The notes under the pieces were generated by a model. The model saw only the letters and a program-made list of their open reading frames with translations. It did no database searches and was not told the DNA's origin. Shown piece by piece: positions 1 through 64,000 of a stretch of DNA of 64,000 nucleotides (within the stretch, counting starts at the first letter, position 1; every line of letters begins with the position of its first letter). The stretch spans positions 1 to 64,000 of the forward strand of contig CAJTEY010000002.1 in the NCBI GenBank assembly GCA_910575775.1. Reading direction: 5' to 3'. This stretch comes from Lachnospiraceae bacterium. Its GTDB lineage: Bacteria; Bacillota; Clostridia; Lachnospirales; Lachnospiraceae. The translations under genes and the position numbers were made by a program.

Positions 1-57
1 AGGTACTGGTTCAAACACTCTGCTGTAAAATACATCAGAATATATGAGCCAGTACCT
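1..57. repeat. Inverted repeat at window edge
   Basis: The first 12 bases (AGGTACTGGTTC) are repeated in inverted orientation at 46-57 with one mismatch, separated by about 33 bases. It could be a terminator-like hairpin or a recombination remnant upstream of the GNAT gene. The window edge prevents a decision. Confidence 0.4.
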
Positions 58-218
58 TCATTTAATTTGACGAATATAAGAAAGATCTGGAGCACCTAGG
101 GTGCTGGATAACAGAATATCCGTTACTGGATAATTTTCTTTATGAAGCAATCTTTATTCCAGAGGGTATCGAACCTCCATCCAAAAGTATTATTTCATCT
201 CCCGAATTACAGATTTAT

Positions 219-554
219 GTGAAGCATTTCGGGGAATCCAAAGATGATTGGGGATTAGTGGCAGAGGTTGGCGGTAAGATTGTTGGGGCTGTTTGGGTTC
301 GCATTATGAACGATTACGGACATATAGATGATGAAACGCCCTCTTTGGCAATCTCTCTTTATAAAAAATACCGGGGCTTTGGCATTGGAACGGCTATGAT
401 GAAAGAAATTCTTACCCTGCTTAAATCACATGGGTACAGCCGAGTTTCCCTTTCTGTTCAAAAAGCTAATTATGCGGCAAAGATGTATCTAAAGATTGGC
501 TTTGAGATTGTAAGGGAGAATGAAGAAGAATATATTATGGTGTACTACCTATAA
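219..554 (+). CDS. GNAT family N-acetyltransferase (5' end altered)
   Basis: GNAT-fold acetyltransferase that would transfer an acetyl group from acetyl-CoA to an unidentified amine. The acetyl-CoA site is visible as YRGFGIGTAMM, followed by the C-terminal NYAAKMYLKIGFE helix and strand typical of the family. The first canonical start in frame is GTG at 219. However, the frame is open back to 66, and the segment translated from about 132 (NFLYEAIFIPEG) reads like the true family N-terminus. No ATG, GTG or TTG occurs between 66 and 219 in this frame. The 5' end has therefore probably been lost or rearranged, and the gene may be inactive. It is followed after 38 bp by a second acetyltransferase gene. 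Confidence 0.7.
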   Translation: MKHFGESKDDWGLVAEVGGKIVGAVWVRIMNDYGHIDDETPSLAISLYKKYRGFGIGTAMMKEILTLLKSHGYSRVSLSVQKANYAAKMYLKIGFEIVRENEEEYIMVYYL

Positions 555-592
555 CAAATTTATAAATAAATTGGAGAAAGGACATTCCATTT

Positions 593-1099
593 ATGAGAAT
601 CCGACCGTATATATCAAGCAAAGATTACGAATATGTATCAAAATGGATTGATGACGAAAGAACTCATGCTTTTTGGTGTGCAAACCTTTTGCCATACCCC
701 ATGACACAAAAATCTTTCCATGATTTATTAGAGAAAAATGCAATGGACTGGACGGACAGTGCTTATGTCGCAACTGAAAACAGCGGACAGGCAGTAGGCT
801 TCTTCTGTTATTCTGTCAATACAGCAGACAATATTGGTTTTCTTAAATTTGTTATTGTTGATAAAACCAAACGTGGAAAAGGTTACGGAAAAGAAATGCT
901 GAATCTGTCTCTGCAATTCGCTTTTCAGATAACCGGCGCAAAAGCGGTTCAACTAAATGTTTTCAGTGAAAACGTATTAGCAAAGCAATGTTATGAAAAA
1001 GTCGGCTTTGCTGAAAGAAAGATTGACAAAGATGTATTTTCCTATAAAGACGAGTTGTGGAGCAGGTGTAACATGATAATTTCAAAACAATCACTCTAA
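593..1099 (+). CDS. GNAT family N-acetyltransferase
   Basis: A 168-residue single-domain acetyltransferase. The acetyl-CoA-binding motif KRGKGYGKEML is near residues 91-101, and the family C-terminal motif with NVFSENVLAKQCYEKVGF follows. The start at 593 has a good ribosome-binding site (GGAGAAAGG). The substrate cannot be read from sequence; small amines, aminoglycosides or protein N-termini are all possible. It sits in a same-strand run with the preceding GNAT and the following XRE regulator, as cargo of element A. Confidence 0.85.
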   Translation: MRIRPYISSKDYEYVSKWIDDERTHAFWCANLLPYPMTQKSFHDLLEKNAMDWTDSAYVATENSGQAVGFFCYSVNTADNIGFLKFVIVDKTKRGKGYGKEMLNLSLQFAFQITGAKAVQLNVFSENVLAKQCYEKVGFAERKIDKDVFSYKDELWSRCNMIISKQSL

Positions 1100-1121
1100 T
1101 TTTCAGAAAGGACACATGACT

Positions 1122-1697
1122 ATGGTATTAGGAGAACGGATAAAGAGAATACGCACGTTCCGGGGCTTGACACAGCGTGAATTAGGCTTGAAATTGGGAT
1201 ATGAGGAACGTAATGCTGATGTTCGTATCGCACAGTATGAATCTGGCTATCGTGTTCCCAAAAACAACACTTTAATGGAAATGGCAAAGATACTGAACGT
1301 CAATTATATCCATTTTATTGGCGTTACCCCCGGCTGCGCCGAAGATATTATGCTTACATTCCTTTGGCTTGATGAAGATGACCGCAGCACGATCCATTTA
1401 TTTCAGCTTGTACGCAATCCCGGCAAATGCAACGCTTCTGATGATAAATCGGTGCGTTACTACGACAATGACGATTGGCCTGCTCATGCCCCGGTGGGTA
1501 TGTGGCTAGAGTACGGTTTAGTCAATGATTTCATGCGAGAGTGGTGTCTGCGGAAAGAGCAGTTGAAGAATGGAGAGATTTCAGAGGACGAGTATTTTGA
1601 GTGGAAAATCAACTGGCCTGCTACGAGCAGTAGTGTTGATGAAAAAGGGCATGACAAGAAAAATAATAGTTATCAGTGGAGAATAAACAATGGATAA
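1122..1697 (+). CDS. XRE-family transcriptional regulator
   Basis: An N-terminal helix-turn-helix of the Cro/C1 type covers residues about 4-60 (GERIKRIRTFRGLTQRELG and following). A C-terminal region of unknown function ends in an acidic, tryptophan-rich segment. ATG at 1122 is preferred over ATG at 1116 because it lies 9 bases from AGAAAGGA. The protein is a clear paralogue of the regulator at 9087-9647 in element B, sharing DVR-AQYE and the late EDEY/EEYD-W region. It probably controls element A genes. It overlaps the start of the next gene by 8 bases, suggesting coupling. Confidence 0.85.
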   Translation: MVLGERIKRIRTFRGLTQRELGLKLGYEERNADVRIAQYESGYRVPKNNTLMEMAKILNVNYIHFIGVTPGCAEDIMLTFLWLDEDDRSTIHLFQLVRNPGKCNASDDKSVRYYDNDDWPAHAPVGMWLEYGLVNDFMREWCLRKEQLKNGEISEDEYFEWKINWPATSSSVDEKGHDKKNNSYQWRINNG

Positions 1698-2547
1698 TTT
1701 ACAATATGATAGTTTTTATAAATTTATTATTTCAGTAGGCATTGTTCTAATTGTTGCACCATTATTCTACTTACACTATTTAGTTTCTGGTTCCTACGAT
1801 ATTATGATTTCACAGGAAGAAGCAAACAATTTATCACAAATTTCTTCCGACTTTTTGAGCATCAAAATCCAGTATATACACGCTATATTTGAATATTTGC
1901 CCATTGTTTGTCTGGTATCTATTAGTATTGGTATCTTTTTTACTCTATGGGGCAGTTTGAAATGGCTTCATATCCAAAAAACATTAGATAAAATAACAAA
2001 ATTAGATTTAGAAGAAAAAGAATTGCATATTCAGAGTATGTCTGCACAAGAAATTGCAGAAAAAGTCATCCAAGAAGATATTGAAAATCATGAAGCAATA
2101 AACACTGATCCTCAAAAAATCCATTCCTATACAACAACTTCCTCCAGAATCCGAAAAGCTTTTGAAGTGGAAGAAGCCAGTTATAATTATTTAAAGAAGA
2201 AACTCAAAAGAAAATATAATGTACTTCAAAATGTAAAGGTCGGAAACTATGAATATGATATTATTGCAACTTCAAAATATAATAATATTGACTTGCTATA
2301 TGAGATAAAATGTTGGAATAACCCCGTAACAAAATCTACTCTTGTCCGATTTATTAGCAAAATCGAACAACGTGGTGTTGCATATGAAAATACTGTACAT
2401 AGAAATTTTCGATTTATCATTTTAATTGTATATTCAGCAGATATACCGACTGAAACAACAGACTATTTAAACAACCTTATTAAAAATAGAAATTTATCGT
2501 TTATCTCCGTTGAAGCTATAAGTGAAAATCAACTTTTCTCTGTATAG
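1690..2547 (+). CDS. Membrane-anchored protein with PD-(D/E)XK nuclease-like domain
   Basis: A 285-residue protein with two hydrophobic segments near residues 10-32 and 65-90, then a charged helical linker (about 95-150). The C-terminal domain carries NYEYDIIATS, then LLYEIKCW, the D...ExK arrangement of restriction-endonuclease-like folds. From family knowledge this would be a metal-dependent nuclease fold. Activity is inference. The coding sequence overlaps the XRE regulator by 8 bases, and its stop codon touches the first GGTATCA arm repeat of the element end, so it is the last gene of element A. A defence or exclusion role is possible but unproven. Confidence 0.6.
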   Translation: MDNLQYDSFYKFIISVGIVLIVAPLFYLHYLVSGSYDIMISQEEANNLSQISSDFLSIKIQYIHAIFEYLPIVCLVSISIGIFFTLWGSLKWLHIQKTLDKITKLDLEEKELHIQSMSAQEIAEKVIQEDIENHEAINTDPQKIHSYTTTSSRIRKAFEVEEASYNYLKKKLKRKYNVLQNVKVGNYEYDIIATSKYNNIDLLYEIKCWNNPVTKSTLVRFISKIEQRGVAYENTVHRNFRFIILIVYSADIPTETTDYLNNLIKNRNLSFISVEAISENQLFSV

Positions 2548-2564
2548 GTATCAAAAAGGTATCA
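2547..2564 (+). repeat. Arm-type repeats, right end of element A
   Basis: Two GGTATCA copies start at 2547 and 2558, a period of 11 bp. The second copy ends 63 bp before the core. These resemble arm sites bound by the N-terminal domain of tyrosine integrases (Tn916-type logic). Confidence 0.7.
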
Positions 2565-2626
2565 CGCCCCAAATCAAAAGCCGGAAAGTCCGCTGTTTAT
2601 GCGGCTTCCTGGCTTTCTGTTTACTA

Positions 2627-2635
2627 TTCGAACTC
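2627..2635. other. Attachment core between elements A and B
   Basis: TTCGAACTC on the plus strand. Read on the minus strand it gives GAG TTC GAA TAG, the last codons Glu-Phe-Glu-stop of guaA. It matches the living guaA end at 28245-28253 with one difference. Confidence 0.75.
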
Positions 2636-2738
2636 GGCGTGTTCTTCGTTGCTCTTAACTATATTTGTTTAAGTTTTATGCAAATACACGCCATTTTTTA
2701 CTTCAATTACATCATTTATTCTGGCTTACTGATTTTCT

Positions 2739-2756
2739 GTTGCCAAAATGTTGCCA
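2739..2756 (+). repeat. Arm-type repeats, left end of element B
   Basis: GTTGCCA at 2739-2745 and 2750-2756, 11-bp period, 104 bp inside the left core. The same motif in the same orientation recurs at the right end of B. Confidence 0.75.
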
Positions 2757-3041
2757 CGCATTTATTATAGCAAAACCCTGTAATTTGACAACCCATTTTT
2801 GAAATGTTACGCAATAAAAGCCGTTTTCAATGATAAAAGTACAGAATATCCCCTACGTTCATTTTACAGTTGAAAGTTCTCGCAAAATAAGACTTTCAAA
2901 ACGCCTAATGCGTAACACGACACCTCTTTTCTCCTTATCCAACCTTAATACATGGTGCTAGCACCATGTATTTTATACAGTTAAGGAAAATTCTACTATG
3001 CATACTATTTCTAAAATGGAAAGAATATATTCGATTATTTT

Positions 3042-3926
3042 TTACCTATAATCAGGTATTCCCAACCGTTGTGCTGCCTCTCTCCAATACTTCTCATCTT
3101 CAGAATCCTGTTCCCCCGCTTCTCTTGCCAATTTATTCGCCAACTCAACTAATTGTGATGAATAGTCAGTTCCTGTTAAGAGAATTTGTATATTACTATT
3201 TACAAACCATGGTGCTTTACTAAGCAAACCGCTTTTTCTTATATCCTGCACGACCTTCTTATTGTCATAAGGAATCTTTAAAAAAGTAGGGTTCCATGCT
3301 ATCTTACCATTTGTACAAAAATCTTCAATAATCATACACTGCGCATAACCGCAAATGCCAATAGCAATTCCTACTGAACCACAATTATAATAATGTTTCC
3401 CTTGATATTCCAATTCACCCGGCAAATGTGTATGTGCACAAATCAAATAATCTGTATTAATCTTTTTTAACCATTCTTTGGTATTTTCCCCCTCAATAAG
3501 CAAACGCTCACGGGAACTTACAGGAGAACCATGACAAATAGTTACATCTGGATAGCCCATTTTTGAGTACTGATAGGAAATTGGTAAATGTTCAAAAAAA
3601 AGAAAATCTTTTTCATTTAATTGCCTATATGCAAACAAAAGATTGCCTGTAGCCGAATTCCATCTCCATTTTCCATTTTCAACACCTTGCGCAATTATCC
3701 TTCTTTGTTCCAACATATAATCTTCTCTGTTTCCTCTAAGGAATATACAATTATGCTTTGAACAAAAATCATACACATAATCTATCGTTTCCCGTGTGTA
3801 AGGAGTATCTGAAATATAATCTCCAAGAAAAAAGTATTCATCACAAGGAACCGATTTCATGTATGAAATACAGGCTTTGAGTGCAATAATATTACCATGT
3901 ATGTCCGATATGATACCGATTTTCAT
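3042..3926 (-). CDS. Metallophosphoesterase family protein
   Basis: A 294-residue calcineurin-like phosphoesterase. Metal-binding motifs are visible in order: SDIHGN at residues 7-12, GDYISD near 35, GNRED near 66, CHGSP near 130 and CAHTHLP near 163. The family hydrolyses phosphoesters using two metal ions; YfcE/ApaH-like members act on nucleotides or phosphodiesters, and the substrate here is unknown. The protein is longer than the minimal YfcE fold because of a C-terminal extension of about 90 residues. It is cargo at the left side of element B, separated from the mobilization genes by 156 bp. Confidence 0.85.
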   Translation of the reverse strand: MKIGIISDIHGNIIALKACISYMKSVPCDEYFFLGDYISDTPYTRETIDYVYDFCSKHNCIFLRGNREDYMLEQRRIIAQGVENGKWRWNSATGNLLFAYRQLNEKDFLFFEHLPISYQYSKMGYPDVTICHGSPVSSRERLLIEGENTKEWLKKINTDYLICAHTHLPGELEYQGKHYYNCGSVGIAIGICGYAQCMIIEDFCTNGKIAWNPTFLKIPYDNKKVVQDIRKSGLLSKAPWFVNSNIQILLTGTDYSSQLVELANKLAREAGEQDSEDEKYWREAAQRLGIPDYR

Positions 3927-4082
3927 AATTAACTTCCTTTTTTATAATTTCATTTTATCTAGGATACATATGATTGCTTTATTACGCAAAACACTAAAAT
4001 TTACTTTCTTTTGATTATACCACTCCCACTTTCCATTTTCCACATAAATATGTGGCATGGCAGCCGCCATGCCACACACTTC

Positions 4083-4397
4083 TTATCGTTCCAACGATTT
4101 TTCAATCTTCCATTTCTGCCCTTTCAAATCGTTCTGCTTTTCATACAGATTATTGCGTTCTTTGCAGAGTTCTTTCATACGCTCCAACTGCGCCCGCACT
4201 CCCTCCCGGCAATCCGGCTCTATCTTCTTATATTCCCCGGTCAGATTTCGGATTGTATTGTTGTTTTCCTTTATCTGCTCCGAAAGGCATACCCAATCTA
4301 TCAGATTTTGCACTTCCTTATCTGTTTCGTAAAGGTCTGTTTCTGCTACGATTTTAGCACACAGCCGTATCATAACTTTCTTTTCCATATCGGTCAT
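4083..4397 (-). CDS. Small helical protein linked to relaxase gene
   Basis: About 104 residues, charged and mostly helical, with a C-terminal coiled-coil-like stretch (ERMKELCKERNNLYEKQ). I do not recognise a named family. ATG at 4397 is chosen because GGAAAGGGG lies upstream at suitable distance. It follows the relaxase gene by 19 bp on the same strand, so it is probably cotranscribed and may have an accessory role in mobilization. That role is inference from position only. Confidence 0.6.
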   Translation of the reverse strand: MTDMEKKVMIRLCAKIVAETDLYETDKEVQNLIDWVCLSEQIKENNNTIRNLTGEYKKIEPDCREGVRAQLERMKELCKERNNLYEKQNDLKGQKWKIEKSLER

Positions 4398-4416
4398 ATC
4401 TACCAATTCCCCTTTC

Positions 4417-5787
4417 CTATCGGCTCATTTCAAAGGCACGTTTTGGGCGTTTATTTGCCTTTTCTGCCTGTTCTAATGCCTTTGACCGTTCCACTATCGA
4501 CTGTACCTGTTCCCTGCCTAAATGACGCTCCAAACGCCCCAAATCAGACGTTTTCTCCTGCAATCGGTCTATGGTGTCGCTCTGCTCCATAACCTTATCT
4601 GTCAAGCGGCTAATCTGTTTCTGTTGTCCGTACACTTTGGCGGTCAGCTTCTTGCTTTGTTCTGCAAGCTGTACGCATTTGATAGTCAGATTTTTTACCA
4701 CTTCTTTCAATTTCTCCACAAGCGGTAAAGCCTTTTTATCACGATAAGCCTTTGCGCTCATCAATGCCCCCGGCTCTGCCAACTGCCATTTTACATCTTC
4801 ATCATAGGCGTGAATGTTGCGCTCCATATCCTCTTTTGACTGTACCATTTTGTTAAGTTCCTGCTGTAACTTTTTCTGCTGTTTTTCCAACTTTTCATTT
4901 TCGGATAACAACTTTTCTTTATCCTCTGCCAGTGTTTCCGTCTGCTCTTTCAGAAGATGATTTGTAGCGGTAAGTTCCGATACTTCCTGCCGGATTGCTT
5001 CGCCCTCTTTCCGTATCTGCTCCGTTTCCTGTCCTGCCGCAATCTGCTGATGACGAATATTAGATAATTCCTCTTTACTGCCGGAAATGGTCTGTTCCAA
5101 TTCTGCAACTTCTTTTTGCCGTTCCTGCTTCTCATAATCGAGTACAGACAAATGTTTGTTATGTGTGCCTAACTGTTTCCACTGTACGCCATGCCGCACC
5201 ATGACTTTTGAAAGTTCCTGCTTCTCCGCTTCAATCCATTCATTCCATTCCGTCATTCCCCTTGTGCCGCCTTTAAAGCCCTGTTCCGACAATGCGCCTT
5301 TGAGGGAAACTCTCGTATCAAGTCCACGCTTGCTATTGCAGATAAAAGGGACAAAATCAATGTGAATGTGCGGTGTCTGCTCGTCCATATGCAAGTGGCT
5401 TGAGAATACAAACAGGTTCGGATTTCTTTTCTGAAACTGCTCCATAAACTCACATAAAATCTCTTTTGCCAACTGCCCCTCATTGCTCTGCACATTCATA
5501 TCGTCCTTATTGCCGATTTGGAAAATCACCTCATAAAATAATTTCTCCTGCTTTCCCCGACGTATTTTCTCATAGTAATCATCAATCTTTCGGTCACTCC
5601 GTTTCTGCTTTGCGTTGTAGCGTTCCAACGCTTCATCAAAAAGATTGTGATAGACCTCTTTTATATCCGAGTGGCAAAATTCCACGTTATCCCGGCTTCG
5701 TTCCTTATCTACATTCTTTGCGCTAAAGGCTCTCGTATTGTGATTGACCGAACCTTTCCCCATCATGCCGCTAATCGTTCTTTCCAA
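4417..5787 (-). CDS. MobV-family relaxase (Mob/Pre)
   Basis: Plasmid-recombination/mobilization relaxase that nicks oriT and carries the strand into the recipient. The hallmark HMDEQTPHIHID lies at residues about 133-144 of the protein from the chosen start, with the His triad of MobV enzymes. The N-terminus has NHNTR near residue 15, as in the family. From about residue 220 to 430 the protein is a long coiled coil. TTG at 5787 is preferred because GGAGG (5797-5801) sits 9 bases upstream. The longer frame to 5841 would run into the hairpin array. The gene lies next to the predicted oriT and is divergent from nothing; all mobilization genes of B share the minus strand. Confidence 0.88.
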   Translation of the reverse strand: MERTISGMMGKGSVNHNTRAFSAKNVDKERSRDNVEFCHSDIKEVYHNLFDEALERYNAKQKRSDRKIDDYYEKIRRGKQEKLFYEVIFQIGNKDDMNVQSNEGQLAKEILCEFMEQFQKRNPNLFVFSSHLHMDEQTPHIHIDFVPFICNSKRGLDTRVSLKGALSEQGFKGGTRGMTEWNEWIEAEKQELSKVMVRHGVQWKQLGTHNKHLSVLDYEKQERQKEVAELEQTISGSKEELSNIRHQQIAAGQETEQIRKEGEAIRQEVSELTATNHLLKEQTETLAEDKEKLLSENEKLEKQQKKLQQELNKMVQSKEDMERNIHAYDEDVKWQLAEPGALMSAKAYRDKKALPLVEKLKEVVKNLTIKCVQLAEQSKKLTAKVYGQQKQISRLTDKVMEQSDTIDRLQEKTSDLGRLERHLGREQVQSIVERSKALEQAEKANKRPKRAFEMSR

Positions 5788-5823
5788 TAGGCATATCCTC
5801 CACATTCTATATACTGATTTTAC

Positions 5824-6091
5824 TGCGCCGAATAGGCGCAAAGCGAAGTTTCTTCGCTTCGGCTTTGTTACTTTCCCGAAAGTAACGCAAAAGCACTTTC
5901 GACAGGCTACGCTCTATCAAAAGTGCCTTTGCGCCCTGCCGGGGGCAAGCTGTCCGTTGGACAGCATACCGTCCTTGCGGACGTTGGACGGCTATTCGCC
6001 GCTTTACTGCTCCCCATGCGTCGGTTTGCGTCGATAGCGTCGGTATTTTCTATACCACCCCGCTATCAAAAATACCGTCGCAACCGACGCA
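5824..6091. other. Hairpin array, candidate oriT of element B
   Basis: At least eight inverted repeats lie in 270 bp. Examples are 5841-5848/5852-5859, 5867-5875/5878-5886 (GTTACTTTC with GAAAGTAAC), 5893-5899/5920-5926, 5949-5955/5959-5965 (GCTGTCC/GGACAGC), 5970-5974/5979-5983, and a nested set at 6017-6030/6079-6091, 6033-6039/6061-6067 and 6041-6049/6069-6077. Its location directly upstream of the relaxase gene fits an origin of transfer. A structured RNA or single-strand origin is an alternative. Confidence 0.6.
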
Positions 6092-6103
6092 TATCGTCGC
6101 ACC

Positions 6104-7258
6104 TTACTCTTTTTGCTCTAGCCGTTTCAGAATGATTTTTCTCTCATGCCCCCGCTTGTTGTCATAGAAAATGCCATAGTCATTAAGCAACTGGCTGTTC
6201 ACTACATTTAATCTCCGGGAAAGCACATTCGCCGACAACTGCATATCCGGCAACTGTTTCAGAAGTTCCGTTGCTGTCCCCTCCCACTCCTGCATTTCCT
6301 CTGTCAGAAATTCGTTGATTGCTTCAAGTAACGGATTGGGCGGCTGTTTCCAAAGTTCCGTTTCTGCTTTCTGAAATTTCCAAATACATTGTTCCCGGTC
6401 AAATTCGATTGTCAGTTCTTGATCGGGCTGGTCACGCCCCACAATATCCATGACCGCCGTGTTGTCCGTGCGCTTTCTCTTATGCATGATAAACGCCCCG
6501 TCTGCCGCACCGAGAAGCCCGTTTGTGCCGGAAATCATATCAAAGCTGTCCTCAGACTCCAACTTGCGGGTGTGGTGAACCACCAACAGGCAGACACCGT
6601 ATTTATCGCTGAATGATTTCAGCTTTGTCACTATCTCATAGTCACTGGAATAGCTGTACCTGTCCCCGCCGACCTCACGCACCTTTTGGAGCGTGTCAAT
6701 GATAATCAGCCTTGCGTCCTTATGCTCTTTGATGAAACCCTCTAATTCTCCGTCCAGTCCCTCATTCAGCGTCTTTGCCTGCGTTGCAAAAAATAAATTG
6801 TCCGCACACTCCACGCCGAACATGACGGACAGCCGCCGCTGAAGCCTTGCATAATCATCTTCCAGTGCAAGATATAGCACCGTCCCTTTTCTTACTGGAT
6901 AATTCCACAGCGGAAGCCCCATTGCCACATGATAGGCAAGCTGCCCCATGAAGAACGATTTTCCCACTTTCGGCGCACCCACAAAGAGGTAAGTGCCGCC
7001 ATACAGAAAGCCGTCCACAACAGGCGTTCTCGGCGGGTACACCGTATCATATAGTTCTGTCATGGAAACGGTTTGAAGCCCGCCGCCCTGCCCGGATTTC
7101 TCCGGGCAATTTGTGTCAAAGCCACGAAAAACAGTGGCTTGCAGATTGTTTTTTACGTTTTCATTTGCTATAATTTCATTGGATATTTTTTTGTTCGGCT
7201 GTTCTCCATCTGCGCCAACAGATGATACGGGAGCAGTCGATTTCATTTTATTTGTCAT
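6104..7258 (-). CDS. RepA-like AAA ATPase (RecA-fold helicase)
   Basis: A 384-residue RecA-superfamily ATPase of the AAA_25/RepA helicase group. Walker A is GAPKVGKS at residues 94-101, Walker B is LIIIDTLQ near residue 187, and the conserved histidine motif VVHHTRK follows. The first 60 residues look disordered and the C-terminal region has a winged-helix-like segment. Such proteins unwind DNA during plasmid or element replication. Its start overlaps the stop of the MobC-like gene (ATGA at 7255-7258), so translation is probably coupled. This suggests element B replicates at least transiently as a circle. Confidence 0.8.
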   Translation of the reverse strand: MTNKMKSTAPVSSVGADGEQPNKKISNEIIANENVKNNLQATVFRGFDTNCPEKSGQGGGLQTVSMTELYDTVYPPRTPVVDGFLYGGTYLFVGAPKVGKSFFMGQLAYHVAMGLPLWNYPVRKGTVLYLALEDDYARLQRRLSVMFGVECADNLFFATQAKTLNEGLDGELEGFIKEHKDARLIIIDTLQKVREVGGDRYSYSSDYEIVTKLKSFSDKYGVCLLVVHHTRKLESEDSFDMISGTNGLLGAADGAFIMHKRKRTDNTAVMDIVGRDQPDQELTIEFDREQCIWKFQKAETELWKQPPNPLLEAINEFLTEEMQEWEGTATELLKQLPDMQLSANVLSRRLNVVNSQLLNDYGIFYDNKRGHERKIILKRLEQKE

Positions 7259-7578
7259 TCATCTTCCCCTTTCAGACCGTCCAGTGTGATTGCAATAACT
7301 TGTAACGTGTAGAGCAGTTCGTCATTGTCCGGGCTTATGCTTTCCATGCGCTTCAATTCCTCATGGATTGCCGCCATCTGATTTTTCAGTGCCTTATACA
7401 CCCTCGGATTGCCCTGCACCACAACGTCCCGGCATAAGAGCCGCCTTGTGATGTAGTCCTGCTTTGTCAGTCCCGACAATGCCACCAAATCATTTAATAA
7501 CTTTGCTTCTTCGTCCGATACCCGGAACGCCACCGTATGATTGCGCCATCTTCCCTTGTAATCCAGTGATTTTTCCAT
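7255..7578 (-). CDS. MobC-like ribbon-helix-helix mobilization protein
   Basis: A 107-residue protein with an N-terminal motif HTVAFRVSDEEAKLLNDLVALSG typical of MobC/RHH relaxosome accessory proteins, then a helical C-terminal half. These proteins bind near oriT and help the relaxase. It lies between integrase (5 bp away) and the RepA-like gene (4-bp overlap). A longer homologue occupies the same place next to the integrase in element C (11988-12449). Confidence 0.75.
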   Translation of the reverse strand: MEKSLDYKGRWRNHTVAFRVSDEEAKLLNDLVALSGLTKQDYITRRLLCRDVVVQGNPRVYKALKNQMAAIHEELKRMESISPDNDELLYTLQVIAITLDGLKGEDE

Positions 7579-7583
7579 TCTCC

Positions 7584-8666
7584 CTAATCCTCCTTTGTCA
7601 TTCTCTCCATTTCCAATTTCTCCGCCATTTCCGTCTGCACCGTGGGGAACAGGTGGGCATAACGGTAAGTGATTTTCTCCGCTTCATGCCCCATGCGCTC
7701 CCCAATCGCCAGTACCGAAAATCCCATATTGATTAAGAGTGAAACCGCACTATGGCGAATATCGTGGACACGGATTTTCTTAACGCCCGCCTGCTTCGCC
7801 CCTCTCTCCATTTCGTGATTGAGGTAGGATTTTGTGACCGTAAATAAACGCTCGTCCGGCTTAATGTCATAAAGCATTTTGATGTACTCCTGCATTTCCT
7901 CACAGAGAAAAGGCGGCATTTTGATTGTGCGGTTACTTTTCTTCGTTTTTGGGCTTGTAATAATGTCCCGCCCTTTGGAACGGTGGAAAGTCTTGCTGAT
8001 TGTGACCGTCTGTTTCTCAAAATCAATATCAGCAGGCGTGAGCGCAAGCAGTTCGCCGGAACGCATACCGCACCAGTAGAGCATTTCAAACGCATAATAG
8101 GAACGGGGCTTATCCATCATGGCTTCGGAGAATTTCAGATATTCCTCTTTCGTCCAAAAGTCCATTTCCTTGACGGCTTCGCTTCCAATCGTCCCCGCCC
8201 GCCTTGCAGGGTTGTAGGAGAGATTATAAAAGTTTACCGCATGGTTGAATATCGCCGTCAGTTGTGCGTGAATTGTCCTCAAATAATCTGCGGAATAGGG
8301 CTTGCCTTTCTCGTCCCGGTATGCCATCAACTCATTCTGCCACGCAATCACGTCCTTTGCTTCAATTTCTGCGATTTTGCGGTTTTCAAAGTACGGTAAA
8401 ATCTTTGTCCGTATCACATGGCTTTTGGACTCCCAAGTGCTTTCCTTGACACGCTGCTTCTTGTCGGCTTCGTACACTTCAAAGAAACTGCCGAAAGTCA
8501 TATCCAGTTTTGCGCCCTGCTTTAACATGGCTTCATGCTCCCACGCCTGCGCTTCCCTTTTGGTTGCAAATCCCCTCTTTTGTGTCTGTTTCCTCTCCCC
8601 TTTCCAGTTGGTAAAGCGGTAGATTACCCGCCACGTCCCCGTAGCGTTGTCCTTGTATACAGCCAT
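7584..8666 (-). CDS. Tyrosine integrase of element B
   Basis: A 360-residue site-specific recombinase. An arm-binding N-terminal domain (about 1-55) precedes a SAM-like core-binding domain (about 60-165) and the catalytic domain. Catalytic residues visible are Arg202 (MRSGELLAL), His301 and Arg304 (HDIRH), His327 (GH) and Tyr336 (YAHL). It would integrate B at the guaA 3' end and, with the excisionase, excise it. It shares the full layout with the 361-residue integrase of element C, but the arm repeats of the two elements differ (GTTGCCA against ATTACCA). Confidence 0.92.
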   Translation of the reverse strand: MAVYKDNATGTWRVIYRFTNWKGERKQTQKRGFATKREAQAWEHEAMLKQGAKLDMTFGSFFEVYEADKKQRVKESTWESKSHVIRTKILPYFENRKIAEIEAKDVIAWQNELMAYRDEKGKPYSADYLRTIHAQLTAIFNHAVNFYNLSYNPARRAGTIGSEAVKEMDFWTKEEYLKFSEAMMDKPRSYYAFEMLYWCGMRSGELLALTPADIDFEKQTVTISKTFHRSKGRDIITSPKTKKSNRTIKMPPFLCEEMQEYIKMLYDIKPDERLFTVTKSYLNHEMERGAKQAGVKKIRVHDIRHSAVSLLINMGFSVLAIGERMGHEAEKITYRYAHLFPTVQTEMAEKLEMERMTKED

Positions 8667-8682
8667 CTAAACCATCTCCTTT

Positions 8683-8862
8683 CTATTCGCTGTAACATAC
8701 CTTTTTATGAAAAAATGTAGCATTCACACGTCCTGCCACCGTCAGATAGCCCTGTTTCTGCATTTCTGCGTTCAGTTCCCTTACAATCTGATAGGCTTTT
8801 GACTTTGACACACGCAGTTCCGCTGCCACTTCCTCCACTGTCATAAAAGATTTTTCTGTCAT
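8683..8862 (-). CDS. Excisionase-like small HTH protein of element B
   Basis: A 59-residue protein starting MTEKSFMTVEEVAAEL with a winged-helix or MerR-like recognition segment (RVSKSKAYQIVRELN). It lies 16 bp upstream of the integrase gene on the same strand and is exactly as long as the homologue at 13592-13771 in element C. Small proteins of this type bend DNA and favour excision. A strong ribosome-binding site (GGAGGGAA on the minus strand) precedes ATG at 8862. Confidence 0.75.
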   Translation of the reverse strand: MTEKSFMTVEEVAAELRVSKSKAYQIVRELNAEMQKQGYLTVAGRVNATFFHKKVCYSE

Positions 8863-8883
8863 TCAGATATTCCCTCCTTTCAA

Positions 8884-9039
8884 CGTTTAACTGTTTTTGT
8901 TTAAGTGTTGCATATAGAATACTAAATAAATTCCGTTAAGTCAAGTGGTTTTCAAGAAAATCTTAACTTTTTTTATTTAAGTTATTCTTGCTATTCCTAT
9001 TGCACCATGTTATACTAACTTCAACAGATTTGTTTAAGT
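8884..9039. promoter_or_regulatory. Divergent control region with TTTAAGT repeats
   Basis: TTTAAGT occurs at 8900-8906, 8976-8982 and 9033-9039, with further partial copies near 8884 and 8932. A sigma-A promoter for the XRE gene is TTGCTA at 8988-8993, 17 bases, TATACT at 9011-9016. The repeats probably are operators of the XRE regulator, which would then control both itself and the xis-int-mob genes running the other way. Confidence 0.6.
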
Positions 9040-9086
9040 ACAGTCATGCAAGGCTGTACCACTTTCACTACAACGGAGGTTTTATT

Positions 9087-9647
9087 ATGGCAATCGGCAA
9101 ACGTATCCGCTTTTTCCGCAACCGAAAAGGCATGACACAGAAACAGTTAGGCGAAATCCTCGGTTTTCTCGGAAAGACCTCTGATGTCCGCATGGCACAG
9201 TATGAAACCGAAGCGAGGACGCCAAAGCACGACCTTGTAAAAGAAATGGCGAATATCTTTGATGTAAGCACCCACGCCCTCACCGTGCCGGATATTGATA
9301 CCTATACCGGGCTTATGCACACGCTCTTTGCGTTGGAAGATATGTACGGGCTGAAAATCGGGGAGATTGACGGGGAAATCTGCCTACGCCTTGACAAGTC
9401 CGACTATTCCACCTATTCGTCCATGTTTGATATGTTCCACGCATGGCAGGAGCAAGCCGCCAAATTGGAACAGGGCGAGATTACCAAAGAGGAATACGAC
9501 CAGTGGCGGTACAAGTACCCGGAACTGGATACCTCAAAGCATTGGACGAAAGTCCCCTCACAGGCGGTCAGTGATATGCTTATGGAGGAATTTCAGAAAA
9601 TCGAAAAAGCAGAAAAGAAAACAGCTAAAAAGAAAAAGCAGAAATAA
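9087..9647 (+). CDS. XRE-family regulator of element B
   Basis: A 186-residue protein with an N-terminal Cro/C1-type helix-turn-helix (KRIRFFRNRKGMTQKQLGEIL, residues about 5-60) and a lysine-rich tail. ATG at 9087 follows ACGGAGG at the right spacing. It is transcribed away from the xis-int-mob gene block across the repeat-containing region 8884-9039, the usual position of an element repressor. It is a paralogue of the regulator at 1122-1697 in element A. Confidence 0.88.
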   Translation: MAIGKRIRFFRNRKGMTQKQLGEILGFLGKTSDVRMAQYETEARTPKHDLVKEMANIFDVSTHALTVPDIDTYTGLMHTLFALEDMYGLKIGEIDGEICLRLDKSDYSTYSSMFDMFHAWQEQAAKLEQGEITKEEYDQWRYKYPELDTSKHWTKVPSQAVSDMLMEEFQKIEKAEKKTAKKKKQK

Positions 9648-9657
9648 GCATAAAAAG

Positions 9658-9706
9658 ACCTTGCCGATATTCAGTTTCCATATCTGAAAATCAGCAAGGT
9701 TTTCTT
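9658..9706 (+). terminator. Terminator after XRE gene of element B
   Basis: CCTTGC and GCAAGG form a stem with a long loop, followed by TTTTCTT on the plus strand, 12 bp after the stop codon of the XRE gene. Confidence 0.6.
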
Positions 9707-9746
9707 ATGCTAATGATGTAATTATTTAGTGCGTGATGTTGAAAAT

Positions 9747-9764
9747 GTTGCCAAATCGTTGCCA
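9747..9764 (+). repeat. Arm-type repeats, right end of element B
   Basis: GTTGCCA at 9747-9753 and 9758-9764, 11-bp period, exactly 63 bp before the core at 9827. Confidence 0.75.
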
Positions 9765-9826
9765 GTTCCTAAACAAATTTGCTTGTAACCCACATAAACA
9801 CTGGGTTCTTGAAGCCCATTTCATCA

Positions 9827-9835
9827 CTCGAACTC
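9827..9835. other. Attachment core between elements B and C
   Basis: CTCGAACTC on the plus strand. On the minus strand it reads GAG TTC GAG followed by TGA, a guaA-like Glu-Phe-Glu-stop. It is identical over 9 bp to the core at 28245-28253. Confidence 0.75.
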
Positions 9836-9939
9836 TTCCCTCATGGCTGTCATTTGGTTCCCTAATCCATGATTTTTAGTCTTTCTATTCGCCAAATCCA
9901 CTGAAACATGAAGTCATTTTTCTGGTTCACTGACATTTT

Positions 9940-9976
9940 ATTACCAGAATATTACCACGCAGCAATAGTATTACCA
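9940..9976 (+). repeat. Arm-type repeats, left end of element C
   Basis: ATTACCA at 9940-9946, 9951-9957 and 9970-9976. The first two have the 11-bp period seen at every element end. They begin 105 bp inside the core. Confidence 0.7.
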
Positions 9977-10002
9977 AAACTTTTCTGCCCCATTTGTATA
10001 AC

Positions 10003-10218
10003 CTAAAAGCGTGTTTTCAGGAGCATTTCGTCATTTTCTGACACATTCATTGCAGTCATTGCCTGCTCGGCTGTCCACTTCATAGATTTCATAAGACTTT
10101 TAATAGAATTGAATAAAGTTTCTATCCTTGTTTCCTCTCTTAATTCTTCTGCCCTTTCATTAGCTCTTTTTTTTGCCAAATCCTCAAATATCTGACACAT
10201 AATCTCCCGACCTCCCAC
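10003..10218 (-). pseudogene. C-terminal remnant of Rpn-family nuclease
   Basis: The 71 translated residues begin GGREIMCQIFEDLAKKRA, nearly the same as GGREIMCQVFEDLAEKRA late in the complete Rpn-family gene at 11134-11961. The catalytic N-terminal part is missing. It is therefore the tail of a second copy, left just inside the left end of element C. Confidence 0.65.
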
Positions 10219-10245
10219 TACTTATCTAAAATTATTTATATGCTT

Positions 10246-10917
10246 CTAAAACATCTTGGTAAAATCAATAACATCCTCATCAGTTGCCATTTCTAAGATC
10301 TGTCTTTCAGGCTTTTCCTCGGGTCTCCTTACACTATGACCTCTCATAATTCCATACTCAACAAGATCATACGCTTTATCTGTATAAGCAAAACCGCCAT
10401 CAATTCTATAAATCATTCCATTTGCCAGAAAATCATCAATATGTGAATTGTTCGAATCTATTGTTACATTTTCAACGTTCTCTGAAAGATACACCAAATC
10501 TGCATATACAAAATTTTCTACAGCCTTTACCAAGCGGAAATACTTATCAAATTCCATATCGTTATCTATTACCGAAAGTGTTAACCATGAAATGTATTTT
10601 GCTTTTCTTGGATCATCAATCCTGTTTATTGTATAAACTATACTTGTAGCATTTTCTATCTTATTTCCGCTTTCTTCCAATTTTACTGCTAGCTTTCTTA
10701 ATACATCATAGTTAAATTTCCCCTCTTGTAAAAACAAATAAAAATTGTTCCACAATATCATGTCTGGAATGCTTTTAGTTTGATGCAATAATTCTATTAT
10801 ATTTTTTCCAAAGTCTACGGAATCTTGAACAAAACAATTTATCAAGACTTCCAAGAGAGTAGTTTTTGTATTGTTTTTCAATTCAGTCCCAATTTCCTGT
10901 AATAAGTCCTTATTCAT
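10246..10917 (-). CDS. Hypothetical protein
   Basis: A 223-residue, mostly helical, soluble protein. I do not recognise a family. It has an acidic C-terminus (TDEDVIDFTKMF) and no signal peptide or membrane segment. It lies between the Rpn remnant and the complete Rpn gene with gaps of 27 and 216 bp. Base composition is AT-rich compared with the recombination genes of element C, suggesting it is later cargo. Confidence 0.55.
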   Translation of the reverse strand: MNKDLLQEIGTELKNNTKTTLLEVLINCFVQDSVDFGKNIIELLHQTKSIPDMILWNNFYLFLQEGKFNYDVLRKLAVKLEESGNKIENATSIVYTINRIDDPRKAKYISWLTLSVIDNDMEFDKYFRLVKAVENFVYADLVYLSENVENVTIDSNNSHIDDFLANGMIYRIDGGFAYTDKAYDLVEYGIMRGHSVRRPEEKPERQILEMATDEDVIDFTKMF

Positions 10918-11133
10918 TGAACAAAATCCCCATCCTAATAAAACTATCTGTAATTATACAATAAATTTTTTCGTTATACCTTTAATTTCACCCCGTCGAC
11001 AAATAACTCTTCCACATTAAGTTTCCATCCTTATAGCAATCGACCTGTTTTCCTGCATTTATTTCCTCCAATTTAATTGTAAATATGGCAGGCAACCTCC
11101 CTAAATCACCTGCCATATAGCCTTTACAGTATC

Positions 11134-11961
11134 TTATGCCAACTGTAGTCCCGCCAAATCTCTTACCATTTCGATTGGCAAATCTGCATCCTCTGCGATC
11201 TCCTCAACAGTCAGTTTACCTCTTGCAATCATACGGAGTGCAAATGCTCTCTTCTCCTCTATTCGAGCTTCTTCAGCTCTCTTTTCTGCCAAATCTTCAA
11301 ATACCTGACACATAATTTCCCGACCTCCTTCTGTCTCCTTGAAATATTTTACTTGTTTTGCTAATTCCGGATAGAACATGTCAACAGAGCCTACACATCT
11401 AAAGTCATGCATCAGCTTTCCAACCGGGTCATTATCATTTTTATAACTACCGTTCACATATATGATATGGGAACCATCATTAAAGCACACACCCGTTTCT
11501 TCAATTACCCTGTTAATATGATACAAAGGTAACCCCGCTCCCATAACATCACTGGCTGTTATAAATATTACATAAGAGTCGTGAATTTCTTTAAAATCCT
11601 GCTTCGCTTTCAACATCTTTGTATCAATCATACTGCTGTGGAACCTTGCCCTATGGACATCTGCCCCCGCCGATGCACGTTGCACCTCTACGTCATAGAC
11701 CTTGCCATCCCCATCAACTGCAAAAATATCTATGGTAATAGAACGCCCACCGATCATTGGGTTTTTATACTCCCGCTGTCCTATCACTTCCAGCACTTTT
11801 AAATCGTTTCTCTGAAGAATAACATTCAGCAACAGTTCTGTAGCCTCTATATTCCTGTCGAACACCAGTGTCATCAGATTATCATCTAAAAGGCATAATT
11901 TTTCTATTGCTTCCAGCGTTTCTTTTCGTTTCAAATCATCTTGTTTTTCAGCGTCCACCAA
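11134..11961 (-). CDS. Rpn-family recombination-promoting nuclease / PD-(D/E)XK transposase-like
   Basis: A 275-residue protein of the Rpn group (PD-(D/E)XK nuclease family transposase). The nuclease core shows ITIDIFAVDGDGKVYDVEVQRA, that is, the D...ExQ signature, around residues 75-96. The ending EEKRAFALRMIARGKLTVEEIAEDADLPIEMV is the short C-terminal helical motif found in this family. Known Rpn proteins cut DNA and promote RecA-independent recombination; some families act in phage defence. The start is probably the TTG at 11961, after AAGGCAGGTGA. Confidence 0.8.
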   Translation of the reverse strand: MVDAEKQDDLKRKETLEAIEKLCLLDDNLMTLVFDRNIEATELLLNVILQRNDLKVLEVIGQREYKNPMIGGRSITIDIFAVDGDGKVYDVEVQRASAGADVHRARFHSSMIDTKMLKAKQDFKEIHDSYVIFITASDVMGAGLPLYHINRVIEETGVCFNDGSHIIYVNGSYKNDNDPVGKLMHDFRCVGSVDMFYPELAKQVKYFKETEGGREIMCQVFEDLAEKRAEEARIEEKRAFALRMIARGKLTVEEIAEDADLPIEMVRDLAGLQLA

Positions 11962-11987
11962 ATCACCTGCCTTTTTTTATTATCATA

Positions 11988-12449
11988 TCATGAATCATTA
12001 TTTCTTTCAATTATTCTGTTTTTACTCTCACTATGCTCTATCGCATGACGTAGCTGTTCCATTTCCAACTCAGCTTTCCAGTTTCTCCTGTTTCCGGGTG
12101 GTTCCTTCCCAAACAGATAGGCAGCTCCATTTACTATATCCACAACGGTAATGACAAATGCAAGATAATCTCTTTTCAATTCTTCATAGCTGCCGTCAGA
12201 AAGAGAAAACCCGCCAGACTGTAATTGTCTGGCGAGATCATTCACAACGCTCTGCATTTCCTGTATAGCATCCACAATACGCTGCACATTATCCCTTTTG
12301 CCGACAACAACAATATTTGAAAAAATACAGCTCCGTGCAATAAAATCCTTTTTGTACATACCACTGAGTGATACCCTTTGTTCTATGATTGCTCTTTCCC
12401 ACGCGCTTGGGCGAAAAGCTATCGTAGGCTCTTTATGTTTTCCCGGCAT
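11988..12449 (-). CDS. MobC-like mobilization protein of element C
   Basis: A 153-residue protein whose N-terminal part (TIAFRPSAWERAIIEQRVSLSGMYKKDFIARS) resembles the RHH region of MobC-like proteins and the shorter homologue in element B. It lies 16 bp downstream of the integrase gene, the same order as in B. No relaxase gene follows in element C, so either it works with a relaxase supplied in trans or it has another DNA-binding role. Confidence 0.65.
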   Translation of the reverse strand: MPGKHKEPTIAFRPSAWERAIIEQRVSLSGMYKKDFIARSCIFSNIVVVGKRDNVQRIVDAIQEMQSVVNDLARQLQSGGFSLSDGSYEELKRDYLAFVITVVDIVNGAAYLFGKEPPGNRRNWKAELEMEQLRHAIEHSESKNRIIERNNDS

Positions 12450-12465
12450 TACTATTTTCCTCCTC

Positions 12466-13551
12466 TTAATCAGACCCGTCTATAAGATTATCTAGCTGAT
12501 CGGCAAGATCGCGCGCCTGATCCGGGTATAAATGGGAATATGTCGCAAGCGTTGTCTGAATTTTCTCATGCCCAAGCCTGTCCGCCACAAGTTTTGGCTG
12601 TGCTCCCAATTTTGAAATCAGCAGGGAAGCATGGCTATGTCGCAGATCGTGTAATCGTATTTTCTTCACGCCAGATAATTTGACCCCACGAATCATTTCT
12701 TTTTCCAGATACGACTTTGTCACTATAAACAGACGGTCATTTCCCATCATTCCATACAGTTTTCCAACGTATTCCTCTAACTCCGCTACAAGAAACTCCG
12801 GTAGCGTGATCACCCGTTTCCCTTTGGCAGTCTTTGGTTCTGTTATGATATCTTTGCCATTAATCCTCTGATAAGATTTTGTAATGGACAACGTCTTTTT
12901 TTCATCGTCAAAATCCGATAAAGTAAGCGCTAAGAGTTCTCCAACCCGAACCCCTGTCCAATACATGGTAAGAAAAGCATAATAGGCAATAGGCTTATCT
13001 TTCACACATTCAATAAAAGACTCAAATTCGTCCTGCGTCCAGAACTGCATTTCCTCCGCCTTCCCTTTTCCCATACTCCCCGCCCGTGTACATGGATTTT
13101 TAGGCAGATCATAATATTTCACCGCATAATTAAAAATGGCGCTAAGATGGTTATTAATCGTTTTAAGATAAGTCGGCGCATATCCAGATTTCATAATACT
13201 GTTCTGCCAATGCCTTATATCCGCTGCGGTAATCTCCGCAATTTTCTTTTCTCCAAAATATGGAAGAATCTTTAATTCCACGATATAATCCTTACTCCGC
13301 ATGGTATTTTCCCGAAGCCGTTGTGACATATCATCCCTGTATAGCTCCCAAAATGATTGAAATGTCATATCCAGATTGTGCGATTTTTGAACCATAAATT
13401 GCTCTGCCCATACGACCGCTTCCTTTTTGGTTCTAAACCCACGTTTATGTTTCTGCCGTCTTTTCCCGGTATAATCCTTATAATAGAAAAGGACTTCCCA
13501 ATACCCTCGTTCTTCATTCTTGGTAACAGTCAAATAATCACTTCCTTCCAT
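12466..13551 (-). CDS. Tyrosine integrase of element C
   Basis: A 361-residue tyrosine recombinase with an arm-binding N-terminal domain, a core-binding domain and a catalytic domain. Catalytic residues visible: Arg202 (VRVGELLAL), His301 and Arg304 (HDLRH), His328 (LGH) and Tyr338 (YSHLYP). It presumably uses the ATTACCA arms and the CTCGAACTC core at the guaA 3' end. It is homologous over its whole length to the element B integrase; the N-terminal arm-binding domain is the least similar part, in keeping with the different arm motifs. Confidence 0.92.
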   Translation of the reverse strand: MEGSDYLTVTKNEERGYWEVLFYYKDYTGKRRQKHKRGFRTKKEAVVWAEQFMVQKSHNLDMTFQSFWELYRDDMSQRLRENTMRSKDYIVELKILPYFGEKKIAEITAADIRHWQNSIMKSGYAPTYLKTINNHLSAIFNYAVKYYDLPKNPCTRAGSMGKGKAEEMQFWTQDEFESFIECVKDKPIAYYAFLTMYWTGVRVGELLALTLSDFDDEKKTLSITKSYQRINGKDIITEPKTAKGKRVITLPEFLVAELEEYVGKLYGMMGNDRLFIVTKSYLEKEMIRGVKLSGVKKIRLHDLRHSHASLLISKLGAQPKLVADRLGHEKIQTTLATYSHLYPDQARDLADQLDNLIDGSD

Positions 13552-13591
13552 AAAATATGCCCCGCGAAAAATCCGCGGGGCGGTTAAAACA

Positions 13592-13771
13592 TCAAGTCAG
13601 TCCGTAAAAGTGTTCCGCAAAATATTTTTTCGGCACTTTTCCCGCGACCACGATAAAGCCTTTGCTTGAAAGTTCTTCATTGAGTCGCTTCACAATTTTA
13701 TAGGCATGTCCTCTCGATATTCCGAGCATTTCCATAACTTCATTTGCCGTATAATACAAACTGCCGTTCAT
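13592..13771 (-). CDS. Excisionase-like small HTH protein of element C
   Basis: A 59-residue protein starting MNGSLYYTANEVMEMLG with recognition segment ISRGHAYKIVKRLNEEL. ATG at 13771 follows GAGGAGG on the minus strand. It lies 40 bp upstream of the integrase gene and matches the element B protein in size and layout. A short GC-rich hairpin (CCCGCG to CGCGGG, 13560-13580) separates it from the integrase. Confidence 0.72.
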   Translation of the reverse strand: MNGSLYYTANEVMEMLGISRGHAYKIVKRLNEELSSKGFIVVAGKVPKKYFAEHFYGLT

Positions 13772-13829
13772 AATTTCACCTCCTCTCGGTTATTTTCGGC
13801 TACATTTGTAATCCATCGCTTTTTTAACT

Positions 13830-15596
13830 TTAATTGGCATCAAAATTTTTCAACCAGCAAATTCCATGCAAGACGCGGACATACCCGTCCCCGATCTTTT
13901 CTTTTTCGCGCGGTTCTTTACACTGTGTAAATTTTTCCCGAATCTTCCTGCTAAAATCACGAAGCGCAAGCGGTTGAAGATACTCGTATGAATCCTTAAT
14001 CCACTGGCAATATTCGTCATATATCTCTCTTACCGCTATAAAATCTGACGGATCATGCGTGATTTCGCATCTGCACTCCAGAAATTCCTTCAAAACATCA
14101 AGACTGCTGTTTCTCCACTGGCTCATCAGCCTTGCCGACGAATCCGGCACTGTAAACCGATAGTTAGATTCTATCAACGGACCCGCAAACTCCGAAACCG
14201 CGATGGATGCAATAGCATCCAGTTCCCGTTTTAAATCCCCAAACAAATCCGACCTCTGGTTTCGCTGTGGAACAGAATGCAAGAATGGGACGATCCGCAT
14301 TCGGTTCCAGAAAGCCGAATCCTTAACAGCAAAAGCCGTCGCGCAGTTTGTTGCAAACAGAAGTTTGCAACATATGTACTCCCGTGAGGCGTCTATCCCT
14401 TTCCGCTCCACATTAACCGACTCTTCCCCTGTCATGAGTTTTATGTTGTTTACAACATCCGCTGAAATCCGTTCATCCATGCACTCAGGAGCAATATTTA
14501 TCCTCTTGTCAGCCATTGGCGCCAGACCGAATCTGCCCGATATAGAAGTTATTGGGGAACGATTTACCACCGAATCCGGGAACATTGCTTCGATTACCTT
14601 TGCCAAAAGGCTTTTCCCACTGTTCGGGGCAGTCCCCATCACGAAGAAACATTTCCCGTCGTTAGAAGGTAGCAAGATATACGCAATCATTTGCCAGATC
14701 AGATCTTTAACTGCATCATCCCCATCTCCCACAACCTCTAAAAAAGCTTCAAATGTATCTGCTCGCGGGTTTCTGCAATACTCCACTTCCAGCTTCGAAA
14801 AGAGGTAAAATTCGGGTGAAAAATCTAAAAATATCCCCTGCCAGCAATCAAATACGCCATTTTGGAATGCGACCAGATACTTCATCCTGTTGTCCAGCTT
14901 CTTTCTATCCACTACTTGAATCCGACTATCGGACTTTAAGTCAAACAACAATTTTTGGTAAAAGCTTGGATCGGCAATCTGCTGCATATAAAAAGCTTCC
15001 AAATTCCGTTTGACAAACTCCGCAAAAGATATAGCATCTGCTTTCTGGTAGATGCCAGCGGAATAGTAGTAGATGTTTCGCGATTCGTCGCGGATAAGCC
15101 TATAATCCCGCAAAAGCACGTCACCTATTACCGAATATAAAGACCGCTTCCTCGCTTTGGTTTTTTTCTCCACTTTGAATTTTTCATCCTTTTCAGTTTC
15201 CTTATCCTCCTCAGTTTTTTGTTCCTCGCTGCTACCTTTCTGACTACTATCTCTTCCCTTGGAATTGCTTTCAAAGGAAACCTCCCTTTCTGCATCTGCA
15301 AATCCAAACATTCCCCCCGGATGTATCTGCTGGTTTTCAAACGGTGTCCCATGACTCCCTTCGCTTTCTCCCGCATCTGATAATCCATACAGCTTCCCCG
15401 GACATATCTGTTGATTTTCAAACGGCATCCCATGACTCCCTTCGCTTTCTCCCGCATCTGATAGTCCATACAATCTCCCCGGACATACCTGCTGGTTTTC
15501 AAACAGCCTACCGCCACTTCCTCTTAGATCCTGTCTCTTTTTGCCTCCTTGCTGGTATGGATTGGTAACATGGATTATTCTCGTTTTCTTTTCCAT
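13830..15596 (-). CDS. P4-type primase-helicase (SF3) with repetitive N-terminus
   Basis: A 588-residue replication protein of the phage/plasmid D5/P4 primase family. The C-terminal half holds an SF3 helicase with Walker A GTAPNSGKSLLAK, Walker B-like DKRINIAPE and the downstream ATN motif (LLFATNC). The D5-N-like region precedes it at about 150-290. Residues about 30-105 are two full copies and one partial copy of a 27-residue repeat (FENQQICPGKLYGL...), followed by a highly charged Glu/Lys linker. The repeat is not part of known D5 helicases. It probably drives replication of the excised element. A typical catalytic primase domain is not obvious. Confidence 0.82.
   Translation of the reverse strand: MEKKTRIIHVTNPYQQGGKKRQDLRGSGGRLFENQQVCPGRLYGLSDAGESEGSHGMPFENQQICPGKLYGLSDAGESEGSHGTPFENQQIHPGGMFGFADAEREVSFESNSKGRDSSQKGSSEEQKTEEDKETEKDEKFKVEKKTKARKRSLYSVIGDVLLRDYRLIRDESRNIYYYSAGIYQKADAISFAEFVKRNLEAFYMQQIADPSFYQKLLFDLKSDSRIQVVDRKKLDNRMKYLVAFQNGVFDCWQGIFLDFSPEFYLFSKLEVEYCRNPRADTFEAFLEVVGDGDDAVKDLIWQMIAYILLPSNDGKCFFVMGTAPNSGKSLLAKVIEAMFPDSVVNRSPITSISGRFGLAPMADKRINIAPECMDERISADVVNNIKLMTGEESVNVERKGIDASREYICCKLLFATNCATAFAVKDSAFWNRMRIVPFLHSVPQRNQRSDLFGDLKRELDAIASIAVSEFAGPLIESNYRFTVPDSSARLMSQWRNSSLDVLKEFLECRCEITHDPSDFIAVREIYDEYCQWIKDSYEYLQPLALRDFSRKIREKFTQCKEPREKEKIGDGYVRVLHGICWLKNFDAN
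15285..15500 (-). repeat. 81-bp coding tandem repeat in the primase gene
   Basis: The TTTTCAAAC block recurs at about 15334, 15415 and 15496, spacing 81 bp. It encodes FENQQ(V/I)CPG(R/K)LYGLSDAG and following residues. Two copies are nearly identical and the third diverges after the first half. Confidence 0.85.
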
Positions 15597-15611
15597 CCCC
15601 TAATCCTCCAA

Positions 15612-16106
15612 CTATGTTGGTAAAACTTTCAGTGAATACACATTCGTCTGTCCAAGCAAGTCATTCAGCACATGGTAGGTTGCGATCATGTGTGTGTTAG
15701 GTACCCTTCTGTCAAGGTTTTGCCTAGGGTCTTTTTGGGGAACCGCATGATAACAGAAAAAATCTTTATTGTTGCAAAACATCAGATATTCGCCGTCATA
15801 AGTCAACAGATAGAATAAAATTGACACCTTTCTTTCGGTTTCCCAGTTACCCCACACAAAGCACATACCGTCACAATTTTTAACTGACACCCACACCTGC
15901 TGACCCTCATTGTATCCCAACACTACATCTGAACCCACTATTTGCCCAATTATCTCGTCAGAGTATATGGTTACAAAGCAGTTTTGAATGTTCGAGCAAA
16001 CTATCGTCTTCTCACCTAGCTGCAATCTCCCATTTATAAAATGGAGCACGATTTCCTCCGGCTGCTTCCTTTTGTTTGTCTTCCTTGCAAAACTTGATTC
16101 TTCCAT
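15612..16106 (-). CDS. Hypothetical protein
   Basis: A 164-residue protein without recognisable domain. The central part is rich in beta-strand-forming residues (IVCSNIQNCFVTIYSDEIIG and VWVSVKNCDGMCFVWGNWE). It lies 15 bp upstream of the primase gene on the same strand, so the two are probably one operon. A role in replication control or as a binding partner is possible by position only. Confidence 0.55.
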   Translation of the reverse strand: MEESSFARKTNKRKQPEEIVLHFINGRLQLGEKTIVCSNIQNCFVTIYSDEIIGQIVGSDVVLGYNEGQQVWVSVKNCDGMCFVWGNWETERKVSILFYLLTYDGEYLMFCNNKDFFCYHAVPQKDPRQNLDRRVPNTHMIATYHVLNDLLGQTNVYSLKVLPT

Positions 16107-16253
16107 TCATTTTTCCTCCCACTTCAAAATTTGAAATTATATGCCTCCGCGAAATTTTGAAATTTTTGCATCCCATTTCGCCTCCAGACGCGCCTTCCCC
16201 TCCTCCCAAAACCAATTATACCGAAGCGCTCATGTCAAAGCGACGTCAAAAAT

Positions 16254-16294
16254 GGCTGCAGCATTGCAAATTTTCTTCGCAAAAAGCTGCAGCC
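16254..16294 (-). terminator. Terminator after hypothetical gene 16327-17541
   Basis: A perfect 9-bp stem GGCTGCAGC/GCTGCAGCC at 16254-16262 and 16286-16294, followed on the minus strand by ATTTTTG. It lies 32 bp beyond the stop codon of the upstream gene. Confidence 0.6.
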
Positions 16295-16326
16295 ATTCAT
16301 ATAAAAAAGTCATTGACAAACACATT

Positions 16327-17541
16327 TTATTCGTTCTCAAGTTCGGCGTTCCAAACCTTTTCCCACATATCACGGTACATATCTATGGAATTGTGCATAA
16401 TTGTTCCTAGAAATTTCTCACATATTCCTTGATACTGTCTTACTTTATCATTAAATAATTCCATACTTTGCTCCAGAAAATCTAAATATCCCTCTATTAG
16501 AACTAATACCTGCTCTTTATTGATGTTTTCTCGATTATATATTTCTTTAAAAAGTGTCTTTATGAGAATATGGTTTTCAAAATATTTATCAAAATTATTT
16601 CTTAAACCCGTATTGCCTAATTCACCATTCACATCCATTCCCTGCATTAAAAAATGGTTTACGACGCCAAATCGCACCGCTACCCGTTCTTTTTGCACCT
16701 GTTCTTCATCCTTTAGCTTTGAATCCTTATCTATAATCGGAACTAAATCTGAAAAAAACGCCGCCATCTGTATAACTTTCTGTGCATCTATTTCCTGTGT
16801 TGATTTTTCTTTTGTGAATTTATTGTACAAAATGAGCAAATCTTTTAATTTTTGATGCATTACCTGTAAATTACTTAGTTTCAATGCATTTAAGAACAGC
16901 CCCTCATTCTTGTCTCTCCAGATATTTCCATATGCTACATTACTCTCCTGCTTCAAGCTATATATGATATCACCGTTATCCACCAGCCCATTAAAATATA
17001 AAGTATCTTCATCATAATAAAATAGCTGATCTTCCCCATTTGGAAAATCAATTTCGCTCAGCAGTTTCTCAAATCGTCCATAGCTACTTCTATCTGTTTC
17101 ACACCCTTCCTTATCCTCGTTCTTTGCCTTGGGATATTTTGCAAAACTCAATTTCAATATCCATATGATATCTTCTATAGCTTTCCCATTTTTACGTATA
17201 GAAGTAAAATCCACTCCCCCAAAACGCCCCTGTCCTTCTCCTTTTATAATGTCAGCCATCAAGCTGGCATCAATCCACCTATAATAAGTATCCTTATTCA
17301 AAATATGCTCAAAAAGAAAACGAATTTTTTTATTCTCAAATTTTTTTCGAATATACTCCAATTCATCCTCTATCATTTCTTTTTCCAGAACACATTCATG
17401 TCCCTCCTCTATCCCTTCTTTTTCCAGCGCACATTCTTTTTTCTTCTTTTCTCTTTCTTCCGTATTACTATTGCAATACTCCGCAATATCTTTAATTAAC
17501 TCCCTAAAGCAAAGTTCATAAAATGATGCCGCATAATCCAT
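16327..17541 (-). CDS. Hypothetical protein
   Basis: A 404-residue soluble protein, mostly helical, with a Lys/Glu-rich segment at residues 25-60 containing two related blocks (CALEKEGIEEGHE and CVLEKEMIEDELE). No family is recognised. It is preceded by a 440-bp control region and ended by its own hairpin terminator, so it is a single-gene unit. Its AT-rich composition suggests cargo rather than core element function. Confidence 0.55.
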   Translation of the reverse strand: MDYAASFYELCFRELIKDIAEYCNSNTEEREKKKKECALEKEGIEEGHECVLEKEMIEDELEYIRKKFENKKIRFLFEHILNKDTYYRWIDASLMADIIKGEGQGRFGGVDFTSIRKNGKAIEDIIWILKLSFAKYPKAKNEDKEGCETDRSSYGRFEKLLSEIDFPNGEDQLFYYDEDTLYFNGLVDNGDIIYSLKQESNVAYGNIWRDKNEGLFLNALKLSNLQVMHQKLKDLLILYNKFTKEKSTQEIDAQKVIQMAAFFSDLVPIIDKDSKLKDEEQVQKERVAVRFGVVNHFLMQGMDVNGELGNTGLRNNFDKYFENHILIKTLFKEIYNRENINKEQVLVLIEGYLDFLEQSMELFNDKVRQYQGICEKFLGTIMHNSIDMYRDMWEKVWNAELENE

Positions 17542-17985
17542 ACTGCTAATCCCCCTGTTCCTTTTATTTTTATATCAACTGCTATCCATATTATATTAGC
17601 ACAATTTTTCTTTCTTTTTGACAATATACGTTAATATCGTTTGCAATGTCCTTTTTCCGATGTTCCGATGAATTAGTGGTATACATTACTAAAATTTATA
17701 ATAAACGTTAGCTATTGATACAAATTCCCATCAATTAATATATTTCAAAACATCGGAACATAGGAATCCCCTGTCTTTTTCCCCGCATCCTAATATGGGA
17801 TTCCCGGAAGAACTACCTCTTCCAGAAATCCCATATTGATACGGTTACTATCCGTCACCCTTCCCCAACCTTATTCAACGCCGCCACTATCGTCGTAAAA
17901 ATCCCGATCAGAACCGCTTTCAAAACCTCATTCACCCGTACCACCTTCTTCCTTATATATAGCCTGTCTGATTACCCCGATATAT
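17542..17985. promoter_or_regulatory. Long intergenic region with two inverted repeats
   Basis: ATGTTCCGATG at 17660-17670 is repeated inverted at 17751-17761 (perfect 11 bp, 80 bp apart). A second structure pairs AATATGGGATT (17792-17802) with AATCCCATATT (17827-17837) and GGAAGA with TCTTCC. These may be operators or a replication origin next to the element's DNA-metabolism genes. The region also encodes the short peptide at 17855-17935. Confidence 0.5.
17855..17935 (-). CDS. Possible 26-residue hydrophobic peptide
   Basis: GTG at 17935 opens a 26-residue frame ending VAALNKVGEG, with a continuous hydrophobic stretch LKAVLIGIFTTIVAAL that could form one membrane helix. AAGGTGG lies upstream. 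The stop is 17 bp before the hairpin at 17792-17837. Size and character resemble small membrane toxins of type I systems or holin-like peptides, but no antisense RNA was identified and coding is unproven. Confidence 0.35.
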   Translation of the reverse strand: MNEVLKAVLIGIFTTIVAALNKVGEG

Positions 17986-18900
17986 TCAGGCACACATCCT
18001 GATCTCATCCGCCGCCCCGTCATAGAAGTATGCATGGTCTGTAAGCCGTTCCTCCTCGTCAACATCCATCTCGTTCACCATCTTTACCATACCGCTATAG
18101 ATTTCCATGCCGCTTCCGTCTCCTGCAGGGACAAAAATAGTTTCATTGACGGAGGACGGCAGGATAAAGTAATTCTTCCCGCCGGCAAATTCCCGCATCA
18201 GCTTCCTGTCCAGAATCCCTGCCGCCCCGTAAAACTTCACTGCATTGGTAAGGATATACGCCTTTTCCGTCTTCTCCGCTTTTCCTGTCTCCTCCAGCTC
18301 CAGCTTCTCCGGCTCAGGGTAGCCCTGCTCCACGACAAACCTGTAGATGTCCCGGAACTGGTAGCCGTCATTCATCAGATTTTCCATCGCCTGTTTATGT
18401 AACCGCTCCGCACTGATCCCGTAGATTTCTAACATCCTGCGGTCGATCTTGATCCCGACACAGCGCCCTCCAATCTCCCCACGGGCAATGTAAACCACCG
18501 ACATGTCTAACATCTGCTTGGAAACCACCCGTTCCAGCATTTCCCGGTTCTCTTTTGTGGAGAGAAGGACGGGGTATATATCTCCTTTGATCCGTTCCCA
18601 GCACACCATCTTCTGCAGCAGTTCCCTAACACAGTCCGTCTCCCGGTGCTCTTCACAGATCTTTGCTATGATCTGGATGCATCCCTCCATATCCGTATTC
18701 CCGCCATCATACAGTCTGTAAAACCATTCCAGCGGGATAAACAGACCTGTGCTCCCTTTCCCTCCGCCCAGTTCCACCACAATGCCGTCATGGTGTTTTC
18801 CATTATTTTTCAGTATCTTTTCAACTCTGGCTGTGGCATGACCGCCATATTTTTCCTGCAACCCCTTTAATACACTTTCCTTAAACGCTTCATATTCCAT
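17986..18900 (-). CDS. DUF5688 family protein
   Basis: A 304-residue protein of the DUF5688 family, common on mobile elements of Clostridia. The family hallmarks are the internal AYILTNAVKFYGAAGIL, the FILPSSVNETIFVPAG strand-turn-strand segment and the final DEEERLTDHAYFYD. Function is unknown. It is followed upstream by a second DUF5688 gene (46 bp away) that is more similar to the copy at 58022-58939. Confidence 0.8.
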   Translation of the reverse strand: MEYEAFKESVLKGLQEKYGGHATARVEKILKNNGKHHDGIVVELGGGKGSTGLFIPLEWFYRLYDGGNTDMEGCIQIIAKICEEHRETDCVRELLQKMVCWERIKGDIYPVLLSTKENREMLERVVSKQMLDMSVVYIARGEIGGRCVGIKIDRRMLEIYGISAERLHKQAMENLMNDGYQFRDIYRFVVEQGYPEPEKLELEETGKAEKTEKAYILTNAVKFYGAAGILDRKLMREFAGGKNYFILPSSVNETIFVPAGDGSGMEIYSGMVKMVNEMDVDEEERLTDHAYFYDGAADEIRMCA

Positions 18901-18946
18901 TTTATCTCCTTTATCTATCTCTCCGTTTCCCTACAGACATCCATCA

Positions 18947-19858
18947 TCACGCAACGATCTTTAATGTCTCCTCGTCCCTGCTGTACGCGTACACATGGTA
19001 GGATAACCGCTCTTCCACATCCACCTGTGTATCATTGACCTCCCGCACCATATCTGCCAGCCGTTCATATTCTGATTCAGCCTTTGGGGGCAGTACGATC
19101 ATCTCATGCAGCGAACTTGGCAGTACAATAAACCCATCGCCGACCCTGTCCGCGATCATCCGCAGGGTTTTCTTATCAAGGATCTCCGCCGCCCCGAAAC
19201 GCTTACGGCGGTTTGTCAGTATGTACATTCCCGTATCCCACGGAAGATCACGGGGTGCAGCAGGAAGTGTGATCTCCGGCATGACGCGCTTTATGATATC
19301 TTCAAGCGTAGTAAAATCCGCTCCGCCTTCGGCACGCATATTCGTCACTGCTGTCTGGTAAAGGATTTCCTCTTCCTGCCCCCATATTTCCATATGTTCC
19401 CTGCGGATAAGGACCGTCCCTGTCTCCTCCTGTGTCTGGTCCCTGACCACGGCATAGTAGACCACCGCCAGATCAAGGAACATCCTGTGGGGTATTTTTT
19501 CAAGCAGTTCCTTATTCTGTTCCGCGTTGATCAGTTTCGCCCTGACATTTCCCTTGACAGTTTCCCATTCCCGGAAGCCCGATACATCGGCATAAGGCGC
19601 ACCCTCCGTATGTTTCAGGGCCAGCCTGTATACCTCATCCACGATCTCATCAGACCTCATCCCACCGGTTTCATATTCTCGGTAAAACGCATCCAGATAT
19701 ACACACGGTCCGATATCCGCTTCTTCCTTCATTACAATAATCCCTGTCCGCTTCACATTATTATTTTTGGTCACGTCATGCCTTTTGATCTGGTATGCAC
19801 CGCCCGCCTTCACACGGACTGCTTCTGAAACATGCTCTGTAAATTCCTCAAAACCCAT
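18947..19858 (-). CDS. DUF5688 family protein
   Basis: A 303-residue DUF5688 protein. The C-terminal half (YILTNRRKRFGAAEILDK, FIVLPSSLHEMIVLPP, DVEERLSYHVYAYSRDEE) is nearly the same as in the protein at 58022-58939, which lies in an unrelated element. It lies in a minus-strand run with the Rad52-like, YqaJ and DUF932 genes. The role is unknown; it may be part of the element's DNA-processing or anti-host functions. Confidence 0.82.
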   Translation of the reverse strand: MGFEEFTEHVSEAVRVKAGGAYQIKRHDVTKNNNVKRTGIIVMKEEADIGPCVYLDAFYREYETGGMRSDEIVDEVYRLALKHTEGAPYADVSGFREWETVKGNVRAKLINAEQNKELLEKIPHRMFLDLAVVYYAVVRDQTQEETGTVLIRREHMEIWGQEEEILYQTAVTNMRAEGGADFTTLEDIIKRVMPEITLPAAPRDLPWDTGMYILTNRRKRFGAAEILDKKTLRMIADRVGDGFIVLPSSLHEMIVLPPKAESEYERLADMVREVNDTQVDVEERLSYHVYAYSRDEETLKIVA

Positions 19859-19920
19859 CCTTTTTCTTCACCTTCCTTTCTCCATTCCATCTGTCCATTC
19901 TTTTCTCCTATTGTCCCGTC

Positions 19921-20766
19921 TTATGCCGCCTCCGTCGATTTCGTCCGTTTCAGCGCGGACATCACCCTGCCGTAGAGTTCCGCGCTCATCGTCCCCGGCT
20001 CCCTGATCTGGTATCTGCCCTGTACGGTTTCCATCGTCACGCCCGTCCTGTCCAGCTCCGCCTGTAAGGAATCCATCTGCTCTCTGGAAAGGGGCGCGGG
20101 ATCTTTCCGTGTCTTTCCCTCTGTGTCTTTCTTCACTTTCCCCGCCGTATTTTTCTGCGTCGACTTTTGCGCCGTTTCTGCTTTGCTTCCAGTTCCCGAA
20201 GCGGCTTTCCCTTTACGGGCAGCCGTCGTCCCTGCTCCCTTTTCTTTCAGTTCATATACAGGCTCTCCGCTTTCGTTTACGATCACAAGGGCGCTGATCT
20301 CCCGGTCATCATTGTACCGGATCGAAGAAACCGAAAAACGGTCGTTGCAGGTAAACCGTTTCATTTTATTCTGGTCTTCTTTATATGTGATTGCAGCCTT
20401 TCCCGCAGGTATCCAGATAAAGGGCGCAGTATAGAGTTCCCTTCCGATCCCCCAGTTGAAGCACGCCCGCTTGAAGCTGTCCGATGCCTGTGACTTTTCT
20501 TTTTCAGCATATCCTGTCGTACCCACATCCTGCTTCGCTACCCACTCCCCCTTTTCCTTATCAAAAATCTCCACCGTACAGTAGAGGTTCCCTTCTATGC
20601 TCTGGTGGCTCCGTTTCCATCCAAAGATGCCGAAAGTCTCATCCAGTATCTTCTGATCTACCCTCGCATCCTTATAGAGTAACAGGCTTAAGCCATTTTC
20701 TTTGATAACAGCCACCCTGCACTCGATCTCATCCGCCTTAAGCAGTCTGATCAGGTTCTGTTCCAT
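19921..20766 (-). CDS. Rad52/Sak-like single-strand annealing protein
   Basis: A 281-residue protein. The N-terminal 150 residues carry the Rad52-superfamily signature: FGWKRSHQSIEGNLYCTVEIFD, then GTTGYAEKEKSQASDSFKRACFNWGIGRELYTAP. The C-terminal third is a lysine/alanine/threonine-rich linker and a small helical domain. Phage-type Rad52 proteins anneal complementary single strands. It is paired with the YqaJ exonuclease gene 31 bp upstream, the usual two-component recombination arrangement. Confidence 0.85.
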   Translation of the reverse strand: MEQNLIRLLKADEIECRVAVIKENGLSLLLYKDARVDQKILDETFGIFGWKRSHQSIEGNLYCTVEIFDKEKGEWVAKQDVGTTGYAEKEKSQASDSFKRACFNWGIGRELYTAPFIWIPAGKAAITYKEDQNKMKRFTCNDRFSVSSIRYNDDREISALVIVNESGEPVYELKEKGAGTTAARKGKAASGTGSKAETAQKSTQKNTAGKVKKDTEGKTRKDPAPLSREQMDSLQAELDRTGVTMETVQGRYQIREPGTMSAELYGRVMSALKRTKSTEAA

Positions 20767-20797
20767 CTTTCCCTCCTTTTCCCTGTTGCCATATCAC

Positions 20798-21727
20798 CTA
20801 TGCCGCCTTCACCTCAAACCGTCTGGAATGGAACACCTTTCCGTAATCGGCGTATAGCTCCGGCCGCTCTTCCTTAATCCGCTTCGTATCGAGCTTTGTG
20901 GCGTCGATATTCTTCCACGAAACGCGGAAGCTGTCACTGCTCGCCAGTTCATTATCCTGCATGAAAAGCTTCACTTCCTGCTCGATCTGCTTCTGTTCCT
21001 CCTGCAGTTCAGAGATAAATCCAAGGATTTCTTCCCGCCTCCGTAACTTTTCGTCAAACCCGACAAGTGCAATGGCGCTGGCTGTCTTCGCCGTATGAAA
21101 ATACTGTTCCAGCACCTCGTCACAGGCTCTGCTCCCGTCCGGTGGCGGCATAATCCCCTTTGCCACATGATTATTCCAGAAATCCGTTTCGATGGAAATG
21201 AGCCGTCCGATCAGATCATCATCCCACTCTAATCTGCGGTAGATAAACTCCCTGCCAAGAATAACCGCCGCGATATACCATACCTTTTTCCCTGTCACCG
21301 CCATGTAATGGTAACACTGCATCACATAATGAAGCGGAATATTCCCGTCCGCCCATTTGTCAGCATGGTAGGCGCTGGCTGTCTTACATTCCAGTCCCGC
21401 ATCTTCGCCATTGACAATGCGGTCGACATCCGCGATCATAAAGGGATGTTCCTTACTGCGGTACATGAAGTTTGACTTCCGCACCTTTAATCCGGTAGCT
21501 TCCATAAAACGCTGTGCCACATAATCTTCCAGATCATGCCCGATGCGGATGGCTTCGCTGTCCTGCTCCTCCACTTCTTCATTTGTCTTGTCCCGGAATA
21601 CCTTCATGGCGCTGCTGTAAGGGTTCACGCCGCAGATTGCCCCTGCGTCAGAGCCGCCGATCCCCGCTTTCCTTAATCTGAGCCATTCTGCATTACTGAC
21701 TCCTGCTAACGGTATTTTGTCAAACAT
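20798..21727 (-). CDS. YqaJ-family exonuclease
   Basis: A 309-residue lambda-exonuclease/YqaJ nuclease. Motifs in order: GIGGSDAGAI near residue 20, GHDLEDYV near 60, the catalytic ADVDRIV near 100 and LECKTA (ExK) near 112. A helical C-terminal part follows. It would degrade one strand from double-strand ends and hand the single strand to the Rad52-like partner. ATG at 21727 is chosen because GGAGAGGAGGAG lies directly upstream; the longer TTG-start form lacks such a site. Confidence 0.88.
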   Translation of the reverse strand: MFDKIPLAGVSNAEWLRLRKAGIGGSDAGAICGVNPYSSAMKVFRDKTNEEVEEQDSEAIRIGHDLEDYVAQRFMEATGLKVRKSNFMYRSKEHPFMIADVDRIVNGEDAGLECKTASAYHADKWADGNIPLHYVMQCYHYMAVTGKKVWYIAAVILGREFIYRRLEWDDDLIGRLISIETDFWNNHVAKGIMPPPDGSRACDEVLEQYFHTAKTASAIALVGFDEKLRRREEILGFISELQEEQKQIEQEVKLFMQDNELASSDSFRVSWKNIDATKLDTKRIKEERPELYADYGKVFHSRRFEVKAA

Positions 21728-21888
21728 GTCACTCCTCCTCTCCTGCCCGGCACTTTTACCGTGCACTGCCAAGAGAATAAGGACTGCCGGAACACAATGC
21801 CCGGTTACCCTTATCCATTCCTTATTTTTCCCGTGATATACTGTTTCCCTTAATCCCTTAAGACCAAAAGGTTATTTCTTCTCCCTGT

Positions 21889-22821
21889 CTACGCCGCCTT
21901 TACAAGCTGGTATGCCCTGTCGATTATGGGGTTGCCGTCCATCGTGCGCATAAAGAGATTCTCATTATAGTTTGCTGTCCGGCGAAGCGGCTTTGCGTGG
22001 GTGGCAAAATCAGACACCGCATTGACAAAGCGGTAAGCATTATTCCCCACACCCCGCAGGTCGGGCGCGTCATAATAACGGCGCAACATATCCTCCCGCA
22101 GTTTCATGGTATTTTTCTCCTGCATGGGCGTCGCCTCCTTCTCCAGCGGGAGTAACTGCTCCACATACTCCTTTAACTGGCTGTCGGTCACCTTCTGACG
22201 CCGCAGACGTTCAAACGCTTCCCCGAGGCTGTCCATGTACGTCTCCGCCATAAAGAGGGTATCTTTTGCCTCCTGCATCTTGTCACTGATGTTGCCCGTG
22301 TGGATCATGGACCATGACCGCCGTGCCGTGTCCAGCGCAAGGTTCAGCGTGTTGTTGCAGACTACCCGGATCGGGGTCAGCGCCACCCGAACGGCGCCGC
22401 TCCCGTCGTGGGAGTTGCTGAATACCAGATAGGGCGAAATGCGCTCCCCGGCAATGATGTACTCCCTCGGCAGCCTTGCCAGAAGCCAGACCCGTTTTCC
22501 CTCCTGTAAGGAACCCGCCGTCTCATAGCGAACGCCGCTTCCGATCAGGGTGTCCGTGAAAGAGAACGCCTCCCTGTTCTGGATGATCTTATAGCGGTCG
22601 CTTACCACACCAAGTACCTTCCTGTCGCTGTCACGGACATTTACCCTATACCCGGCAATGGCGTCTCCCCCTTCTGTAAAGATCGGTTCCTGCGCCACCT
22701 CCCAGTCCAGCCCCGCAAGGCGCAGCGCGTCCGCTGATGTGGGTGCCTCCTCAACTCTGACACCCAATCCGTGCCAGGGCTTTTCCCTTGTGTAAAACAT
22801 GCTTTCTACATTTGATGACAT
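21889..22821 (-). CDS. DUF932 / phage-plasmid-like protein (TIGR03299 type)
   Basis: A 310-residue DUF932 protein. It begins MSSNVESMFYTREKPWHGLG, and the family motifs PWHGLG, YRVNVRDSDRKVLGVVSDRYKIIQN and VVCNNTLNLAL are present. The family is common on phages, plasmids and ICEs, with unproven function. The ATG at 22821 is chosen because GGAGG lies within the codons of the longer frame. It closes the row of DNA-metabolism genes in element C and is divergent from nothing nearby. Confidence 0.85.
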   Translation of the reverse strand: MSSNVESMFYTREKPWHGLGVRVEEAPTSADALRLAGLDWEVAQEPIFTEGGDAIAGYRVNVRDSDRKVLGVVSDRYKIIQNREAFSFTDTLIGSGVRYETAGSLQEGKRVWLLARLPREYIIAGERISPYLVFSNSHDGSGAVRVALTPIRVVCNNTLNLALDTARRSWSMIHTGNISDKMQEAKDTLFMAETYMDSLGEAFERLRRQKVTDSQLKEYVEQLLPLEKEATPMQEKNTMKLREDMLRRYYDAPDLRGVGNNAYRFVNAVSDFATHAKPLRRTANYNENLFMRTMDGNPIIDRAYQLVKAA

Positions 22822-22952
22822 CTGTTTTTCCTCCATTCTTTTTAAAATCTGGCAAAATTTAGACCAGCGGATCGGCTCCGCTGGTCTGGTTACTGAGATA
22901 ATAATATATATTTTAAAATAGGGAATTTTAGATATTTAGCTCCCCTCAAATA

Positions 22953-24029
22953 TTATTTTATGTCTCCTCCTTTAAATTTCCCCTTATGTACAACATTTCC
23001 CTGTTCGTCATATAGCATACCTTTGCCGTTATATTTGCCATTTTTGAATTCACCTTTATATTGTACATTTCCATTATCAAAATATAGAGTGCCCTTACCA
23101 TGATATTTCCCTGCTTTCAATTTACCTTCATAAGTTAAGATTGCTTTATTATCTCTAACGCTTGAATACATTTTACCCTTTCCATCATATTCACCATTTT
23201 TAAAATCTCCCTCGTAGCACTTCAAGGACAGCAAGATGGGCTCAACCTTCAAGGTATTCCCTTCTGTTTGGGAATAAATTTCATCTCGTTTTTTTTCAAT
23301 AAGAGCATAAGAGCTTGAAGCATTACTTAAATATTCAATCCCCTCCCCATGATATTTCCCCTTTTTTAGTTCCCCTTCATATTTTACCATATAATCTCCA
23401 TTTAATTCCCAATACTCAATTCCGTATCCATCCTTATAGCCATTTTTAAATTCCCCAATATAACAGATTCTTGTATATATACTTCCACTTTCATTTTCCT
23501 GCCACTCGATTGGCCATGTCTCAAATAAAATACCCGTCCCATCTGGCTCTCCCTTCTTATTTATTTTGCCATAATATCTATAAGAGGCTTTCCCATCATC
23601 AACCGTTTTTTTGTAATGTATTTCTTTTTCCTTAATAATTCCCCCTTCTAGTACCTCCTCCACTCCTATAAAATCTGTTATAGACGCTTCCATTGCTTTA
23701 TTGTAAGCCTTCATTAACTTCTTAGCTTCTTTCTTATTCTGGTACGGATATTCCGGAATATCAAATAGTACTATAGCATTACTTGTATCGACATCGTCCT
23801 GTTTGTCACCAAAATCATTGGCCGCCTTTGCCACAATAACAGAAGCAGTTCTCTCGCCTTCTATACCTAATGACCGTATTATCATAGCAACTCCCATCAC
23901 ACAACCTATTAGATATAATCCCTTTGTAACAATATTTTCCCCAACTCTCTTTTTCACAATAGTTCTTATAATACTAATTTGAGTTCCCACCAAACATATT
24001 ATACATAAAACCGTAACTAAATCTTTCAT
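22953..24029 (-). CDS. Membrane-anchored MORN-repeat protein
   Basis: A 358-residue protein with two N-terminal hydrophobic segments (residues about 3-22 and 38-56), a variable middle region and at least seven MORN repeats. The repeat reads Y.GEFKNGKYNGKGMLY, and the last repeats run to the C-terminus. MORN repeats form an extended beta sheet that binds lipids or proteins. The gene is cargo of element C, with low GC content and its own upstream region. No function can be assigned. Confidence 0.82.
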   Translation of the reverse strand: MKDLVTVLCIICLVGTQISIIRTIVKKRVGENIVTKGLYLIGCVMGVAMIIRSLGIEGERTASVIVAKAANDFGDKQDDVDTSNAIVLFDIPEYPYQNKKEAKKLMKAYNKAMEASITDFIGVEEVLEGGIIKEKEIHYKKTVDDGKASYRYYGKINKKGEPDGTGILFETWPIEWQENESGSIYTRICYIGEFKNGYKDGYGIEYWELNGDYMVKYEGELKKGKYHGEGIEYLSNASSSYALIEKKRDEIYSQTEGNTLKVEPILLSLKCYEGDFKNGEYDGKGKMYSSVRDNKAILTYEGKLKAGKYHGKGTLYFDNGNVQYKGEFKNGKYNGKGMLYDEQGNVVHKGKFKGGDIK

Positions 24030-24535
24030 TTTTTAGCCTCTCCTTATATATTTTGTAAGGTATCATTAATGCACATTTCCATTTACCTAATTAACTATGT
24101 AACCAGTTTCCTTCATTTCTTCAGTACACCATATAATATGAGAATAATAAGCGGACTTGCTATATATACTTATGATTGCCTCTTTTATCAATCCCCTTCC
24201 CAAATCAAAGTAAATTACTCTAAAAATCTTATGATATACAACCCAAACAAAGATTGCTCATATTATTGTAAGTATTTCAAACATTTCGTTCTCTTTGAAT
24301 ATTTCTCCCTAACTACTATCCATGCACCCCCATAACTCTGATTTTGACAGATGATCCCCAACAGTTGTTACGCTATATATGATATTTGACTTTCCATACC
24401 CAGTTCATTCCTTTCACTTCTTCGATTCAGCATATGTAAGAATATCTTTATCATCCTGTAGGAACTGTTCAGAAATAAATTCAACAGATGAACATTTAGA
24501 CAAGACAGCAGTTGAATTGATTTCATGACAGTTCC
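24030..24535. other. AT-rich intergenic region
   Basis: About 500 bp without a convincing gene. Up to 24400 it is the presumed promoter region of the MORN gene. From 24456 it holds the large inverted repeat listed separately. Confidence 0.6.
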
Positions 24536-24542
24536 TTACATA
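24456..24542. repeat. Imperfect inverted repeat of about 31 bp
   Basis: The left arm 24456-24486 (with GGAACTGTTCAG and ATTCAAC) pairs with the right arm 24509-24542 (with GTTGAATTGATTTCATGACA). The loop is about 22 bp. The right arm overlaps the stop codon of the Mor-like gene. It could be its terminator or a small non-autonomous insertion. Confidence 0.5.
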
Positions 24543-24823
24543 TTATGCTTAATATTCTTTTTAGACTCTTCTTGGATATCGTGAATAATTTTTCTTATCC
24601 ACCGCTCTGTGTAACTAAATTCTTTTGCCAGTTCCTTTAAATTTGATCCGTTGTATCTTTTATTCACCTCCTCAATCACATGGCTTTTATCATATAACCG
24701 TGTGGGAAAATTAACTTGCTGTCCCTTTAGTTCTTTATATACGGCTATCGTTGCATCCAATCCTATTATCTCAGCAAGTTCTTTGTACACCCCTTGCAAG
24801 CCAGAGTTTTCGACTCGTTCCAT
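24536..24823 (-). CDS. Mor-like transcription activator
   Basis: A 95-residue protein resembling the Mor/C family of phage Mu activators. The N-terminal dimerization part is LAEIIGLDATIAVYKELKG, and the C-terminal helix-turn-helix is NGSNLKELAKEFSYTERWIRKII. GGGGAGGAAAG upstream supports ATG at 24823. It is a single gene between cargo units and could regulate the element. Confidence 0.72.
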   Translation of the reverse strand: MERVENSGLQGVYKELAEIIGLDATIAVYKELKGQQVNFPTRLYDKSHVIEEVNKRYNGSNLKELAKEFSYTERWIRKIIHDIQEESKKNIKHNM

Positions 24824-25086
24824 CAATCTTTCCTCCCCTCCGTCAAGCTTTTACAAATATAACACTTTTAAATTGAATTATCACTTTTCATAATTCCTTG
24901 TATTTTTCCTTCTATAATTCCTTTTTATATATAGTTCTTTCTATCACCATAAAATCGAGTAAGTCGCCTCGCGGCCAGTACACCATTTCAACAGCATACT
25001 TCCTCTGCAAAGGTCTGCACATAAAAAGGCACCGTTCTCCTCGATTCGGATTACGGTGCCATAAAAACGCTTTAAATTTCTCTATT

Positions 25087-26145
25087 TTATAAGCATTCCT
25101 GAATACTTCTAAGTATCATAAGGAGTTTTTTCCCATCAGTTGCTGTATTAAACTCCTCATATCCCACTTTGAACCCTGTAAAACTGCTGGATATAGGAAC
25201 CTCTTTAAACTGTTTCCAATCCCAATACCCCCTTTGATGTCCACAATAATAAAATCCCGTTGTACATACGGCAAAGCCTTTTTGGCATCCACCAAATATT
25301 GTCGCGTCATAAATCAGAAAAATGCTCTCATCATCAGGAATGTTAAAATTACATTTTGCCTTACTGTATTTTGAAGCTGTCGGCATTACTTCCGGATGTC
25401 CCACTTCGCAATACATAGAGTCAATGCTTACGCTATTACATGCGCGTATAATAAATTCGACATTTGATTCAATGTCATCTTTTATGCAGACTTCATCAGC
25501 ATCCTCATTGTTTCCATGATAAATTGCATAAACCTCATTTACAAATTTTCTAAACTTCACAACAAATTCGGTTTCATCTTGTATCCCCGTCAGATAAATA
25601 CTTTTGTACTTTATATTATTACAAGAAATAATGTTCATAACGGTTGCAAGAACCGCCTTTCCCATAGAAACGTCCTTTATGTCTGACAGTTCTATTTCCT
25701 GCTGTCCCGTAGTAGCAAAGTGCCATACTATCCTTTGGTTGGAAACAACCAATCCATCCGTCAAATTCTGATTACCATAATCGAATATAAGCAAAGGCTT
25801 CTCACCCGGCTCACCCGAAAGATAAAATTCCTGCATATTATTTTCAAGTTCCTGCGAAATTGGATTCAGTCCGAAAATATAAACTAAATTTCCAAACTTG
25901 TTTGCAGATCCGAATGCCTTCTTAAACGCCACATCTATTTTTTCTTCTGCATTTTCCATTTTCATATTTGGTTGCGGTGCTGTGCAATCTTCGTCACTGG
26001 TCCTCTGCCCTCCTGACATCACACCCTTATTAACACCTTCACTCTCATCTGACTGGCTGCCTGCAATGGCTGATAAATTGGAGCCACAATTAGAGCAGAA
26101 CTTTGCCCCCTCCATTATCTTTTGTCCACAATTGTAACAAAACAT
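25087..26145 (-). CDS. Zinc-ribbon protein with PH-like middle domain
   Basis: A 352-residue protein. The N-terminus is a double CxxC zinc ribbon (MFCYNCGQKIMEG and KFCSNCGSN), followed by a Ser/Glu-rich linker. The middle has a segment typical of bacterial PH-like domains (LVVSNQRIVWHFATTGQQEIELSDIKDV). ATG at 26145 follows GGGAGAAAAG. It is transcribed after the Sel1-type protein (24 bp gap), so both are probably one unit. The partnership is inferred. Confidence 0.65.
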   Translation of the reverse strand: MFCYNCGQKIMEGAKFCSNCGSNLSAIAGSQSDESEGVNKGVMSGGQRTSDEDCTAPQPNMKMENAEEKIDVAFKKAFGSANKFGNLVYIFGLNPISQELENNMQEFYLSGEPGEKPLLIFDYGNQNLTDGLVVSNQRIVWHFATTGQQEIELSDIKDVSMGKAVLATVMNIISCNNIKYKSIYLTGIQDETEFVVKFRKFVNEVYAIYHGNNEDADEVCIKDDIESNVEFIIRACNSVSIDSMYCEVGHPEVMPTASKYSKAKCNFNIPDDESIFLIYDATIFGGCQKGFAVCTTGFYYCGHQRGYWDWKQFKEVPISSSFTGFKVGYEEFNTATDGKKLLMILRSIQECL

Positions 26146-26169
26146 GCTTTTCTCCCTTCGTACCAATTT

Positions 26170-27822
26170 TTATAGTTTTTTTAATTCTCTCACTGCATTC
26201 TTTTCCCCATAATGTGCCGCCAACTCCAACCATTTACGGGCAAGTGCTTTGTTCTTTGCAACGCCAATTCCTTCTTTGTACATATACCCCAACCACGACA
26301 TTGCCAAAGGATGGTTCATTTCCGCTGCATACGAAAGCAAATCTAAAGCCATTATGTAATCCTTTTTATATCCCCCTTCCCCATGTAAATAGAAATATCC
26401 GACACTCGCACATGCTGATATCTGCCCAATCTCTGAAAGCTCTGTCAAAATCTCTTCCATGTCCGATACATTACTTTTTTTCCCTTCTTTTTTATACCAT
26501 TTTCTTTGTATATAGCTTATTAAGTATATTGCATAGTAGTTCTGTAATTCTGCCTGCTCCTTTGCATAGAGCAGCTTACGTTCCAGCCGCTTAAAGTCCT
26601 TTCTCTCCATAAGTTCAGCCGCTAATCCGTCAAAATAATCTGTTAATCTCCATTCCGCATATCCATTTTTCCCATCAATCAAATTCCATATTTCACCAAC
26701 TGTCTTATTCTCTATAAATTCATTTATCTGCTTCTCATATGCCGAATTTTTATTTATCCGCATATTAACATCATCCTCTAACCGTTTCTCCTCATTGATG
26801 TTATATTGCAGAATGTACAATTTTCTTTGTATATCCTCTGGTGGGTCATATATCCTTGCTATCTCTTGGATCTGGTGAACCATATCATCAACGCACCCTG
26901 TTGATTTTATACCTTGCTTTTTCAACTCATTAATACATCTCGAAACATATTGGGCTTTATAATCGACATATTCATTATAAAAGCCCAGAACATCACACAT
27001 CTCTGCTATTTCTTCGGAGTGTCCTACCAGCGCATATAGACATTTATAATAGGTAAAGGAAAACGGATTTTCTGTAATCCATGGAAAACTTTCCTCAAGC
27101 ACCTGCTGCACCGATATTCTGCCGTCATAAAATTGCCCCATAAGGTTTTGCATCCTAATCTGAAGAGAGTCTTCGTTTACCAAACCCATATTCAATCGGA
27201 TTACATGATATCTTTCCATCAAGCAACAAACTGCATATCCAACCCGAATATCCGCATTATATACTGCATCTGCAACAATTTTTTTATAATCGAAGTTAGA
27301 AAACAGCTCTTTTTTCTTTTTATATACATTTTCCATATCCTTTGCATCAGTAAAAGAATCCCCTATCCCTCTAATCACGCCAGTCCCAGCGTTCAGAAGC
27401 CCGGCTGTTATGCTTCCCTTAATTGCCCCTCCCAATCCAAATCCTCCGCCCTGCCATCTACTGCGACTGCTTCTCTGAATATTTCTTGCCAACGCAATAT
27501 CCCTCATTTGGTTTTGCAGTATGTCATATTGCTCTATCAAAATATTTACATCGGAAATAAAGGATTCTTCTATCTGAAACTCACAAACAAACATTTCCTT
27601 ATTATACTCATATATTCCTGCTTCCAGTAATAACTTAATCGCTATTTCAAAAGATTCATCAAGGTATTTGATGCATTCAAACAAAAATTTTTCATAAACA
27701 TCGTCGAATGTAGAAATTTCCTGATCAAAATATCCAAAAGCAGATGTTTTATGTGCATATGCCATTGTATTAAATACTTTTCTATATTTAGCATTTTCTA
27801 AAATATCCACGTTAAACGTCAT
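26170..27822 (-). CDS. Large protein with C-terminal Sel1-like repeats
   Basis: A 550-residue protein. The C-terminal 80 residues contain two Sel1-like repeats (SACASVGYFYLHGEGGYKKDYIMALDLLSYAAE and PLAMSWLGYMYKEGIGVAKNKALARKWLE). A glycine-rich stretch near residues 125-160 (GGGFGLGGAIKGSITAGLLNAGTG) resembles a membrane-inserting glycine zipper. The remainder is helical. It is the gene nearest the right end of element C and pairs with the zinc-ribbon protein. Function unknown; such pairs could act in signalling, surface or defence roles. Confidence 0.68.
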   Translation of the reverse strand: MTFNVDILENAKYRKVFNTMAYAHKTSAFGYFDQEISTFDDVYEKFLFECIKYLDESFEIAIKLLLEAGIYEYNKEMFVCEFQIEESFISDVNILIEQYDILQNQMRDIALARNIQRSSRSRWQGGGFGLGGAIKGSITAGLLNAGTGVIRGIGDSFTDAKDMENVYKKKKELFSNFDYKKIVADAVYNADIRVGYAVCCLMERYHVIRLNMGLVNEDSLQIRMQNLMGQFYDGRISVQQVLEESFPWITENPFSFTYYKCLYALVGHSEEIAEMCDVLGFYNEYVDYKAQYVSRCINELKKQGIKSTGCVDDMVHQIQEIARIYDPPEDIQRKLYILQYNINEEKRLEDDVNMRINKNSAYEKQINEFIENKTVGEIWNLIDGKNGYAEWRLTDYFDGLAAELMERKDFKRLERKLLYAKEQAELQNYYAIYLISYIQRKWYKKEGKKSNVSDMEEILTELSEIGQISACASVGYFYLHGEGGYKKDYIMALDLLSYAAEMNHPLAMSWLGYMYKEGIGVAKNKALARKWLELAAHYGEKNAVRELKKL

Positions 27823-27998
27823 TATATTATCACCATTTCCTTATTGTAATATTTTTTTCAATATATCAGTTTCGTATGGAATTATCACTTCCTATTATTC
27901 ATTGAACTATTCAATATATTTCTTTAATAGCAACTATTGTCGGTTATATCCTTCTGATCTTTCAACCAAAACCTATCTCAGCCATTTCCTGTATGAAA

Positions 27999-28037
27999 AA
28001 GAGGAATACTCTGCTACAACGCAAGAATATTCCTCTT
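27999..28037 (-). terminator. Hairpin terminator on minus strand
   Basis: AAGAGGAATA at 27999-28008 pairs with TATTCCTCTT at 28028-28037. On the minus strand the stem ends in a run of five T. It would stop transcripts leaving guaA into element C. Confidence 0.6.
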
Positions 28038-28164
28038 CTCCATTTCATTGTCTACAACATCAACGAATATAAATATCATGCTAGAATCTATCTACACGGT
28101 AAGCAGAGCGATACAAACCCGCAGATTAAGACACATGAACAAAATATAACTTATTCTCAATTTT

Positions 28165-28182
28165 ATTACCAAAATATTACCA
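28165..28182 (+). repeat. Arm-type repeats, right end of element C
   Basis: ATTACCA at 28165-28171 and 28176-28182, 11-bp period, 63 bp before the core at 28245. Confidence 0.75.
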
Positions 28183-28241
28183 CAGGCAACAACAAGCGCC
28201 GGAAAATCCGCTGTTTATGCGGCTTCCCGGCGTTTCGTCGT

Positions 28242-29534
28242 CTACTCGAACTCAATCGTCGCCGGAGGCTTCGGACTCATATCATAGCACACCCGGTTCA
28301 CATTCACAACCTCCGCCAAAATCCTCTCCGTAATCTTCTCCAATACATCCCAGTCAATCTTCTCGATGGACGCCGTCATTGCATCAATGGTATTGATGGC
28401 ACGAATAATCACCATGTACTCAAACACCCTGGCATGATTCTTCATTCCCACAGACTTAAAGTCCGGCACAACGGTAAAATACTGCCATACCTTCTTGTCC
28501 AATCCTGCCTTGGCAAATTCTTCCCGCAGGATCGCATCCGACTCTCTGACCGCCTCCAGTCTTTCTCTGGTGATCGCTCCCAGGCATCTCACACCGAGTC
28601 CCGGACCCGGGAACGGCTGTCTGTACACCATATCATGCGGCAGTCCCAGTTCTACGCCGCAGGCGCGCACTTCATCCTTAAAAAGCTGTTTTAGCGGCTC
28701 CACAAGCTCGAACTTCAAATCTTCCGGCAGGCCGCCCACGTTGTGATGAGACTTCACCATTTTTGCCGTCTTTGTGCCGCTCTCAATAATATCCGGGTAG
28801 ATGGTTCCCTGTCCAAGGAAATCGATTCCCTCCAGTTTCCTTGCTTCCTCCTCAAACACACGAATAAACTCGCCGCCAATAATTTTGCGCTTCTGTTCCG
28901 GGTCTGCCACATTCTCAAGTTTGCCAAGGAAACGCTCAGAGGCATCCACATAAATCAAGTTTGCATGCAATTCATCGCGGAACACTTTCGCAACACTTTC
29001 CGATTCGTTTTTGCGCATCAGACCATGGTTGACATGTACGCACACAAGCTGCTGTCCGATCGCTTTGATCAACATTGCCGCTACAACAGAAGAATCCACG
29101 CCGCCCGACAAAGCCAGAAGCACTTTCCGATCACCAACCTGCTGTCTGATCAATTCCACCTGATCTTCAATGAAGTTCTTCATGTTCCAATTTGCCTCAG
29201 CCCTGCACTCCTCGAAAACAAACTTTTTCAAAGTTTCCTGAGTCGGAAGCTCTGTGAGCTGGGTCTTACATTTCGACTGCGGGTAATCTATGGAAATCAT
29301 CGGCATGCCCATATCATAAAGCTCTGGTCTGACTTCCACGTCCTTTCCGTCAACCACGCGGTTTTCACCGCCGTTTAACACAATACCTTTCACATTCTTT
29401 AAAGCCTTCAGCTCATCCACGGTAATGTCATGCGGATGTATTTCGCTGTATACGCCGAGATCGCGTATTTCGCGGGCGAGCACGGTGTTATTTATGCTTC
29501 CCATATCCAAAATGACAATCATATCCTGCTTCAT
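28242..29534 (-). CDS. guaA: GMP synthase with degenerate amidotransferase domain
   Basis: A 430-residue protein against about 510 for normal GuaA. The ATP-pyrophosphatase domain is complete ([15 protein letters not shown], then the GMP-synthase C-terminal domain ending PKPPATIEFE). The N-terminal domain keeps the first strands of a class I glutamine amidotransferase but lacks the catalytic Cys: PMISIDYPQSK stands where [10 protein letters not shown] is expected. The HPE histidine/glutamate segment is gone. It would convert XMP to GMP using ammonia, or depend on an external glutaminase. ATG at 29534 follows AAGGAGG. Its 3' end is the integration target of elements A, B and C. Confidence 0.88.
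   Translation of the reverse strand: MKQDMIVILDMGSINNTVLAREIRDLGVYSEIHPHDITVDELKALKNVKGIVLNGGENRVVDGKDVEVRPELYDMGMPMISIDYPQSKCKTQLTELPTQETLKKFVFEECRAEANWNMKNFIEDQVELIRQQVGDRKVLLALSGGVDSSVVAAMLIKAIGQQLVCVHVNHGLMRKNESESVAKVFRDELHANLIYVDASERFLGKLENVADPEQKRKIIGGEFIRVFEEEARKLEGIDFLGQGTIYPDIIESGTKTAKMVKSHHNVGGLPEDLKFELVEPLKQLFKDEVRACGVELGLPHDMVYRQPFPGPGLGVRCLGAITRERLEAVRESDAILREEFAKAGLDKKVWQYFTVVPDFKSVGMKNHARVFEYMVIIRAINTIDAMTASIEKIDWDVLEKITERILAEVVNVNRVCYDMSPKPPATIEFE
28245..28253. other. Attachment core at the guaA 3' end
   Basis: CTCGAACTC, the complement of the last three sense codons of guaA (GAG TTC GAG), adjacent to the TAG stop at 28242-28244. This is the current target-side copy for element C. 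Confidence 0.75.
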
Positions 29535-29791
29535 CGGGTAATGCCTCCTTGTCCTCTGTTCTGTCAGTAACTTTCTTTCATCCTGCTGCCTGCACATGCA
29601 AAATGCTGCCGCTATTACATTATATAGTAGCTTTCCTCCGAAAATCAACTGAATTATTATATGGAAGCTCATGAAATCAAGAAGAATACCCAGGCTGTCT
29701 ATAAATGTCGTAAGTTATCAGCAAAGACCAGACCGATCGCTGTTGTGTCAGAACCCACTGAATGATCTAAAATTGTCTTTCGGAAAGTTCT

Positions 29792-30049
29792 TTAGCCATT
29801 TCTCGTATGCCGCCTGATTCCTGCATACCACATAAGTTTCGAAAATATAAAGGCCAAAATCGAAACCGCAATTCCCCAAATCAACTGTAGCAGATCCAGA
29901 TCTCCTTTGATCACCTGTTCTGGCATACTGTTGACACCGCTCAAGAACATCCAGACTCCCGTCATAAAAATGTAGATCCCCACAAAAATGATAACCCTAT
30001 CCGATGTCCGGCTCCCCACCCTCATTCCCGAAGAAACCACCACATACAA
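29792..30049 (-). pseudogene. Probable C-terminal remnant of an ABC-2 permease
   Basis: The frame encodes two hydrophobic segments and ends ILAFIFSKLMWYAGIRRHTRNG. This resembles the last membrane helix and basic tail of ABC-2-type permeases. The rest of the permease is absent. A remnant of an ABC ATPase lies just upstream (30062-30180), which supports decay of one exporter locus. It could instead be a small two-helix membrane protein. Confidence 0.4.
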
Positions 30050-30061
30050 ACACCATACTGA

Positions 30062-30180
30062 TCATGGATATATTTCCATCTTTATGCGTTCACCCAGTGA
30101 TAACCGCCGAACCTGTACTTTCAAGAACTCCTGTACGCCAAACAGCTCTACCAGTTCGCCAAGTATCTGCCTCTTTTTCG
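30062..30180 (-). pseudogene. ABC transporter ATPase remnant
   Basis: About 39 codons read KRQILGELVELFGVQEF and then RRLSLGERIKMEIYP before a stop. The LSLGER signature motif and the preceding ELVELFGV segment are typical of ABC-2 exporter ATPases. Walker motifs are missing on both sides. Confidence 0.55.
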
Positions 30181-30266
30181 TAATATGCAAAGTCCTGCGT
30201 CAGATTTTTTACTACAATTCCTTCTATAAATGTACCCCATTTTGCAATGCTGCAATGCAATACGCA

Positions 30267-32714
30267 TCAAAAATTCGAAGTAACACTCTCCCCCCGCTCT
30301 TCAAGCATATTATTGCAGGCCGCTTCTTTTCCTTCCGAAAGGCGTATCGTCTTAATCTCAAAGGGCGTAAAGGAAAGGATAAATTCTCTTCCCAGGGAAG
30401 GTATCTTACATTGTGCCGATGTATTCCTGCCTGCCGCTTCATAAGCCCTCAAGATGATATCTCCGCTTCCATCCTCTGCTTCCTTTACCACTTCCACAAA
30501 TATATTGTTCTCACTTACCTGCAGGAAGGAACCTTTCTGGGGAAGCTTCCCTTTGTGGTAGGTTTCAAACAAAGCAATGGGCTTTTCATTCAGAATCTTT
30601 GCCCGCTTGACGGTATCCGCCTCCTCCCAGCTTCCGTCGTGAGGATAAAGGCCGTAAGTGAACGTCTGCACACCCTGATCCAGATATACATATTCCAGTT
30701 CACAATCCGGCACGTAAGGCTCGTGCTGGGCATATATCGGGCTTCTGAGTATCGTCAGTTCCCCGTTCTTTCCTGCCGTGTCCGCCGCAAATTTGCCATC
30801 GTTTAAAATAGAAAGTCCATGAACCATCGTGTCTAACCCGGGCGCCGCTCCCTCCAGATCAAACCATGTCTGCACCGGGAACTCCTCCCCGTCAGGCTCT
30901 CTCTGGGCCACACCATAGGGAATTTCGTAGCTGGCCCTCAAATAATTCATATTCATGGGGAAGCGCAGTTTCAGCATGGACATCTTCTCATGCCAGTCCA
31001 CTGTCGTTTCCACGGAAATAAAATCCAGCTCCTTGTAGATGGAAAAGTCCTGGAACATTCTGGAATTACCATACACACTGGTCACCCGGATCACCGCCTT
31101 CACAGGACCATTTTCGATGCGCTGCACCTTCACTGCTTCAAATCGTCCGATCTCCTCATCGAAAATACGCACACCATGAGACCAGGTATCGCTCTCGTCC
31201 TTCATCACCACGGGCACTGCCGCAGGAGCGGAAAAGTATTCTGTCCCATCATTCTTTTTCACCAGGGAAGAAATATAGCCCTTTTCATCAAATTTAATCG
31301 AGAACCATTTATTTTCCGCACTGGTCTGGGTTGAACTTATATTTTCAAACTGCCTGCCCTTTTCCCTCACGGCAAAGCGATAGGTACGATAGCCCAGAGA
31401 CGGCAGCTTCGCCACAAAGGCTATCCGACATCTTCCGTTGCTGGAAGCTTTGGACTGGACAATCTGATAGGGAATCTGGTTATCCTCCTCATCCAGAAGC
31501 ACAGTATGCTCCTTCAGAGAAAGGGATTCCACTGCCACCTCCGCCATGGTCTCAAAAGGGTTTGGATTCATCACCACCAAAGGTTTCATCCCCTCCTCCA
31601 TTGGAATGTCGATATTCCAGCTGATCGACTGTATGGCACTGTTCAACTGTCTTCCCGCTATATGCAGCGCATAATCATAATCCTCTCTGGCGTCCACATA
31701 AGCTTCTTCTAAGCTGGTGCCTGCCAGAATATCATGGAACTGGTTAAACAGCGCTATTTTCCATGCCTTGGTCAGTTCTTCTCTGTCATGCTTTCCGGCA
31801 GACAGGATTTTTGCCATGACAGAAAACTTTTCTGCCATGCGGAGCCTGTTTTCTGCCTTTCTGTTCAGATTCTTCACCTCAGAATGGGCACTGTAACAGC
31901 CGCTGGCATGATGAAGCAGTTCTCCTGTCACCACAGGAAGGACTCTGCCCGACTGTTCCACATCTTTAAAGTAATCTACCGGGGAAGCAAAAATCAGCTC
32001 TGGCATATCCTCTCTCTTATTCATGCCCAGAATACTTTCGATGTTCTTTTTGGTAGGACCGCCGCCATGATTGCCTACACCGTAAAAGCACATGATGCCG
32101 TTGCCGGGATTCTTGATTTCCCCTGCGCACCGCTTTACATGTTCCTCGATTTCCTCTGGCCAGGTACAGTACTCAAAAGGAATCCGAAAAGCCTTCACCT
32201 GTGAACCATCTGCGGATTTCCACAGGAAAGTTTCCCCGTCCACGCCTTTTTCGTGTCTGCCCGGACGCATGAACACATAATAATCCATGCCTGATTTCTT
32301 CAGAATCTGCGGCAGATTCCCGTTATGGCCAAAGCTGTCCACGTTATAGCCGCACACCGCTTTCACACCGAATTTTTCCTCAAAATATTTCTGCCCGTAA
32401 AGTCCCTGACGGACATAGGACTCTCCTGCGGGCGCATTGCAGTCCGGCTGGATCCACCAGCCGCCCACAATAATCCAACGGCCTTCTTTTACACGCTCTT
32501 TTATTTCTTCAAACATGGCCGGATCATTTTCCTCCACCCATTCATAGAAGGAAGCGGAACTGCCTGTGAAAATAAACGCCTCATATTCTTTCATCCGGTC
32601 CAGCACGGAACGAAAGGTGGCTTTGATTTCCTGAAATCCCTCCTGCCACCGCCACATCCACACGGGATCAATATGTGAATTTCCTATCATATATAATCTC
32701 TTATCTTTTTTCAT
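30267..32714 (-). CDS. GH38 alpha-mannosidase
   Basis: An 815-residue retaining alpha-mannosidase of family GH38. Residues 12-19 (NSHIDPVW) and the segment YNVDSFGHNGNLPQIL, with the nucleophile Asp, are visible near residue 125. The zinc ligands of the family are present. The large C-terminal beta domains follow. No signal peptide, so it acts in the cytoplasm on imported oligosaccharides. It is the last gene of the ROK-GH36-kinase-phosphorylase-FAD operon (4-bp gap). A second GH38 enzyme lies at 45967-48393; the two diverge outside the active site. Confidence 0.92.
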   Translation of the reverse strand: MKKDKRLYMIGNSHIDPVWMWRWQEGFQEIKATFRSVLDRMKEYEAFIFTGSSASFYEWVEENDPAMFEEIKERVKEGRWIIVGGWWIQPDCNAPAGESYVRQGLYGQKYFEEKFGVKAVCGYNVDSFGHNGNLPQILKKSGMDYYVFMRPGRHEKGVDGETFLWKSADGSQVKAFRIPFEYCTWPEEIEEHVKRCAGEIKNPGNGIMCFYGVGNHGGGPTKKNIESILGMNKREDMPELIFASPVDYFKDVEQSGRVLPVVTGELLHHASGCYSAHSEVKNLNRKAENRLRMAEKFSVMAKILSAGKHDREELTKAWKIALFNQFHDILAGTSLEEAYVDAREDYDYALHIAGRQLNSAIQSISWNIDIPMEEGMKPLVVMNPNPFETMAEVAVESLSLKEHTVLLDEEDNQIPYQIVQSKASSNGRCRIAFVAKLPSLGYRTYRFAVREKGRQFENISSTQTSAENKWFSIKFDEKGYISSLVKKNDGTEYFSAPAAVPVVMKDESDTWSHGVRIFDEEIGRFEAVKVQRIENGPVKAVIRVTSVYGNSRMFQDFSIYKELDFISVETTVDWHEKMSMLKLRFPMNMNYLRASYEIPYGVAQREPDGEEFPVQTWFDLEGAAPGLDTMVHGLSILNDGKFAADTAGKNGELTILRSPIYAQHEPYVPDCELEYVYLDQGVQTFTYGLYPHDGSWEEADTVKRAKILNEKPIALFETYHKGKLPQKGSFLQVSENNIFVEVVKEAEDGSGDIILRAYEAAGRNTSAQCKIPSLGREFILSFTPFEIKTIRLSEGKEAACNNMLEERGESVTSNF

Positions 32715-32718
32715 GATC

Positions 32719-35373
32719 TTAGCATCCTTCCTTTCTCTTTATTCCTTCCGAAAGCGCCTTTCGCGCTCCTGTTCTGACAGCGGCGCTGCCACGTTCTCTT
32801 GCCTGCAAGAGCCCACATTCCCCTTCCCTGCTCCCCAGAAGGAACAGGCTTCTGTTTAAAAGCACCCACAACATCTGCCATCTCTGACTCATCAGGCCCG
32901 TTTTGTTCTCTTCCGCAAAGGCCTCCCTAAATTCCGGCAGCTTTATGAGCCTGCTAAGAAGCGGGATAAATTCTTTCCTTCCGCTGTGTTCCCCGGCATA
33001 GGCGATGGAGTCCATATAGGGGAAAATCCCTTTCTCAATGGCTTCATAATCCCTCTCCTCCTCTGCCAGTCTATCCGTCACCAGTTCATAAGGCTTCATG
33101 GAAAAGCACCTTCCATGGGATAACAGATTCAGTTCGTAAACCAGCTCCGGCATTACTCCATGGTCGGGCAGAAGCTGCACACACATGCAGGAGCCTTTTC
33201 TCTCAGGAAGAAGCGGCGCACTCACCGCAAGCTTACGCAAAATGTGCGCCTCCATTTCCTCTGTATAGGCATCTCCGCCATGGAACAGAGCCAGTTTTTT
33301 CAAGGTAAAAAGTACTTTCTGTAACTCATTCTTATCTGCCGTTTCCTTTTCGATTTCTGTCTCAATCGTCCCGATTCTCTCCATAACCGCAGAGAGAACC
33401 TCCTTACGCTCTCCATATACCAGCGCCAGCAAAGGGCTGACCCTCTTTTCCTCATAAGCAAAAGGCACGTCTATCCAGTGCGTTCTCTCTGCACTCCCAA
33501 TCAAGGCTGCGGCCTCCCGCAGCGTGCTGAAATTCTTTTCACAGGGAAGGGTAAGGAAATCTCCTGTTTCTTTCTCTATCCAGAGGCGGCACTGTGCCAT
33601 GGGCAGCTTTTCCACATCCGTCCCCGCCAGCACAGCCTTCGCCGCCAGAAGTCCCAGCACCGCGCCCTGATGCATCAGATCACGCTGCATCCGAAGGCCG
33701 GGAAAGGCATTGTGCTCGGCAGAGATGGCCTTGCCCGCCACCAGCAGTCCTTCCATCCGTTTTTTCTCACCATCCACCGGTAAGCAGGCACCCAACGGAA
33801 TCTGCATCCTCATCTGGGGCACCAGATAACCGCAATAGACAGAATCTGCATCCAGTTTTCCCTTGGGATCATAATTAGAAAAGCAGGTATAAATGCCGTC
33901 CTCATAAGTGCCAAACAGGCACACATCCTGAAGACCGATGACTCTTTCACCCAGGATATGCCTGCTTTCTCTGACGCTCACATATGAGCCGTGATCAAAC
34001 AGCTGCCCGCCTCTTCTTCTGCCGGTGATGATAAAGTCTGTAAAATCTTCCGTATCGTCCAGTCTCACCATGGCGGAAAAATTGTTCTGGTAGCTGTCTG
34101 GGCTGCCATACTGCGCCAGCGACCCCCAATAGGTAAAGCCGTCACGTTCCGACCCATAGACGCTGTCCGCTCCTGCCGCAACAGCCAGATCGCCGTCCCC
34201 TGTGGCGTCAATGATAATCCTGCCATAGCACATTTCCTTGCCGCCTCTGCCTGCGCATCTGACGCCCACAATGCGGCCTTTCTCTCTGGTTACATCATAA
34301 ACCAGTCTGCCGAACCGTATCTCCACGCCTGCCTGCAGACAGAGTTCTAATAGCACCAGTCCCTTGATGCCCCCATGGAAAGCATCATATCTGCCGAACA
34401 TACCGGCAGGACGCTCTATGCCGCAGCTTTCACACAGCCTGTCCACCCTCTCATCCACTTCCTGTGTATCCAGGAAGGATGTGCCGAACCAGTAAGCGTT
34501 CACGCCGCCTAATGTAGCAGTACCGCCTAAATCGTACATGGGCTCAATCAGCACTGTCCTGGCACCGCCTCTTGCCGCATACAGGGCTGCCATCGCCCCT
34601 GACGTGCCTCCGCCCGCCACAATCACATCAGCGATTTCCACAGCCTCAGGTTCTTTCGCAGACACCTTTTTCCCGTCTCTCCCGACGGTACTTCCATCCA
34701 TATCCCACTTTCCTGACACACAATTGCTTTCCAGTCTGCCGACCCACCGGTCTGCAAACCTGCCCAGAACAAGACAGGGATTATCCTTCTGCCTTCTTCG
34801 AAACTCCGCGAGCAATGCCTGTCTAAGCGCCAGCAGATTTTCCGCCGGAGTCTTTGTTCGGTCACTGACAAGGGAAGCCTCCAACAGCCCGCAGGTTCCA
34901 TCCCTGTTATCTCTGGTCCAGGCCCGCAGGGAAATCCTGCCTTCTAAGTCTTCCTCTTCCTGTTGCCACTGCACTTCTTCGCAGGAGACGGAAATAAGAC
35001 CGCCCTTCCCTGCCAGACAGACAGTCCGAGGAGCCAAATCCATCCTTTCGCCCCGCTGTCCACTTATCTCTTCCACAAAGTACAGACCGTAATAAAACCT
35101 TACACCCGCCTCCAGGCAGCGTTCCTCCAGATATTGTTTGCACCTGTCGGGAATCATCACACCGCCGTCAAAACATTCCTCCGGGAAAAATTCTCCCGGA
35201 ACCTCCCGCCTTTCATACCGGCACGGCCCACAGATATCCACAGCCAGATAGGTCTCCTGCACAGCCAGCATGACTTCCTTCCCCTGGCCTGCCAGTTCCA
35301 TTGCTCTGCATACTCCACGGAAAGTATTGTCCAACAGAAGGTACTGTGTCCGCCACGCTTTGTTCCTTACCAC
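32719..35373 (-). CDS. FAD-dependent oxidoreductase
   Basis: An 884-residue protein. The FAD-binding Rossmann motif DVIVAGGGTSGAMAALYAA with downstream VLIE is near residue 250, and DATGDGDLAVAAGAD matches the second FAD contact of the FAD_oxidored family. The first 240 residues form an extra domain of unknown role. The GTG start lies inside the end of the phosphorylase gene (7-bp overlap), so translation is coupled. Proteins of this family sit in glycan clusters and may oxidize sugars or their aglycones. The precise substrate is unknown. Confidence 0.8.
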   Translation of the reverse strand: MVRNKAWRTQYLLLDNTFRGVCRAMELAGQGKEVMLAVQETYLAVDICGPCRYERREVPGEFFPEECFDGGVMIPDRCKQYLEERCLEAGVRFYYGLYFVEEISGQRGERMDLAPRTVCLAGKGGLISVSCEEVQWQQEEEDLEGRISLRAWTRDNRDGTCGLLEASLVSDRTKTPAENLLALRQALLAEFRRRQKDNPCLVLGRFADRWVGRLESNCVSGKWDMDGSTVGRDGKKVSAKEPEAVEIADVIVAGGGTSGAMAALYAARGGARTVLIEPMYDLGGTATLGGVNAYWFGTSFLDTQEVDERVDRLCESCGIERPAGMFGRYDAFHGGIKGLVLLELCLQAGVEIRFGRLVYDVTREKGRIVGVRCAGRGGKEMCYGRIIIDATGDGDLAVAAGADSVYGSERDGFTYWGSLAQYGSPDSYQNNFSAMVRLDDTEDFTDFIITGRRRGGQLFDHGSYVSVRESRHILGERVIGLQDVCLFGTYEDGIYTCFSNYDPKGKLDADSVYCGYLVPQMRMQIPLGACLPVDGEKKRMEGLLVAGKAISAEHNAFPGLRMQRDLMHQGAVLGLLAAKAVLAGTDVEKLPMAQCRLWIEKETGDFLTLPCEKNFSTLREAAALIGSAERTHWIDVPFAYEEKRVSPLLALVYGERKEVLSAVMERIGTIETEIEKETADKNELQKVLFTLKKLALFHGGDAYTEEMEAHILRKLAVSAPLLPERKGSCMCVQLLPDHGVMPELVYELNLLSHGRCFSMKPYELVTDRLAEEERDYEAIEKGIFPYMDSIAYAGEHSGRKEFIPLLSRLIKLPEFREAFAEENKTGLMSQRWQMLWVLLNRSLFLLGSREGECGLLQARERGSAAVRTGARKALSEGIKRKEGC

Positions 35374-36824
35374 GCGAAATCCTCCGTCAGGGTCAGCTTC
35401 CTTTCTCCGCCTTCCTTGTCTATATAGGTAATTTCAAAACCCTTCTCCGTAAGCCGCGTTGTCAATGTGGCCTTTAAAGCGCCAGCCTGCCAGGAAATCT
35501 GTATGATATCGTCCGCCGTATCATGTACCGTCATGTCCCCGTCAAACACAGGATAATCGTTTCTGAACTGCATCAGCCGGCGCAGCTTCTGCACCACAGG
35601 TTTTTTCACCAGTTCCCGGATTTCCTCCACCCTATAGTCATGGCGGCTGATATTTCTGTCATAGTTGGTGCGCTCCATCAGCTCGTAGTCGTTTTCACCC
35701 GCCAGAAGTCCCATATAATACACCTGCGGAATACCCGGTGTGAAAAACTGCAGCGCTCTTGACAAGAGATACGCCTCATCGTTTTCCCCTACGGCAGAAT
35801 AATAGGAACAGTTAATCTGATAGACAACCTTTTTCCCGGCAGAGCCTGCGCTGTAATCCCATTTAAAGTTCGCACCGTACTTTTCCGTCTGGTCAATGAC
35901 TCCCTGCAATTCCTCCAGGCTTAACAGATCCACCACATCCACCGTCCCAAGACCATCGTGCGTATCCAGGGTGGTCTGCTGGTTTTTCGGGCAGATGGAA
36001 AGCCAGTGTTTCATTCTTGCGCCGCTTCCCGTATAAAGGGTATGAAGCGTCATCACCGGCAGCACAAAATCGTATACGGCGTAGCCGTGATCTGAAATCT
36101 TCATCTGCACGGAGTAGTGGTCGTGAATCTCCGGCAGCATGGGAATCTCTTTTTCATCCAGTATTTTCTGAATCCTGTCCATCATCTCCCAGATCTCCGG
36201 CTCCAGGAAGAAGCAGGCAGTGTCAATTTTCTTGGTTGCAAAGGCAAAAGCGTCCAGGCGAAGCTGGGAAAGTCCGTGATCCATCAAGAACCGCAGTGTC
36301 CTCTCCACATAATCCCATGTCACCTGTCTGCCCAGATCAAGATCCATCTGCTCGTCGTCAAAGGTACACCAGATTTTTTCCGTCGTTCCGTCCGCAAAGG
36401 CGATCTCCTCGCAGGGCGCGCAGGGCTTTCTCTTATTCAAAAGATCCACCTGCTCTTTGGTCGGTTCCCCGTCCGGCCAGAAGTTTTTGAACCGCAAAAA
36501 CATGTCCGCATAGGCAGAATCGTTGTGCTTCTCGATGAAGTCAAGAAACTCCGGGCTTCTTCTGGACAGATGATTGATCATAAAATCAAACATCAGTTCA
36601 TAATCCTTAGAAAGCGCCAAAATATCGTCCCAGTCTCCAAATTTTGCGTCCACTTTCGTGTAATCCACAGGCGCAAAACCCCGATCTCCCGAGGATGGAA
36701 AGAAGGGCAGTATGTGAATGGAACCGATCTCTCTTTTGAAATAGGTGTCCACCATTTCCTTTAATTCTTTTAAATTCTTCCCAAAGCTGTCCGCGTAAGT
36801 GATCAGCATAATTTTATTTTTCAT
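35367..36824 (-). CDS. gtfA: Sucrose phosphorylase (GH13 subfamily 18)
   Basis: A 485-residue protein close to sucrose phosphorylase in length and in every block: LITYADSFGKNL, ILPFFPSSGDRGFAPVDYTKVD, LRLDAFAF with the nucleophile Asp, the acid/base Glu in LPEIHDHY, and LDTHDGLG. The enzyme cleaves sucrose or a related alpha-glucoside with phosphate to glucose 1-phosphate. Related subfamily members act on glucosylglycerate or sucrose 6'-phosphate, so the substrate is probable but not certain. It overlaps the kinase gene by 11 bp and the FAD gene by 7 bp, within one operon. Confidence 0.85.
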   Translation of the reverse strand: MKNKIMLITYADSFGKNLKELKEMVDTYFKREIGSIHILPFFPSSGDRGFAPVDYTKVDAKFGDWDDILALSKDYELMFDFMINHLSRRSPEFLDFIEKHNDSAYADMFLRFKNFWPDGEPTKEQVDLLNKRKPCAPCEEIAFADGTTEKIWCTFDDEQMDLDLGRQVTWDYVERTLRFLMDHGLSQLRLDAFAFATKKIDTACFFLEPEIWEMMDRIQKILDEKEIPMLPEIHDHYSVQMKISDHGYAVYDFVLPVMTLHTLYTGSGARMKHWLSICPKNQQTTLDTHDGLGTVDVVDLLSLEELQGVIDQTEKYGANFKWDYSAGSAGKKVVYQINCSYYSAVGENDEAYLLSRALQFFTPGIPQVYYMGLLAGENDYELMERTNYDRNISRHDYRVEEIRELVKKPVVQKLRRLMQFRNDYPVFDGDMTVHDTADDIIQISWQAGALKATLTTRLTEKGFEITYIDKEGGERKLTLTEDFAW

Positions 36825-38193
36825 GTGTATCTGTTTCCTTTCCCACTAATATGCCTGCCATTACCGCCGCTCCTGTTGCGGCTTCCTCTTCCCTGTCGGT
36901 AAACGCCGCCGGCAGTTTCCATTTCTTTTCTATTTCCTCACGCAAAAGAGGATTCTTCCGAATGCCGTTTCCAGACGCCGTGATCCCGGTTCTTCCGCTT
37001 CGCAGTTCCTCTGGAAATCCCTGATACAGGCTGTACAGCTCCTCGGCCATTCCCGACACGAACCCCCTCACCAGATCGGCTCCGTGGAAATTCTCTTCTC
37101 CCAGTCCCCAAATGCCGGATTTTGCGCTTTCTCCACCCTGCCCTGTCTCTCTTTCCCCATAGAGAGCGGGCAAAACACGCAGATTCGTCACTTTCTGTTC
37201 TCTTCCAAGGCGTTCCATGCCCTCATACACTGCCGCCAGTTCCACGGGCGTTCCGAAAAACTCTACCATCTCCTTGAAAAATACCGCCAGTCTCTCGTAT
37301 ACCTTGCCTCCGTTTACCGAAGCCCCCACATACAGCCAGCCGCCGCCCGGAAAGGGCCTCACTTCTCCTTTTCCCGTTTCATACAGTTTTTCGGAAAATA
37401 CCGAAACCTGAGAACCCGTTCCCACGTTCACGCTGATACTTTTCTCTTTGTCTCTGACTGCACCGAGGAAACTTGCCTGATTGTCCCCCACCGCGCCAAA
37501 CACCGGGATCTCCTGATAGGTTCCCATCACTTTTCCTTCCGTCACCTCAGGATAATAGGAGATATCAACGCCCGCCTTTTCCATGACCGAAAGGGCAAAC
37601 TGCCGCCTCCTCAAATCAAAACCGCCAAAACTGGCAGCTATGGTCACATCCGCCAGCGCCTCTTTTTCACCTGTCAGTTTCATTGCCAGATAATCTCCGA
37701 TGTTTACAAAGGACACCGCTTCCCCGGGAATCTGTCCATTCTTTTGCAGATAAAAATGGGTCACGCTGCCATAGCCGGCATATAAGCACATCCCGGTCTG
37801 TTCGGAAAGATACCCAGCATAGCTCTTTCCCGTCTGGTAATGTTCGCCGCTCCACTCGTTTTTCCAGGTGTAATAGGGGCTTACCGCATTCCCTTCCTGA
37901 TTCACATACAAAATTCCGTGCATCTGCGCGGAAATACCGATTCCACCGATCCGTCTCACGCTTTGTTCCCCGCCTCCCGGACGACTCTCTTCGCCCTGCA
38001 GACATACGTCCTCAAGAAGATCCTCCAGTATTCTCCGGGCAGTAACAACAATCTCCTCCGGATCCTGTCTGAAGCCTGCTCCCTCCAGAAAGTGATTCTC
38101 CCCATGAAGTTCCCGCACTACCTTGTCATGCAGGGTGTCATATAACACACCGCAGATCGAAGTAGTGCCGATATCGAGTCCAATGAAAAACAT
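36814..38193 (-). CDS. FGGY-family carbohydrate kinase (sedoheptulokinase-like)
   Basis: A 459-residue kinase of the FGGY family. The N-terminal GLDIGTTSICGVLYD phosphate-binding motif, GISAQMHGILYV, and the C-terminal ITASGNGIRKNPLLREEIEKKWKLP are visible. Family members phosphorylate pentuloses, hexuloses or heptuloses with ATP. The internal pattern is like sedoheptulokinase. The neighbouring SIS protein at 45297-45908, similar to sedoheptulose-7-phosphate isomerase, fits a heptulose or ketose substrate, but this is inference. It follows the GH36 gene after 16 bp. Confidence 0.8.
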   Translation of the reverse strand: MFFIGLDIGTTSICGVLYDTLHDKVVRELHGENHFLEGAGFRQDPEEIVVTARRILEDLLEDVCLQGEESRPGGGEQSVRRIGGIGISAQMHGILYVNQEGNAVSPYYTWKNEWSGEHYQTGKSYAGYLSEQTGMCLYAGYGSVTHFYLQKNGQIPGEAVSFVNIGDYLAMKLTGEKEALADVTIAASFGGFDLRRRQFALSVMEKAGVDISYYPEVTEGKVMGTYQEIPVFGAVGDNQASFLGAVRDKEKSISVNVGTGSQVSVFSEKLYETGKGEVRPFPGGGWLYVGASVNGGKVYERLAVFFKEMVEFFGTPVELAAVYEGMERLGREQKVTNLRVLPALYGERETGQGGESAKSGIWGLGEENFHGADLVRGFVSGMAEELYSLYQGFPEELRSGRTGITASGNGIRKNPLLREEIEKKWKLPAAFTDREEEAATGAAVMAGILVGKETDTHEK

Positions 38194-38209
38194 ACTGACT
38201 GCCCCTTTC

Positions 38210-40246
38210 TTAAAAACGCAGTTCCACCACGCTGTTGTCTTTTGAAATGTTCACCCCGTACAGGCTTCCTCCCATCGACTCATATGCACATTCTCTGCCG
38301 TTTAGGAGTACTTGTCCGGGTTTTCTTTTTGCTGCAAAACCGAAAGTTCCCGGCTCCGTCACAAGGACTCCCACAGCATCCTCTTCTTCCCAGAGCCTGC
38401 GGATGCCGCCGATCCCGATGTACTTTTCCAGAATACCGATAAGCTGTATCTGCCTGTCCGGCAGAATCAAATACAGCTCCCCTTCCCCAAAGGCAAGGCT
38501 TACAGGCACCTCACAGCTTTCCTCCAAAGGTGATATCTTCCGTCCCGTCCAGTGATAGACCAGCCATTTATGATCTGAAAGCTCCGGGATATCCTGTACA
38601 CGCAGGACACCTTCGCACCGCTCTTCCTCCTTGTGGATTGAAAAAGCCGCAACAACATAGCACTCCGCAAAACGGTTCCATATCTTTAACGGTTTCCCGC
38701 TGGTTACGGGATCTTCCAGCAGGCAGTCCGTCGTGGGCATTCCCACACCGTCGCAGCGGATTATACTGCCGTCTTTCCTGATCAGCGGCCATATATAAGC
38801 GGGGTCTGTTTCCCCGACTTTATCGCTCACATACACCGGGCCTCCACTAACTGCCCGCAGCATGGAATGACAGCGGTTTTCTCTGTGGTCTGTATAATAC
38901 ATATCCCAGTCTCCCCAGTAGAACTGCCCCTGCAGCAGACTGTTATAGCCATTCTGGATCACATGCTCTCTAAAACCGTTCTTTTCATTGGGCACAAAAT
39001 CGTCGCTGCTTCTGGAGACAGCGCTGGAAGGGCGGTTCCACATATCTTCACTGGCCATGCCCATACAATTTATGATGCGGTTCTCAAAGTGGAGCGCTGC
39101 GGAGGCATTCAATCCTTTTTGTATCTCCCGGCCCGCTTCCCCGTAAGTCTTCATGCCGCCGTATGCCAGGGAAATAGCGCTCTGGCCGTCCACCTTCACA
39201 AAATCTATACCGCAGTGATTTTTTAACCAGGCGTGCCATCGGTCATAGAACAAAAATGCCCTGTCCGCTGACGGCGCCGGCAGAAGCCTGCCGTCAGGAA
39301 GACGTTCCAGTCCTGCCCGCAGTGCATCATGAGCTGGTGTTCCCTCCTTGGTCCCGTTCCAGTAACCCATCACCGCATGCCAGACTCCGACTTTCCCGAT
39401 GCCATATTCCTCCTTGAGTTCCCTGACACAGCCGCCAAGTCCTTCCGAAAACTGACTTTCCCGCGCGTCCAACCCTGTTAGCGTCTTCTCTTCGTAGTCT
39501 GCAGAAAGCCAGCCGTCATCAATCAGCACCCATTTGACCGGAACCGTTTTTTCCCGGAATTCCTGCATCTTTTCCATGATGCCCCGATGAGATACCTGAT
39601 GATAAAAGGCATCCCAGCTGCACCAGCCAAAATATTCAAACATTTCCGGGTAATTTCTGCGCTTTCTCATCATAGATTCTCTGCCCAGATACAGCAGCGC
39701 CTCCTCTGCCGCCCTCTCGCAGCATTGATAAGGATCCTTCCCCGCAGCAATCACAAGGCTTAAGTCAAAAAGACGATTCCTATTCCCCGCTCCCGGCGCC
39801 ATCCGTATCAGGAGTCTGTCTTCATCCTTCCCGTACATGTCCGTCCTGCACACTTCTCCGCAAACCGAAAGTAGCACGAAATACGCTTCCGCCTTTCTAA
39901 TAAGAAGCATCTGGGTTCTGTTTGGTAATTCGGAAAGTTTCCTGATAAAGGCCGGCCTGACCCACCAGTCCTTGTGCTGGTAGACAACCGTTGCACACTC
40001 TACTGCCGGAAGTTCAAGCTCATATGTCAGCCCTTCCCTGGCATCATAATACTTTTGCGGGCCGAAACATGGCTCCTGCACGTTGATTTGTCCCTCTGGG
40101 CAGATCAATGCCGTATCTTCCTTGCAGTGCACTTTAAGTTCCTCCGCTTTCCCTTCCTTCGGACATAAAGAAAGCAGAAAAACCACTCCGTCATCCCAAA
40201 CAATTTCCTTTTCCCTGCACTGAGTCGTTGTTCTGCTTTGAAACAT
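38210..40246 (-). CDS. Sip1-related alpha-galactosidase (GH36-like)
   Basis: A 678-residue protein of the raffinose-synthase/Sip1 alpha-galactosidase group. The (beta/alpha)8 core shows FGWCSWDAFYHQV near residue 206, LIDDGWLS, the nucleophile Asp in FVKVDGQS and the acid/base Asp in SRSSDDFVPNE. N- and C-terminal beta domains are present. It would remove alpha-galactosyl groups from raffinose-type sugars or act as a transglycosidase. It is cytoplasmic (no signal peptide). With the sucrose phosphorylase this suggests raffinose-family oligosaccharide use. Confidence 0.85.
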   Translation of the reverse strand: MFQSRTTTQCREKEIVWDDGVVFLLSLCPKEGKAEELKVHCKEDTALICPEGQINVQEPCFGPQKYYDAREGLTYELELPAVECATVVYQHKDWWVRPAFIRKLSELPNRTQMLLIRKAEAYFVLLSVCGEVCRTDMYGKDEDRLLIRMAPGAGNRNRLFDLSLVIAAGKDPYQCCERAAEEALLYLGRESMMRKRRNYPEMFEYFGWCSWDAFYHQVSHRGIMEKMQEFREKTVPVKWVLIDDGWLSADYEEKTLTGLDARESQFSEGLGGCVRELKEEYGIGKVGVWHAVMGYWNGTKEGTPAHDALRAGLERLPDGRLLPAPSADRAFLFYDRWHAWLKNHCGIDFVKVDGQSAISLAYGGMKTYGEAGREIQKGLNASAALHFENRIINCMGMASEDMWNRPSSAVSRSSDDFVPNEKNGFREHVIQNGYNSLLQGQFYWGDWDMYYTDHRENRCHSMLRAVSGGPVYVSDKVGETDPAYIWPLIRKDGSIIRCDGVGMPTTDCLLEDPVTSGKPLKIWNRFAECYVVAAFSIHKEEERCEGVLRVQDIPELSDHKWLVYHWTGRKISPLEESCEVPVSLAFGEGELYLILPDRQIQLIGILEKYIGIGGIRRLWEEEDAVGVLVTEPGTFGFAAKRKPGQVLLNGRECAYESMGGSLYGVNISKDNSVVELRF

Positions 40247-40262
40247 AATGCTCTCCCGTCAT

Positions 40263-41486
40263 TTAATTTTTCATAAACACTTCATTTACTCTTTTATTAA
40301 AAAAATGATCCGCAACAATTTCTCCGGCTCCTATCGCACCTGCACTTTCTTTCAGGGAAGAGACCAGCATTCTGTTCTCCTTTGCGCCCTTCACCTTTCT
40401 CTGGTCTGCCACGTCCTTTACGATATCAAAATACATGGGGTATCTCTGAATCAGTATTCCTCCCATAATTACAATCTCCGGATCCAGAATATTGATCAGG
40501 CTGCTGACGGCCACCCCCAGATAATATGCCGACTGGTTCAGAATGGACATCGTGAGCATGTCTTTCTTTTTCGCCATCTCAAACACATCCTCAATGAGCA
40601 GCTCATTCCTCTTCTGATAAAGCGGATGCTTCTCTTTCTGTTCCAGCTGTCTGCCCAGGGCTTTCAACACCGCAATTCCTGAACTTACTGCCTCCAGACA
40701 TCCCTTGTTGCCACAGTTGCACAAGGGCCCGTTGATATCCAGCGTAATATGACCAAATTCTCCTGCAATGCCATTGGCACCGATATTCAGTTTACCGTCA
40801 ATGATGAGTCCGCTTCCGATGCCCATATCCGCATCCACATAGACCAGCGTACTGCAGTCCTTCGCTTCTCCGCACCAGTACTCTCCGAAAGCGATCACAT
40901 TCGTATCTTTATTGAGAAAAACCGGAAAGCCCGTGTTCTCTTCCAGTATTTCCCGCAGGGGAAGATAATTCAAAATGGGCATATTGGGCGGCGTCAGCAT
41001 CATTCCGTTCTCATAGTCTATGGGGCCGGGCGCTCCCACACCGATTCCAAGAATCTTTTCCCTGCTGATACCGGAGCTTTCTATGACCCGGTTCACTGCC
41101 TGAATCAGCACATCCACAAATTCATTCTGCCCCACAAATTCCTTGTCCGTGGAATACTTTTCCATGGCGAGTACCTGCCCCTGCAGGTTCATAAGCACCA
41201 CGCCGGTGACAAACTTGTTGATATGAATACCGATGCTGTAGCGGTAATTCTCATTGATGGCATATGACACCGCTTTTCTCCCGATGCCTGTGGATTCCAT
41301 CTGGTCGCTCCTGATCAGATTCAGTTCTTCCAGCTCAGCCAGAATCTTTTTGATCGCCATAAACGTCAGTCCCGTTACGGAGGCAAGTCCCGCCTTTGTA
41401 GCCGTCCCGTTTTTTCTGATATAGTTTAAGACCGACCTTCTGTTATAATTTTTAAGCTGCACCTGATTGTTTTGTTCCGCCATCAT
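40263..41486 (-). CDS. ROK-family transcriptional repressor
   Basis: A 407-residue NagC/XylR-type protein. An N-terminal winged helix (KNYNRRSVLNYIRKNGTATKAGLASVTGLTFMAIKKILAELE, residues about 12-55) is followed by a ROK sugar-binding/kinase fold with GIGVGAPGPID, DADMGIGSG and the zinc motif CNCGNKGCLEAVSSG. It heads the catabolic operon and lies 90 bp downstream of the transporter genes. It is the most likely binder of the ATTAA-NN-TTAAT palindromes at 44861-45123. Confidence 0.88.
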   Translation of the reverse strand: MMAEQNNQVQLKNYNRRSVLNYIRKNGTATKAGLASVTGLTFMAIKKILAELEELNLIRSDQMESTGIGRKAVSYAINENYRYSIGIHINKFVTGVVLMNLQGQVLAMEKYSTDKEFVGQNEFVDVLIQAVNRVIESSGISREKILGIGVGAPGPIDYENGMMLTPPNMPILNYLPLREILEENTGFPVFLNKDTNVIAFGEYWCGEAKDCSTLVYVDADMGIGSGLIIDGKLNIGANGIAGEFGHITLDINGPLCNCGNKGCLEAVSSGIAVLKALGRQLEQKEKHPLYQKRNELLIEDVFEMAKKKDMLTMSILNQSAYYLGVAVSSLINILDPEIVIMGGILIQRYPMYFDIVKDVADQRKVKGAKENRMLVSSLKESAGAIGAGEIVADHFFNKRVNEVFMKN

Positions 41487-41576
41487 TTTCTCTTTTCCTT
41501 TTTCAATATCAAAAGTATTTTATATTATTTTTATTATACTTCATATTTTGTCAAAAAAGGATAGGAAATTGAAAAA

Positions 41577-42458
41577 TCAGCCCTTTACCGCTCCTCCCAG
41601 ATTCATACCGTCTGTGAAGTATTTCTGTAAGCACATAAACACCACAATAATGGGCAGAAGCACGATACACGATGCCGCCATCAGATAATTCCACTGCGTA
41701 TTCGACTGACTCACAAAAATCTTAAGACCGATTTGCAGGGTAAATCTGGCTGTGTCCGTCAAATACAGCAAAGGCTTTAGGAAATCATTCCAGCTCCAGT
41801 TAAAGGAGAGAACTACAACCGTCATAATGGCTGGTTTTGCCATAGGGAGCATAATCTTTCTCCAGATACAAAAATGTGACGCGCCATCCATCTGTGCCGA
41901 TTCGATTACCGAATTGGGAATGCCCGCATAAAACTGACGAAGCATAAAGATAAAGTATGCCGACCCCATAAACTGTGGAACAATCAGCGGCAGGTAGGTA
42001 CCCACCCAGCCCAGTCTGGCGTAAAGCACATACTGGGGAATCATCGTCACAAATTCCGGAATCATCATGGTGCCCAGAATAATCGTAAACAAAATATTTC
42101 TTCCCGGAAATTTAATCTTTGCAAAACCGTAAGCCACCAGAGAGTTGGCAAGCACACCTCCCAGAATGGCAAATCCCGCCACAAACAGGGAATTCAAAAA
42201 CCATCCCGTAAAATCTGCGCTCATCCATGCATCCTTAAAATTACTCCATACAGGATTATGGGGATACCATGTGATCGGATAGGTAAAAATCTCATCCATA
42301 TCCTTAAGAGCGGTGGAAACCATAAACCACAGCGGCATAAGAACCGTCAGCGCCGCCGCTGCAAGGAGAATAAAGCAGACCGTATCCAAAATCCGTTTTT
42401 TTCTCTTTCTGCTTGTCAAGCCGCCTTTTATTACCGTATGTTCCGTTCCGCGCATCAA
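41577..42458 (-). CDS. Sugar ABC transporter permease (MalG-type)
   Basis: A 293-residue inner-membrane permease with about six hydrophobic helices and the EAA loop (ESAQMDGASHFCIWRKIMLPMAKPA) that docks the ATPase. It partners with the permease encoded just upstream (4-bp overlap) and the lipoprotein at 43463-44845. No ATPase gene is in the cluster, so a shared MsmK-type ATPase elsewhere probably energizes it. Confidence 0.9.
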   Translation of the reverse strand: MMRGTEHTVIKGGLTSRKRKKRILDTVCFILLAAAALTVLMPLWFMVSTALKDMDEIFTYPITWYPHNPVWSNFKDAWMSADFTGWFLNSLFVAGFAILGGVLANSLVAYGFAKIKFPGRNILFTIILGTMMIPEFVTMIPQYVLYARLGWVGTYLPLIVPQFMGSAYFIFMLRQFYAGIPNSVIESAQMDGASHFCIWRKIMLPMAKPAIMTVVVLSFNWSWNDFLKPLLYLTDTARFTLQIGLKIFVSQSNTQWNYLMAASCIVLLPIIVVFMCLQKYFTDGMNLGGAVKG

Positions 42459-43375
42459 GTCTCACCTTCTTCCGTATGAACCCAGTATTTAGATGCAGCC
42501 AGATTGATCAGTGTGATCGTCATAACAATCACAAGAAGAAACCAAGCCATAGCCGAAGCATACCCCATATTGTATCTGGTAAACGCTTCATCATAAATGT
42601 GCAGATTGTAGAAGAGCAGTGATCCCGCTGGATCTCCCTTTCCGTTCTTGCTCATAACAAGCGCTTCCTGAAATACCTGAAAGGCTCCCGTCATATTGGT
42701 GATAATGTCAAAGAAAATTATGGGAGATATCTGTGGCAGAGTAATCTTTCTGAACTTCTGCAAAAAGGTCGCGCCGTCGATATCTGCCGCCTCATACAGA
42801 TCCTTGGAAACCGAATTCATGGATGATAAATACAAAAGCATACTCGTTCCCAGCGCCCACACCCTCATCATCACAAGAGAAGGCTTTGTCCATGCGGGAT
42901 CTGCCAGCCAGGAAGGGCCTTCAATCCCAAACAGCCGAAGAACCGAATTGACCAGACCACTCTGAGGAGCCAAAAGCTGAATCCAGAGCTGGTATACCGC
43001 CACGCCGGAAAGAACGGTGGGCAGATAGAACAACATCCTGAAGACAGGCGTCCCTTTCACTTTGCGATTTAACAGCGTCGCCAGAAAGATGGCGCACACA
43101 CAGGAAGCCGGAACCGCCAGCAGCACATAGTAGAGCGTATTCCCCAGCGACTTCCAGAATACGGGATCTTTCTTAAACATCCTGATATAATTCGCCACCC
43201 CGATGAAGTCCATTCTGGAGGTCATGTTGTAATTGGTAAACGATGCGTACAGCGAAAACAGCAGCGGCCCTCCCGTAAGACAGATAAATCCGATGACCCA
43301 CGGACTGATAAACAGCCACCCCGCACGCGCTTCCTTCTTTTCCCTTTTTGTCATTCCACGCTTCATATTTCCCAT
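42455..43375 (-). CDS. Sugar ABC transporter permease (MalF-type)
   Basis: A 306-residue permease with six membrane helices and the EAA loop YEAADIDGATFLQKFRKITLP. It begins with a basic cytoplasmic tail and a helix starting AGWLFISPWVIGFI, typical of MalF/UgpA proteins. It is separated from the binding-protein gene by 87 bp carrying a strong hairpin. Confidence 0.9.
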   Translation of the reverse strand: MGNMKRGMTKREKKEARAGWLFISPWVIGFICLTGGPLLFSLYASFTNYNMTSRMDFIGVANYIRMFKKDPVFWKSLGNTLYYVLLAVPASCVCAIFLATLLNRKVKGTPVFRMLFYLPTVLSGVAVYQLWIQLLAPQSGLVNSVLRLFGIEGPSWLADPAWTKPSLVMMRVWALGTSMLLYLSSMNSVSKDLYEAADIDGATFLQKFRKITLPQISPIIFFDIITNMTGAFQVFQEALVMSKNGKGDPAGSLLFYNLHIYDEAFTRYNMGYASAMAWFLLVIVMTITLINLAASKYWVHTEEGET

Positions 43376-43414
43376 TCCTTTTTAAAAGAAAAATATGCTT
43401 TCAAGAAATCCGTT

Positions 43415-43441
43415 CTCTGCCGCACATTACATGCGGCAGAG
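43415..43441 (-). terminator. Intra-operon hairpin after binding-protein gene
   Basis: A perfect 10-bp stem CTCTGCCGCA/TGCGGCAGAG with a 7-base loop lies between the binding protein and permease genes. Such hairpins commonly raise binding-protein mRNA over that of the permeases. No T run follows. Confidence 0.65.
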
Positions 43442-43462
43442 AGGGATGGGTGAAAACTTTCC

Positions 43463-44845
43463 TTATTTATTGTCTTCGACAAGCTGGACCACCTGGGCCT
43501 GCGCCTCATCCAGCGCTTCCTGCGGCGTCTTGTTTCCAAGGATGATCTCGTCAAGATAAGGAAGCACGATGTCGGATGCGCCGGGCGCCGTCAGTCTGTC
43601 AAGGGTAACTACCGTGGCAGGCATTGCCTCCAGTGCCGCCTCAAATACAGGAATCTCCATCAGAGAAGGATCCTGTGACGCTTCGATATTGGCAACCGTA
43701 TCATACACCTGAGATGCCCAGTATACCTGTGACTCTTTGCTTGTAATGAACTTTGCAAACTCCCACGAACCCGCTACGTCCTTTGCGCCGTAAGGAATTT
43801 CCACGGAGAAACCGCCGCCCCACGAATAGTGCTCACCGCCTTCTTTTAGCGCAGGCATCATGGCAACGCCATAGTTCTTTTCGGGTGCAAAATCGCGGAC
43901 CTTGGTAAACTCTGTAGGTGTGTTCACCCACATGGCAACCTTGCCGGCCACGAAAGGATTGGTCATACCGCTGCCAAACTCTGCGGAAAAGCTGTCCAGT
44001 TCCTTCTTGCCGTAATACTCATAGAAATCGTTGTAAATGTTTTCAAACAGCTCCACTTTTTCGGGTGTGTTTACCGTAACATTTCCGTCTGCATCGGTAT
44101 AGTCTTTACCGTCTGCGCTGAATGCCCATGCATTCCACTCGAGGGTGCCCGGATAAAAGCCAAGGCGGTCATAAGAACCGTCATCCTTTTTCACATCCAG
44201 CTTTCTTGCATATTCCACCAGCTCGTCCCACGTCTGGGGCGGTGCCTCCGGATCCAGTCCCGCCTCTGCAAACGCATCCTTATCATAGTAAAGAATTCTT
44301 GTATCTGTTACATAAGGCAGTCCGTAAACCTTGCCATCATAGATCATGGCATCCATAAGCTGCGGGTAGAACTGATCGGTAAAGCCCTCGCCTTCCTGGG
44401 CAATCAGATCTGTAAGATCGGTGGCCTGATTAGCCTGCCCTCTGTGAGTCACAGTACGGATATCCTGAATGATGATATCAGGCGGGTTACCTGCCGCCGT
44501 TGCCGCGAGAGCTTTTGTCCATACATCACCCCAGGGATAATTTACATGTACCACCTCGTATTTGTCCTGAGATTCGTTAAAGTTCTGGCAAAGCTGCTCG
44601 ATCACATATTTGTACTGTCCGTCTCCCCACCAATCCCAAATCTCAAGTTTAACCCTTTCTCCGGAAGCAGACGCTTCTGTCTCTGTGCTCTCCGTTCCCG
44701 TCGTCTCAGTATCCTGCGCCGCATCTGACGATTCAGGCACTCCGCTGTCCGCCGTTCCAGTGGAATTTGTGTTTCCGCAGCCCGTAAGGCTTGTAATGCC
44801 GATGGCTGCCGACAGCATCAATCCGATTAATTTCTTTCTCTTCAT
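43463..44845 (-). CDS. Extracellular sugar-binding lipoprotein
   Basis: A 460-residue solute-binding protein of ABC family 1. Signal peptide MKRKKLIGLMLSAAIG ends in the lipobox LTGCG, so Cys22-23 would be lipidated and the protein anchored outside the membrane. A Ser/Thr/Glu-rich linker follows, then the binding fold. It captures the oligosaccharide for the two permeases downstream. The promoter and operators upstream are listed separately. Confidence 0.92.
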   Translation of the reverse strand: MKRKKLIGLMLSAAIGITSLTGCGNTNSTGTADSGVPESSDAAQDTETTGTESTETEASASGERVKLEIWDWWGDGQYKYVIEQLCQNFNESQDKYEVVHVNYPWGDVWTKALAATAAGNPPDIIIQDIRTVTHRGQANQATDLTDLIAQEGEGFTDQFYPQLMDAMIYDGKVYGLPYVTDTRILYYDKDAFAEAGLDPEAPPQTWDELVEYARKLDVKKDDGSYDRLGFYPGTLEWNAWAFSADGKDYTDADGNVTVNTPEKVELFENIYNDFYEYYGKKELDSFSAEFGSGMTNPFVAGKVAMWVNTPTEFTKVRDFAPEKNYGVAMMPALKEGGEHYSWGGGFSVEIPYGAKDVAGSWEFAKFITSKESQVYWASQVYDTVANIEASQDPSLMEIPVFEAALEAMPATVVTLDRLTAPGASDIVLPYLDEIILGNKTPQEALDEAQAQVVQLVEDNK

Positions 44846-45296
44846 TCTTTTTCCTCCCTAATTAAATTTAATTTAATTTTCTTGGAAAATACTTTTGTTC
44901 AGTATTTGCATCTTCTAATATACACGTTCATTCGCCCCTTGTCAATCTTATTGATCAAATTAAGTTTAATAAATGCTTTTTCATTATTTTTCCTAATATG
45001 AGCAAATAAATTTTGTTAAATCTTTACATTTTTAGCTATTTAGCACATATTTTGTCTTCGCTTATTTCTTTTTTCTGTTTCTGTTTCTCTTTCGAAAACA
45101 ATTTATATTATATTAAGTTTAATTATTTTGCGTTTGGCAGGAAATCCAGACACCTGTGCAGGCAGCTCCTGCGTGAACTTCTCACACTATTTTCTCCTCT
45201 TTTTTCGCACAAAATTCCCTTATGCTGCCAATATCTTTTCACAGCAGACCATCCCGGCAGTATTTTAGCCGTCTCCACGCCCGAAAACTCCTCCCG
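44846..45296 (-). promoter_or_regulatory. Promoter and three ROK-type operators
   Basis: On the minus strand TTGACA (44940-44945), 17 bases, TATATT (44917-44922) form a sigma-A promoter for the transporter operon. The palindrome ATTAA-NN-TTAAT occurs at 44861-44872 (between promoter and start codon), 44959-44970 (just upstream of -35) and 45112-45123. Spacings of 98 and 153 bp would permit DNA looping. The rest of the region to 45296 shows no gene. Confidence 0.7.
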
Positions 45297-45908
45297 TTAC
45301 TCTCCCGGGAAAAAATAGTCTTCCAGCATGGCGCACAGCGCATGATAAATGGGAAGATGAAACTCCTGTATATCCGCCGTCATCTGCGCCGGAACAACCA
45401 GACACACATCGCTCAGTTCTCTCATCGCGCCCCCGTCTTTCCCCGTCATCGCTATGACTTTCATCCCCTTCGCCGCCGCCACCTTCGCCGCCGAAATCAC
45501 GTTTACAGAATTTCCCGAGGTACTCAGCCCCAAAAACACATCGTCCTCCGCGCCATATCCATAGACCTGCTGGGCAAACACCATTTCAGGATCAACGTCA
45601 TTCAAAAATGCGGTGGAAAGCGCGCTGTGCTGGGACAACGCGATCGCGGGAAGCGCCCCCTGAAGCTTTTCCCCCTGCTCCCCAAAACGGATTTTTTCTG
45701 CTGCCGGAAGCTTCCGCTGCTTATAAAAGCCTTTCATCAACTCTCCCACGATATGGTCGGAATCCGCTGCGCTTCCGCCATTCCCGCAAACCAGCAGCTT
45801 GCCTCCTTTCTCATAACTGTCTTTCATAATGTAGAACACCAGTTCTATCTCTTCTCTCATCCCGGCAAGCATCGGATAACGTTTCATCAAGCGCTCTAAA
45901 TGTTCCAT
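45297..45908 (-). CDS. SIS-domain phosphosugar isomerase (GmhA-like)
   Basis: A 203-residue single SIS-domain protein. GNGGSAADSDHIVGELMKGF near residue 42 and LSTSGNSVNVI near 127 match sedoheptulose-7-phosphate isomerase (GmhA) and related phosphosugar isomerases. No lipopolysaccharide genes are present here, so its job in this Gram-positive is probably in catabolism, acting on a phosphosugar made by the ROK or FGGY kinase. It is the last gene of the ROK kinase-GH38-SIS operon. Confidence 0.82.
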   Translation of the reverse strand: MEHLERLMKRYPMLAGMREEIELVFYIMKDSYEKGGKLLVCGNGGSAADSDHIVGELMKGFYKQRKLPAAEKIRFGEQGEKLQGALPAIALSQHSALSTAFLNDVDPEMVFAQQVYGYGAEDDVFLGLSTSGNSVNVISAAKVAAAKGMKVIAMTGKDGGAMRELSDVCLVVPAQMTADIQEFHLPIYHALCAMLEDYFFPGE

Positions 45909-45966
45909 TCTGCTTTTCCTTTCCTCTCATCGCCGCCACGCTTCCTTTGGTCTCTTCCTGCCAGAC

Positions 45967-48393
45967 TCACAGTTCCAGAAGATCCGTCTTTTGTATCTTC
46001 CTGCCATCCCTGCTGATCTTGTAAGTCACTATTTCATGGTGGCCCACAAAAACAGGGTAACTCTCTCCCCGGAAATGCAGCCTTGTTGACGTGTCTTTTC
46101 CCTCCGTTTCCAGAAGCCGCAGCACAAAGTCCCCGTCGTCTTCCGCCTTCTTTACAAGAACAAGGGATACATTTTCCGCCTCAACCCTTCCAAGAGAAAA
46201 ACGGTTCCACACCTGTCTCCCCCTGCCCGAAGAAGCATGGGCGCTGTCCCCCAGATATTCATATGCGCCGCCAATCTTATCTGCAATGCGGTACAGCTCC
46301 CTTTCCGGCAAAACGTCTCCGTGTGGCTTCAACACAAGCCAGAACGTCTGGCTTCCGATATCCGTATATTCATATGTCTCCTGCTCATTCCACCAGTCGG
46401 GACTGTTGCCCTGGGCATAGATCGCGCTCCTCACCGCCGTAATCTGCACCCTGCCCTCCTCCACATTAAACGCATACTTGCCGTCGTTGGCGATGGCCAG
46501 GCCACTCCCTGCCCCATCGCTGATATCCAGAAATCTCTGCATGTTGTATTCCACATCGTCACGAATGGTGCGGCAGACTGTGCCGTAAGCTGCTTCCGCC
46601 CGTGTTTCCACAACATCCGCTCCAACTGGATACGCCAGTTTCAGAAGATGCCATCTGTGGTTGAACGTAAGCCTGTTCTCCACCCGCAGCTCCCTTTCCC
46701 GCGCGCCCAGATAGTAGAGCTGTTCCAGTCTCGTGTCCTCATAAAAAAGGCGTACCCGTATCACTTCCCGGAGTTTTCCGCTTTCCACCTTTTCTATGCA
46801 ATCCAGACGAAAGTCCACATGTAAATCCTCATATCTTCTGCCCTGGATATGCCCCCACGCATCCCTCTCATCCGCATACATACGCAGAGATGCCGCTCCA
46901 GTCAAGGCATTATAACCCGTCTTTTTATCTGTTAAGGAAGAAAGCATGCCCGTTCTCGCGTCAAATTCTGCCAGCAAATATGCATTTTCCAGCCGCAGGG
47001 CATCGGGCTTTTCTATCTCCATATGAGGAGTGGATTCCAAAGAAGGCTTCTCCTTCACCACCCTGTACTGCACAAAGCCGCACGCCGGAATGGATGCGTA
47101 AAACACAAATCTTCTCCTGCCTCCCAAGGTGGTGTGCCGCACTTTCGCGGCAGTGTGTATCCTCTGGTAAGGCATTTCCCTGCCGTCTTGATCAACCAGC
47201 TTTAACGGACTCTGGCAAAACCACTCAAGTTCCACCTCCACATAATCCTCATATGGCATACCTCCTGTGTGAAACAAAAGCAGCGGGAATCCCTCTCCCC
47301 TCGTATCCTGCGCATTCACTATGTGCTGGATGGCCAGCGCCTTTATTTCTCCCGCCCGGGCGCAGACGCCGGATATCTGCATAACAGCTTCGTCCCTTGC
47401 GGATTTGATGGTGGTGCCGCCCAAGGTGTCATGGAACTCATTGAAATGAATCACCTTCCAGAGCCGCTCCATTTCTCCCGCTTCCTTCATAAAATCCCCG
47501 CAGATATCAGACGCCATGCTCATCAGCGTATCCGCCTGCAAAAGACGCCTCTCTGCCTGCCGCATTTTCTGCTTAAAAAGAGAATCAATCGAATAACAGC
47601 CTTGATTGATCCGCTCAAAGGCACCCGTCAGAATCGGAAGATTTTCCTCACCGATATCCCGCAGAAACTCCGTGTAGCTCGAAAATGTAATCTCCGCTTC
47701 CTGCATGGTTTGCTGCAGCCAGTGAATGGTACGAATATTTTCTATGGTAGGTCCGCCTCCGTGATTGCCGACACCGTAGCAGCAGACCATCCTGTCATAG
47801 TCTTTCGTCCGTTCCAAAGTGACCTTCACGTTTTTCACCGTAGGCGTATGAAACCACGTTGTGTATTCCGCCGGAAGACAGACGGCATTTACCTGACTGC
47901 CATCTTTGCTCTCCCATTTAAATACAGGAGTATCCAGCCTCGGCCGCATGAATACATAGGAATCCATACCGCTCTTTTTCAGTATCTGGGGCAGCACAGG
48001 ATTGTGCCCGAAGCTGTCCACGTTGGATCCAATCTTTGCCATCTTTCCGAAACGGCTTTTTAAGTAGCGCTGCCCGTACAGCCCCTGACGCACAAACGCC
48101 TCTCCACACGGCAAAATGCAGTCCGGCTCGATAAACCAACCGCCCGTGATCTCCCATCTTCCTTCCGCCACCCGCCGCTTAATCTCCTCAAACATTTCCG
48201 GCAAAAGTCCTTCTATCCATTCAAAAAATGCGGTAGAGGTCGATGTGAACCTAAAGTCCGCAAATTCTTTCATACGCTCCAGCACAGAAGCATAAGTCGC
48301 CTTTACCTCCTGCATCCCCTCTTCCCAGTTCCAGAACCAGACAGGATCAATATGTGAATTTCCGATCATGTACAATTTTTTCTTTTCCACCAT
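45967..48393 (-). CDS. GH38 alpha-mannosidase
   Basis: An 808-residue GH38 enzyme, starting with KLYMIGNSHIDPVWFWNWEEG and carrying SNVDSFGHNPVLPQIL with the catalytic Asp near residue 125. It is similar in plan to the GH38 at 30267-32714 but differs in the central region, suggesting different linkages or substrates. It lacks a signal peptide. It follows the ROK kinase gene by 18 bp and precedes the SIS gene by 58 bp. Confidence 0.92.
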   Translation of the reverse strand: MVEKKKLYMIGNSHIDPVWFWNWEEGMQEVKATYASVLERMKEFADFRFTSTSTAFFEWIEGLLPEMFEEIKRRVAEGRWEITGGWFIEPDCILPCGEAFVRQGLYGQRYLKSRFGKMAKIGSNVDSFGHNPVLPQILKKSGMDSYVFMRPRLDTPVFKWESKDGSQVNAVCLPAEYTTWFHTPTVKNVKVTLERTKDYDRMVCCYGVGNHGGGPTIENIRTIHWLQQTMQEAEITFSSYTEFLRDIGEENLPILTGAFERINQGCYSIDSLFKQKMRQAERRLLQADTLMSMASDICGDFMKEAGEMERLWKVIHFNEFHDTLGGTTIKSARDEAVMQISGVCARAGEIKALAIQHIVNAQDTRGEGFPLLLFHTGGMPYEDYVEVELEWFCQSPLKLVDQDGREMPYQRIHTAAKVRHTTLGGRRRFVFYASIPACGFVQYRVVKEKPSLESTPHMEIEKPDALRLENAYLLAEFDARTGMLSSLTDKKTGYNALTGAASLRMYADERDAWGHIQGRRYEDLHVDFRLDCIEKVESGKLREVIRVRLFYEDTRLEQLYYLGARERELRVENRLTFNHRWHLLKLAYPVGADVVETRAEAAYGTVCRTIRDDVEYNMQRFLDISDGAGSGLAIANDGKYAFNVEEGRVQITAVRSAIYAQGNSPDWWNEQETYEYTDIGSQTFWLVLKPHGDVLPERELYRIADKIGGAYEYLGDSAHASSGRGRQVWNRFSLGRVEAENVSLVLVKKAEDDGDFVLRLLETEGKDTSTRLHFRGESYPVFVGHHEIVTYKISRDGRKIQKTDLLEL

Positions 48394-48411
48394 CCAGATC
48401 CTCTCTTCCGT

Positions 48412-49419
48412 TTATATCACTCTCATCTCTTTCACGCCGTCACTGTAAAGTTCCTCATACGCCTTAATGCCCACAGACACAGCGGCATAGTCCCCAATCT
48501 GTTCCCCAAGGGAAGCCGGGAGAATCCGGCACACTCTTGCCGACACCTTCAATGCCTCCGCCTCTACGACCTCCAGCATCCTTTTTTCCAGCGTTTTCCG
48601 TTGTCTGGCATAGATACTTCCGATGATAATTCTCTCTGGATTCAAAATGTCAACGAGAAGCGATATCCCTCTTCCCAGATACTCTCCCACCGTGTCAAAT
48701 ATCTCTGCCGCAAGGGCGTCTCCCTGCTCCATAGCCTCCGCAATGGACTTGGCGGAAATACGAGGAAGATCCTCTCTTCCCGGGCAGAACAGAGGTGGTT
48801 TTCCTGCGTCCAGCGCTTCCCCCGCCCGCTTCCTGCCAAGGTCGGCAATGCCGCCTCCACTGCAGAACCCTTCAAAAGACCCCCCTTTGCCGTAGCCTAC
48901 AGGCCCCTCCTCTGCAAGCCGGATATGCCCCACCTCTCCGGCCAGATTGTTGGTTCCCGAATACAGCCTGCCATTCAGGATCAGTCCCGCGCCCATGCCC
49001 GTTCCAAAAGTCAGAAAGATCATATTCTGGCAGCCCTTCCCCGCCCCCATTCGCCATTCCGCAAGGGCACAGGCATCCGCATCGTTTTGAATCATCACAG
49101 GCACGCCAAAAGCCCGCTTCAACGGCGTAAAAATATCTGCCCGCTCCCATTTTGGCAGGTTGGGCGGAGAAAGGATCAGTCCCTCCTGCGCGTCAAGCGG
49201 CCCGCCGCAGGAAATGCCGATTGAGCATAGTCTCCATTTGGGATTTTCATTTAATTTCAAGCGTATGACCCTGATAAATTCCTTCACCGCCCGGGCAAAA
49301 TCCTCCCGTTCCGTATCCATTCTGACCTTATCCAGAAATTTGATTTTTTCCTCGTCAAGGCAGGCAAAGGAAATGGCACACTTCGTTCCCCCTATGTCAA
49401 TACCTGTCACTACCCGCAT
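48412..49419 (-). CDS. ROK-family sugar kinase
   Basis: A 335-residue ROK protein without the DNA-binding domain. Motifs GIDIGGTKCAIS (phosphate loop), GISCGGPLD, QNDADACALAEW and FGTGMGAGLI with EVGHIRL are present. The zinc-site cysteines (CxCGxxGC) of ROK kinases are replaced by YGKGGSFEGFCSGG, an unusual change that may affect zinc binding. It would phosphorylate a hexose, perhaps mannose or glucose released by the GH38 enzyme. It is the first gene of its operon. Confidence 0.82.
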   Translation of the reverse strand: MRVVTGIDIGGTKCAISFACLDEEKIKFLDKVRMDTEREDFARAVKEFIRVIRLKLNENPKWRLCSIGISCGGPLDAQEGLILSPPNLPKWERADIFTPLKRAFGVPVMIQNDADACALAEWRMGAGKGCQNMIFLTFGTGMGAGLILNGRLYSGTNNLAGEVGHIRLAEEGPVGYGKGGSFEGFCSGGGIADLGRKRAGEALDAGKPPLFCPGREDLPRISAKSIAEAMEQGDALAAEIFDTVGEYLGRGISLLVDILNPERIIIGSIYARQRKTLEKRMLEVVEAEALKVSARVCRILPASLGEQIGDYAAVSVGIKAYEELYSDGVKEMRVI

Positions 49420-49673
49420 CTCTCAATCCGCTCCTTTCACGCCCGACAGCCTATTCATTTATATACTTTTTATGTATTATCAAAATATTTTCGCAAATCC
49501 TCTGTGCATTTCTATTATGCGCCCCTCATTCTATCAAGTCAATATATTATTAAACTTTTTTTAATAAATATCCCATAACTATTGCAGCACACAAAAAGAG
49601 AGAGGATGCAAATACCGACTTACAGCCTCTCTCTTAAAACAAAAAACTTATGTCACAATGACGGCAGACAGCT
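49420..49673 (-). promoter_or_regulatory. Promoter of ROK kinase operon and guaA terminator
   Basis: On the minus strand TTGACT (49537-49542), 17 bases, CATAAT (49514-49519) form a promoter. TTATTAAA/TTTAATAA (49547-49567) sits just upstream of -35 and resembles a ROK operator. At 49594-49637 GAGAGAGG pairs with CCTCTCTC and is followed on the minus strand by TTTTTG, the terminator of the guaA gene upstream. Confidence 0.65.
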
Positions 49674-51215
49674 CTACTCCAGCTCCACCGTCGCCGGAGG
49701 TTTGCCCGTGCAGTCATACAAAACCCTGTTGACTCCTTTTACCTCATTCACGATCCGATTGGTCACCTTTCCGATCACATCCCACGGAAGCTGCGCCGCC
49801 TCCGCGGTCATAAAATCGCTCGTCTCCACTGCCCTGAGCGCTACCGCGTAATCATAGGTTCTCTCATCCCCCATAACGCCCACCGACCGCATATTGGTAA
49901 GCGCCGCAAAATACTGTCCAAGTCCCTTGTCCACACCCGCCCTGGCAATCTCCTCGCGGTAAATGTAATCCGCCTCCTGCACAATCCTTACCTTCTCTGC
50001 CGTCACCTCTCCAATGATGCGTATGCCCAACCCCGGCCCCGGAAACGGCTGACGGAAGACCAGATACTCTGGAATGCCAAGCTCCAGCCCGGCCTTTCTC
50101 ACCTCGTCTTTAAAAAGCATGCGAAGCGGCTCGATGATCTCCTTAAAATCAACATAGTCGGGCAGGCCTCCCACGTTATGATGCGATTTGATCACCGCCG
50201 ATTCTCCAAGCCCCGATTCGATCACATCAGGATAAATAGTGCCCTGTACAAGAAAATCCACCGCACCGATTTTCTTTGCCTCTTCTTCAAACACCCGGAT
50301 AAACTCTTCTCCAATCACCTTTCTCTTCTGCTCCGGCTCGGTAATGCCTGCAAGTTTTTTGTAAAAACGCTCCTGCGCGTTCACACGGATAAAGTTCAGG
50401 TCATACGGTCCTTCCGGCCCAAAAACCGCCTCTACCTCATCGCCCTCATTTTTGCGCAAAAGACCGTGATCAACAAACACACATGTCAGCTGCCTGCCCA
50501 CCGCTTTGGCCAGGAGAACCGCCGCCACAGAAGAATCCACACCGCCGGACAGCGCACACAACACCTTACCTTGGCCCACTTTATCGCGCACTGCCGAAAT
50601 GGCCGTCTCCACAAAGGAATCCATCTTCCAGTCGCCGCTGCAGCCGCATATATTTATCACAAAGTTTCGCAGCATCGTCATGCCTTCTACCGTATGCATG
50701 ACCTCCGGGTGAAACTGTACCGCATACAATCGCCTTTCCGGGCATTCCATTGCCGCAACAGGACAAACCGGCGTGTACGCCGCCACCTGGAAATCCGCAG
50801 GCGCTTTTTCAATATAATCGGTATGGCTCATCCAGCAGACCGTCTTTGCGGATACCCCCTGGAACAATCCGGCGCCCTGCACAATTTCCACCTCGGTCTT
50901 ACCGTATTCACTGACAGGCGCGGTGGTCACTTTTCCGCCCAGAAGATGTGCCATAAGCTGAGAACCGTAGCAGATCCCCAAAATCGGAATGCCCAGCTCG
51001 AAAAGCTCTCTGTCACAGAGAACGGCTCCTTCGCCGTATACACTGTTTGGTCCCCCCGTTAAAATTATTCCCTTGGGATCCAGCTCCCTTATCTTCGCAA
51101 GACTTACGTTGTAAGGATGCACCTCACAGTATACACTGCACTCCCTGACCCTTCTGGCAATTAATTGATTATACTGCCCGCCAAAATCCAATACGATAAC
51201 TGTTTCTCTTTTCAT
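49674..51215 (-). CDS. guaA: GMP synthase, full length
   Basis: A 513-residue glutamine-hydrolysing GMP synthase converting XMP to GMP. The class I amidotransferase domain is complete: Cys82 in GICYGSQ and the FHPEV motif near residue 167. The ATP-pyrophosphatase loop [15 protein letters not shown] and the GMP-synthase C-terminal dimer domain ending KPPATVELE follow. It is the second guaA in the window and complements the degenerate amidotransferase of the first. Its 3' end differs from the attachment core. The MATE gene ends 53 bp upstream on the same strand. Confidence 0.95.
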
Positions 51216-51268
51216 CTGCTCTCTCCGCCTTCACTCTTGTATTTTCTGTCTCTATAAATTCGAGTCTT

Positions 51269-52621
51269 TTAATGCATCGCCTTCTCCCACTTTCCGCTGT
51301 AATATCTGAACCCGTAGCATATGCCCCGGAACATCCAGTCAATCGTCATGGCAATCCACACCCCAATCAGCCCCAGATGAAATACATTGCTGAAAAAGTA
51401 TGCCGTCCCGATTCTGAACACCCACATCGAGACGATTGCAATCACCATCGTCCACATCACATCACCCGCCGCACGCAGCGTATTCGGAAGGGAAAAAGAT
51501 GGCACCCATGCAAACATACACATCCATGCGTGAAAACGGATCACCTGCACCGACAGTTCTTCTGTCTCCGGCGTCAAGTGATAGAGCAGCAGCATTTTCC
51601 GGCAAAAAAGAATCATCACTACCGATACCGCAATCATGCAAACGTTTGTCAGCCCCATCAGCTTTTTCGTATAATATCTTGTCTGCCCGTAATCACCCGC
51701 GCCGACACAGTACGAAGCTATAGACAGGATTGCCATATTGATCGCCATTCCCGGCAGAATATTAAAATTCGCCACGGTACAGCAGACTGCATTCGCCGCG
51801 ATCGCAGAAGTCCCAAATGTGGAGACCAGACTTAAAAGAAGAATTTTTCCAAGCTGGAACAAGCTGTTCTCCAGACCGTTTGGCACACCGATATATAGAA
51901 TTTTCTTTATAGAATCCAAATTAACCCGCGCAGTCATCCGATTTCTGAAATGAATACTCCTGCCTTCCTTGAAAAGCAGATAAAAAATCAGCGCCGCCGC
52001 AACTGTCCTCGATACAGTGGTGGAAATTGCCGCTCCTGCAACGCCCAGACCACATACAAAAATCAGAAAGGCATTGCCGGCCAGATTGAGCAGGTTCATC
52101 AACAGGGATATATACATTGTCGTTTTGGAATCACCCATTGAGCGGAAAAGCGCGGCACACCCATTATATAACGCCAGCGGACAGATCGAAAGTCCTGTAA
52201 TAACCAGATAAGTGGACGCGCTCACCATAACGCCTTCTTCCACCTGCCCGAAAATCACTCTCAATATCGCCCTGTGCCATCCAATCAGTATAACCGTAGT
52301 GACTGCTGAGGCATAGAGCAGAAAAAGAACCATCTGCCACGCAGACCGGCCCGCTTCCTCCTCATTGTGACGTCCCAGAGCATGTCCCGCAGCGACGGCA
52401 CCGCCGGTGGCGAGTGCCGCAAAAACCTGAATCACGAGAATATTAATGTTATCAACCAGCGAAACGCCCGACACTGCCGCCTCACCCACGCCGGAAATCA
52501 TAACGGTATCCAGCATGCCGACAAGAATAGCCAGAAGCTGTTCCATTACCAGAGGCAGAATCAATTTTTTCAAATCTGCATTACTATATATGGTCCCCTG
52601 TACCTTTTCCTTCGCACGCAT
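51269..52621 (-). CDS. MATE-family multidrug efflux transporter
   Basis: A 450-residue membrane protein with about twelve hydrophobic segments and the two-lobed MATE layout: PLVMEQLLAILVGMLDTVMISGVGEAAVSGVSL in the first lobe and a repeat in the second (GVPNGLENSLFQLGK). It would export cationic compounds in exchange for sodium or protons. It lies on the same strand as guaA, 53 bp upstream, and may be cotranscribed. Confidence 0.9.
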   Translation of the reverse strand: MRAKEKVQGTIYSNADLKKLILPLVMEQLLAILVGMLDTVMISGVGEAAVSGVSLVDNINILVIQVFAALATGGAVAAGHALGRHNEEEAGRSAWQMVLFLLYASAVTTVILIGWHRAILRVIFGQVEEGVMVSASTYLVITGLSICPLALYNGCAALFRSMGDSKTTMYISLLMNLLNLAGNAFLIFVCGLGVAGAAISTTVSRTVAAALIFYLLFKEGRSIHFRNRMTARVNLDSIKKILYIGVPNGLENSLFQLGKILLLSLVSTFGTSAIAANAVCCTVANFNILPGMAINMAILSIASYCVGAGDYGQTRYYTKKLMGLTNVCMIAVSVVMILFCRKMLLLYHLTPETEELSVQVIRFHAWMCMFAWVPSFSLPNTLRAAGDVMWTMVIAIVSMWVFRIGTAYFFSNVFHLGLIGVWIAMTIDWMFRGICYGFRYYSGKWEKAMH

Positions 52622-52878
52622 TATCTGTCACTGTCCTCATATAAATTCTAAAGCCTGCTGACTTCATGCCACACTGCCTAAGACCACTTCTCAGCTTCAG
52701 ATATGTAAGGCTTTGAACTTCATTTTATTCCTCTTTGCCATGATTGTAAAGAACATAAAATCCTTTCCTGCATTTACACAGATATCCGGCAGCGCAGCAA
52801 AGACCTTTGCCGGAAGCTCCAGTACAACAGACGGATTTTCAGGCAAAGTGTTTGTTGAAAAGGGAACACGTCGGTGCG
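52622..52878. other. Intergenic region downstream of spoIIID 3' segment
   Basis: I see no supported gene. It contains a short dyad around CCGG (52790-52820), possibly the spoIIID terminator. A 62-codon minus-strand frame exists (52697-52885) but has no ribosome-binding site and overlaps the spoIIID end. Confidence 0.55.
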
Positions 52879-53027
52879 CTAGCACCCGTGCTGGTGCAAA
52901 TATTTCTCTCTTGTAGCCAATCCTCCGCGGATATGTCTCTCCGACTTATTCACATCCAATACCTTTCTTGCCTCTGCCGCCAGGGACGGATTGAGCTGCG
53001 CGAGGCGTTCGGTTACATCTTTATGTA
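52879..53027 (-). CDS. spoIIID: spoIIID 3' segment (split gene)
   Basis: The 48 codons from the shared TACATA read HKDVTERLAQLNPSLAAEAR and continue through KSERHIRGGLATREKY to a TAG at 52879-52881. This is the C-terminal half of SpoIIID, including the KDVTERL end of the helix-turn-helix and the conserved RHIRGG basic region. SpoIIID is the small mother-cell DNA-binding regulator of sporulation. Alone, this segment has no proper start. Its 5' half is at 63767-63898, on the same strand, 10.76 kb away. Confidence 0.9.
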
Positions 53028-53036
53028 TGGTTGTCA
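53012..53036. other. Left attachment site of the spoIIID element
   Basis: The shared core TATGTA is at 53022-53027. Left of it is spoIIID sequence; right of it is element sequence (TGGTTGTCAC). The central dinucleotide TG is at 53024-53025. Confidence 0.8.
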
Positions 53037-54634
53037 CAAATACGAACGGTATTTTCATCCATAGAATTGCCGTTTGATTTGGCGTCTTCTTCACACACGT
53101 CATCCATACCGCTGTCAATCAATACGGTTTCATCCAGCCCCAGTTCTCCAAACAAACGCAGATAGATTTCCACATTTCCTTCCTTATCCACTTCTATTTT
53201 TTGTATGATCTTTTTCAACTGCGCATTAGTCATCTGCCGCACATCGGCGATATCCTCAATCTGCTTAAAGGTATTATTTAACACGCCTTCCAACTGCTCG
53301 CCCTTGGTCAGATGATAGGATACCATTTTCAACTCGTTTTCCAGACGCTCAATCTCTTTTCTCGAACCACCGATCTTCTCATTCAATTCCTCTCTGGAAA
53401 TCAAATCGTCCTCATACATATTCATGTATTTCTCTCTGGCTCTTGTCAGCCTGTTTAACTGGCTCTTTAATTCTTTTTCATATTCAATGTTTTCGTCCTT
53501 CGCCTTATATACCCGCTGAAATTCGCCGACCACATGACGGATTACTTTTTTCTTCTGGCTGAGCATCTGGTTAAAATACTCCTGCAAAACATTGATCAGC
53601 TCGTCCTCGTCAACGGAAACTGCGTTCGGACAGCTATCCGCACCTTTTCCGTTATGCCCGGAACATACCCAGCGGATGTACGTGTTCTTATAGGTGCGTA
53701 CCGTTCTGCGGAACGACCAACCACATTCCTTACAGCGGATTAAGGTCGAAAAAAGGTGCTTATTACTCTGCCGTTCTTTCTTCATATTAAAAGCCGCGTG
53801 TCGTCCATGAAGAATCTCCTGTGCCTTCTCATAATCTTCCTGCTCGATAATCTTTAACTCAGGACGATCCACGACCATCCATTCCGTCTCGTCCTTTTCT
53901 TTTCTCTGTCCGGTCAGGAAATCCGCCACTTCTTCTTTTCCATTTATAATCTTGCCTGTATACAGTTCATTGGTCAGAATCCGACAGACCGCATTCTGGC
54001 TCCAACTGCAGCCTCGCTTCGTTCTAATACCGCGCTCATTCAGCATATTGGCTATCTTGGCGGCGCCGCAGTTCTCCTGCAGATACCACCGATAAATCTG
54101 TTTTACGATATCCGCTTCCTGACGGTTGATTTCCAGATTGAAATAATCACCGATCGTCTTATCATATCCATACACAATATTGGGCACACGACCTTTTTCG
54201 GCGTTCATTTTCTTGCCAAATTTCACACGCTTGGAAGTATTCGCACTTTCCTCCTGCGCCAAAGCACCAAATATGGTCAACACAAATTCACTGTTTCCCA
54301 TGCTGGTCATATTAGCGGTAAGAAACTGTGTTTCGATTCCCAATGCTTTCAGCTTGCGGACATTTTGGAGCAAGTCCACCGTATTTCTGGCAAAACGGGA
54401 GATATCCTTAACCACCACCATATCGAACAGCCCATGTTCGGCATCGGACATCATTTTCAAGAACTCCTTGCGATTCTTAATCTTTGTGCCGGAAATGCCT
54501 TCATCCGCATATAATTTGACCAAAGTATCCCCTGTTTTCTTTGTATATTCCGCGAAAAATTGTTTTTGCGCTTCCAAGCTGTTAAGCTGATCTTCTTTTT
54601 CTGTAGATACGCGGCAGTATGCGGCTATGTTCAT
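53021..54634 (-). CDS. Large serine recombinase of the spoIIID element
   Basis: A 537-residue large serine recombinase. The resolvase domain begins AAYCRVSTEKEDQ with catalytic Ser10 and continues through DEGISGT and DISRFARNTVD. A recombinase domain (NIVYGYDKTIGDYFNL), a zinc-ribbon domain (CKECGWSFRR ... CSGHNGKGADSCPN) and a coiled coil (about 390-455) follow. It cuts both strands with a 2-bp stagger and would integrate and, with a directionality factor, excise the element. Its stop codon TAA spans the attachment core, so it is created by the junction; in the circle the frame would gain 14 residues. Confidence 0.93.
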   Translation of the reverse strand: MNIAAYCRVSTEKEDQLNSLEAQKQFFAEYTKKTGDTLVKLYADEGISGTKIKNRKEFLKMMSDAEHGLFDMVVVKDISRFARNTVDLLQNVRKLKALGIETQFLTANMTSMGNSEFVLTIFGALAQEESANTSKRVKFGKKMNAEKGRVPNIVYGYDKTIGDYFNLEINRQEADIVKQIYRWYLQENCGAAKIANMLNERGIRTKRGCSWSQNAVCRILTNELYTGKIINGKEEVADFLTGQRKEKDETEWMVVDRPELKIIEQEDYEKAQEILHGRHAAFNMKKERQSNKHLFSTLIRCKECGWSFRRTVRTYKNTYIRWVCSGHNGKGADSCPNAVSVDEDELINVLQEYFNQMLSQKKKVIRHVVGEFQRVYKAKDENIEYEKELKSQLNRLTRAREKYMNMYEDDLISREELNEKIGGSRKEIERLENELKMVSYHLTKGEQLEGVLNNTFKQIEDIADVRQMTNAQLKKIIQKIEVDKEGNVEIYLRLFGELGLDETVLIDSGMDDVCEEDAKSNGNSMDENTVRICDNHT

Positions 54635-54774
54635 GCAATTGCTCCCCTGTCCTTTCTATGGTTTCTGTTACATCTATCTTATTACATGGGATGCCAAAAG
54701 ACAAGCCTTTTCATGCATCCTTCCTGTGATGCTATACATCTTGTCCCTGCCATCTTCTAACTCTGCCTATTCGC

Positions 54775-54808
54775 GCAAAAAAGAATGCCCGCGTTATGCG
54801 AGGCACTC
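54775..54808 (-). terminator. Terminator between small gene and recombinase
   Basis: GAATGCC (54783-54789) pairs with GGCACTC (54802-54808); on the minus strand a run of six T follows. It overlaps the stop region of the 56-residue gene, so the recombinase probably has its own promoter in 54635-54775. Confidence 0.6.
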
Positions 54809-54964
54809 TTCCCTTTCTCCATTATTCTGCTGATCTGCAACCATTTTGATAGCCTGCTCAACTTTTTTCTCATTCACTTCCATAAATACTTTTAATATGT
54901 AGTCGGCGGTCACGTCCGCCGGATTGGGGTTGTGAAACCGATAGTTCAATTTCTGCTTTCTCAC
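54794..54964 (-). CDS. Small conserved-type protein upstream of recombinase
   Basis: A 56-residue protein starting (V)RKQKLNYRFHNPNPADVTAD and ending in a helical, acidic tail. GTG at 54964 follows GAGGAGG at 11 bp. I recognise the NYRFHNPNPADVTADYILKVF pattern as that of small proteins that often accompany serine recombinases in Lachnospiraceae, but not its function. It could be a directionality or accessory factor; this is speculation from position. Confidence 0.6.
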   Translation of the reverse strand: MRKQKLNYRFHNPNPADVTADYILKVFMEVNEKKVEQAIKMVADQQNNGEREECLA

Positions 54965-55092
54965 AGCGGTGTGCTACCTCCTCTCTGACACCCTTTGTCA
55001 ATCTTATGTGGGATGACTATAAAATAGACGTATATGGGATGTCTGTTTATCGTTTGCCATGTTACATTGTAATAATATATTATTAAGAACGC
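54965..55092. other. Short promoter region
   Basis: AT-rich stretch upstream of the 56-residue gene. I looked for a sigma-E pattern and found none convincing. A stretch with ATTACAAT near 55066 is only a weak -10 match. Confidence 0.4.
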
Positions 55093-55230
55093 TCAAAATA
55101 CGAAATACTGGATATTCCCCAATCTCCGATTCATTGCCTCAGGCGTCCCGATATAAGCCAATAATTCATTCCAGAATCTTACAGCCACAGGATGCCCAAG
55201 GCGGCAGGGAATCTCCAAATAATGCCACAT
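55093..55230 (-). CDS. Short protein or gene remnant
   Basis: A 45-residue frame from ATG at 55230 reads MWHYLEIPCRLGHPVAVRFW and ends IQYFVF. The frame is open upstream to 55263 (NDEISELPTK), but a good ribosome-binding site (GAGGAGTAGGAGAG) sits before an ATG in a different frame. This suggests a frameshift near the start, that is, a small gene broken at its 5' end. The family is not recognised. Confidence 0.4.
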   Translation of the reverse strand: MWHYLEIPCRLGHPVAVRFWNELLAYIGTPEAMNRRLGNIQYFVF

Positions 55231-55456
55231 CTTAGTAGGCAATTCCGAGATTTCGTCATTTCTCTCCTACTCCTCTATAAAATGATAAAAATTTATGGCA
55301 GCCCTTATTTATAATAAAGACTGCCCCTTTGATAACACGGTCTACCGCTCTTACATATTTGCAAAACACTTCCCTAAACTATGCATTATTTCATAATCTT
55401 AACTTCCCAAATAAATTACCAAACTCCATCTTTCCATACAATTCATAATAATTGCC
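55231..55456. other. Gene-poor stretch
   Basis: AT-rich sequence with no supported gene between the 45-residue frame and the antitoxin remnant. Confidence 0.5.
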
Positions 55457-55660
55457 TTATGCTCCATACTTTCCTCTCAAATCAGAAACCACCTTATCCG
55501 CTTCACGATATTTTCCTTCTTCACAATGTTCTCTGGAACGCTTTAGCTTTGCCAACAGATTCTCTACTGTTAATGCCTCATACGGGTTATATTCTGCTCT
55601 GCTATTATTCTTGATTTCAGAAGGGAAACCACCATTTGCGACTGTCTGTGTCAAAAACAT
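55457..55660 (-). pseudogene. C-terminal remnant of RelB/DinJ-type antitoxin
   Basis: A 67-residue frame reading MFLTQTVANGGFPSEIKN, then AEYNPYEALTVENLLAKLKRSREH. The first part matches the centre of DinJ antitoxins (after the RHH dimerization helix); the remainder looks like the toxin-wrapping C-terminus. The DNA-binding half is missing. It lies just after the ParE-type toxin gene, so it may be the tail of a second, decayed module. Confidence 0.5.
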
Positions 55661-55715
55661 AGTAGACTCCTTATATTCTCCACATAACAAATATGGCAGG
55701 AACAAAAGATACGTG

Positions 55716-56054
55716 TTATTCCATATCCATCTTTGATAAATGGTATAACTGCTCTCGTTTATCATAAATTACAGCAATCACTTGAACCTTCAAACCCTCT
55801 TCATCTATCCAGAAATATACAAGAAAATTTTTTACTGGCAGACGGTGTATCCCCTTGTGCCGCCATGGTTCTTCATCAACCAACGCTACACGCTGCGGAA
55901 AATGGGTAAGTGATACAAAAGAGTCTTCCAGTGCATCCAGCAGATGAAGTGCCGCATCAGGAGCTTTGAGTTCATACGCAATATAATGTATGATCTCCTG
56001 CATCTGTTCTTCTGCCTGAGAAGTCGTCTTGACTGTATATATTTTTTCCATCAT
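55716..56054 (-). CDS. RelE/ParE-family toxin
   Basis: A 112-residue toxin of the RelE/ParE superfamily. The N-terminal helices (SQAEEQMQEIIHYIAYEL) and the C-terminal strands with RLPVKNFLVYFWIDEE and VQVIAVIYDKRE are typical. ParE members poison gyrase and RelE members cut mRNA; sequence alone does not settle which. The start overlaps the antitoxin stop (ATGA), so the pair is translationally coupled. It would favour retention of the element. Confidence 0.85.
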   Translation of the reverse strand: MMEKIYTVKTTSQAEEQMQEIIHYIAYELKAPDAALHLLDALEDSFVSLTHFPQRVALVDEEPWRHKGIHRLPVKNFLVYFWIDEEGLKVQVIAVIYDKREQLYHLSKMDME

Positions 56055-56353
56055 TGCAGCTCCCGTCTTAAATCTGCAATCACATCAACAGCAGGGCGTG
56101 ACTGATCCGCTTTCGCCTGCGACAGTCCTTTCTCCATAACCTCATTAAATTCTTTTCTCGTCATAGAATCAAGTGAAGCTGGCTCCTTAGGCAATGCAAC
56201 GGAAAAGGGAATACTCTTTGTCATGATGATCTGTTTATAAAGCATATTGATGACAACCGATGCCGGAATACCAAGTTTCGACAATATTTCCTCCGCCTGT
56301 TCCTTCACTTCCGGCTCAACGCGCGCGAGTATATTTGCACTCTTTGTAGCCAT
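56051..56353 (-). CDS. RelB/DinJ-family antitoxin
   Basis: A 100-residue antitoxin. The N-terminal RHH domain (SANILARVEPEVKEQAEEILSKLGIPASVVINMLYKQI) is followed by the toxin-binding tail (PFSVALPKEP and RKEFNEVMEKGLSQAK). It binds the toxin encoded next and autoregulates the operon. A good ribosome-binding site (GGGAGG) precedes ATG at 56353. A partly dyad-symmetric ATTGTATAACTATTAGCAAT lies in the promoter region near 56383-56402. Confidence 0.88.
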   Translation of the reverse strand: MATKSANILARVEPEVKEQAEEILSKLGIPASVVINMLYKQIIMTKSIPFSVALPKEPASLDSMTRKEFNEVMEKGLSQAKADQSRPAVDVIADLRRELQ

Positions 56354-56463
56354 AATGGCACCTCCCTTTTTCTATTATTATATTCTATTGTATAACTATT
56401 AGCAATACACAAACAAAAACAACTACTTCAGTGCAAGTATCGGGGAATGTACCATTCTATGAT

Positions 56464-57048
56464 TCAATTTACATATTCTGCTATTCCGCTCAGTCTTTCT
56501 ATATCATCATTACCCCAATATTGGTTATTCCAGTGATAATACTTGTCTTTTCGCTTCTTGAATATCCGAAAGGGTTCTTTCGTATTATCATATATATGCA
56601 GGACATCACAAACCTCAACTAATCTTGGTATCAAAGCGAGCGCCTTATCATATCTTGATCTGATTTTTTCTTCCGGGACACCATGCCCTCCCAACGCTTC
56701 CCTTGCCTGTACTCTTGCAACGTTTATATCTACATTGGCAGTCAAAACATAGATTCCCCTGACAAAATATCCCTGTTTTTTCGCTCTTTGCAATAGAATC
56801 AGATTCCTTTCGGTAGACAGCACTGTTTCAAAAGTAAAATCCTTTTTACTCTGTATCATGTATTCCCGCAATTCTTCCGCCTTCACTGCCGCTTCCAGCT
56901 CCGTACACAAGGTAGTTCTTTTTATATCGTCTGCGTTGATATACTCGCCTCTGACCTTTGCCATCTGCGTGATCGTTGATTTGCCGCTTCCGTTTGGCCC
57001 GGCGAATACAATGACTTCCGAAAGTCTTACCGCATTATTCTCCGACAT
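56464..57048 (-). CDS. Zeta-toxin-like P-loop kinase
   Basis: A 194-residue protein. Walker A is VFAGPNGSGKSTITQ near residues 14-28; the zeta-family INADDI, FTFETVLST and a late arginine-rich segment follow. Zeta toxins phosphorylate UDP-GlcNAc and block wall synthesis. The ATG at 57048 lies inside the end of the antitoxin gene (14-bp overlap) with GGGAGG directly upstream. The pair is a second addiction module of the spoIIID element. Confidence 0.85.
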   Translation of the reverse strand: MSENNAVRLSEVIVFAGPNGSGKSTITQMAKVRGEYINADDIKRTTLCTELEAAVKAEELREYMIQSKKDFTFETVLSTERNLILLQRAKKQGYFVRGIYVLTANVDINVARVQAREALGGHGVPEEKIRSRYDKALALIPRLVEVCDVLHIYDNTKEPFRIFKKRKDKYYHWNNQYWGNDDIERLSGIAEYVN

Positions 57049-57229
57049 ACTCGCGCCTCCCGTCCGGATATTCAAGATATGCTCTTTTTGTCTCATCATC
57101 ATATCCAGCAATGGGCAGTCCTTTTATCTTTCTCACTTCATTATCTATTCTGATTGACTCTTTGAATCTTATTGTCAATTCTTCATCAGAGATTCCACAA
57201 GTGGAATCCAACTCGTTTATGATCGTCAT
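57035..57229 (-). CDS. Zeta-associated antitoxin-like protein
   Basis: A 64-residue protein starting MTIINELDSTCGISDEEL and ending EYPDGRREYVGE. Size, acidity and overlap with the zeta-like gene make it the likely antitoxin. Similar small partners are common before zeta-like kinases in Clostridia. Its fold is not recognised beyond a helical N-terminal half. Confidence 0.65.
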   Translation of the reverse strand: MTIINELDSTCGISDEELTIRFKESIRIDNEVRKIKGLPIAGYDDETKRAYLEYPDGRREYVGE

Positions 57230-57523
57230 TAGCCTTCTCCTCTCCAATTTTATATAAATCAGTACATTAAACAATTGCCTTGCTTATGACATCCACAGTC
57301 AAACTTCTTACTTTTTTATATTGTACCCTATCTCAGATTTTTCTTCAATCATTCCTATTTTATAATATATGCTGTGTTTTAAATTTGTACTATATCTATA
57401 TATTTAGCCATGGTATGGGGTGGTATTGGCGGTATCCTCACTGCGCATACCACCCCTTGCCATTGTCCGCGCCAATATCCTGCGCCGCAGATAATGAATC
57501 AACAATAGCGGCGCAACACATCA
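57230..57523. other. Intergenic region with a strong hairpin
   Basis: No gene is seen. ATGGTATGGGGTGGTAT (57410-57426) pairs with 57447-57463 with only two mismatches. There is no T run, so it is not a simple terminator. It may be a small structured RNA or recombination site. Confidence 0.55.
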
Positions 57524-57817
57524 TTACTGCGGAAGGCGCATAATCTCTTCCATCTCCATCCGCACCCTGATCCCGTCCCCCATTCCAAAGCGGTATGCTA
57601 CTGCGCCATATACTGCGCCGAAATGGTTGTTTGCCGTTATTGCCTGATTGATTGTGCTCCTCTGCTCCTTTGTAAGTTCCAATTCATCCAGCCTGTCAAA
57701 CGCAACCTGTTGTCGCGCCAGCGCCTCTTGGTAGTCTTTATCTTGCGCCATAATCTCATCCAGCGCATCCCCGGTTCTATGCGCCGCGATTATCTCCAAC
57801 AATCCGTTTTTCTCCAT
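57524..57817 (-). CDS. Hypothetical protein (DUF6809-like)
   Basis: A 97-residue helical protein, MEKNGLLEII to MEMEEIMRLPQ. The pattern QQVAFDRLDELELTKEQR followed by YGAVAYRFGMGDGIRVRMEM resembles DUF6809-type proteins of clostridial mobile elements. ATG at 57817 follows AGGAAAGGCGG at a long spacing; an earlier start at 57853 is possible. Function unknown. Confidence 0.6.
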   Translation of the reverse strand: MEKNGLLEIIAAHRTGDALDEIMAQDKDYQEALARQQVAFDRLDELELTKEQRSTINQAITANNHFGAVYGAVAYRFGMGDGIRVRMEMEEIMRLPQ

Positions 57818-58021
57818 ATCTATAATCCGCCTTTCCTCTGTATGTTTCGCCATGTGTACTCCATCTGCCGCCCAGATTATGTACATTCTCTTACTTTGAT
57901 TAAAAATCGGCACAAAAAGAGCAGATTATCCTATTATCGACAGGACTTCCTGCTCTTCATGCCCCGTTTATATTACTTACCTCAAAACCACCATTCCTAC
58001 AATCAGATTCCCCTGCACTAA

Positions 58022-58939
58022 TCATGCAACGATCTGCAGCGTCTCCTCATCCCTGTTGTACATATATACATGATAGGACAGCCGCTCTTCGACATCTACC
58101 TGTGTATCATTTACTTCCCGCACCATTTTAGCCAGCCATTCATACTCTGTTTCATCTTTTGGCGGCAGTACGATAGTCTCATGCAGAGAACTGGGCAGTA
58201 CAATAAATCTATCCCCCACCTTATCCGCAATCATCCTCAGTGTCCTCTTATCAAGGATTTCCGCTGCCCCGAAACGTTTACTGCGGTTTGTCAGTATATA
58301 CATACTTGTATTCCCCGGAACATTATCGGATGCCGCCGGAAATATGAAATCCGGCACGATACGCTTTACGATGGTTTCAATAATAGCAAGGTCAGCTTCC
58401 CCATCAGCGCCCATAATCATCATAGCCGTCTGGTAAAGGTTTTCTTCTTCCTGCCCCCACATTTCCATATGCCCATTATAGATAAGAATCGTCCCAATGT
58501 CCTCCCGCGCACTATCCCTGGCAACGGCATAATATACCACCGCCAGATCCATAAAAGCCCTGTGCGGTATCTCTTCAAGCAGTTCCTTATTCTGTTCCGC
58601 ATTAATGAGTTTCGGATAAACATTTTCCCGGACGGTTTCCCATCTTTTAAATTCAGATATGTCAAAATCCAGCGCATCATCATCCGCATGTTTCAGGATC
58701 AGCCTGCAGACCTCATCCACGATCTCGCCAAACCTCATCCCATCGGATTCATATTCCCGGTAAAACTCATCCAGATACACGCACGGTCCGATATCTTCTT
58801 CATTTTTCATAACGGCGATCCCGGCACGCTTCACACTATTATTTTTAATCACCTTATGCTCTTTGATCTGAAATGCGCCGCCCACCTTCACGCGGATCTC
58901 TTTTACTACATTTTCTGCAAATTCCTCAAAACTCATCAT
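58022..58939 (-). CDS. DUF5688 family protein
   Basis: A 305-residue DUF5688 protein very similar to the one at 18947-19858, especially in the C-terminal 90 residues (ILDKRTLRMIADKVGDRF and FIVLPSSLHETIVLPP). GGAGG precedes ATG at 58939. Its presence in a second, unrelated element suggests a transferable function that benefits mobile elements. It is divergent from the TetR gene. Confidence 0.82.
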   Translation of the reverse strand: MMSFEEFAENVVKEIRVKVGGAFQIKEHKVIKNNSVKRAGIAVMKNEEDIGPCVYLDEFYREYESDGMRFGEIVDEVCRLILKHADDDALDFDISEFKRWETVRENVYPKLINAEQNKELLEEIPHRAFMDLAVVYYAVARDSAREDIGTILIYNGHMEMWGQEEENLYQTAMMIMGADGEADLAIIETIVKRIVPDFIFPAASDNVPGNTSMYILTNRSKRFGAAEILDKRTLRMIADKVGDRFIVLPSSLHETIVLPPKDETEYEWLAKMVREVNDTQVDVEERLSYHVYMYNRDEETLQIVA

Positions 58940-59018
58940 TTATCATCCATCCTCCGTTCTGTCCATTCTTTCGACCAATCCTACCGGGTTATATTCCATT
59001 TTTCCTACATTCTTAAAT

Positions 59019-59072
59019 ATGAATACATTTTTATATTCATGTATTGTACTTTCATGATTTTTCTGTTATACT
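59019..59072 (+). promoter_or_regulatory. TetR operator and promoter
   Basis: The palindrome ATGAATA/TATTCAT (59019-59025 and 59034-59040) lies just upstream of a promoter TTGTAC (59044-59049), 17 bases, TATACT (59067-59072). It fits autoregulation by the TetR protein. Confidence 0.6.
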
Positions 59073-59091
59073 ATTTTCGAGGTGAGATTAT

Positions 59092-59700
59092 ATGAAAACT
59101 ACGAGAACGCCACAACAAAAGCGTTCGATAGAGAAGCGCACAAAAATATTAGAAGCTGCATTTATATTATTTTCCGAGAAAGGTTTTGAAAATACGAATA
59201 CGGCAGAGATATCACAACATGCCGGAGTTGCAACTGGAACTTTATATAGTTATTTTCAAGACAAGGTTGACATTTATAAAACAGTTTTTGAGAGTTATCT
59301 AAAAAAAGAAGTTTCAAAAATACTATCTGAATTGGAATGTGAAATAAATAATCATACGAATATTAGTCAGTTCATTCTTTTGTGGAAAGACTCTTATTTG
59401 TCCCTTTTTGGAAAGCCAAATAGAGCATTAAAAGAAATCAATAGTGTAATGTCGAAAGTTCAAAGCCTTAATATATTTTTTTCGGACTTTGAAACAGAGT
59501 ATGTGGAAAGCATTTATAAGATATTAAAGGAAAAATACAATCCAGAAATAACATTTGAAAAAGTTTGGATTGCATTTTTACTAATTGATGAATTGAGTAA
59601 GGAGTATGTTTCAAGTAGACATAAAAAAATCAATTATAATTTATTAGAGAAACAAGCGATTGTATTCATAGAAACATTATTAACAAATGACGGAGGCTGA
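59092..59700 (+). CDS. TetR/AcrR-family regulator
   Basis: A 202-residue regulator. The N-terminal HTH is clear: KILEAAFILFSEKGFENTNTAEISQHAGVATGTLYSYFQDK (residues 18-58). The C-terminal ligand domain is helical and not assignable. GAGGTGAG precedes the start. No efflux gene is next to it; the downstream genes are a broken DUF2164 gene and GrpB. The AT-rich block 59092-60531 differs from its neighbours and was probably acquired together. Confidence 0.9.
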   Translation: MKTTRTPQQKRSIEKRTKILEAAFILFSEKGFENTNTAEISQHAGVATGTLYSYFQDKVDIYKTVFESYLKKEVSKILSELECEINNHTNISQFILLWKDSYLSLFGKPNRALKEINSVMSKVQSLNIFFSDFETEYVESIYKILKEKYNPEITFEKVWIAFLLIDELSKEYVSSRHKKINYNLLEKQAIVFIETLLTNDGG

Positions 59701-59702
59701 TT

Positions 59703-59959
59703 ATGAAAAGAAATGTTCTTAATGACAAATTCAAATTAAGTAGTAAACAAGAGCAACAAATTAGGATGAAATCAAAGCATTTTATTTTGATGTTCGTGGT
59801 GAGGAAATCGGAATTATAGAAAAACAACAAATTCTTGATTTGTTTTACGAACATATGACTCCTATTATTTATAATAAAGCACCAGATGATGCACACCATT
59901 GGTGTCAACAACAAGCAGAAAATCTTCAATTAGATTATTATTTATTATATTGTGATTAA
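59703..59959 (+). pseudogene. DUF2164 gene with one-base frameshift
   Basis: The reading starts MKRNVLNDKFKLSSKQEQQIR and breaks near 59764-59768. Continuing in the next frame gives KAFYFDVRGEEIGIIEKQQI and ending LDYYLLYCD, the conserved part of DUF2164. One missing G in AGGATGAAATC would restore the frame. It is either a decayed gene or a sequencing error. It overlaps nothing and is 2 bp after the TetR stop. Confidence 0.75.
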
Positions 59960-59994
59960 GATGGGAGGAAATTATTAGTAAAAAACTTTCAGAA

Positions 59995-60531
59995 GTGAGT
60001 TTGGAAGAACTATTGGAATTATTCCCTATCTATTTAACAGAACATCAGAATTGTTGGTCTAAATGGTATGAAGAAGAGCAAAATATTCTAAAAAGAATTC
60101 TTCCTACTACTAAATTGGGTTTGCAAATATATCATATTGGAAGTACAGCCATTCATGGAATATGGGCGAAGCCAATAGTTGATATATTGATTGAAATTCC
60201 TAACGCTGCTACGCTTATACTTGTAAAAGAACTAATGATTAAAAATGGATATATTTGTATGTCTGAGAGCGATAAAAGAATTTCGTTAAATAAGGGATAT
60301 ACAGAGAAAGGATTTGCCGAAAGAGTATTTCACATTCATTTACGTCTTTTGAACGATAAAGACGAAATATATTTTAGAGATTACTTAAATGAACATATGG
60401 AAATTGCGAAAGCGTATGAAAATTTGAAGTTAAATTTATGGAAAGAATATGAACATGATAGGGATAGATACACAGCAGAAAAAACGGAGTTTGTTAATAA
60501 ATACACAAGATTAGCAAAAGAAAGTTTATGA
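59995..60531 (+). CDS. GrpB family protein
   Basis: A 178-residue nucleotidyltransferase-fold protein of the GrpB/UPF0157 family. Visible blocks are YHIGSTAIHGIWAKPIVDILIEI, FHIHLRLLNDKDEIYFRDYLNEH and the helical tail. The nearest canonical start is GTG at 59995. Upstream in frame lie codons for ISKKLSE that match the usual N-terminus, beginning at ATT (59974) right after GGGAGGAAATT. The true start was probably ATG, now ATT, which is a rare initiation codon. Confidence 0.8.
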   Translation: MSLEELLELFPIYLTEHQNCWSKWYEEEQNILKRILPTTKLGLQIYHIGSTAIHGIWAKPIVDILIEIPNAATLILVKELMIKNGYICMSESDKRISLNKGYTEKGFAERVFHIHLRLLNDKDEIYFRDYLNEHMEIAKAYENLKLNLWKEYEHDRDRYTAEKTEFVNKYTRLAKESL

Positions 60532-60581
60532 AGTGAGTAAGCAAAATGCAAAATAAACCAAAACTCAATAGGGAGTGTAAT

Positions 60582-60625
60582 ATAAAGTGTGTAAGTTACC
60601 GATAACAAAAACTTACGCACTTTAT
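60582..60625. repeat. Hairpin at left end of IS256-type fragment
   Basis: ATAAAGTGTGTAAGTT (60582-60597) and its inverted partner AACTTACGCACTTTAT (60610-60625) lie just upstream of the transposase fragment, with one mismatch. It probably contains the terminal inverted repeat and leader hairpin of the IS. Confidence 0.6.
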
Positions 60626-60672
60626 TTTTATGATAAAGTGCGGTACATTAAAAGAAAGGAATCGAAAGGATT

Positions 60673-61068
60673 ATGAGTAACGCACTTATGGCACCACGTA
60701 AAAACAAAAGAAGCGAAGCCAGCAAAGCTATCGCACAGGCAATTATCGACCAGTACCAGCCTGCATCCGCTGAGGATATGCAGGACGCATTAAGGGATAT
60801 CTTCGGCCCCATGTTTGAAGCAATGCTCCAAGGGGAAATGAACAGCCACCTTGGCTATGAGACAAATGATCACGGCTATAAAGAAACCAGTAACCGCAGA
60901 AATGGATATACCCATAAAAGTTTAAAGACCACAATGGGAGAAGTTGAGATCGACACGCCCCGTGACCGGGATGGATCTTTCGCCCCGCAGCTCATACCCA
61001 AACGTTCAAAGGATGTCAGTGGGATTGAAGATAAAGTATTGTCTATGTATGCGAGGGGAATGAGCCAG
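60673..61068 (+). pseudogene. IS256-family transposase, N-terminal fragment
   Basis: About 132 residues of a Mutator-type transposase: DALRDIFGPMFEAMLQGEMN, RRNGYTHKSLKTTMGEVEID and EDKVLSMYARGMSQ are typical. Homology stops after GMSQ at about 61068, where the sequence becomes the complement of an RloB gene. Two thirds of the transposase, including the DDE core, and the right end of the IS are missing. Confidence 0.82.
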
Positions 61069-61410
61069 ATTCAGCTTGTCCACCCGCTCTGCTACGCCAT
61101 TAAAATCTTTTTCCGGGAAACTGTCCTTATCATACACACACCAAATCTGTCCTCTGTTAATCCTATTTTTATGGACATATCGTTCCGCCATACCAATGAC
61201 CCGCATGGTCTCCGCGGCGCAAGGTTCAATTTCAATCAGAACCATATCCTTATAAATTGGATTATCCTCTATCAAACGTTTAAACCCCTCAAAATATAAC
61301 GGCTCCGTTTGTTCACCCTCACAAAAGATATAATAGCGATATTCCTTTTTCTCCAGATATTCTTTGCGCCGTTGTTTCCTCCACTGAGTCGTTCCGACTT
61401 TCTTAGGCAT
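61006..61410 (-). pseudogene. RloB-like gene truncated by IS256 fragment
   Basis: RloB family (Toprim-like) protein. The first 115 residues show YIFCEGEQTEPLYFEGFK with the catalytic Glu region and QIWCVYDKDSFP with the D-x-D motif. At about 61068 the gene runs into the IS256 fragment, and the last residues are out-of-family. Normal RloB proteins are about 200 residues. ATG at 61410 lies 8 bp inside the upstream ATPase gene. Confidence 0.75.
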
Positions 61411-62629
61411 TGACCTCACTCCAATCTATAATCTTTTTCAGATATGGATCTGCGCCATACTTGCCCTCTAAATATTGCTTGTCATATTTAGCATCCATGC
61501 GGACGGATTCCCCTTTTGTATTTTTAAACTCAACCAAAGAATAGAGTTTAGAATTTTGATTCTTTCCCTTTGCCACAAACCAGATCTCATCCCGGCGGAA
61601 TATATCATTATTCATAGTTGACAGATCATGCGAAGTAAAAATTAACTGTGAGCCGTTCTTGTTAATCTCCATATTATTATACAGCATGACTACATATCGT
61701 AACAATACCGGGTGAATTTTTGCATCCAATTCATCAATAACTAATGTTGTTCCTGCGACAAGACTTTTTGCAATAAAAGGCAGTAATCCAAACAATTTTT
61801 GTGTTCCACTGGATTCCTCCGACAAAGTCAATTCCGTACTATATCCATTTACAATATGCCTGGTATAAACTTCTATATGGTTTTCATCTTTTTCCTCAAT
61901 GCGAAAATCCTCAATATCTAAATCCATCTCACGGATCATATCAAGCACAAGTTTTTTTACCTCGTCTGTCTTAGCTATTGCTGTTCGCAGCTCCTGTCTT
62001 GGATTTCCGTAATTTAAAAAATCAATAGAATCCTCAAACCACTGAATCACATCAGAAATAATCTCGTTCTTTTTATAAGTTATCCCAAGATAAGACAGCA
62101 ACGGCAAGTTTTCTGAAATTTCCTCACTGATCTTGATTTTTCCAAAAACCCCTTTTAAATCTACCTCATTATCATTTCTAACAAAAAGCGCTGACCGCCT
62201 CCCGGTGTCTAACTTGATTCGATCCAGACTCTCGTACGCAACAATATCTTGTCTCACATGGAGAATATAACGGTACTCTGCCACATTAGTCCTAAAGAAC
62301 ACTTCAAACTGTGTCGGCTCTTTTCTTGTCTCTTCCGAAAAAGCAAAGGGTTCCACCGGAATTTTTCTAGCCTTAAACTCACACTCCGATTTATCACAAG
62401 TCGCACAAAGAGGTCGTAAAATCTTTGCATCCAGTGTATGCAAAGCCTCCAGCACATTCGATTTACCACCGCCATTCGGTCCATAGATTACGGATACCGG
62501 CAAAAATTTTTCTCCATCTTTTGTTTGAATGATTCTATTCCTATGCTCCATGATTGCCGCAGCCTGCATATCAAAGGTCATTTCTTCACGGATACTTTTA
62601 TAATTTTTTACGGTAAACTGGCATAACAT
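61403..62629 (-). CDS. RloA-like AAA ATPase (AAA15 type)
   Basis: A 408-residue ABC/AAA15-type ATPase. Walker A is VIYGPNGGGKSNVLEAL near residues 46-62; the signature LSEESSGTQKLFGLLPF and Walker B TTLVIDELDAKIHP with the H-loop LIFTSHD are present. RloA and RloB form a two-gene anti-phage system in which the ATPase controls a Toprim effector. RloB is truncated, so the ATPase may be orphaned. The pair lies within the spoIIID element. Confidence 0.85.
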   Translation of the reverse strand: MLCQFTVKNYKSIREEMTFDMQAAAIMEHRNRIIQTKDGEKFLPVSVIYGPNGGGKSNVLEALHTLDAKILRPLCATCDKSECEFKARKIPVEPFAFSEETRKEPTQFEVFFRTNVAEYRYILHVRQDIVAYESLDRIKLDTGRRSALFVRNDNEVDLKGVFGKIKISEEISENLPLLSYLGITYKKNEIISDVIQWFEDSIDFLNYGNPRQELRTAIAKTDEVKKLVLDMIREMDLDIEDFRIEEKDENHIEVYTRHIVNGYSTELTLSEESSGTQKLFGLLPFIAKSLVAGTTLVIDELDAKIHPVLLRYVVMLYNNMEINKNGSQLIFTSHDLSTMNNDIFRRDEIWFVAKGKNQNSKLYSLVEFKNTKGESVRMDAKYDKQYLEGKYGADPYLKKIIDWSEVNA

Positions 62630-62817
62630 AGTCTTTTACCTCCATCTTATTTTATATTATACGCGCTTATCGCAATTTGTAAACAATATTTGAGATTTTT
62701 TCTCACATTTTTACTTAAAATAATTATATTGAATTGTCTAAGTTTGTCGATAAGTTGGCGTTTTTATTTTCCAATAATAAGTTATAATGATAGCATAAAC
62801 AGAAAAGGAGAATTCAC

Positions 62818-63180
62818 ATGACGACATCAGATTACAAGCAACTACAAGAAAACTTCACCCCTGCAAAATTAGTTAATGAAGTTCTAAAGATACATAAAGA
62901 CATTTCGGAAATCACTTGGATATTATCTTCGATTCCGTTTAATACGGAAACTGCCCGCCAAAAAATAACAGCTATTAACGAAGCACACCCGGAAAATCAT
63001 TTATTTTTCTTTTTGATAAATCCTCCTAGTGGTAATTCTACTCCTATTTACAACGCTTCTTCAGAAAGTTTACGGCAAGATTTAGTTTGGAAAAAGGACT
63101 ATCTGGAAATTAAAACCAAAGCAAAGACTTTGCATGAAGTAATTCACCAATTAGAAACCCGATACAATCGCAATCTGTAA
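62818..63180 (+). CDS. Hypothetical protein
   Basis: A 120-residue soluble helical protein starting MTTSDYKQLQENFTPAKLVN. AAAGGAGAA precedes ATG at 62818. No family is recognised. It is on the opposite strand from the RloAB and MNT genes and is ended by the bidirectional hairpin at 63187-63219. Confidence 0.6.
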   Translation: MTTSDYKQLQENFTPAKLVNEVLKIHKDISEITWILSSIPFNTETARQKITAINEAHPENHLFFFLINPPSGNSTPIYNASSESLRQDLVWKKDYLEIKTKAKTLHEVIHQLETRYNRNL

Positions 63181-63186
63181 AAATAC

Positions 63187-63219
63187 GAGGTCGCTGAAAT
63201 CCTATGATCTCAACGACCT
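63187..63219. terminator. Bidirectional terminator-like hairpin
   Basis: GAGGTCG pairs with CGACCTC around an internal loop; the T-rich context suits termination of the plus-strand gene ending at 63180. Confidence 0.55.
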
Positions 63220-63291
63220 CTATCTATATTTTATATTCCTCAAAATTAGTTTAACCGCCATATCGTGCCATTCTTTAGTTTCCGGCGTCAT
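63220..63291 (-). pseudogene. N-terminal remnant of HEPN protein
   Basis: A 23-codon frame reads MTPETKEWHDMAVKLI and then stops. Position right after, and overlapping, the MNT gene, plus the MTPETKEW start, fit the HEPN partner of an MNT/HEPN toxin-antitoxin pair. The catalytic Rx4-6H part is absent. Confidence 0.45.
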
Positions 63292-63589
63292 ATAAAAGCA
63301 CCCCCTTTCGATATACTTCATTCTCTACAGAAGGAATATCTTTTCTTGCTTCAAATCGGCTTCTTGTTCCTAGTACAATATCTACAGGGCGCTGCTTTAC
63401 TCTCCGAACTGCTTTATAGGCTTTCGCCGTCTCTGCCGGAATATCTGCCACATCATCTTTAACAACAATATAAAAATCCAAATCGCTTTCATTTGTAAAC
63501 GTATTATTCGCATAAGAACCAAATAAATATATCTGCACAGGTAAAAGCTGTTCTACAATGCATTCTTTTAACTTCTCAATTTCATTCAT
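63275..63589 (-). CDS. MNT-type nucleotidyltransferase
   Basis: A 104-residue minimal nucleotidyltransferase. The active-site motif is complete: FGSYANNTFTNESDLDFYIV (GS followed by DxD). Such proteins are antitoxins of HEPN RNases, acting by AMPylation. AGGAGG precedes ATG at 63589. Its HEPN partner is only a fragment, so the module is probably inactive. Confidence 0.85.
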   Translation of the reverse strand: MNEIEKLKECIVEQLLPVQIYLFGSYANNTFTNESDLDFYIVVKDDVADIPAETAKAYKAVRRVKQRPVDIVLGTRSRFEARKDIPSVENEVYRKGVLLYDAGN

Positions 63590-63683
63590 ACGAAACAGCC
63601 TCCTTCTTCTATCTTTATACAAAAGCGCCTTATACACTTTGTGATTTTATTATACCCGCAGTCCCTTCATTTCACAATTAAAT

Positions 63684-63730
63684 ATTTTAAAAAGGCATTC
63701 GGAAGTCCTATAACAGTTCCTCCAAATGCC
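63684..63730 (-). terminator. Terminator after truncated spoIIID
   Basis: GGCATT...GG (63694-) pairs with CC...AATGCC (to 63730); on the minus strand the stem is followed by TTTTT. It ends the transcript from the spoIIID promoter inside the element. Confidence 0.65.
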
Positions 63731-63766
63731 CTATTCTTCACTACTGTACAGCCCAAACAAACCGTT

Positions 63767-63898
63767 CTATTTTGTTACTACCATATGTACCGTACTCTTA
63801 CTAATCCCAAACTCCTTCGCCGTCTGCCTCACCGTAGCATTGTTCTCAATAATATAGTTGGCAATGTTCATTGCACGCTCTTCAATATAATCCTTCAA
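63767..63898 (-). CDS. spoIIID: spoIIID 5' segment (split gene)
   Basis: TTG at 63898 opens a 43-codon frame: (M)KDYIEERAMNIANYIIENN, then ATVRQTAKEFGISKSTVH, followed by five residues from the element and TAG at 63767-63769. This is the N-terminal half of SpoIIID, up to the recognition helix (KSTVH). GAGGGG lies 7 bases upstream of the TTG. As it stands the product is a 43-residue truncated SpoIIID. Joined at TACATA with 52879-53027 it gives a complete SpoIIID. Confidence 0.9.
   Translation of the reverse strand: MKDYIEERAMNIANYIIENNATVRQTAKEFGISKSTVHMVVTK
63774..63798. other. Right attachment site of the spoIIID element
   Basis: The core TATGTA is at 63784-63789 with central TG at 63786-63787. 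Left of it (GTTACTACCA) is element; right of it (CCGTACTC) is spoIIID. Confidence 0.8.
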
Positions 63899-63926
63899 GA
63901 GAAAACCCCTCAGAATACTTTTTTAC

Positions 63927-63955
63927 ATTGTATGAGGGGTTGTGAGGGGTTATGA
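63927..63955 (-). promoter_or_regulatory. spoIIID: Sigma-E-type promoter of spoIIID
   Basis: On the minus strand TCATAAC (63949-63955), 14 bases, CATACAAT (63927-63934). The -10 matches the sigma-E consensus exactly and the -35 in five of seven positions; the spacing is the standard 14. Sigma-E drives spoIIID in the mother cell. Confidence 0.75.
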
Positions 63956-64000
63956 CGATTTAAACGGCAAAGTCTTTATTTCCTTCAATAGGCATAAGTC

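Follow-up and report, generated by a model that had tools for sequence, protein, structure and literature searches.

The locus raises the question of whether a spoIIID gene that is interrupted by a 10.8-kb element is a broken gene, or one that is rejoined during sporulation. In the window, the 64,000-nucleotide stretch that was analysed, our reading of the sequence places the interruption at codon 38/39, with both halves of the gene on the minus strand. The 5' half covers codons 1-38 (63785..63898, TTG start at 63898 to CAT) and runs past the junction into the left arm, where a stop at 63767 yields a 43-aa product; the 3' half covers codons 39-85 and the stop at 52879 (52879..53022). Both halves were delimited by sequence and profile search. 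A TACATA core is found on the minus strand at either break, at 63784..63789 (left junction, attL) and at 53022..53027 (right junction, attR), and the two cores lie 10,762 bp apart. As in skin-type elements, it is a sporulation gene that is split, and precise joining restores the full protein: the joined 85-aa SpoIIID reaches 136.2 bits with TIGR02844, whose cut-off of 111.5 is attained neither by the unjoined 43-aa product (63 bits) nor by the 3' ORF (73.2 bits). A PF12116 search of the genome returned four matches above the cut-off, all of them spoIIID pieces on contig C2, and the next best match reached only 20.1 bits against a cut-off of 27, indicating that this genome holds no complete second spoIIID. 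The original prediction of a spoIIID split by a serine-recombinase element, whose halves join into a full SpoIIID with no intact copy elsewhere, was thus borne out, and its supposition that no such element had been reported in spoIIID agrees with our literature search, which found no earlier report.

The element carries its own site-specific recombinase next to one junction, another feature of the skin type. This large serine recombinase of 537 aa (53021..54634, minus strand; Resolvase, Recombinase and Zn_ribbon_recom by ORF and profile search) terminates at the 3' junction, where the base following the core completes its TAA. The direct TACATA repeats at the two junctions fit attL and attR, and their arms are conserved: the left arm, TACATATGGTAGTAACAAAATAG (63767..63789, minus strand), is kept at further left junctions in the genus and, as read from the sequence, 10 of 12 bases are mirror-matched around the core between it and the right arm, TTTGTGACAACCATACATA (53022..53040, minus strand). 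An attP pattern, derived as one consensus, gave no match in viral contigs; its four matches in 46 genomes were left junctions, with no circle junction found among them, and neither a joined spoIIID nor a circle of the window strain was seen in assemblies. A phage origin appears unlikely: recombinase matches in phage records fall below 60% identity without exception, and no phage structural gene appeared among the cargo ORFs submitted to profile searches. Staphylococcal SCC elements form composite arrays at one gene, and arrays at one gene are seen here too. The recombinase matches the Ccr profiles weakly, however, with scores far under the curated cut-offs (CcrB 155 bits, cut-off 900; CcrC 128.3, cut-off 900; CcrA 60.8, cut-off 700), placing the element outside SCC, and the target gene here is split mid-gene.

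A unique event in one strain is ruled out by relatives of the recombinase that occupy the same site in two bacterial families. A scan with the recombinase alone as query left us with 80 loci, hosted by Lachnospiraceae and Oscillospiraceae, and in 77 of them the spoIIID 3' half adjoins the recombinase on the same strand, which is more than chance would produce; the other three recombinases are located away from spoIIID. The offset from the recombinase to the spoIIID stop is identical in 53 of 76 loci. Among 30 genomes with the recombinase at the 3' half, 29 gave spoIIID matches and 28 contained both halves, of which 26 pairs share contig and strand; one genome (G086) had no detectable 5' half, and a complete spoIIID was found in none of the 30, which extends the lack of an intact second copy, likewise typical of the skin type, beyond the window genome. 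Sampling of 194 Lachnospiraceae genomes that bear spoIIID showed the recombinase at a split spoIIID in 15 (with G000). The element is therefore a family present in at least two bacterial families, not a peculiarity of one strain.

The promoters suggest how such an element might be controlled. The recombinase leader, TTGTCT-17-TAAGAT followed by a GATGTAACAGAA box (54663..54704, minus strand; sequence and leader scoring), looks sigma-A-like, as the recombinase leaders do by score across loci, and sigma-E control of the recombinase, a possibility that we considered, found no support. A small HNPN ORF of 56 aa (54794..54964, minus strand), which matches nothing in Pfam or NCBIfam, is a candidate recombination directionality factor; it is conserved and occurs at 72 of the 80 recombinase loci. 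Its promoter, GTCTATT-14-CATAAGAT (55001..55029, minus strand; sequence and leader scoring), is sigma-E-like, and the 14-bp spacing recurs in 64 of 68 small-ORF leaders, a count made on sequence only. The spoIIID promoter itself, GTCATAAC to CATACAAT (63927..63956, minus strand), resembles the sigma-E consensus; by best score, a sigma-E-like promoter precedes all 28 of the 5' halves, 25 of them with 14-bp spacing.

We consider it probable that the element is a widespread developmental DNA switch, in which the recombinase and its small partner excise the element in the sporulating mother cell and thereby rejoin spoIIID. The recombinase would be made from its sigma-A-type promoter and would on its own hold the element in place, and the HNPN protein would be produced from a sigma-E-type promoter once a mother cell exists and act as directionality factor. 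Excision, which we infer together with its timing from sequence features, would bring the 5' half, with its sigma-E-type promoter, into frame with the 3' half. SpoIIID would then be confined to a cell without progeny, and the element would persist in the germ line. The trigger would be sigma-E alone: as SpoIIID would arise only after excision, it could not act as co-trigger, unlike for CD1234 in Clostridioides difficile.

Alternatively, a selfish element may have broken spoIIID, leaving the halves as relics in strains that no longer complete sporulation. We regard this as unlikely, even though the excised form is absent from the assemblies searched, outer 5' halves in the window's genus are degenerate, and 3 of 14 elements in the family sample look damaged (the recombinase gene contains stops in G150 and in G331, and in G211 no more than a C-terminal piece is left). 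In each of the 28 pairs both halves are open, and pN lies far below pS, although pS is saturated; with the same saturation, pN/pS in the split set is 0.26 and 0.39, higher than the 0.09 and 0.08 of intact genes of the genus. Also against relics, every 5' half keeps a sigma-E-like promoter by best score, mostly with the 14-bp spacing, recombinase and small ORF stay together at 72 of 80 loci, and none of the four split genomes of the window's genus has lost spoIVA. Somewhat less likely still is random excision during growth, outside mother-cell control, by which a culture would mix split and joined cells. The sigma-A-like recombinase leader would suit it, and a study on the yin element in yabG reports both states in one culture (PMC10747680); the sigma-E-like small-ORF leaders, in 64 of 68 cases, argue against it, as does the finding of the integrated junction only in all 46 genomes searched. 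An assembly artefact, with two spoIIID fragments misplaced around repeats, might be suspected in a draft of 176 contigs in which the 5' half is repeated, but the same layout in the one-contig genome G299, as well as in Blautia massiliensis, Schaedlerella arabinosiphila and Sporofaciens musculi, where it lies on megabase contigs, makes this next to impossible, and refutes it already unless one error is common to all those assemblies.

The comparison with skin elements, on which the proposed switch was originally modelled, holds in part: here, too, a sporulation gene is interrupted by an element that encodes a serine recombinase, but the recombinase lies at the 3' side in the same direction as the gene, and the site is an array in this genus. 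The closest parallel is the C. difficile skin element in sigK (recombinase CD1231, factor CD1234), where a serine recombinase likewise splits the gene for a mother-cell regulator, and where the recombinase is sigma-A-driven and the directionality factor sigma-E-dependent (PMC5025042). Judged by promoter sequence, the logic appears alike; spoIIID, however, acts one step earlier than sigK, and the HNPN protein is only a candidate factor. The Bacillus subtilis skin (sigK, spoIVCA) and Clostridium botulinum yin (yabG) elements are likewise excisable, with a large serine recombinase, and sit within a sporulation gene; they differ in target and in that their recombinase adjoins the 5' part of the gene, as stated in PMC10747680, whereas the family described here spans at least two bacterial families. 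Bacillus cereus gin is likewise a non-phage-like element in the gene for a small mother-cell regulator, in that case gerE instead of spoIIID, and its recombinase is regulated differently from constitutive ones, as far as the discussion in PMC5595907 indicates.

If the proposed switch is real, programmed gene rearrangement would extend to a higher step of the mother-cell cascade, and it would be common in gut bacteria, beyond a few bacilli and clostridia. Spore formation matters for the transmission of these commensals and for therapeutics based on spores, and a split spoIIID could be counted as absent by predictors that rely on gene presence. One such predictor classed all 24 Lachnospirales MAGs that it met as non-sporulating, although spoIIID is not mentioned in that paper (PMC12536801). 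Named isolates with the split gene are Blautia massiliensis GD8, Extibacter muris DSM 28560, Schaedlerella arabinosiphila DSM 106076, Sporofaciens musculi WCA-9-b2 and Bacterium 1xD42-87. As the element provides a candidate directionality factor and a recombinase whose att site can be read, the proposed switch is directly testable in them.

A bolder proposition, on which we are evenly divided, is that spoIIID is a main sporulation DNA switch of gut Lachnospiraceae and Oscillospiraceae, with a specific recombinase and a sigma-E-fired directionality factor forming a one-way latch that would restrict SpoIIID to doomed mother cells. A second recombinase class, which splits spoIIID two codons further on, would then represent an independent hit on the same short run of codons, and reuse of the site would have accreted a spore-linked defence island.

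Arrays of left junctions with defence cargo lie ahead of spoIIID in the window's genus. On C2, two further copies of promoter, 5' half and left arm occur at C2:68850-69072 (73% identical, damaged beside the core) and C2:71400-71622 (92% identical), both outside the window. A search with the left arm gave 23 rows (21 distinct places), every one after a spoIIID 5' half. Plain tandem integration is an unlikely source of such arrays, since it should have left attP junctions inside them. The idea that recombination also takes place at a second site, coinciding exactly with the spoIIID -35 (GTCATAA), is weakened as well, because the length of the shared stretch upstream of it varies by lineage: there is none between the G000 copies, some tens of nucleotides in lineages with ...AAGAATAATCTTTGA..., and an 814-bp repeat in G072. 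This variability agrees with a complete promoter and 5' half having been regained repeatedly, for which homologous recombination, transfer or sister-chromosome exchange may be the route. In the reading that we consider probable, each time these landed beside the 3' half, outer left junctions and their cargo would be left behind, building up the defence arrays. In the window, profile searches identified as cargo, on the minus strand, a nucleotidyltransferase (NTP_transf_2; 63275..63637), an AbiLi-like AAA ATPase (276.8 bits; 61403..62629), a short RloB/AbiLii-like protein (61006..61419), a zeta-toxin-like kinase (56464..57111), a RelB-like antitoxin (56051..56353) and a ParE-like toxin (55716..56054), and on the plus strand an IS256-type transposase fragment (60673..61299).

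In the window's strain (G000), spoIIID is split into a 5' half (63785-63898, minus strand), ending with codon 38 (His), and a 3' half (52879-53022, minus strand), beginning with codon 39 (Lys). The two halves, the common TACATA and the 10.76-kb spacing of the original prediction are all borne out in the window sequence, and the joined product is indeed SpoIIID, its 85 residues reaching 136.2 bits against TIGR02844 (cut-off 111.5), for which the separate pieces score 63 and 73.2 bits. A genome-wide search with PF12116 for a second, complete spoIIID returned four matches above the cut-off, all on the contig bearing the window (C2), all pieces and none complete. Past the window end, C2 carries two extra copies of the sigma-E-like promoter, 5' half and left arm, at C2:68850-69072 (73% identical, damaged beside the core) and C2:71400-71622 (92% identical); together with the in-window junctions, this brings G000 to three left junctions and a single right one. 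The stretch C2:63737-71622 forms an array, each unit of which starts with promoter, spoIIID 5' half and left arm; the innermost unit (window 53027-63789) contains the large serine recombinase (53021-54634, minus strand). Two tyrosine-integrase-like ORFs (7584-8666 and 12466-13551, named by eye) near relaxase- and primase-like ORFs are separate mobile DNA in the window.

A scan of genome contigs started from four recombinases and used two recombinase peptides, with spoIIID not a criterion, yielding 108 relatives, 80 of which were kept. An HMM built from 33 intact SpoIIID protein sequences of the genus located a spoIIID 3' half on the recombinase strand in 76 of these 80 loci; as the 3' half of locus L103 is visible at a contig end, the recombinase lies beside a spoIIID 3' half in 77. 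At the exceptions (L119, L138, L141), the right arm is present, followed by other DNA. In 53 of the 76 loci, the recombinase stop lies at exactly the same distance from the 3' half; in L158, a single open frame (9980-11718) covers both recombinase and 3' half (residues 512-579 of the frame). Record titles include Blautia, Schaedlerella, Extibacter (Lachnospiraceae), Sporofaciens, [Ruminococcus] torques, Pseudoflavonifractor (Oscillospiraceae), Flavonifractor, Angelakisella and Anaerotignum, and the recombinase identity of 75-99% across these taxa suggests transfer.

Right arms end in ...ACAACCATACATA or ...ACGACGAAACATA and left arms start near ACATAYGGWNGTRAYAAAATAGAACGG, each with variants. 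The predicted attP arms of G000, GTGACAACCATA and TATGGTAGTAAC, mirror each other at 10 of 12 bases around CA; such symmetry around a central dinucleotide is typical of large serine integrases. Host DNA at the junction supplies the end of the recombinase stop codon; in the G000 circle, the protein would therefore run on for 14 more residues at its C-terminus. One consensus attP pattern, which leaves some variants uncovered, had no match in viral contigs, and its four matches in a search of 46 genomes for the excised circle were all left junctions.

A whole-genome spoIIID search of 30 of the 80 genomes with recombinase loci found no complete copy. Matches were obtained in 29 (3' half in 29, 5' half in 28); the remaining genome, G098, belongs to the three exceptions with a recombinase away from spoIIID. 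Contig and strand are shared by 26 of the 28 half pairs, about 5 to 64 kb apart, and G102 has two 5' halves. No stops were found in the 28 translated pairs, for which median pN was 0.205 (5') and 0.27 (3'), pS was saturated at 0.78 and 0.79, and pN/pS (ratio of means) was 0.26 and 0.39. Intact spoIIID of the genus yielded 0.092 (5' half) and 0.082 (3' half), and 22 left-junction 5' halves of the genus 0.221, indicating weaker constraint on the latter than on their intact counterparts. In a sample of 298 genomes of the window's family, spoIIID was present in 194, with only half-length best matches in 23. Apart from G000, 14 of 22 half-length genomes carry the recombinase, in all 14 adjoining the 3' half and accompanied by a 5' half (same contig in 11), so that split spoIIID with recombinase, G000 included, occurs in 15 of the 194. 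Three of the 14 elements look damaged: the recombinases of G150 and G331 have stops, as do their 5'-half matches, possibly beyond the break, and G211 retains only a C-terminal recombinase piece. One split genome, G299, is a single contig; G325 and G080 yield the same coordinates and are possibly a single genome.

Within the genus, 48 of 77 genomes have a spoIIID match, and the uninterrupted gene that the original prediction proposed to seek in related genomes is present in 40 of them (row count). Extra 5' halves accompany the complete gene in 13 of these 40, G066 being a doubtful fourteenth; the eight genomes without a complete copy include G008, cut by a contig end. No match at 1e-5 was found in 29 of 77 genomes, for which loss, assembly breaks at repeats and divergence are candidate causes; spoIVA is present in 71 of 77, including all four split genomes. 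A scripted sequence pattern classified 28 left-junction copies in 18 genomes. A recombinase at least 86% identical occurs in four genomes (G000, G009, G026, G058), its end meeting the 3' half in each; three further genomes have relatives at 32-33% identity only.

In G021 and G022, the spoIIID promoter follows an M23 peptidase gene (named by eye) by 5 bp, which is probably the old order. Most other genus loci drawn have variable DNA in between, partly defence and toxin-antitoxin genes. Judged by sequence identity, this cargo moves between species: one block matches G009 at 99.2% identity over 2326 bp and G043 at 97.8% over 2255 bp, whereas guaA and the MATE gene are just 73-74% alike between G000 and G009. 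In G043 (by eye), the 5' half belongs to a different type as far as the core, beyond which the cargo matches, fitting the expectation for integration at the core. L041, L042, L049 and other genus loci hold arrays of promoter, 5' half and left arm; array cargo there and in G000 includes AbiL-like, methyl-directed restriction, primase (TOTE-like by eye) and nucleotidyltransferase/HEPN-like genes. In L045 (G072), an 814-bp direct repeat (2378-3191 and 17683-18496, 98.5%) comprising an HTH gene, spoIIID promoter and 5' half encloses ~14.5 kb of cargo upstream of intact spoIIID.

Three recombinase-like ORFs in a row lie upstream of the 3' half in G166 (L207) and G248 (L210), and two in the stretch of G217 (loci L208 and L213); Resolvase and Recombinase domains are present in all five of the G217 and G248 ORFs searched. 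With the 3' half starting about two codons further on (STVHKD|), these ORFs make up a second recombinase system using almost the same spoIIID codons. G166, G217 and G395 (L209, L214) share a different left arm; no recombinase was seen in the G395 stretch examined, and in G217 the 5' half shares its contig with ParA-like and replication-like ORFs (by eye).

A small ORF (54794-54964, minus strand; 56 aa in the window) with the motif RKLNY..HNPN..TA.Y.LKV..EAN..KVE.AI is present in 72 of the 80 recombinase loci; several of the other eight extend only a short way upstream of the recombinase. Among 44 pattern-scanned genus loci, it is confined to the four recombinase-bearing genomes. It had no match in Pfam or NCBIfam, and most of the best 120 of its 303 protein relatives are nameless; we consider it a candidate directionality factor. 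Scored with a sigma-E consensus (lack of CATA, -9), small-ORF leaders averaged 11.3 against -1.3 in mononucleotide shuffles, and the shorter recombinase leaders -6.3. The best pairs read [GT]ACTATT, GGATATT and similar, then CATA, at 14-bp spacing in 64 of the 68 leaders of scorable length, a spacing also found in 25 of 28 spoIIID 5' halves of split genomes. Sigma-A scores were 9.2 for recombinase leaders, 8.1 for their shuffles and 8.2 for small-ORF leaders. Of 77 recombinase leaders, 55 contain a GTAAC.GA-type box that is similar to the opening codons of spoIIID past the break and may therefore be bound by the recombinase itself. In the window's own recombinase leader (54663-54704), the -10 is followed by a GATGTAACAGAA box similar to the right half of attB, which in several species reads as the spoIIID codons AAAGATGTAACAGAACG.

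In accord with the original prediction, which named no such case, no element in spoIIID was found in the literature searched, mostly without subscription papers and without bioRxiv preprints, including PMC5025042, PMC8987985, PMC10747680, PMC5595907, PMC10083194, PMC12888040 and PMC12536801; a report elsewhere is possible. Split sporulation genes named in PMC10747680 are sigK, spsM, spoVFB, gerE and its own yabG. For the C. difficile skin element, PMC5025042 describes CD1231 as driven by sigma-A and CD1234 (72 aa) as requiring sigma-E and SpoIIID, with excision requiring both. The same promoter division between recombinase and small protein in the spoIIID elements suggests that sigma-E would fire the small HNPN protein, which would turn the resident recombinase to excision; the joined spoIIID could then be transcribed from its own sigma-E promoter. 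Unlike for CD1234, SpoIIID cannot belong to its own trigger here.

A sigK profile matched all 34 genomes searched, 33 with a best match of at least 195 positions without stops; as only six passed the cut-off and relatives such as sigma-E matched too, these genomes probably, though not certainly, have an intact sigK. In G095, two sigK-like pieces (C23:4354-4713 and 11492-11758) ~6.8 kb apart, apparently one split gene, share a contig with the split spoIIID.
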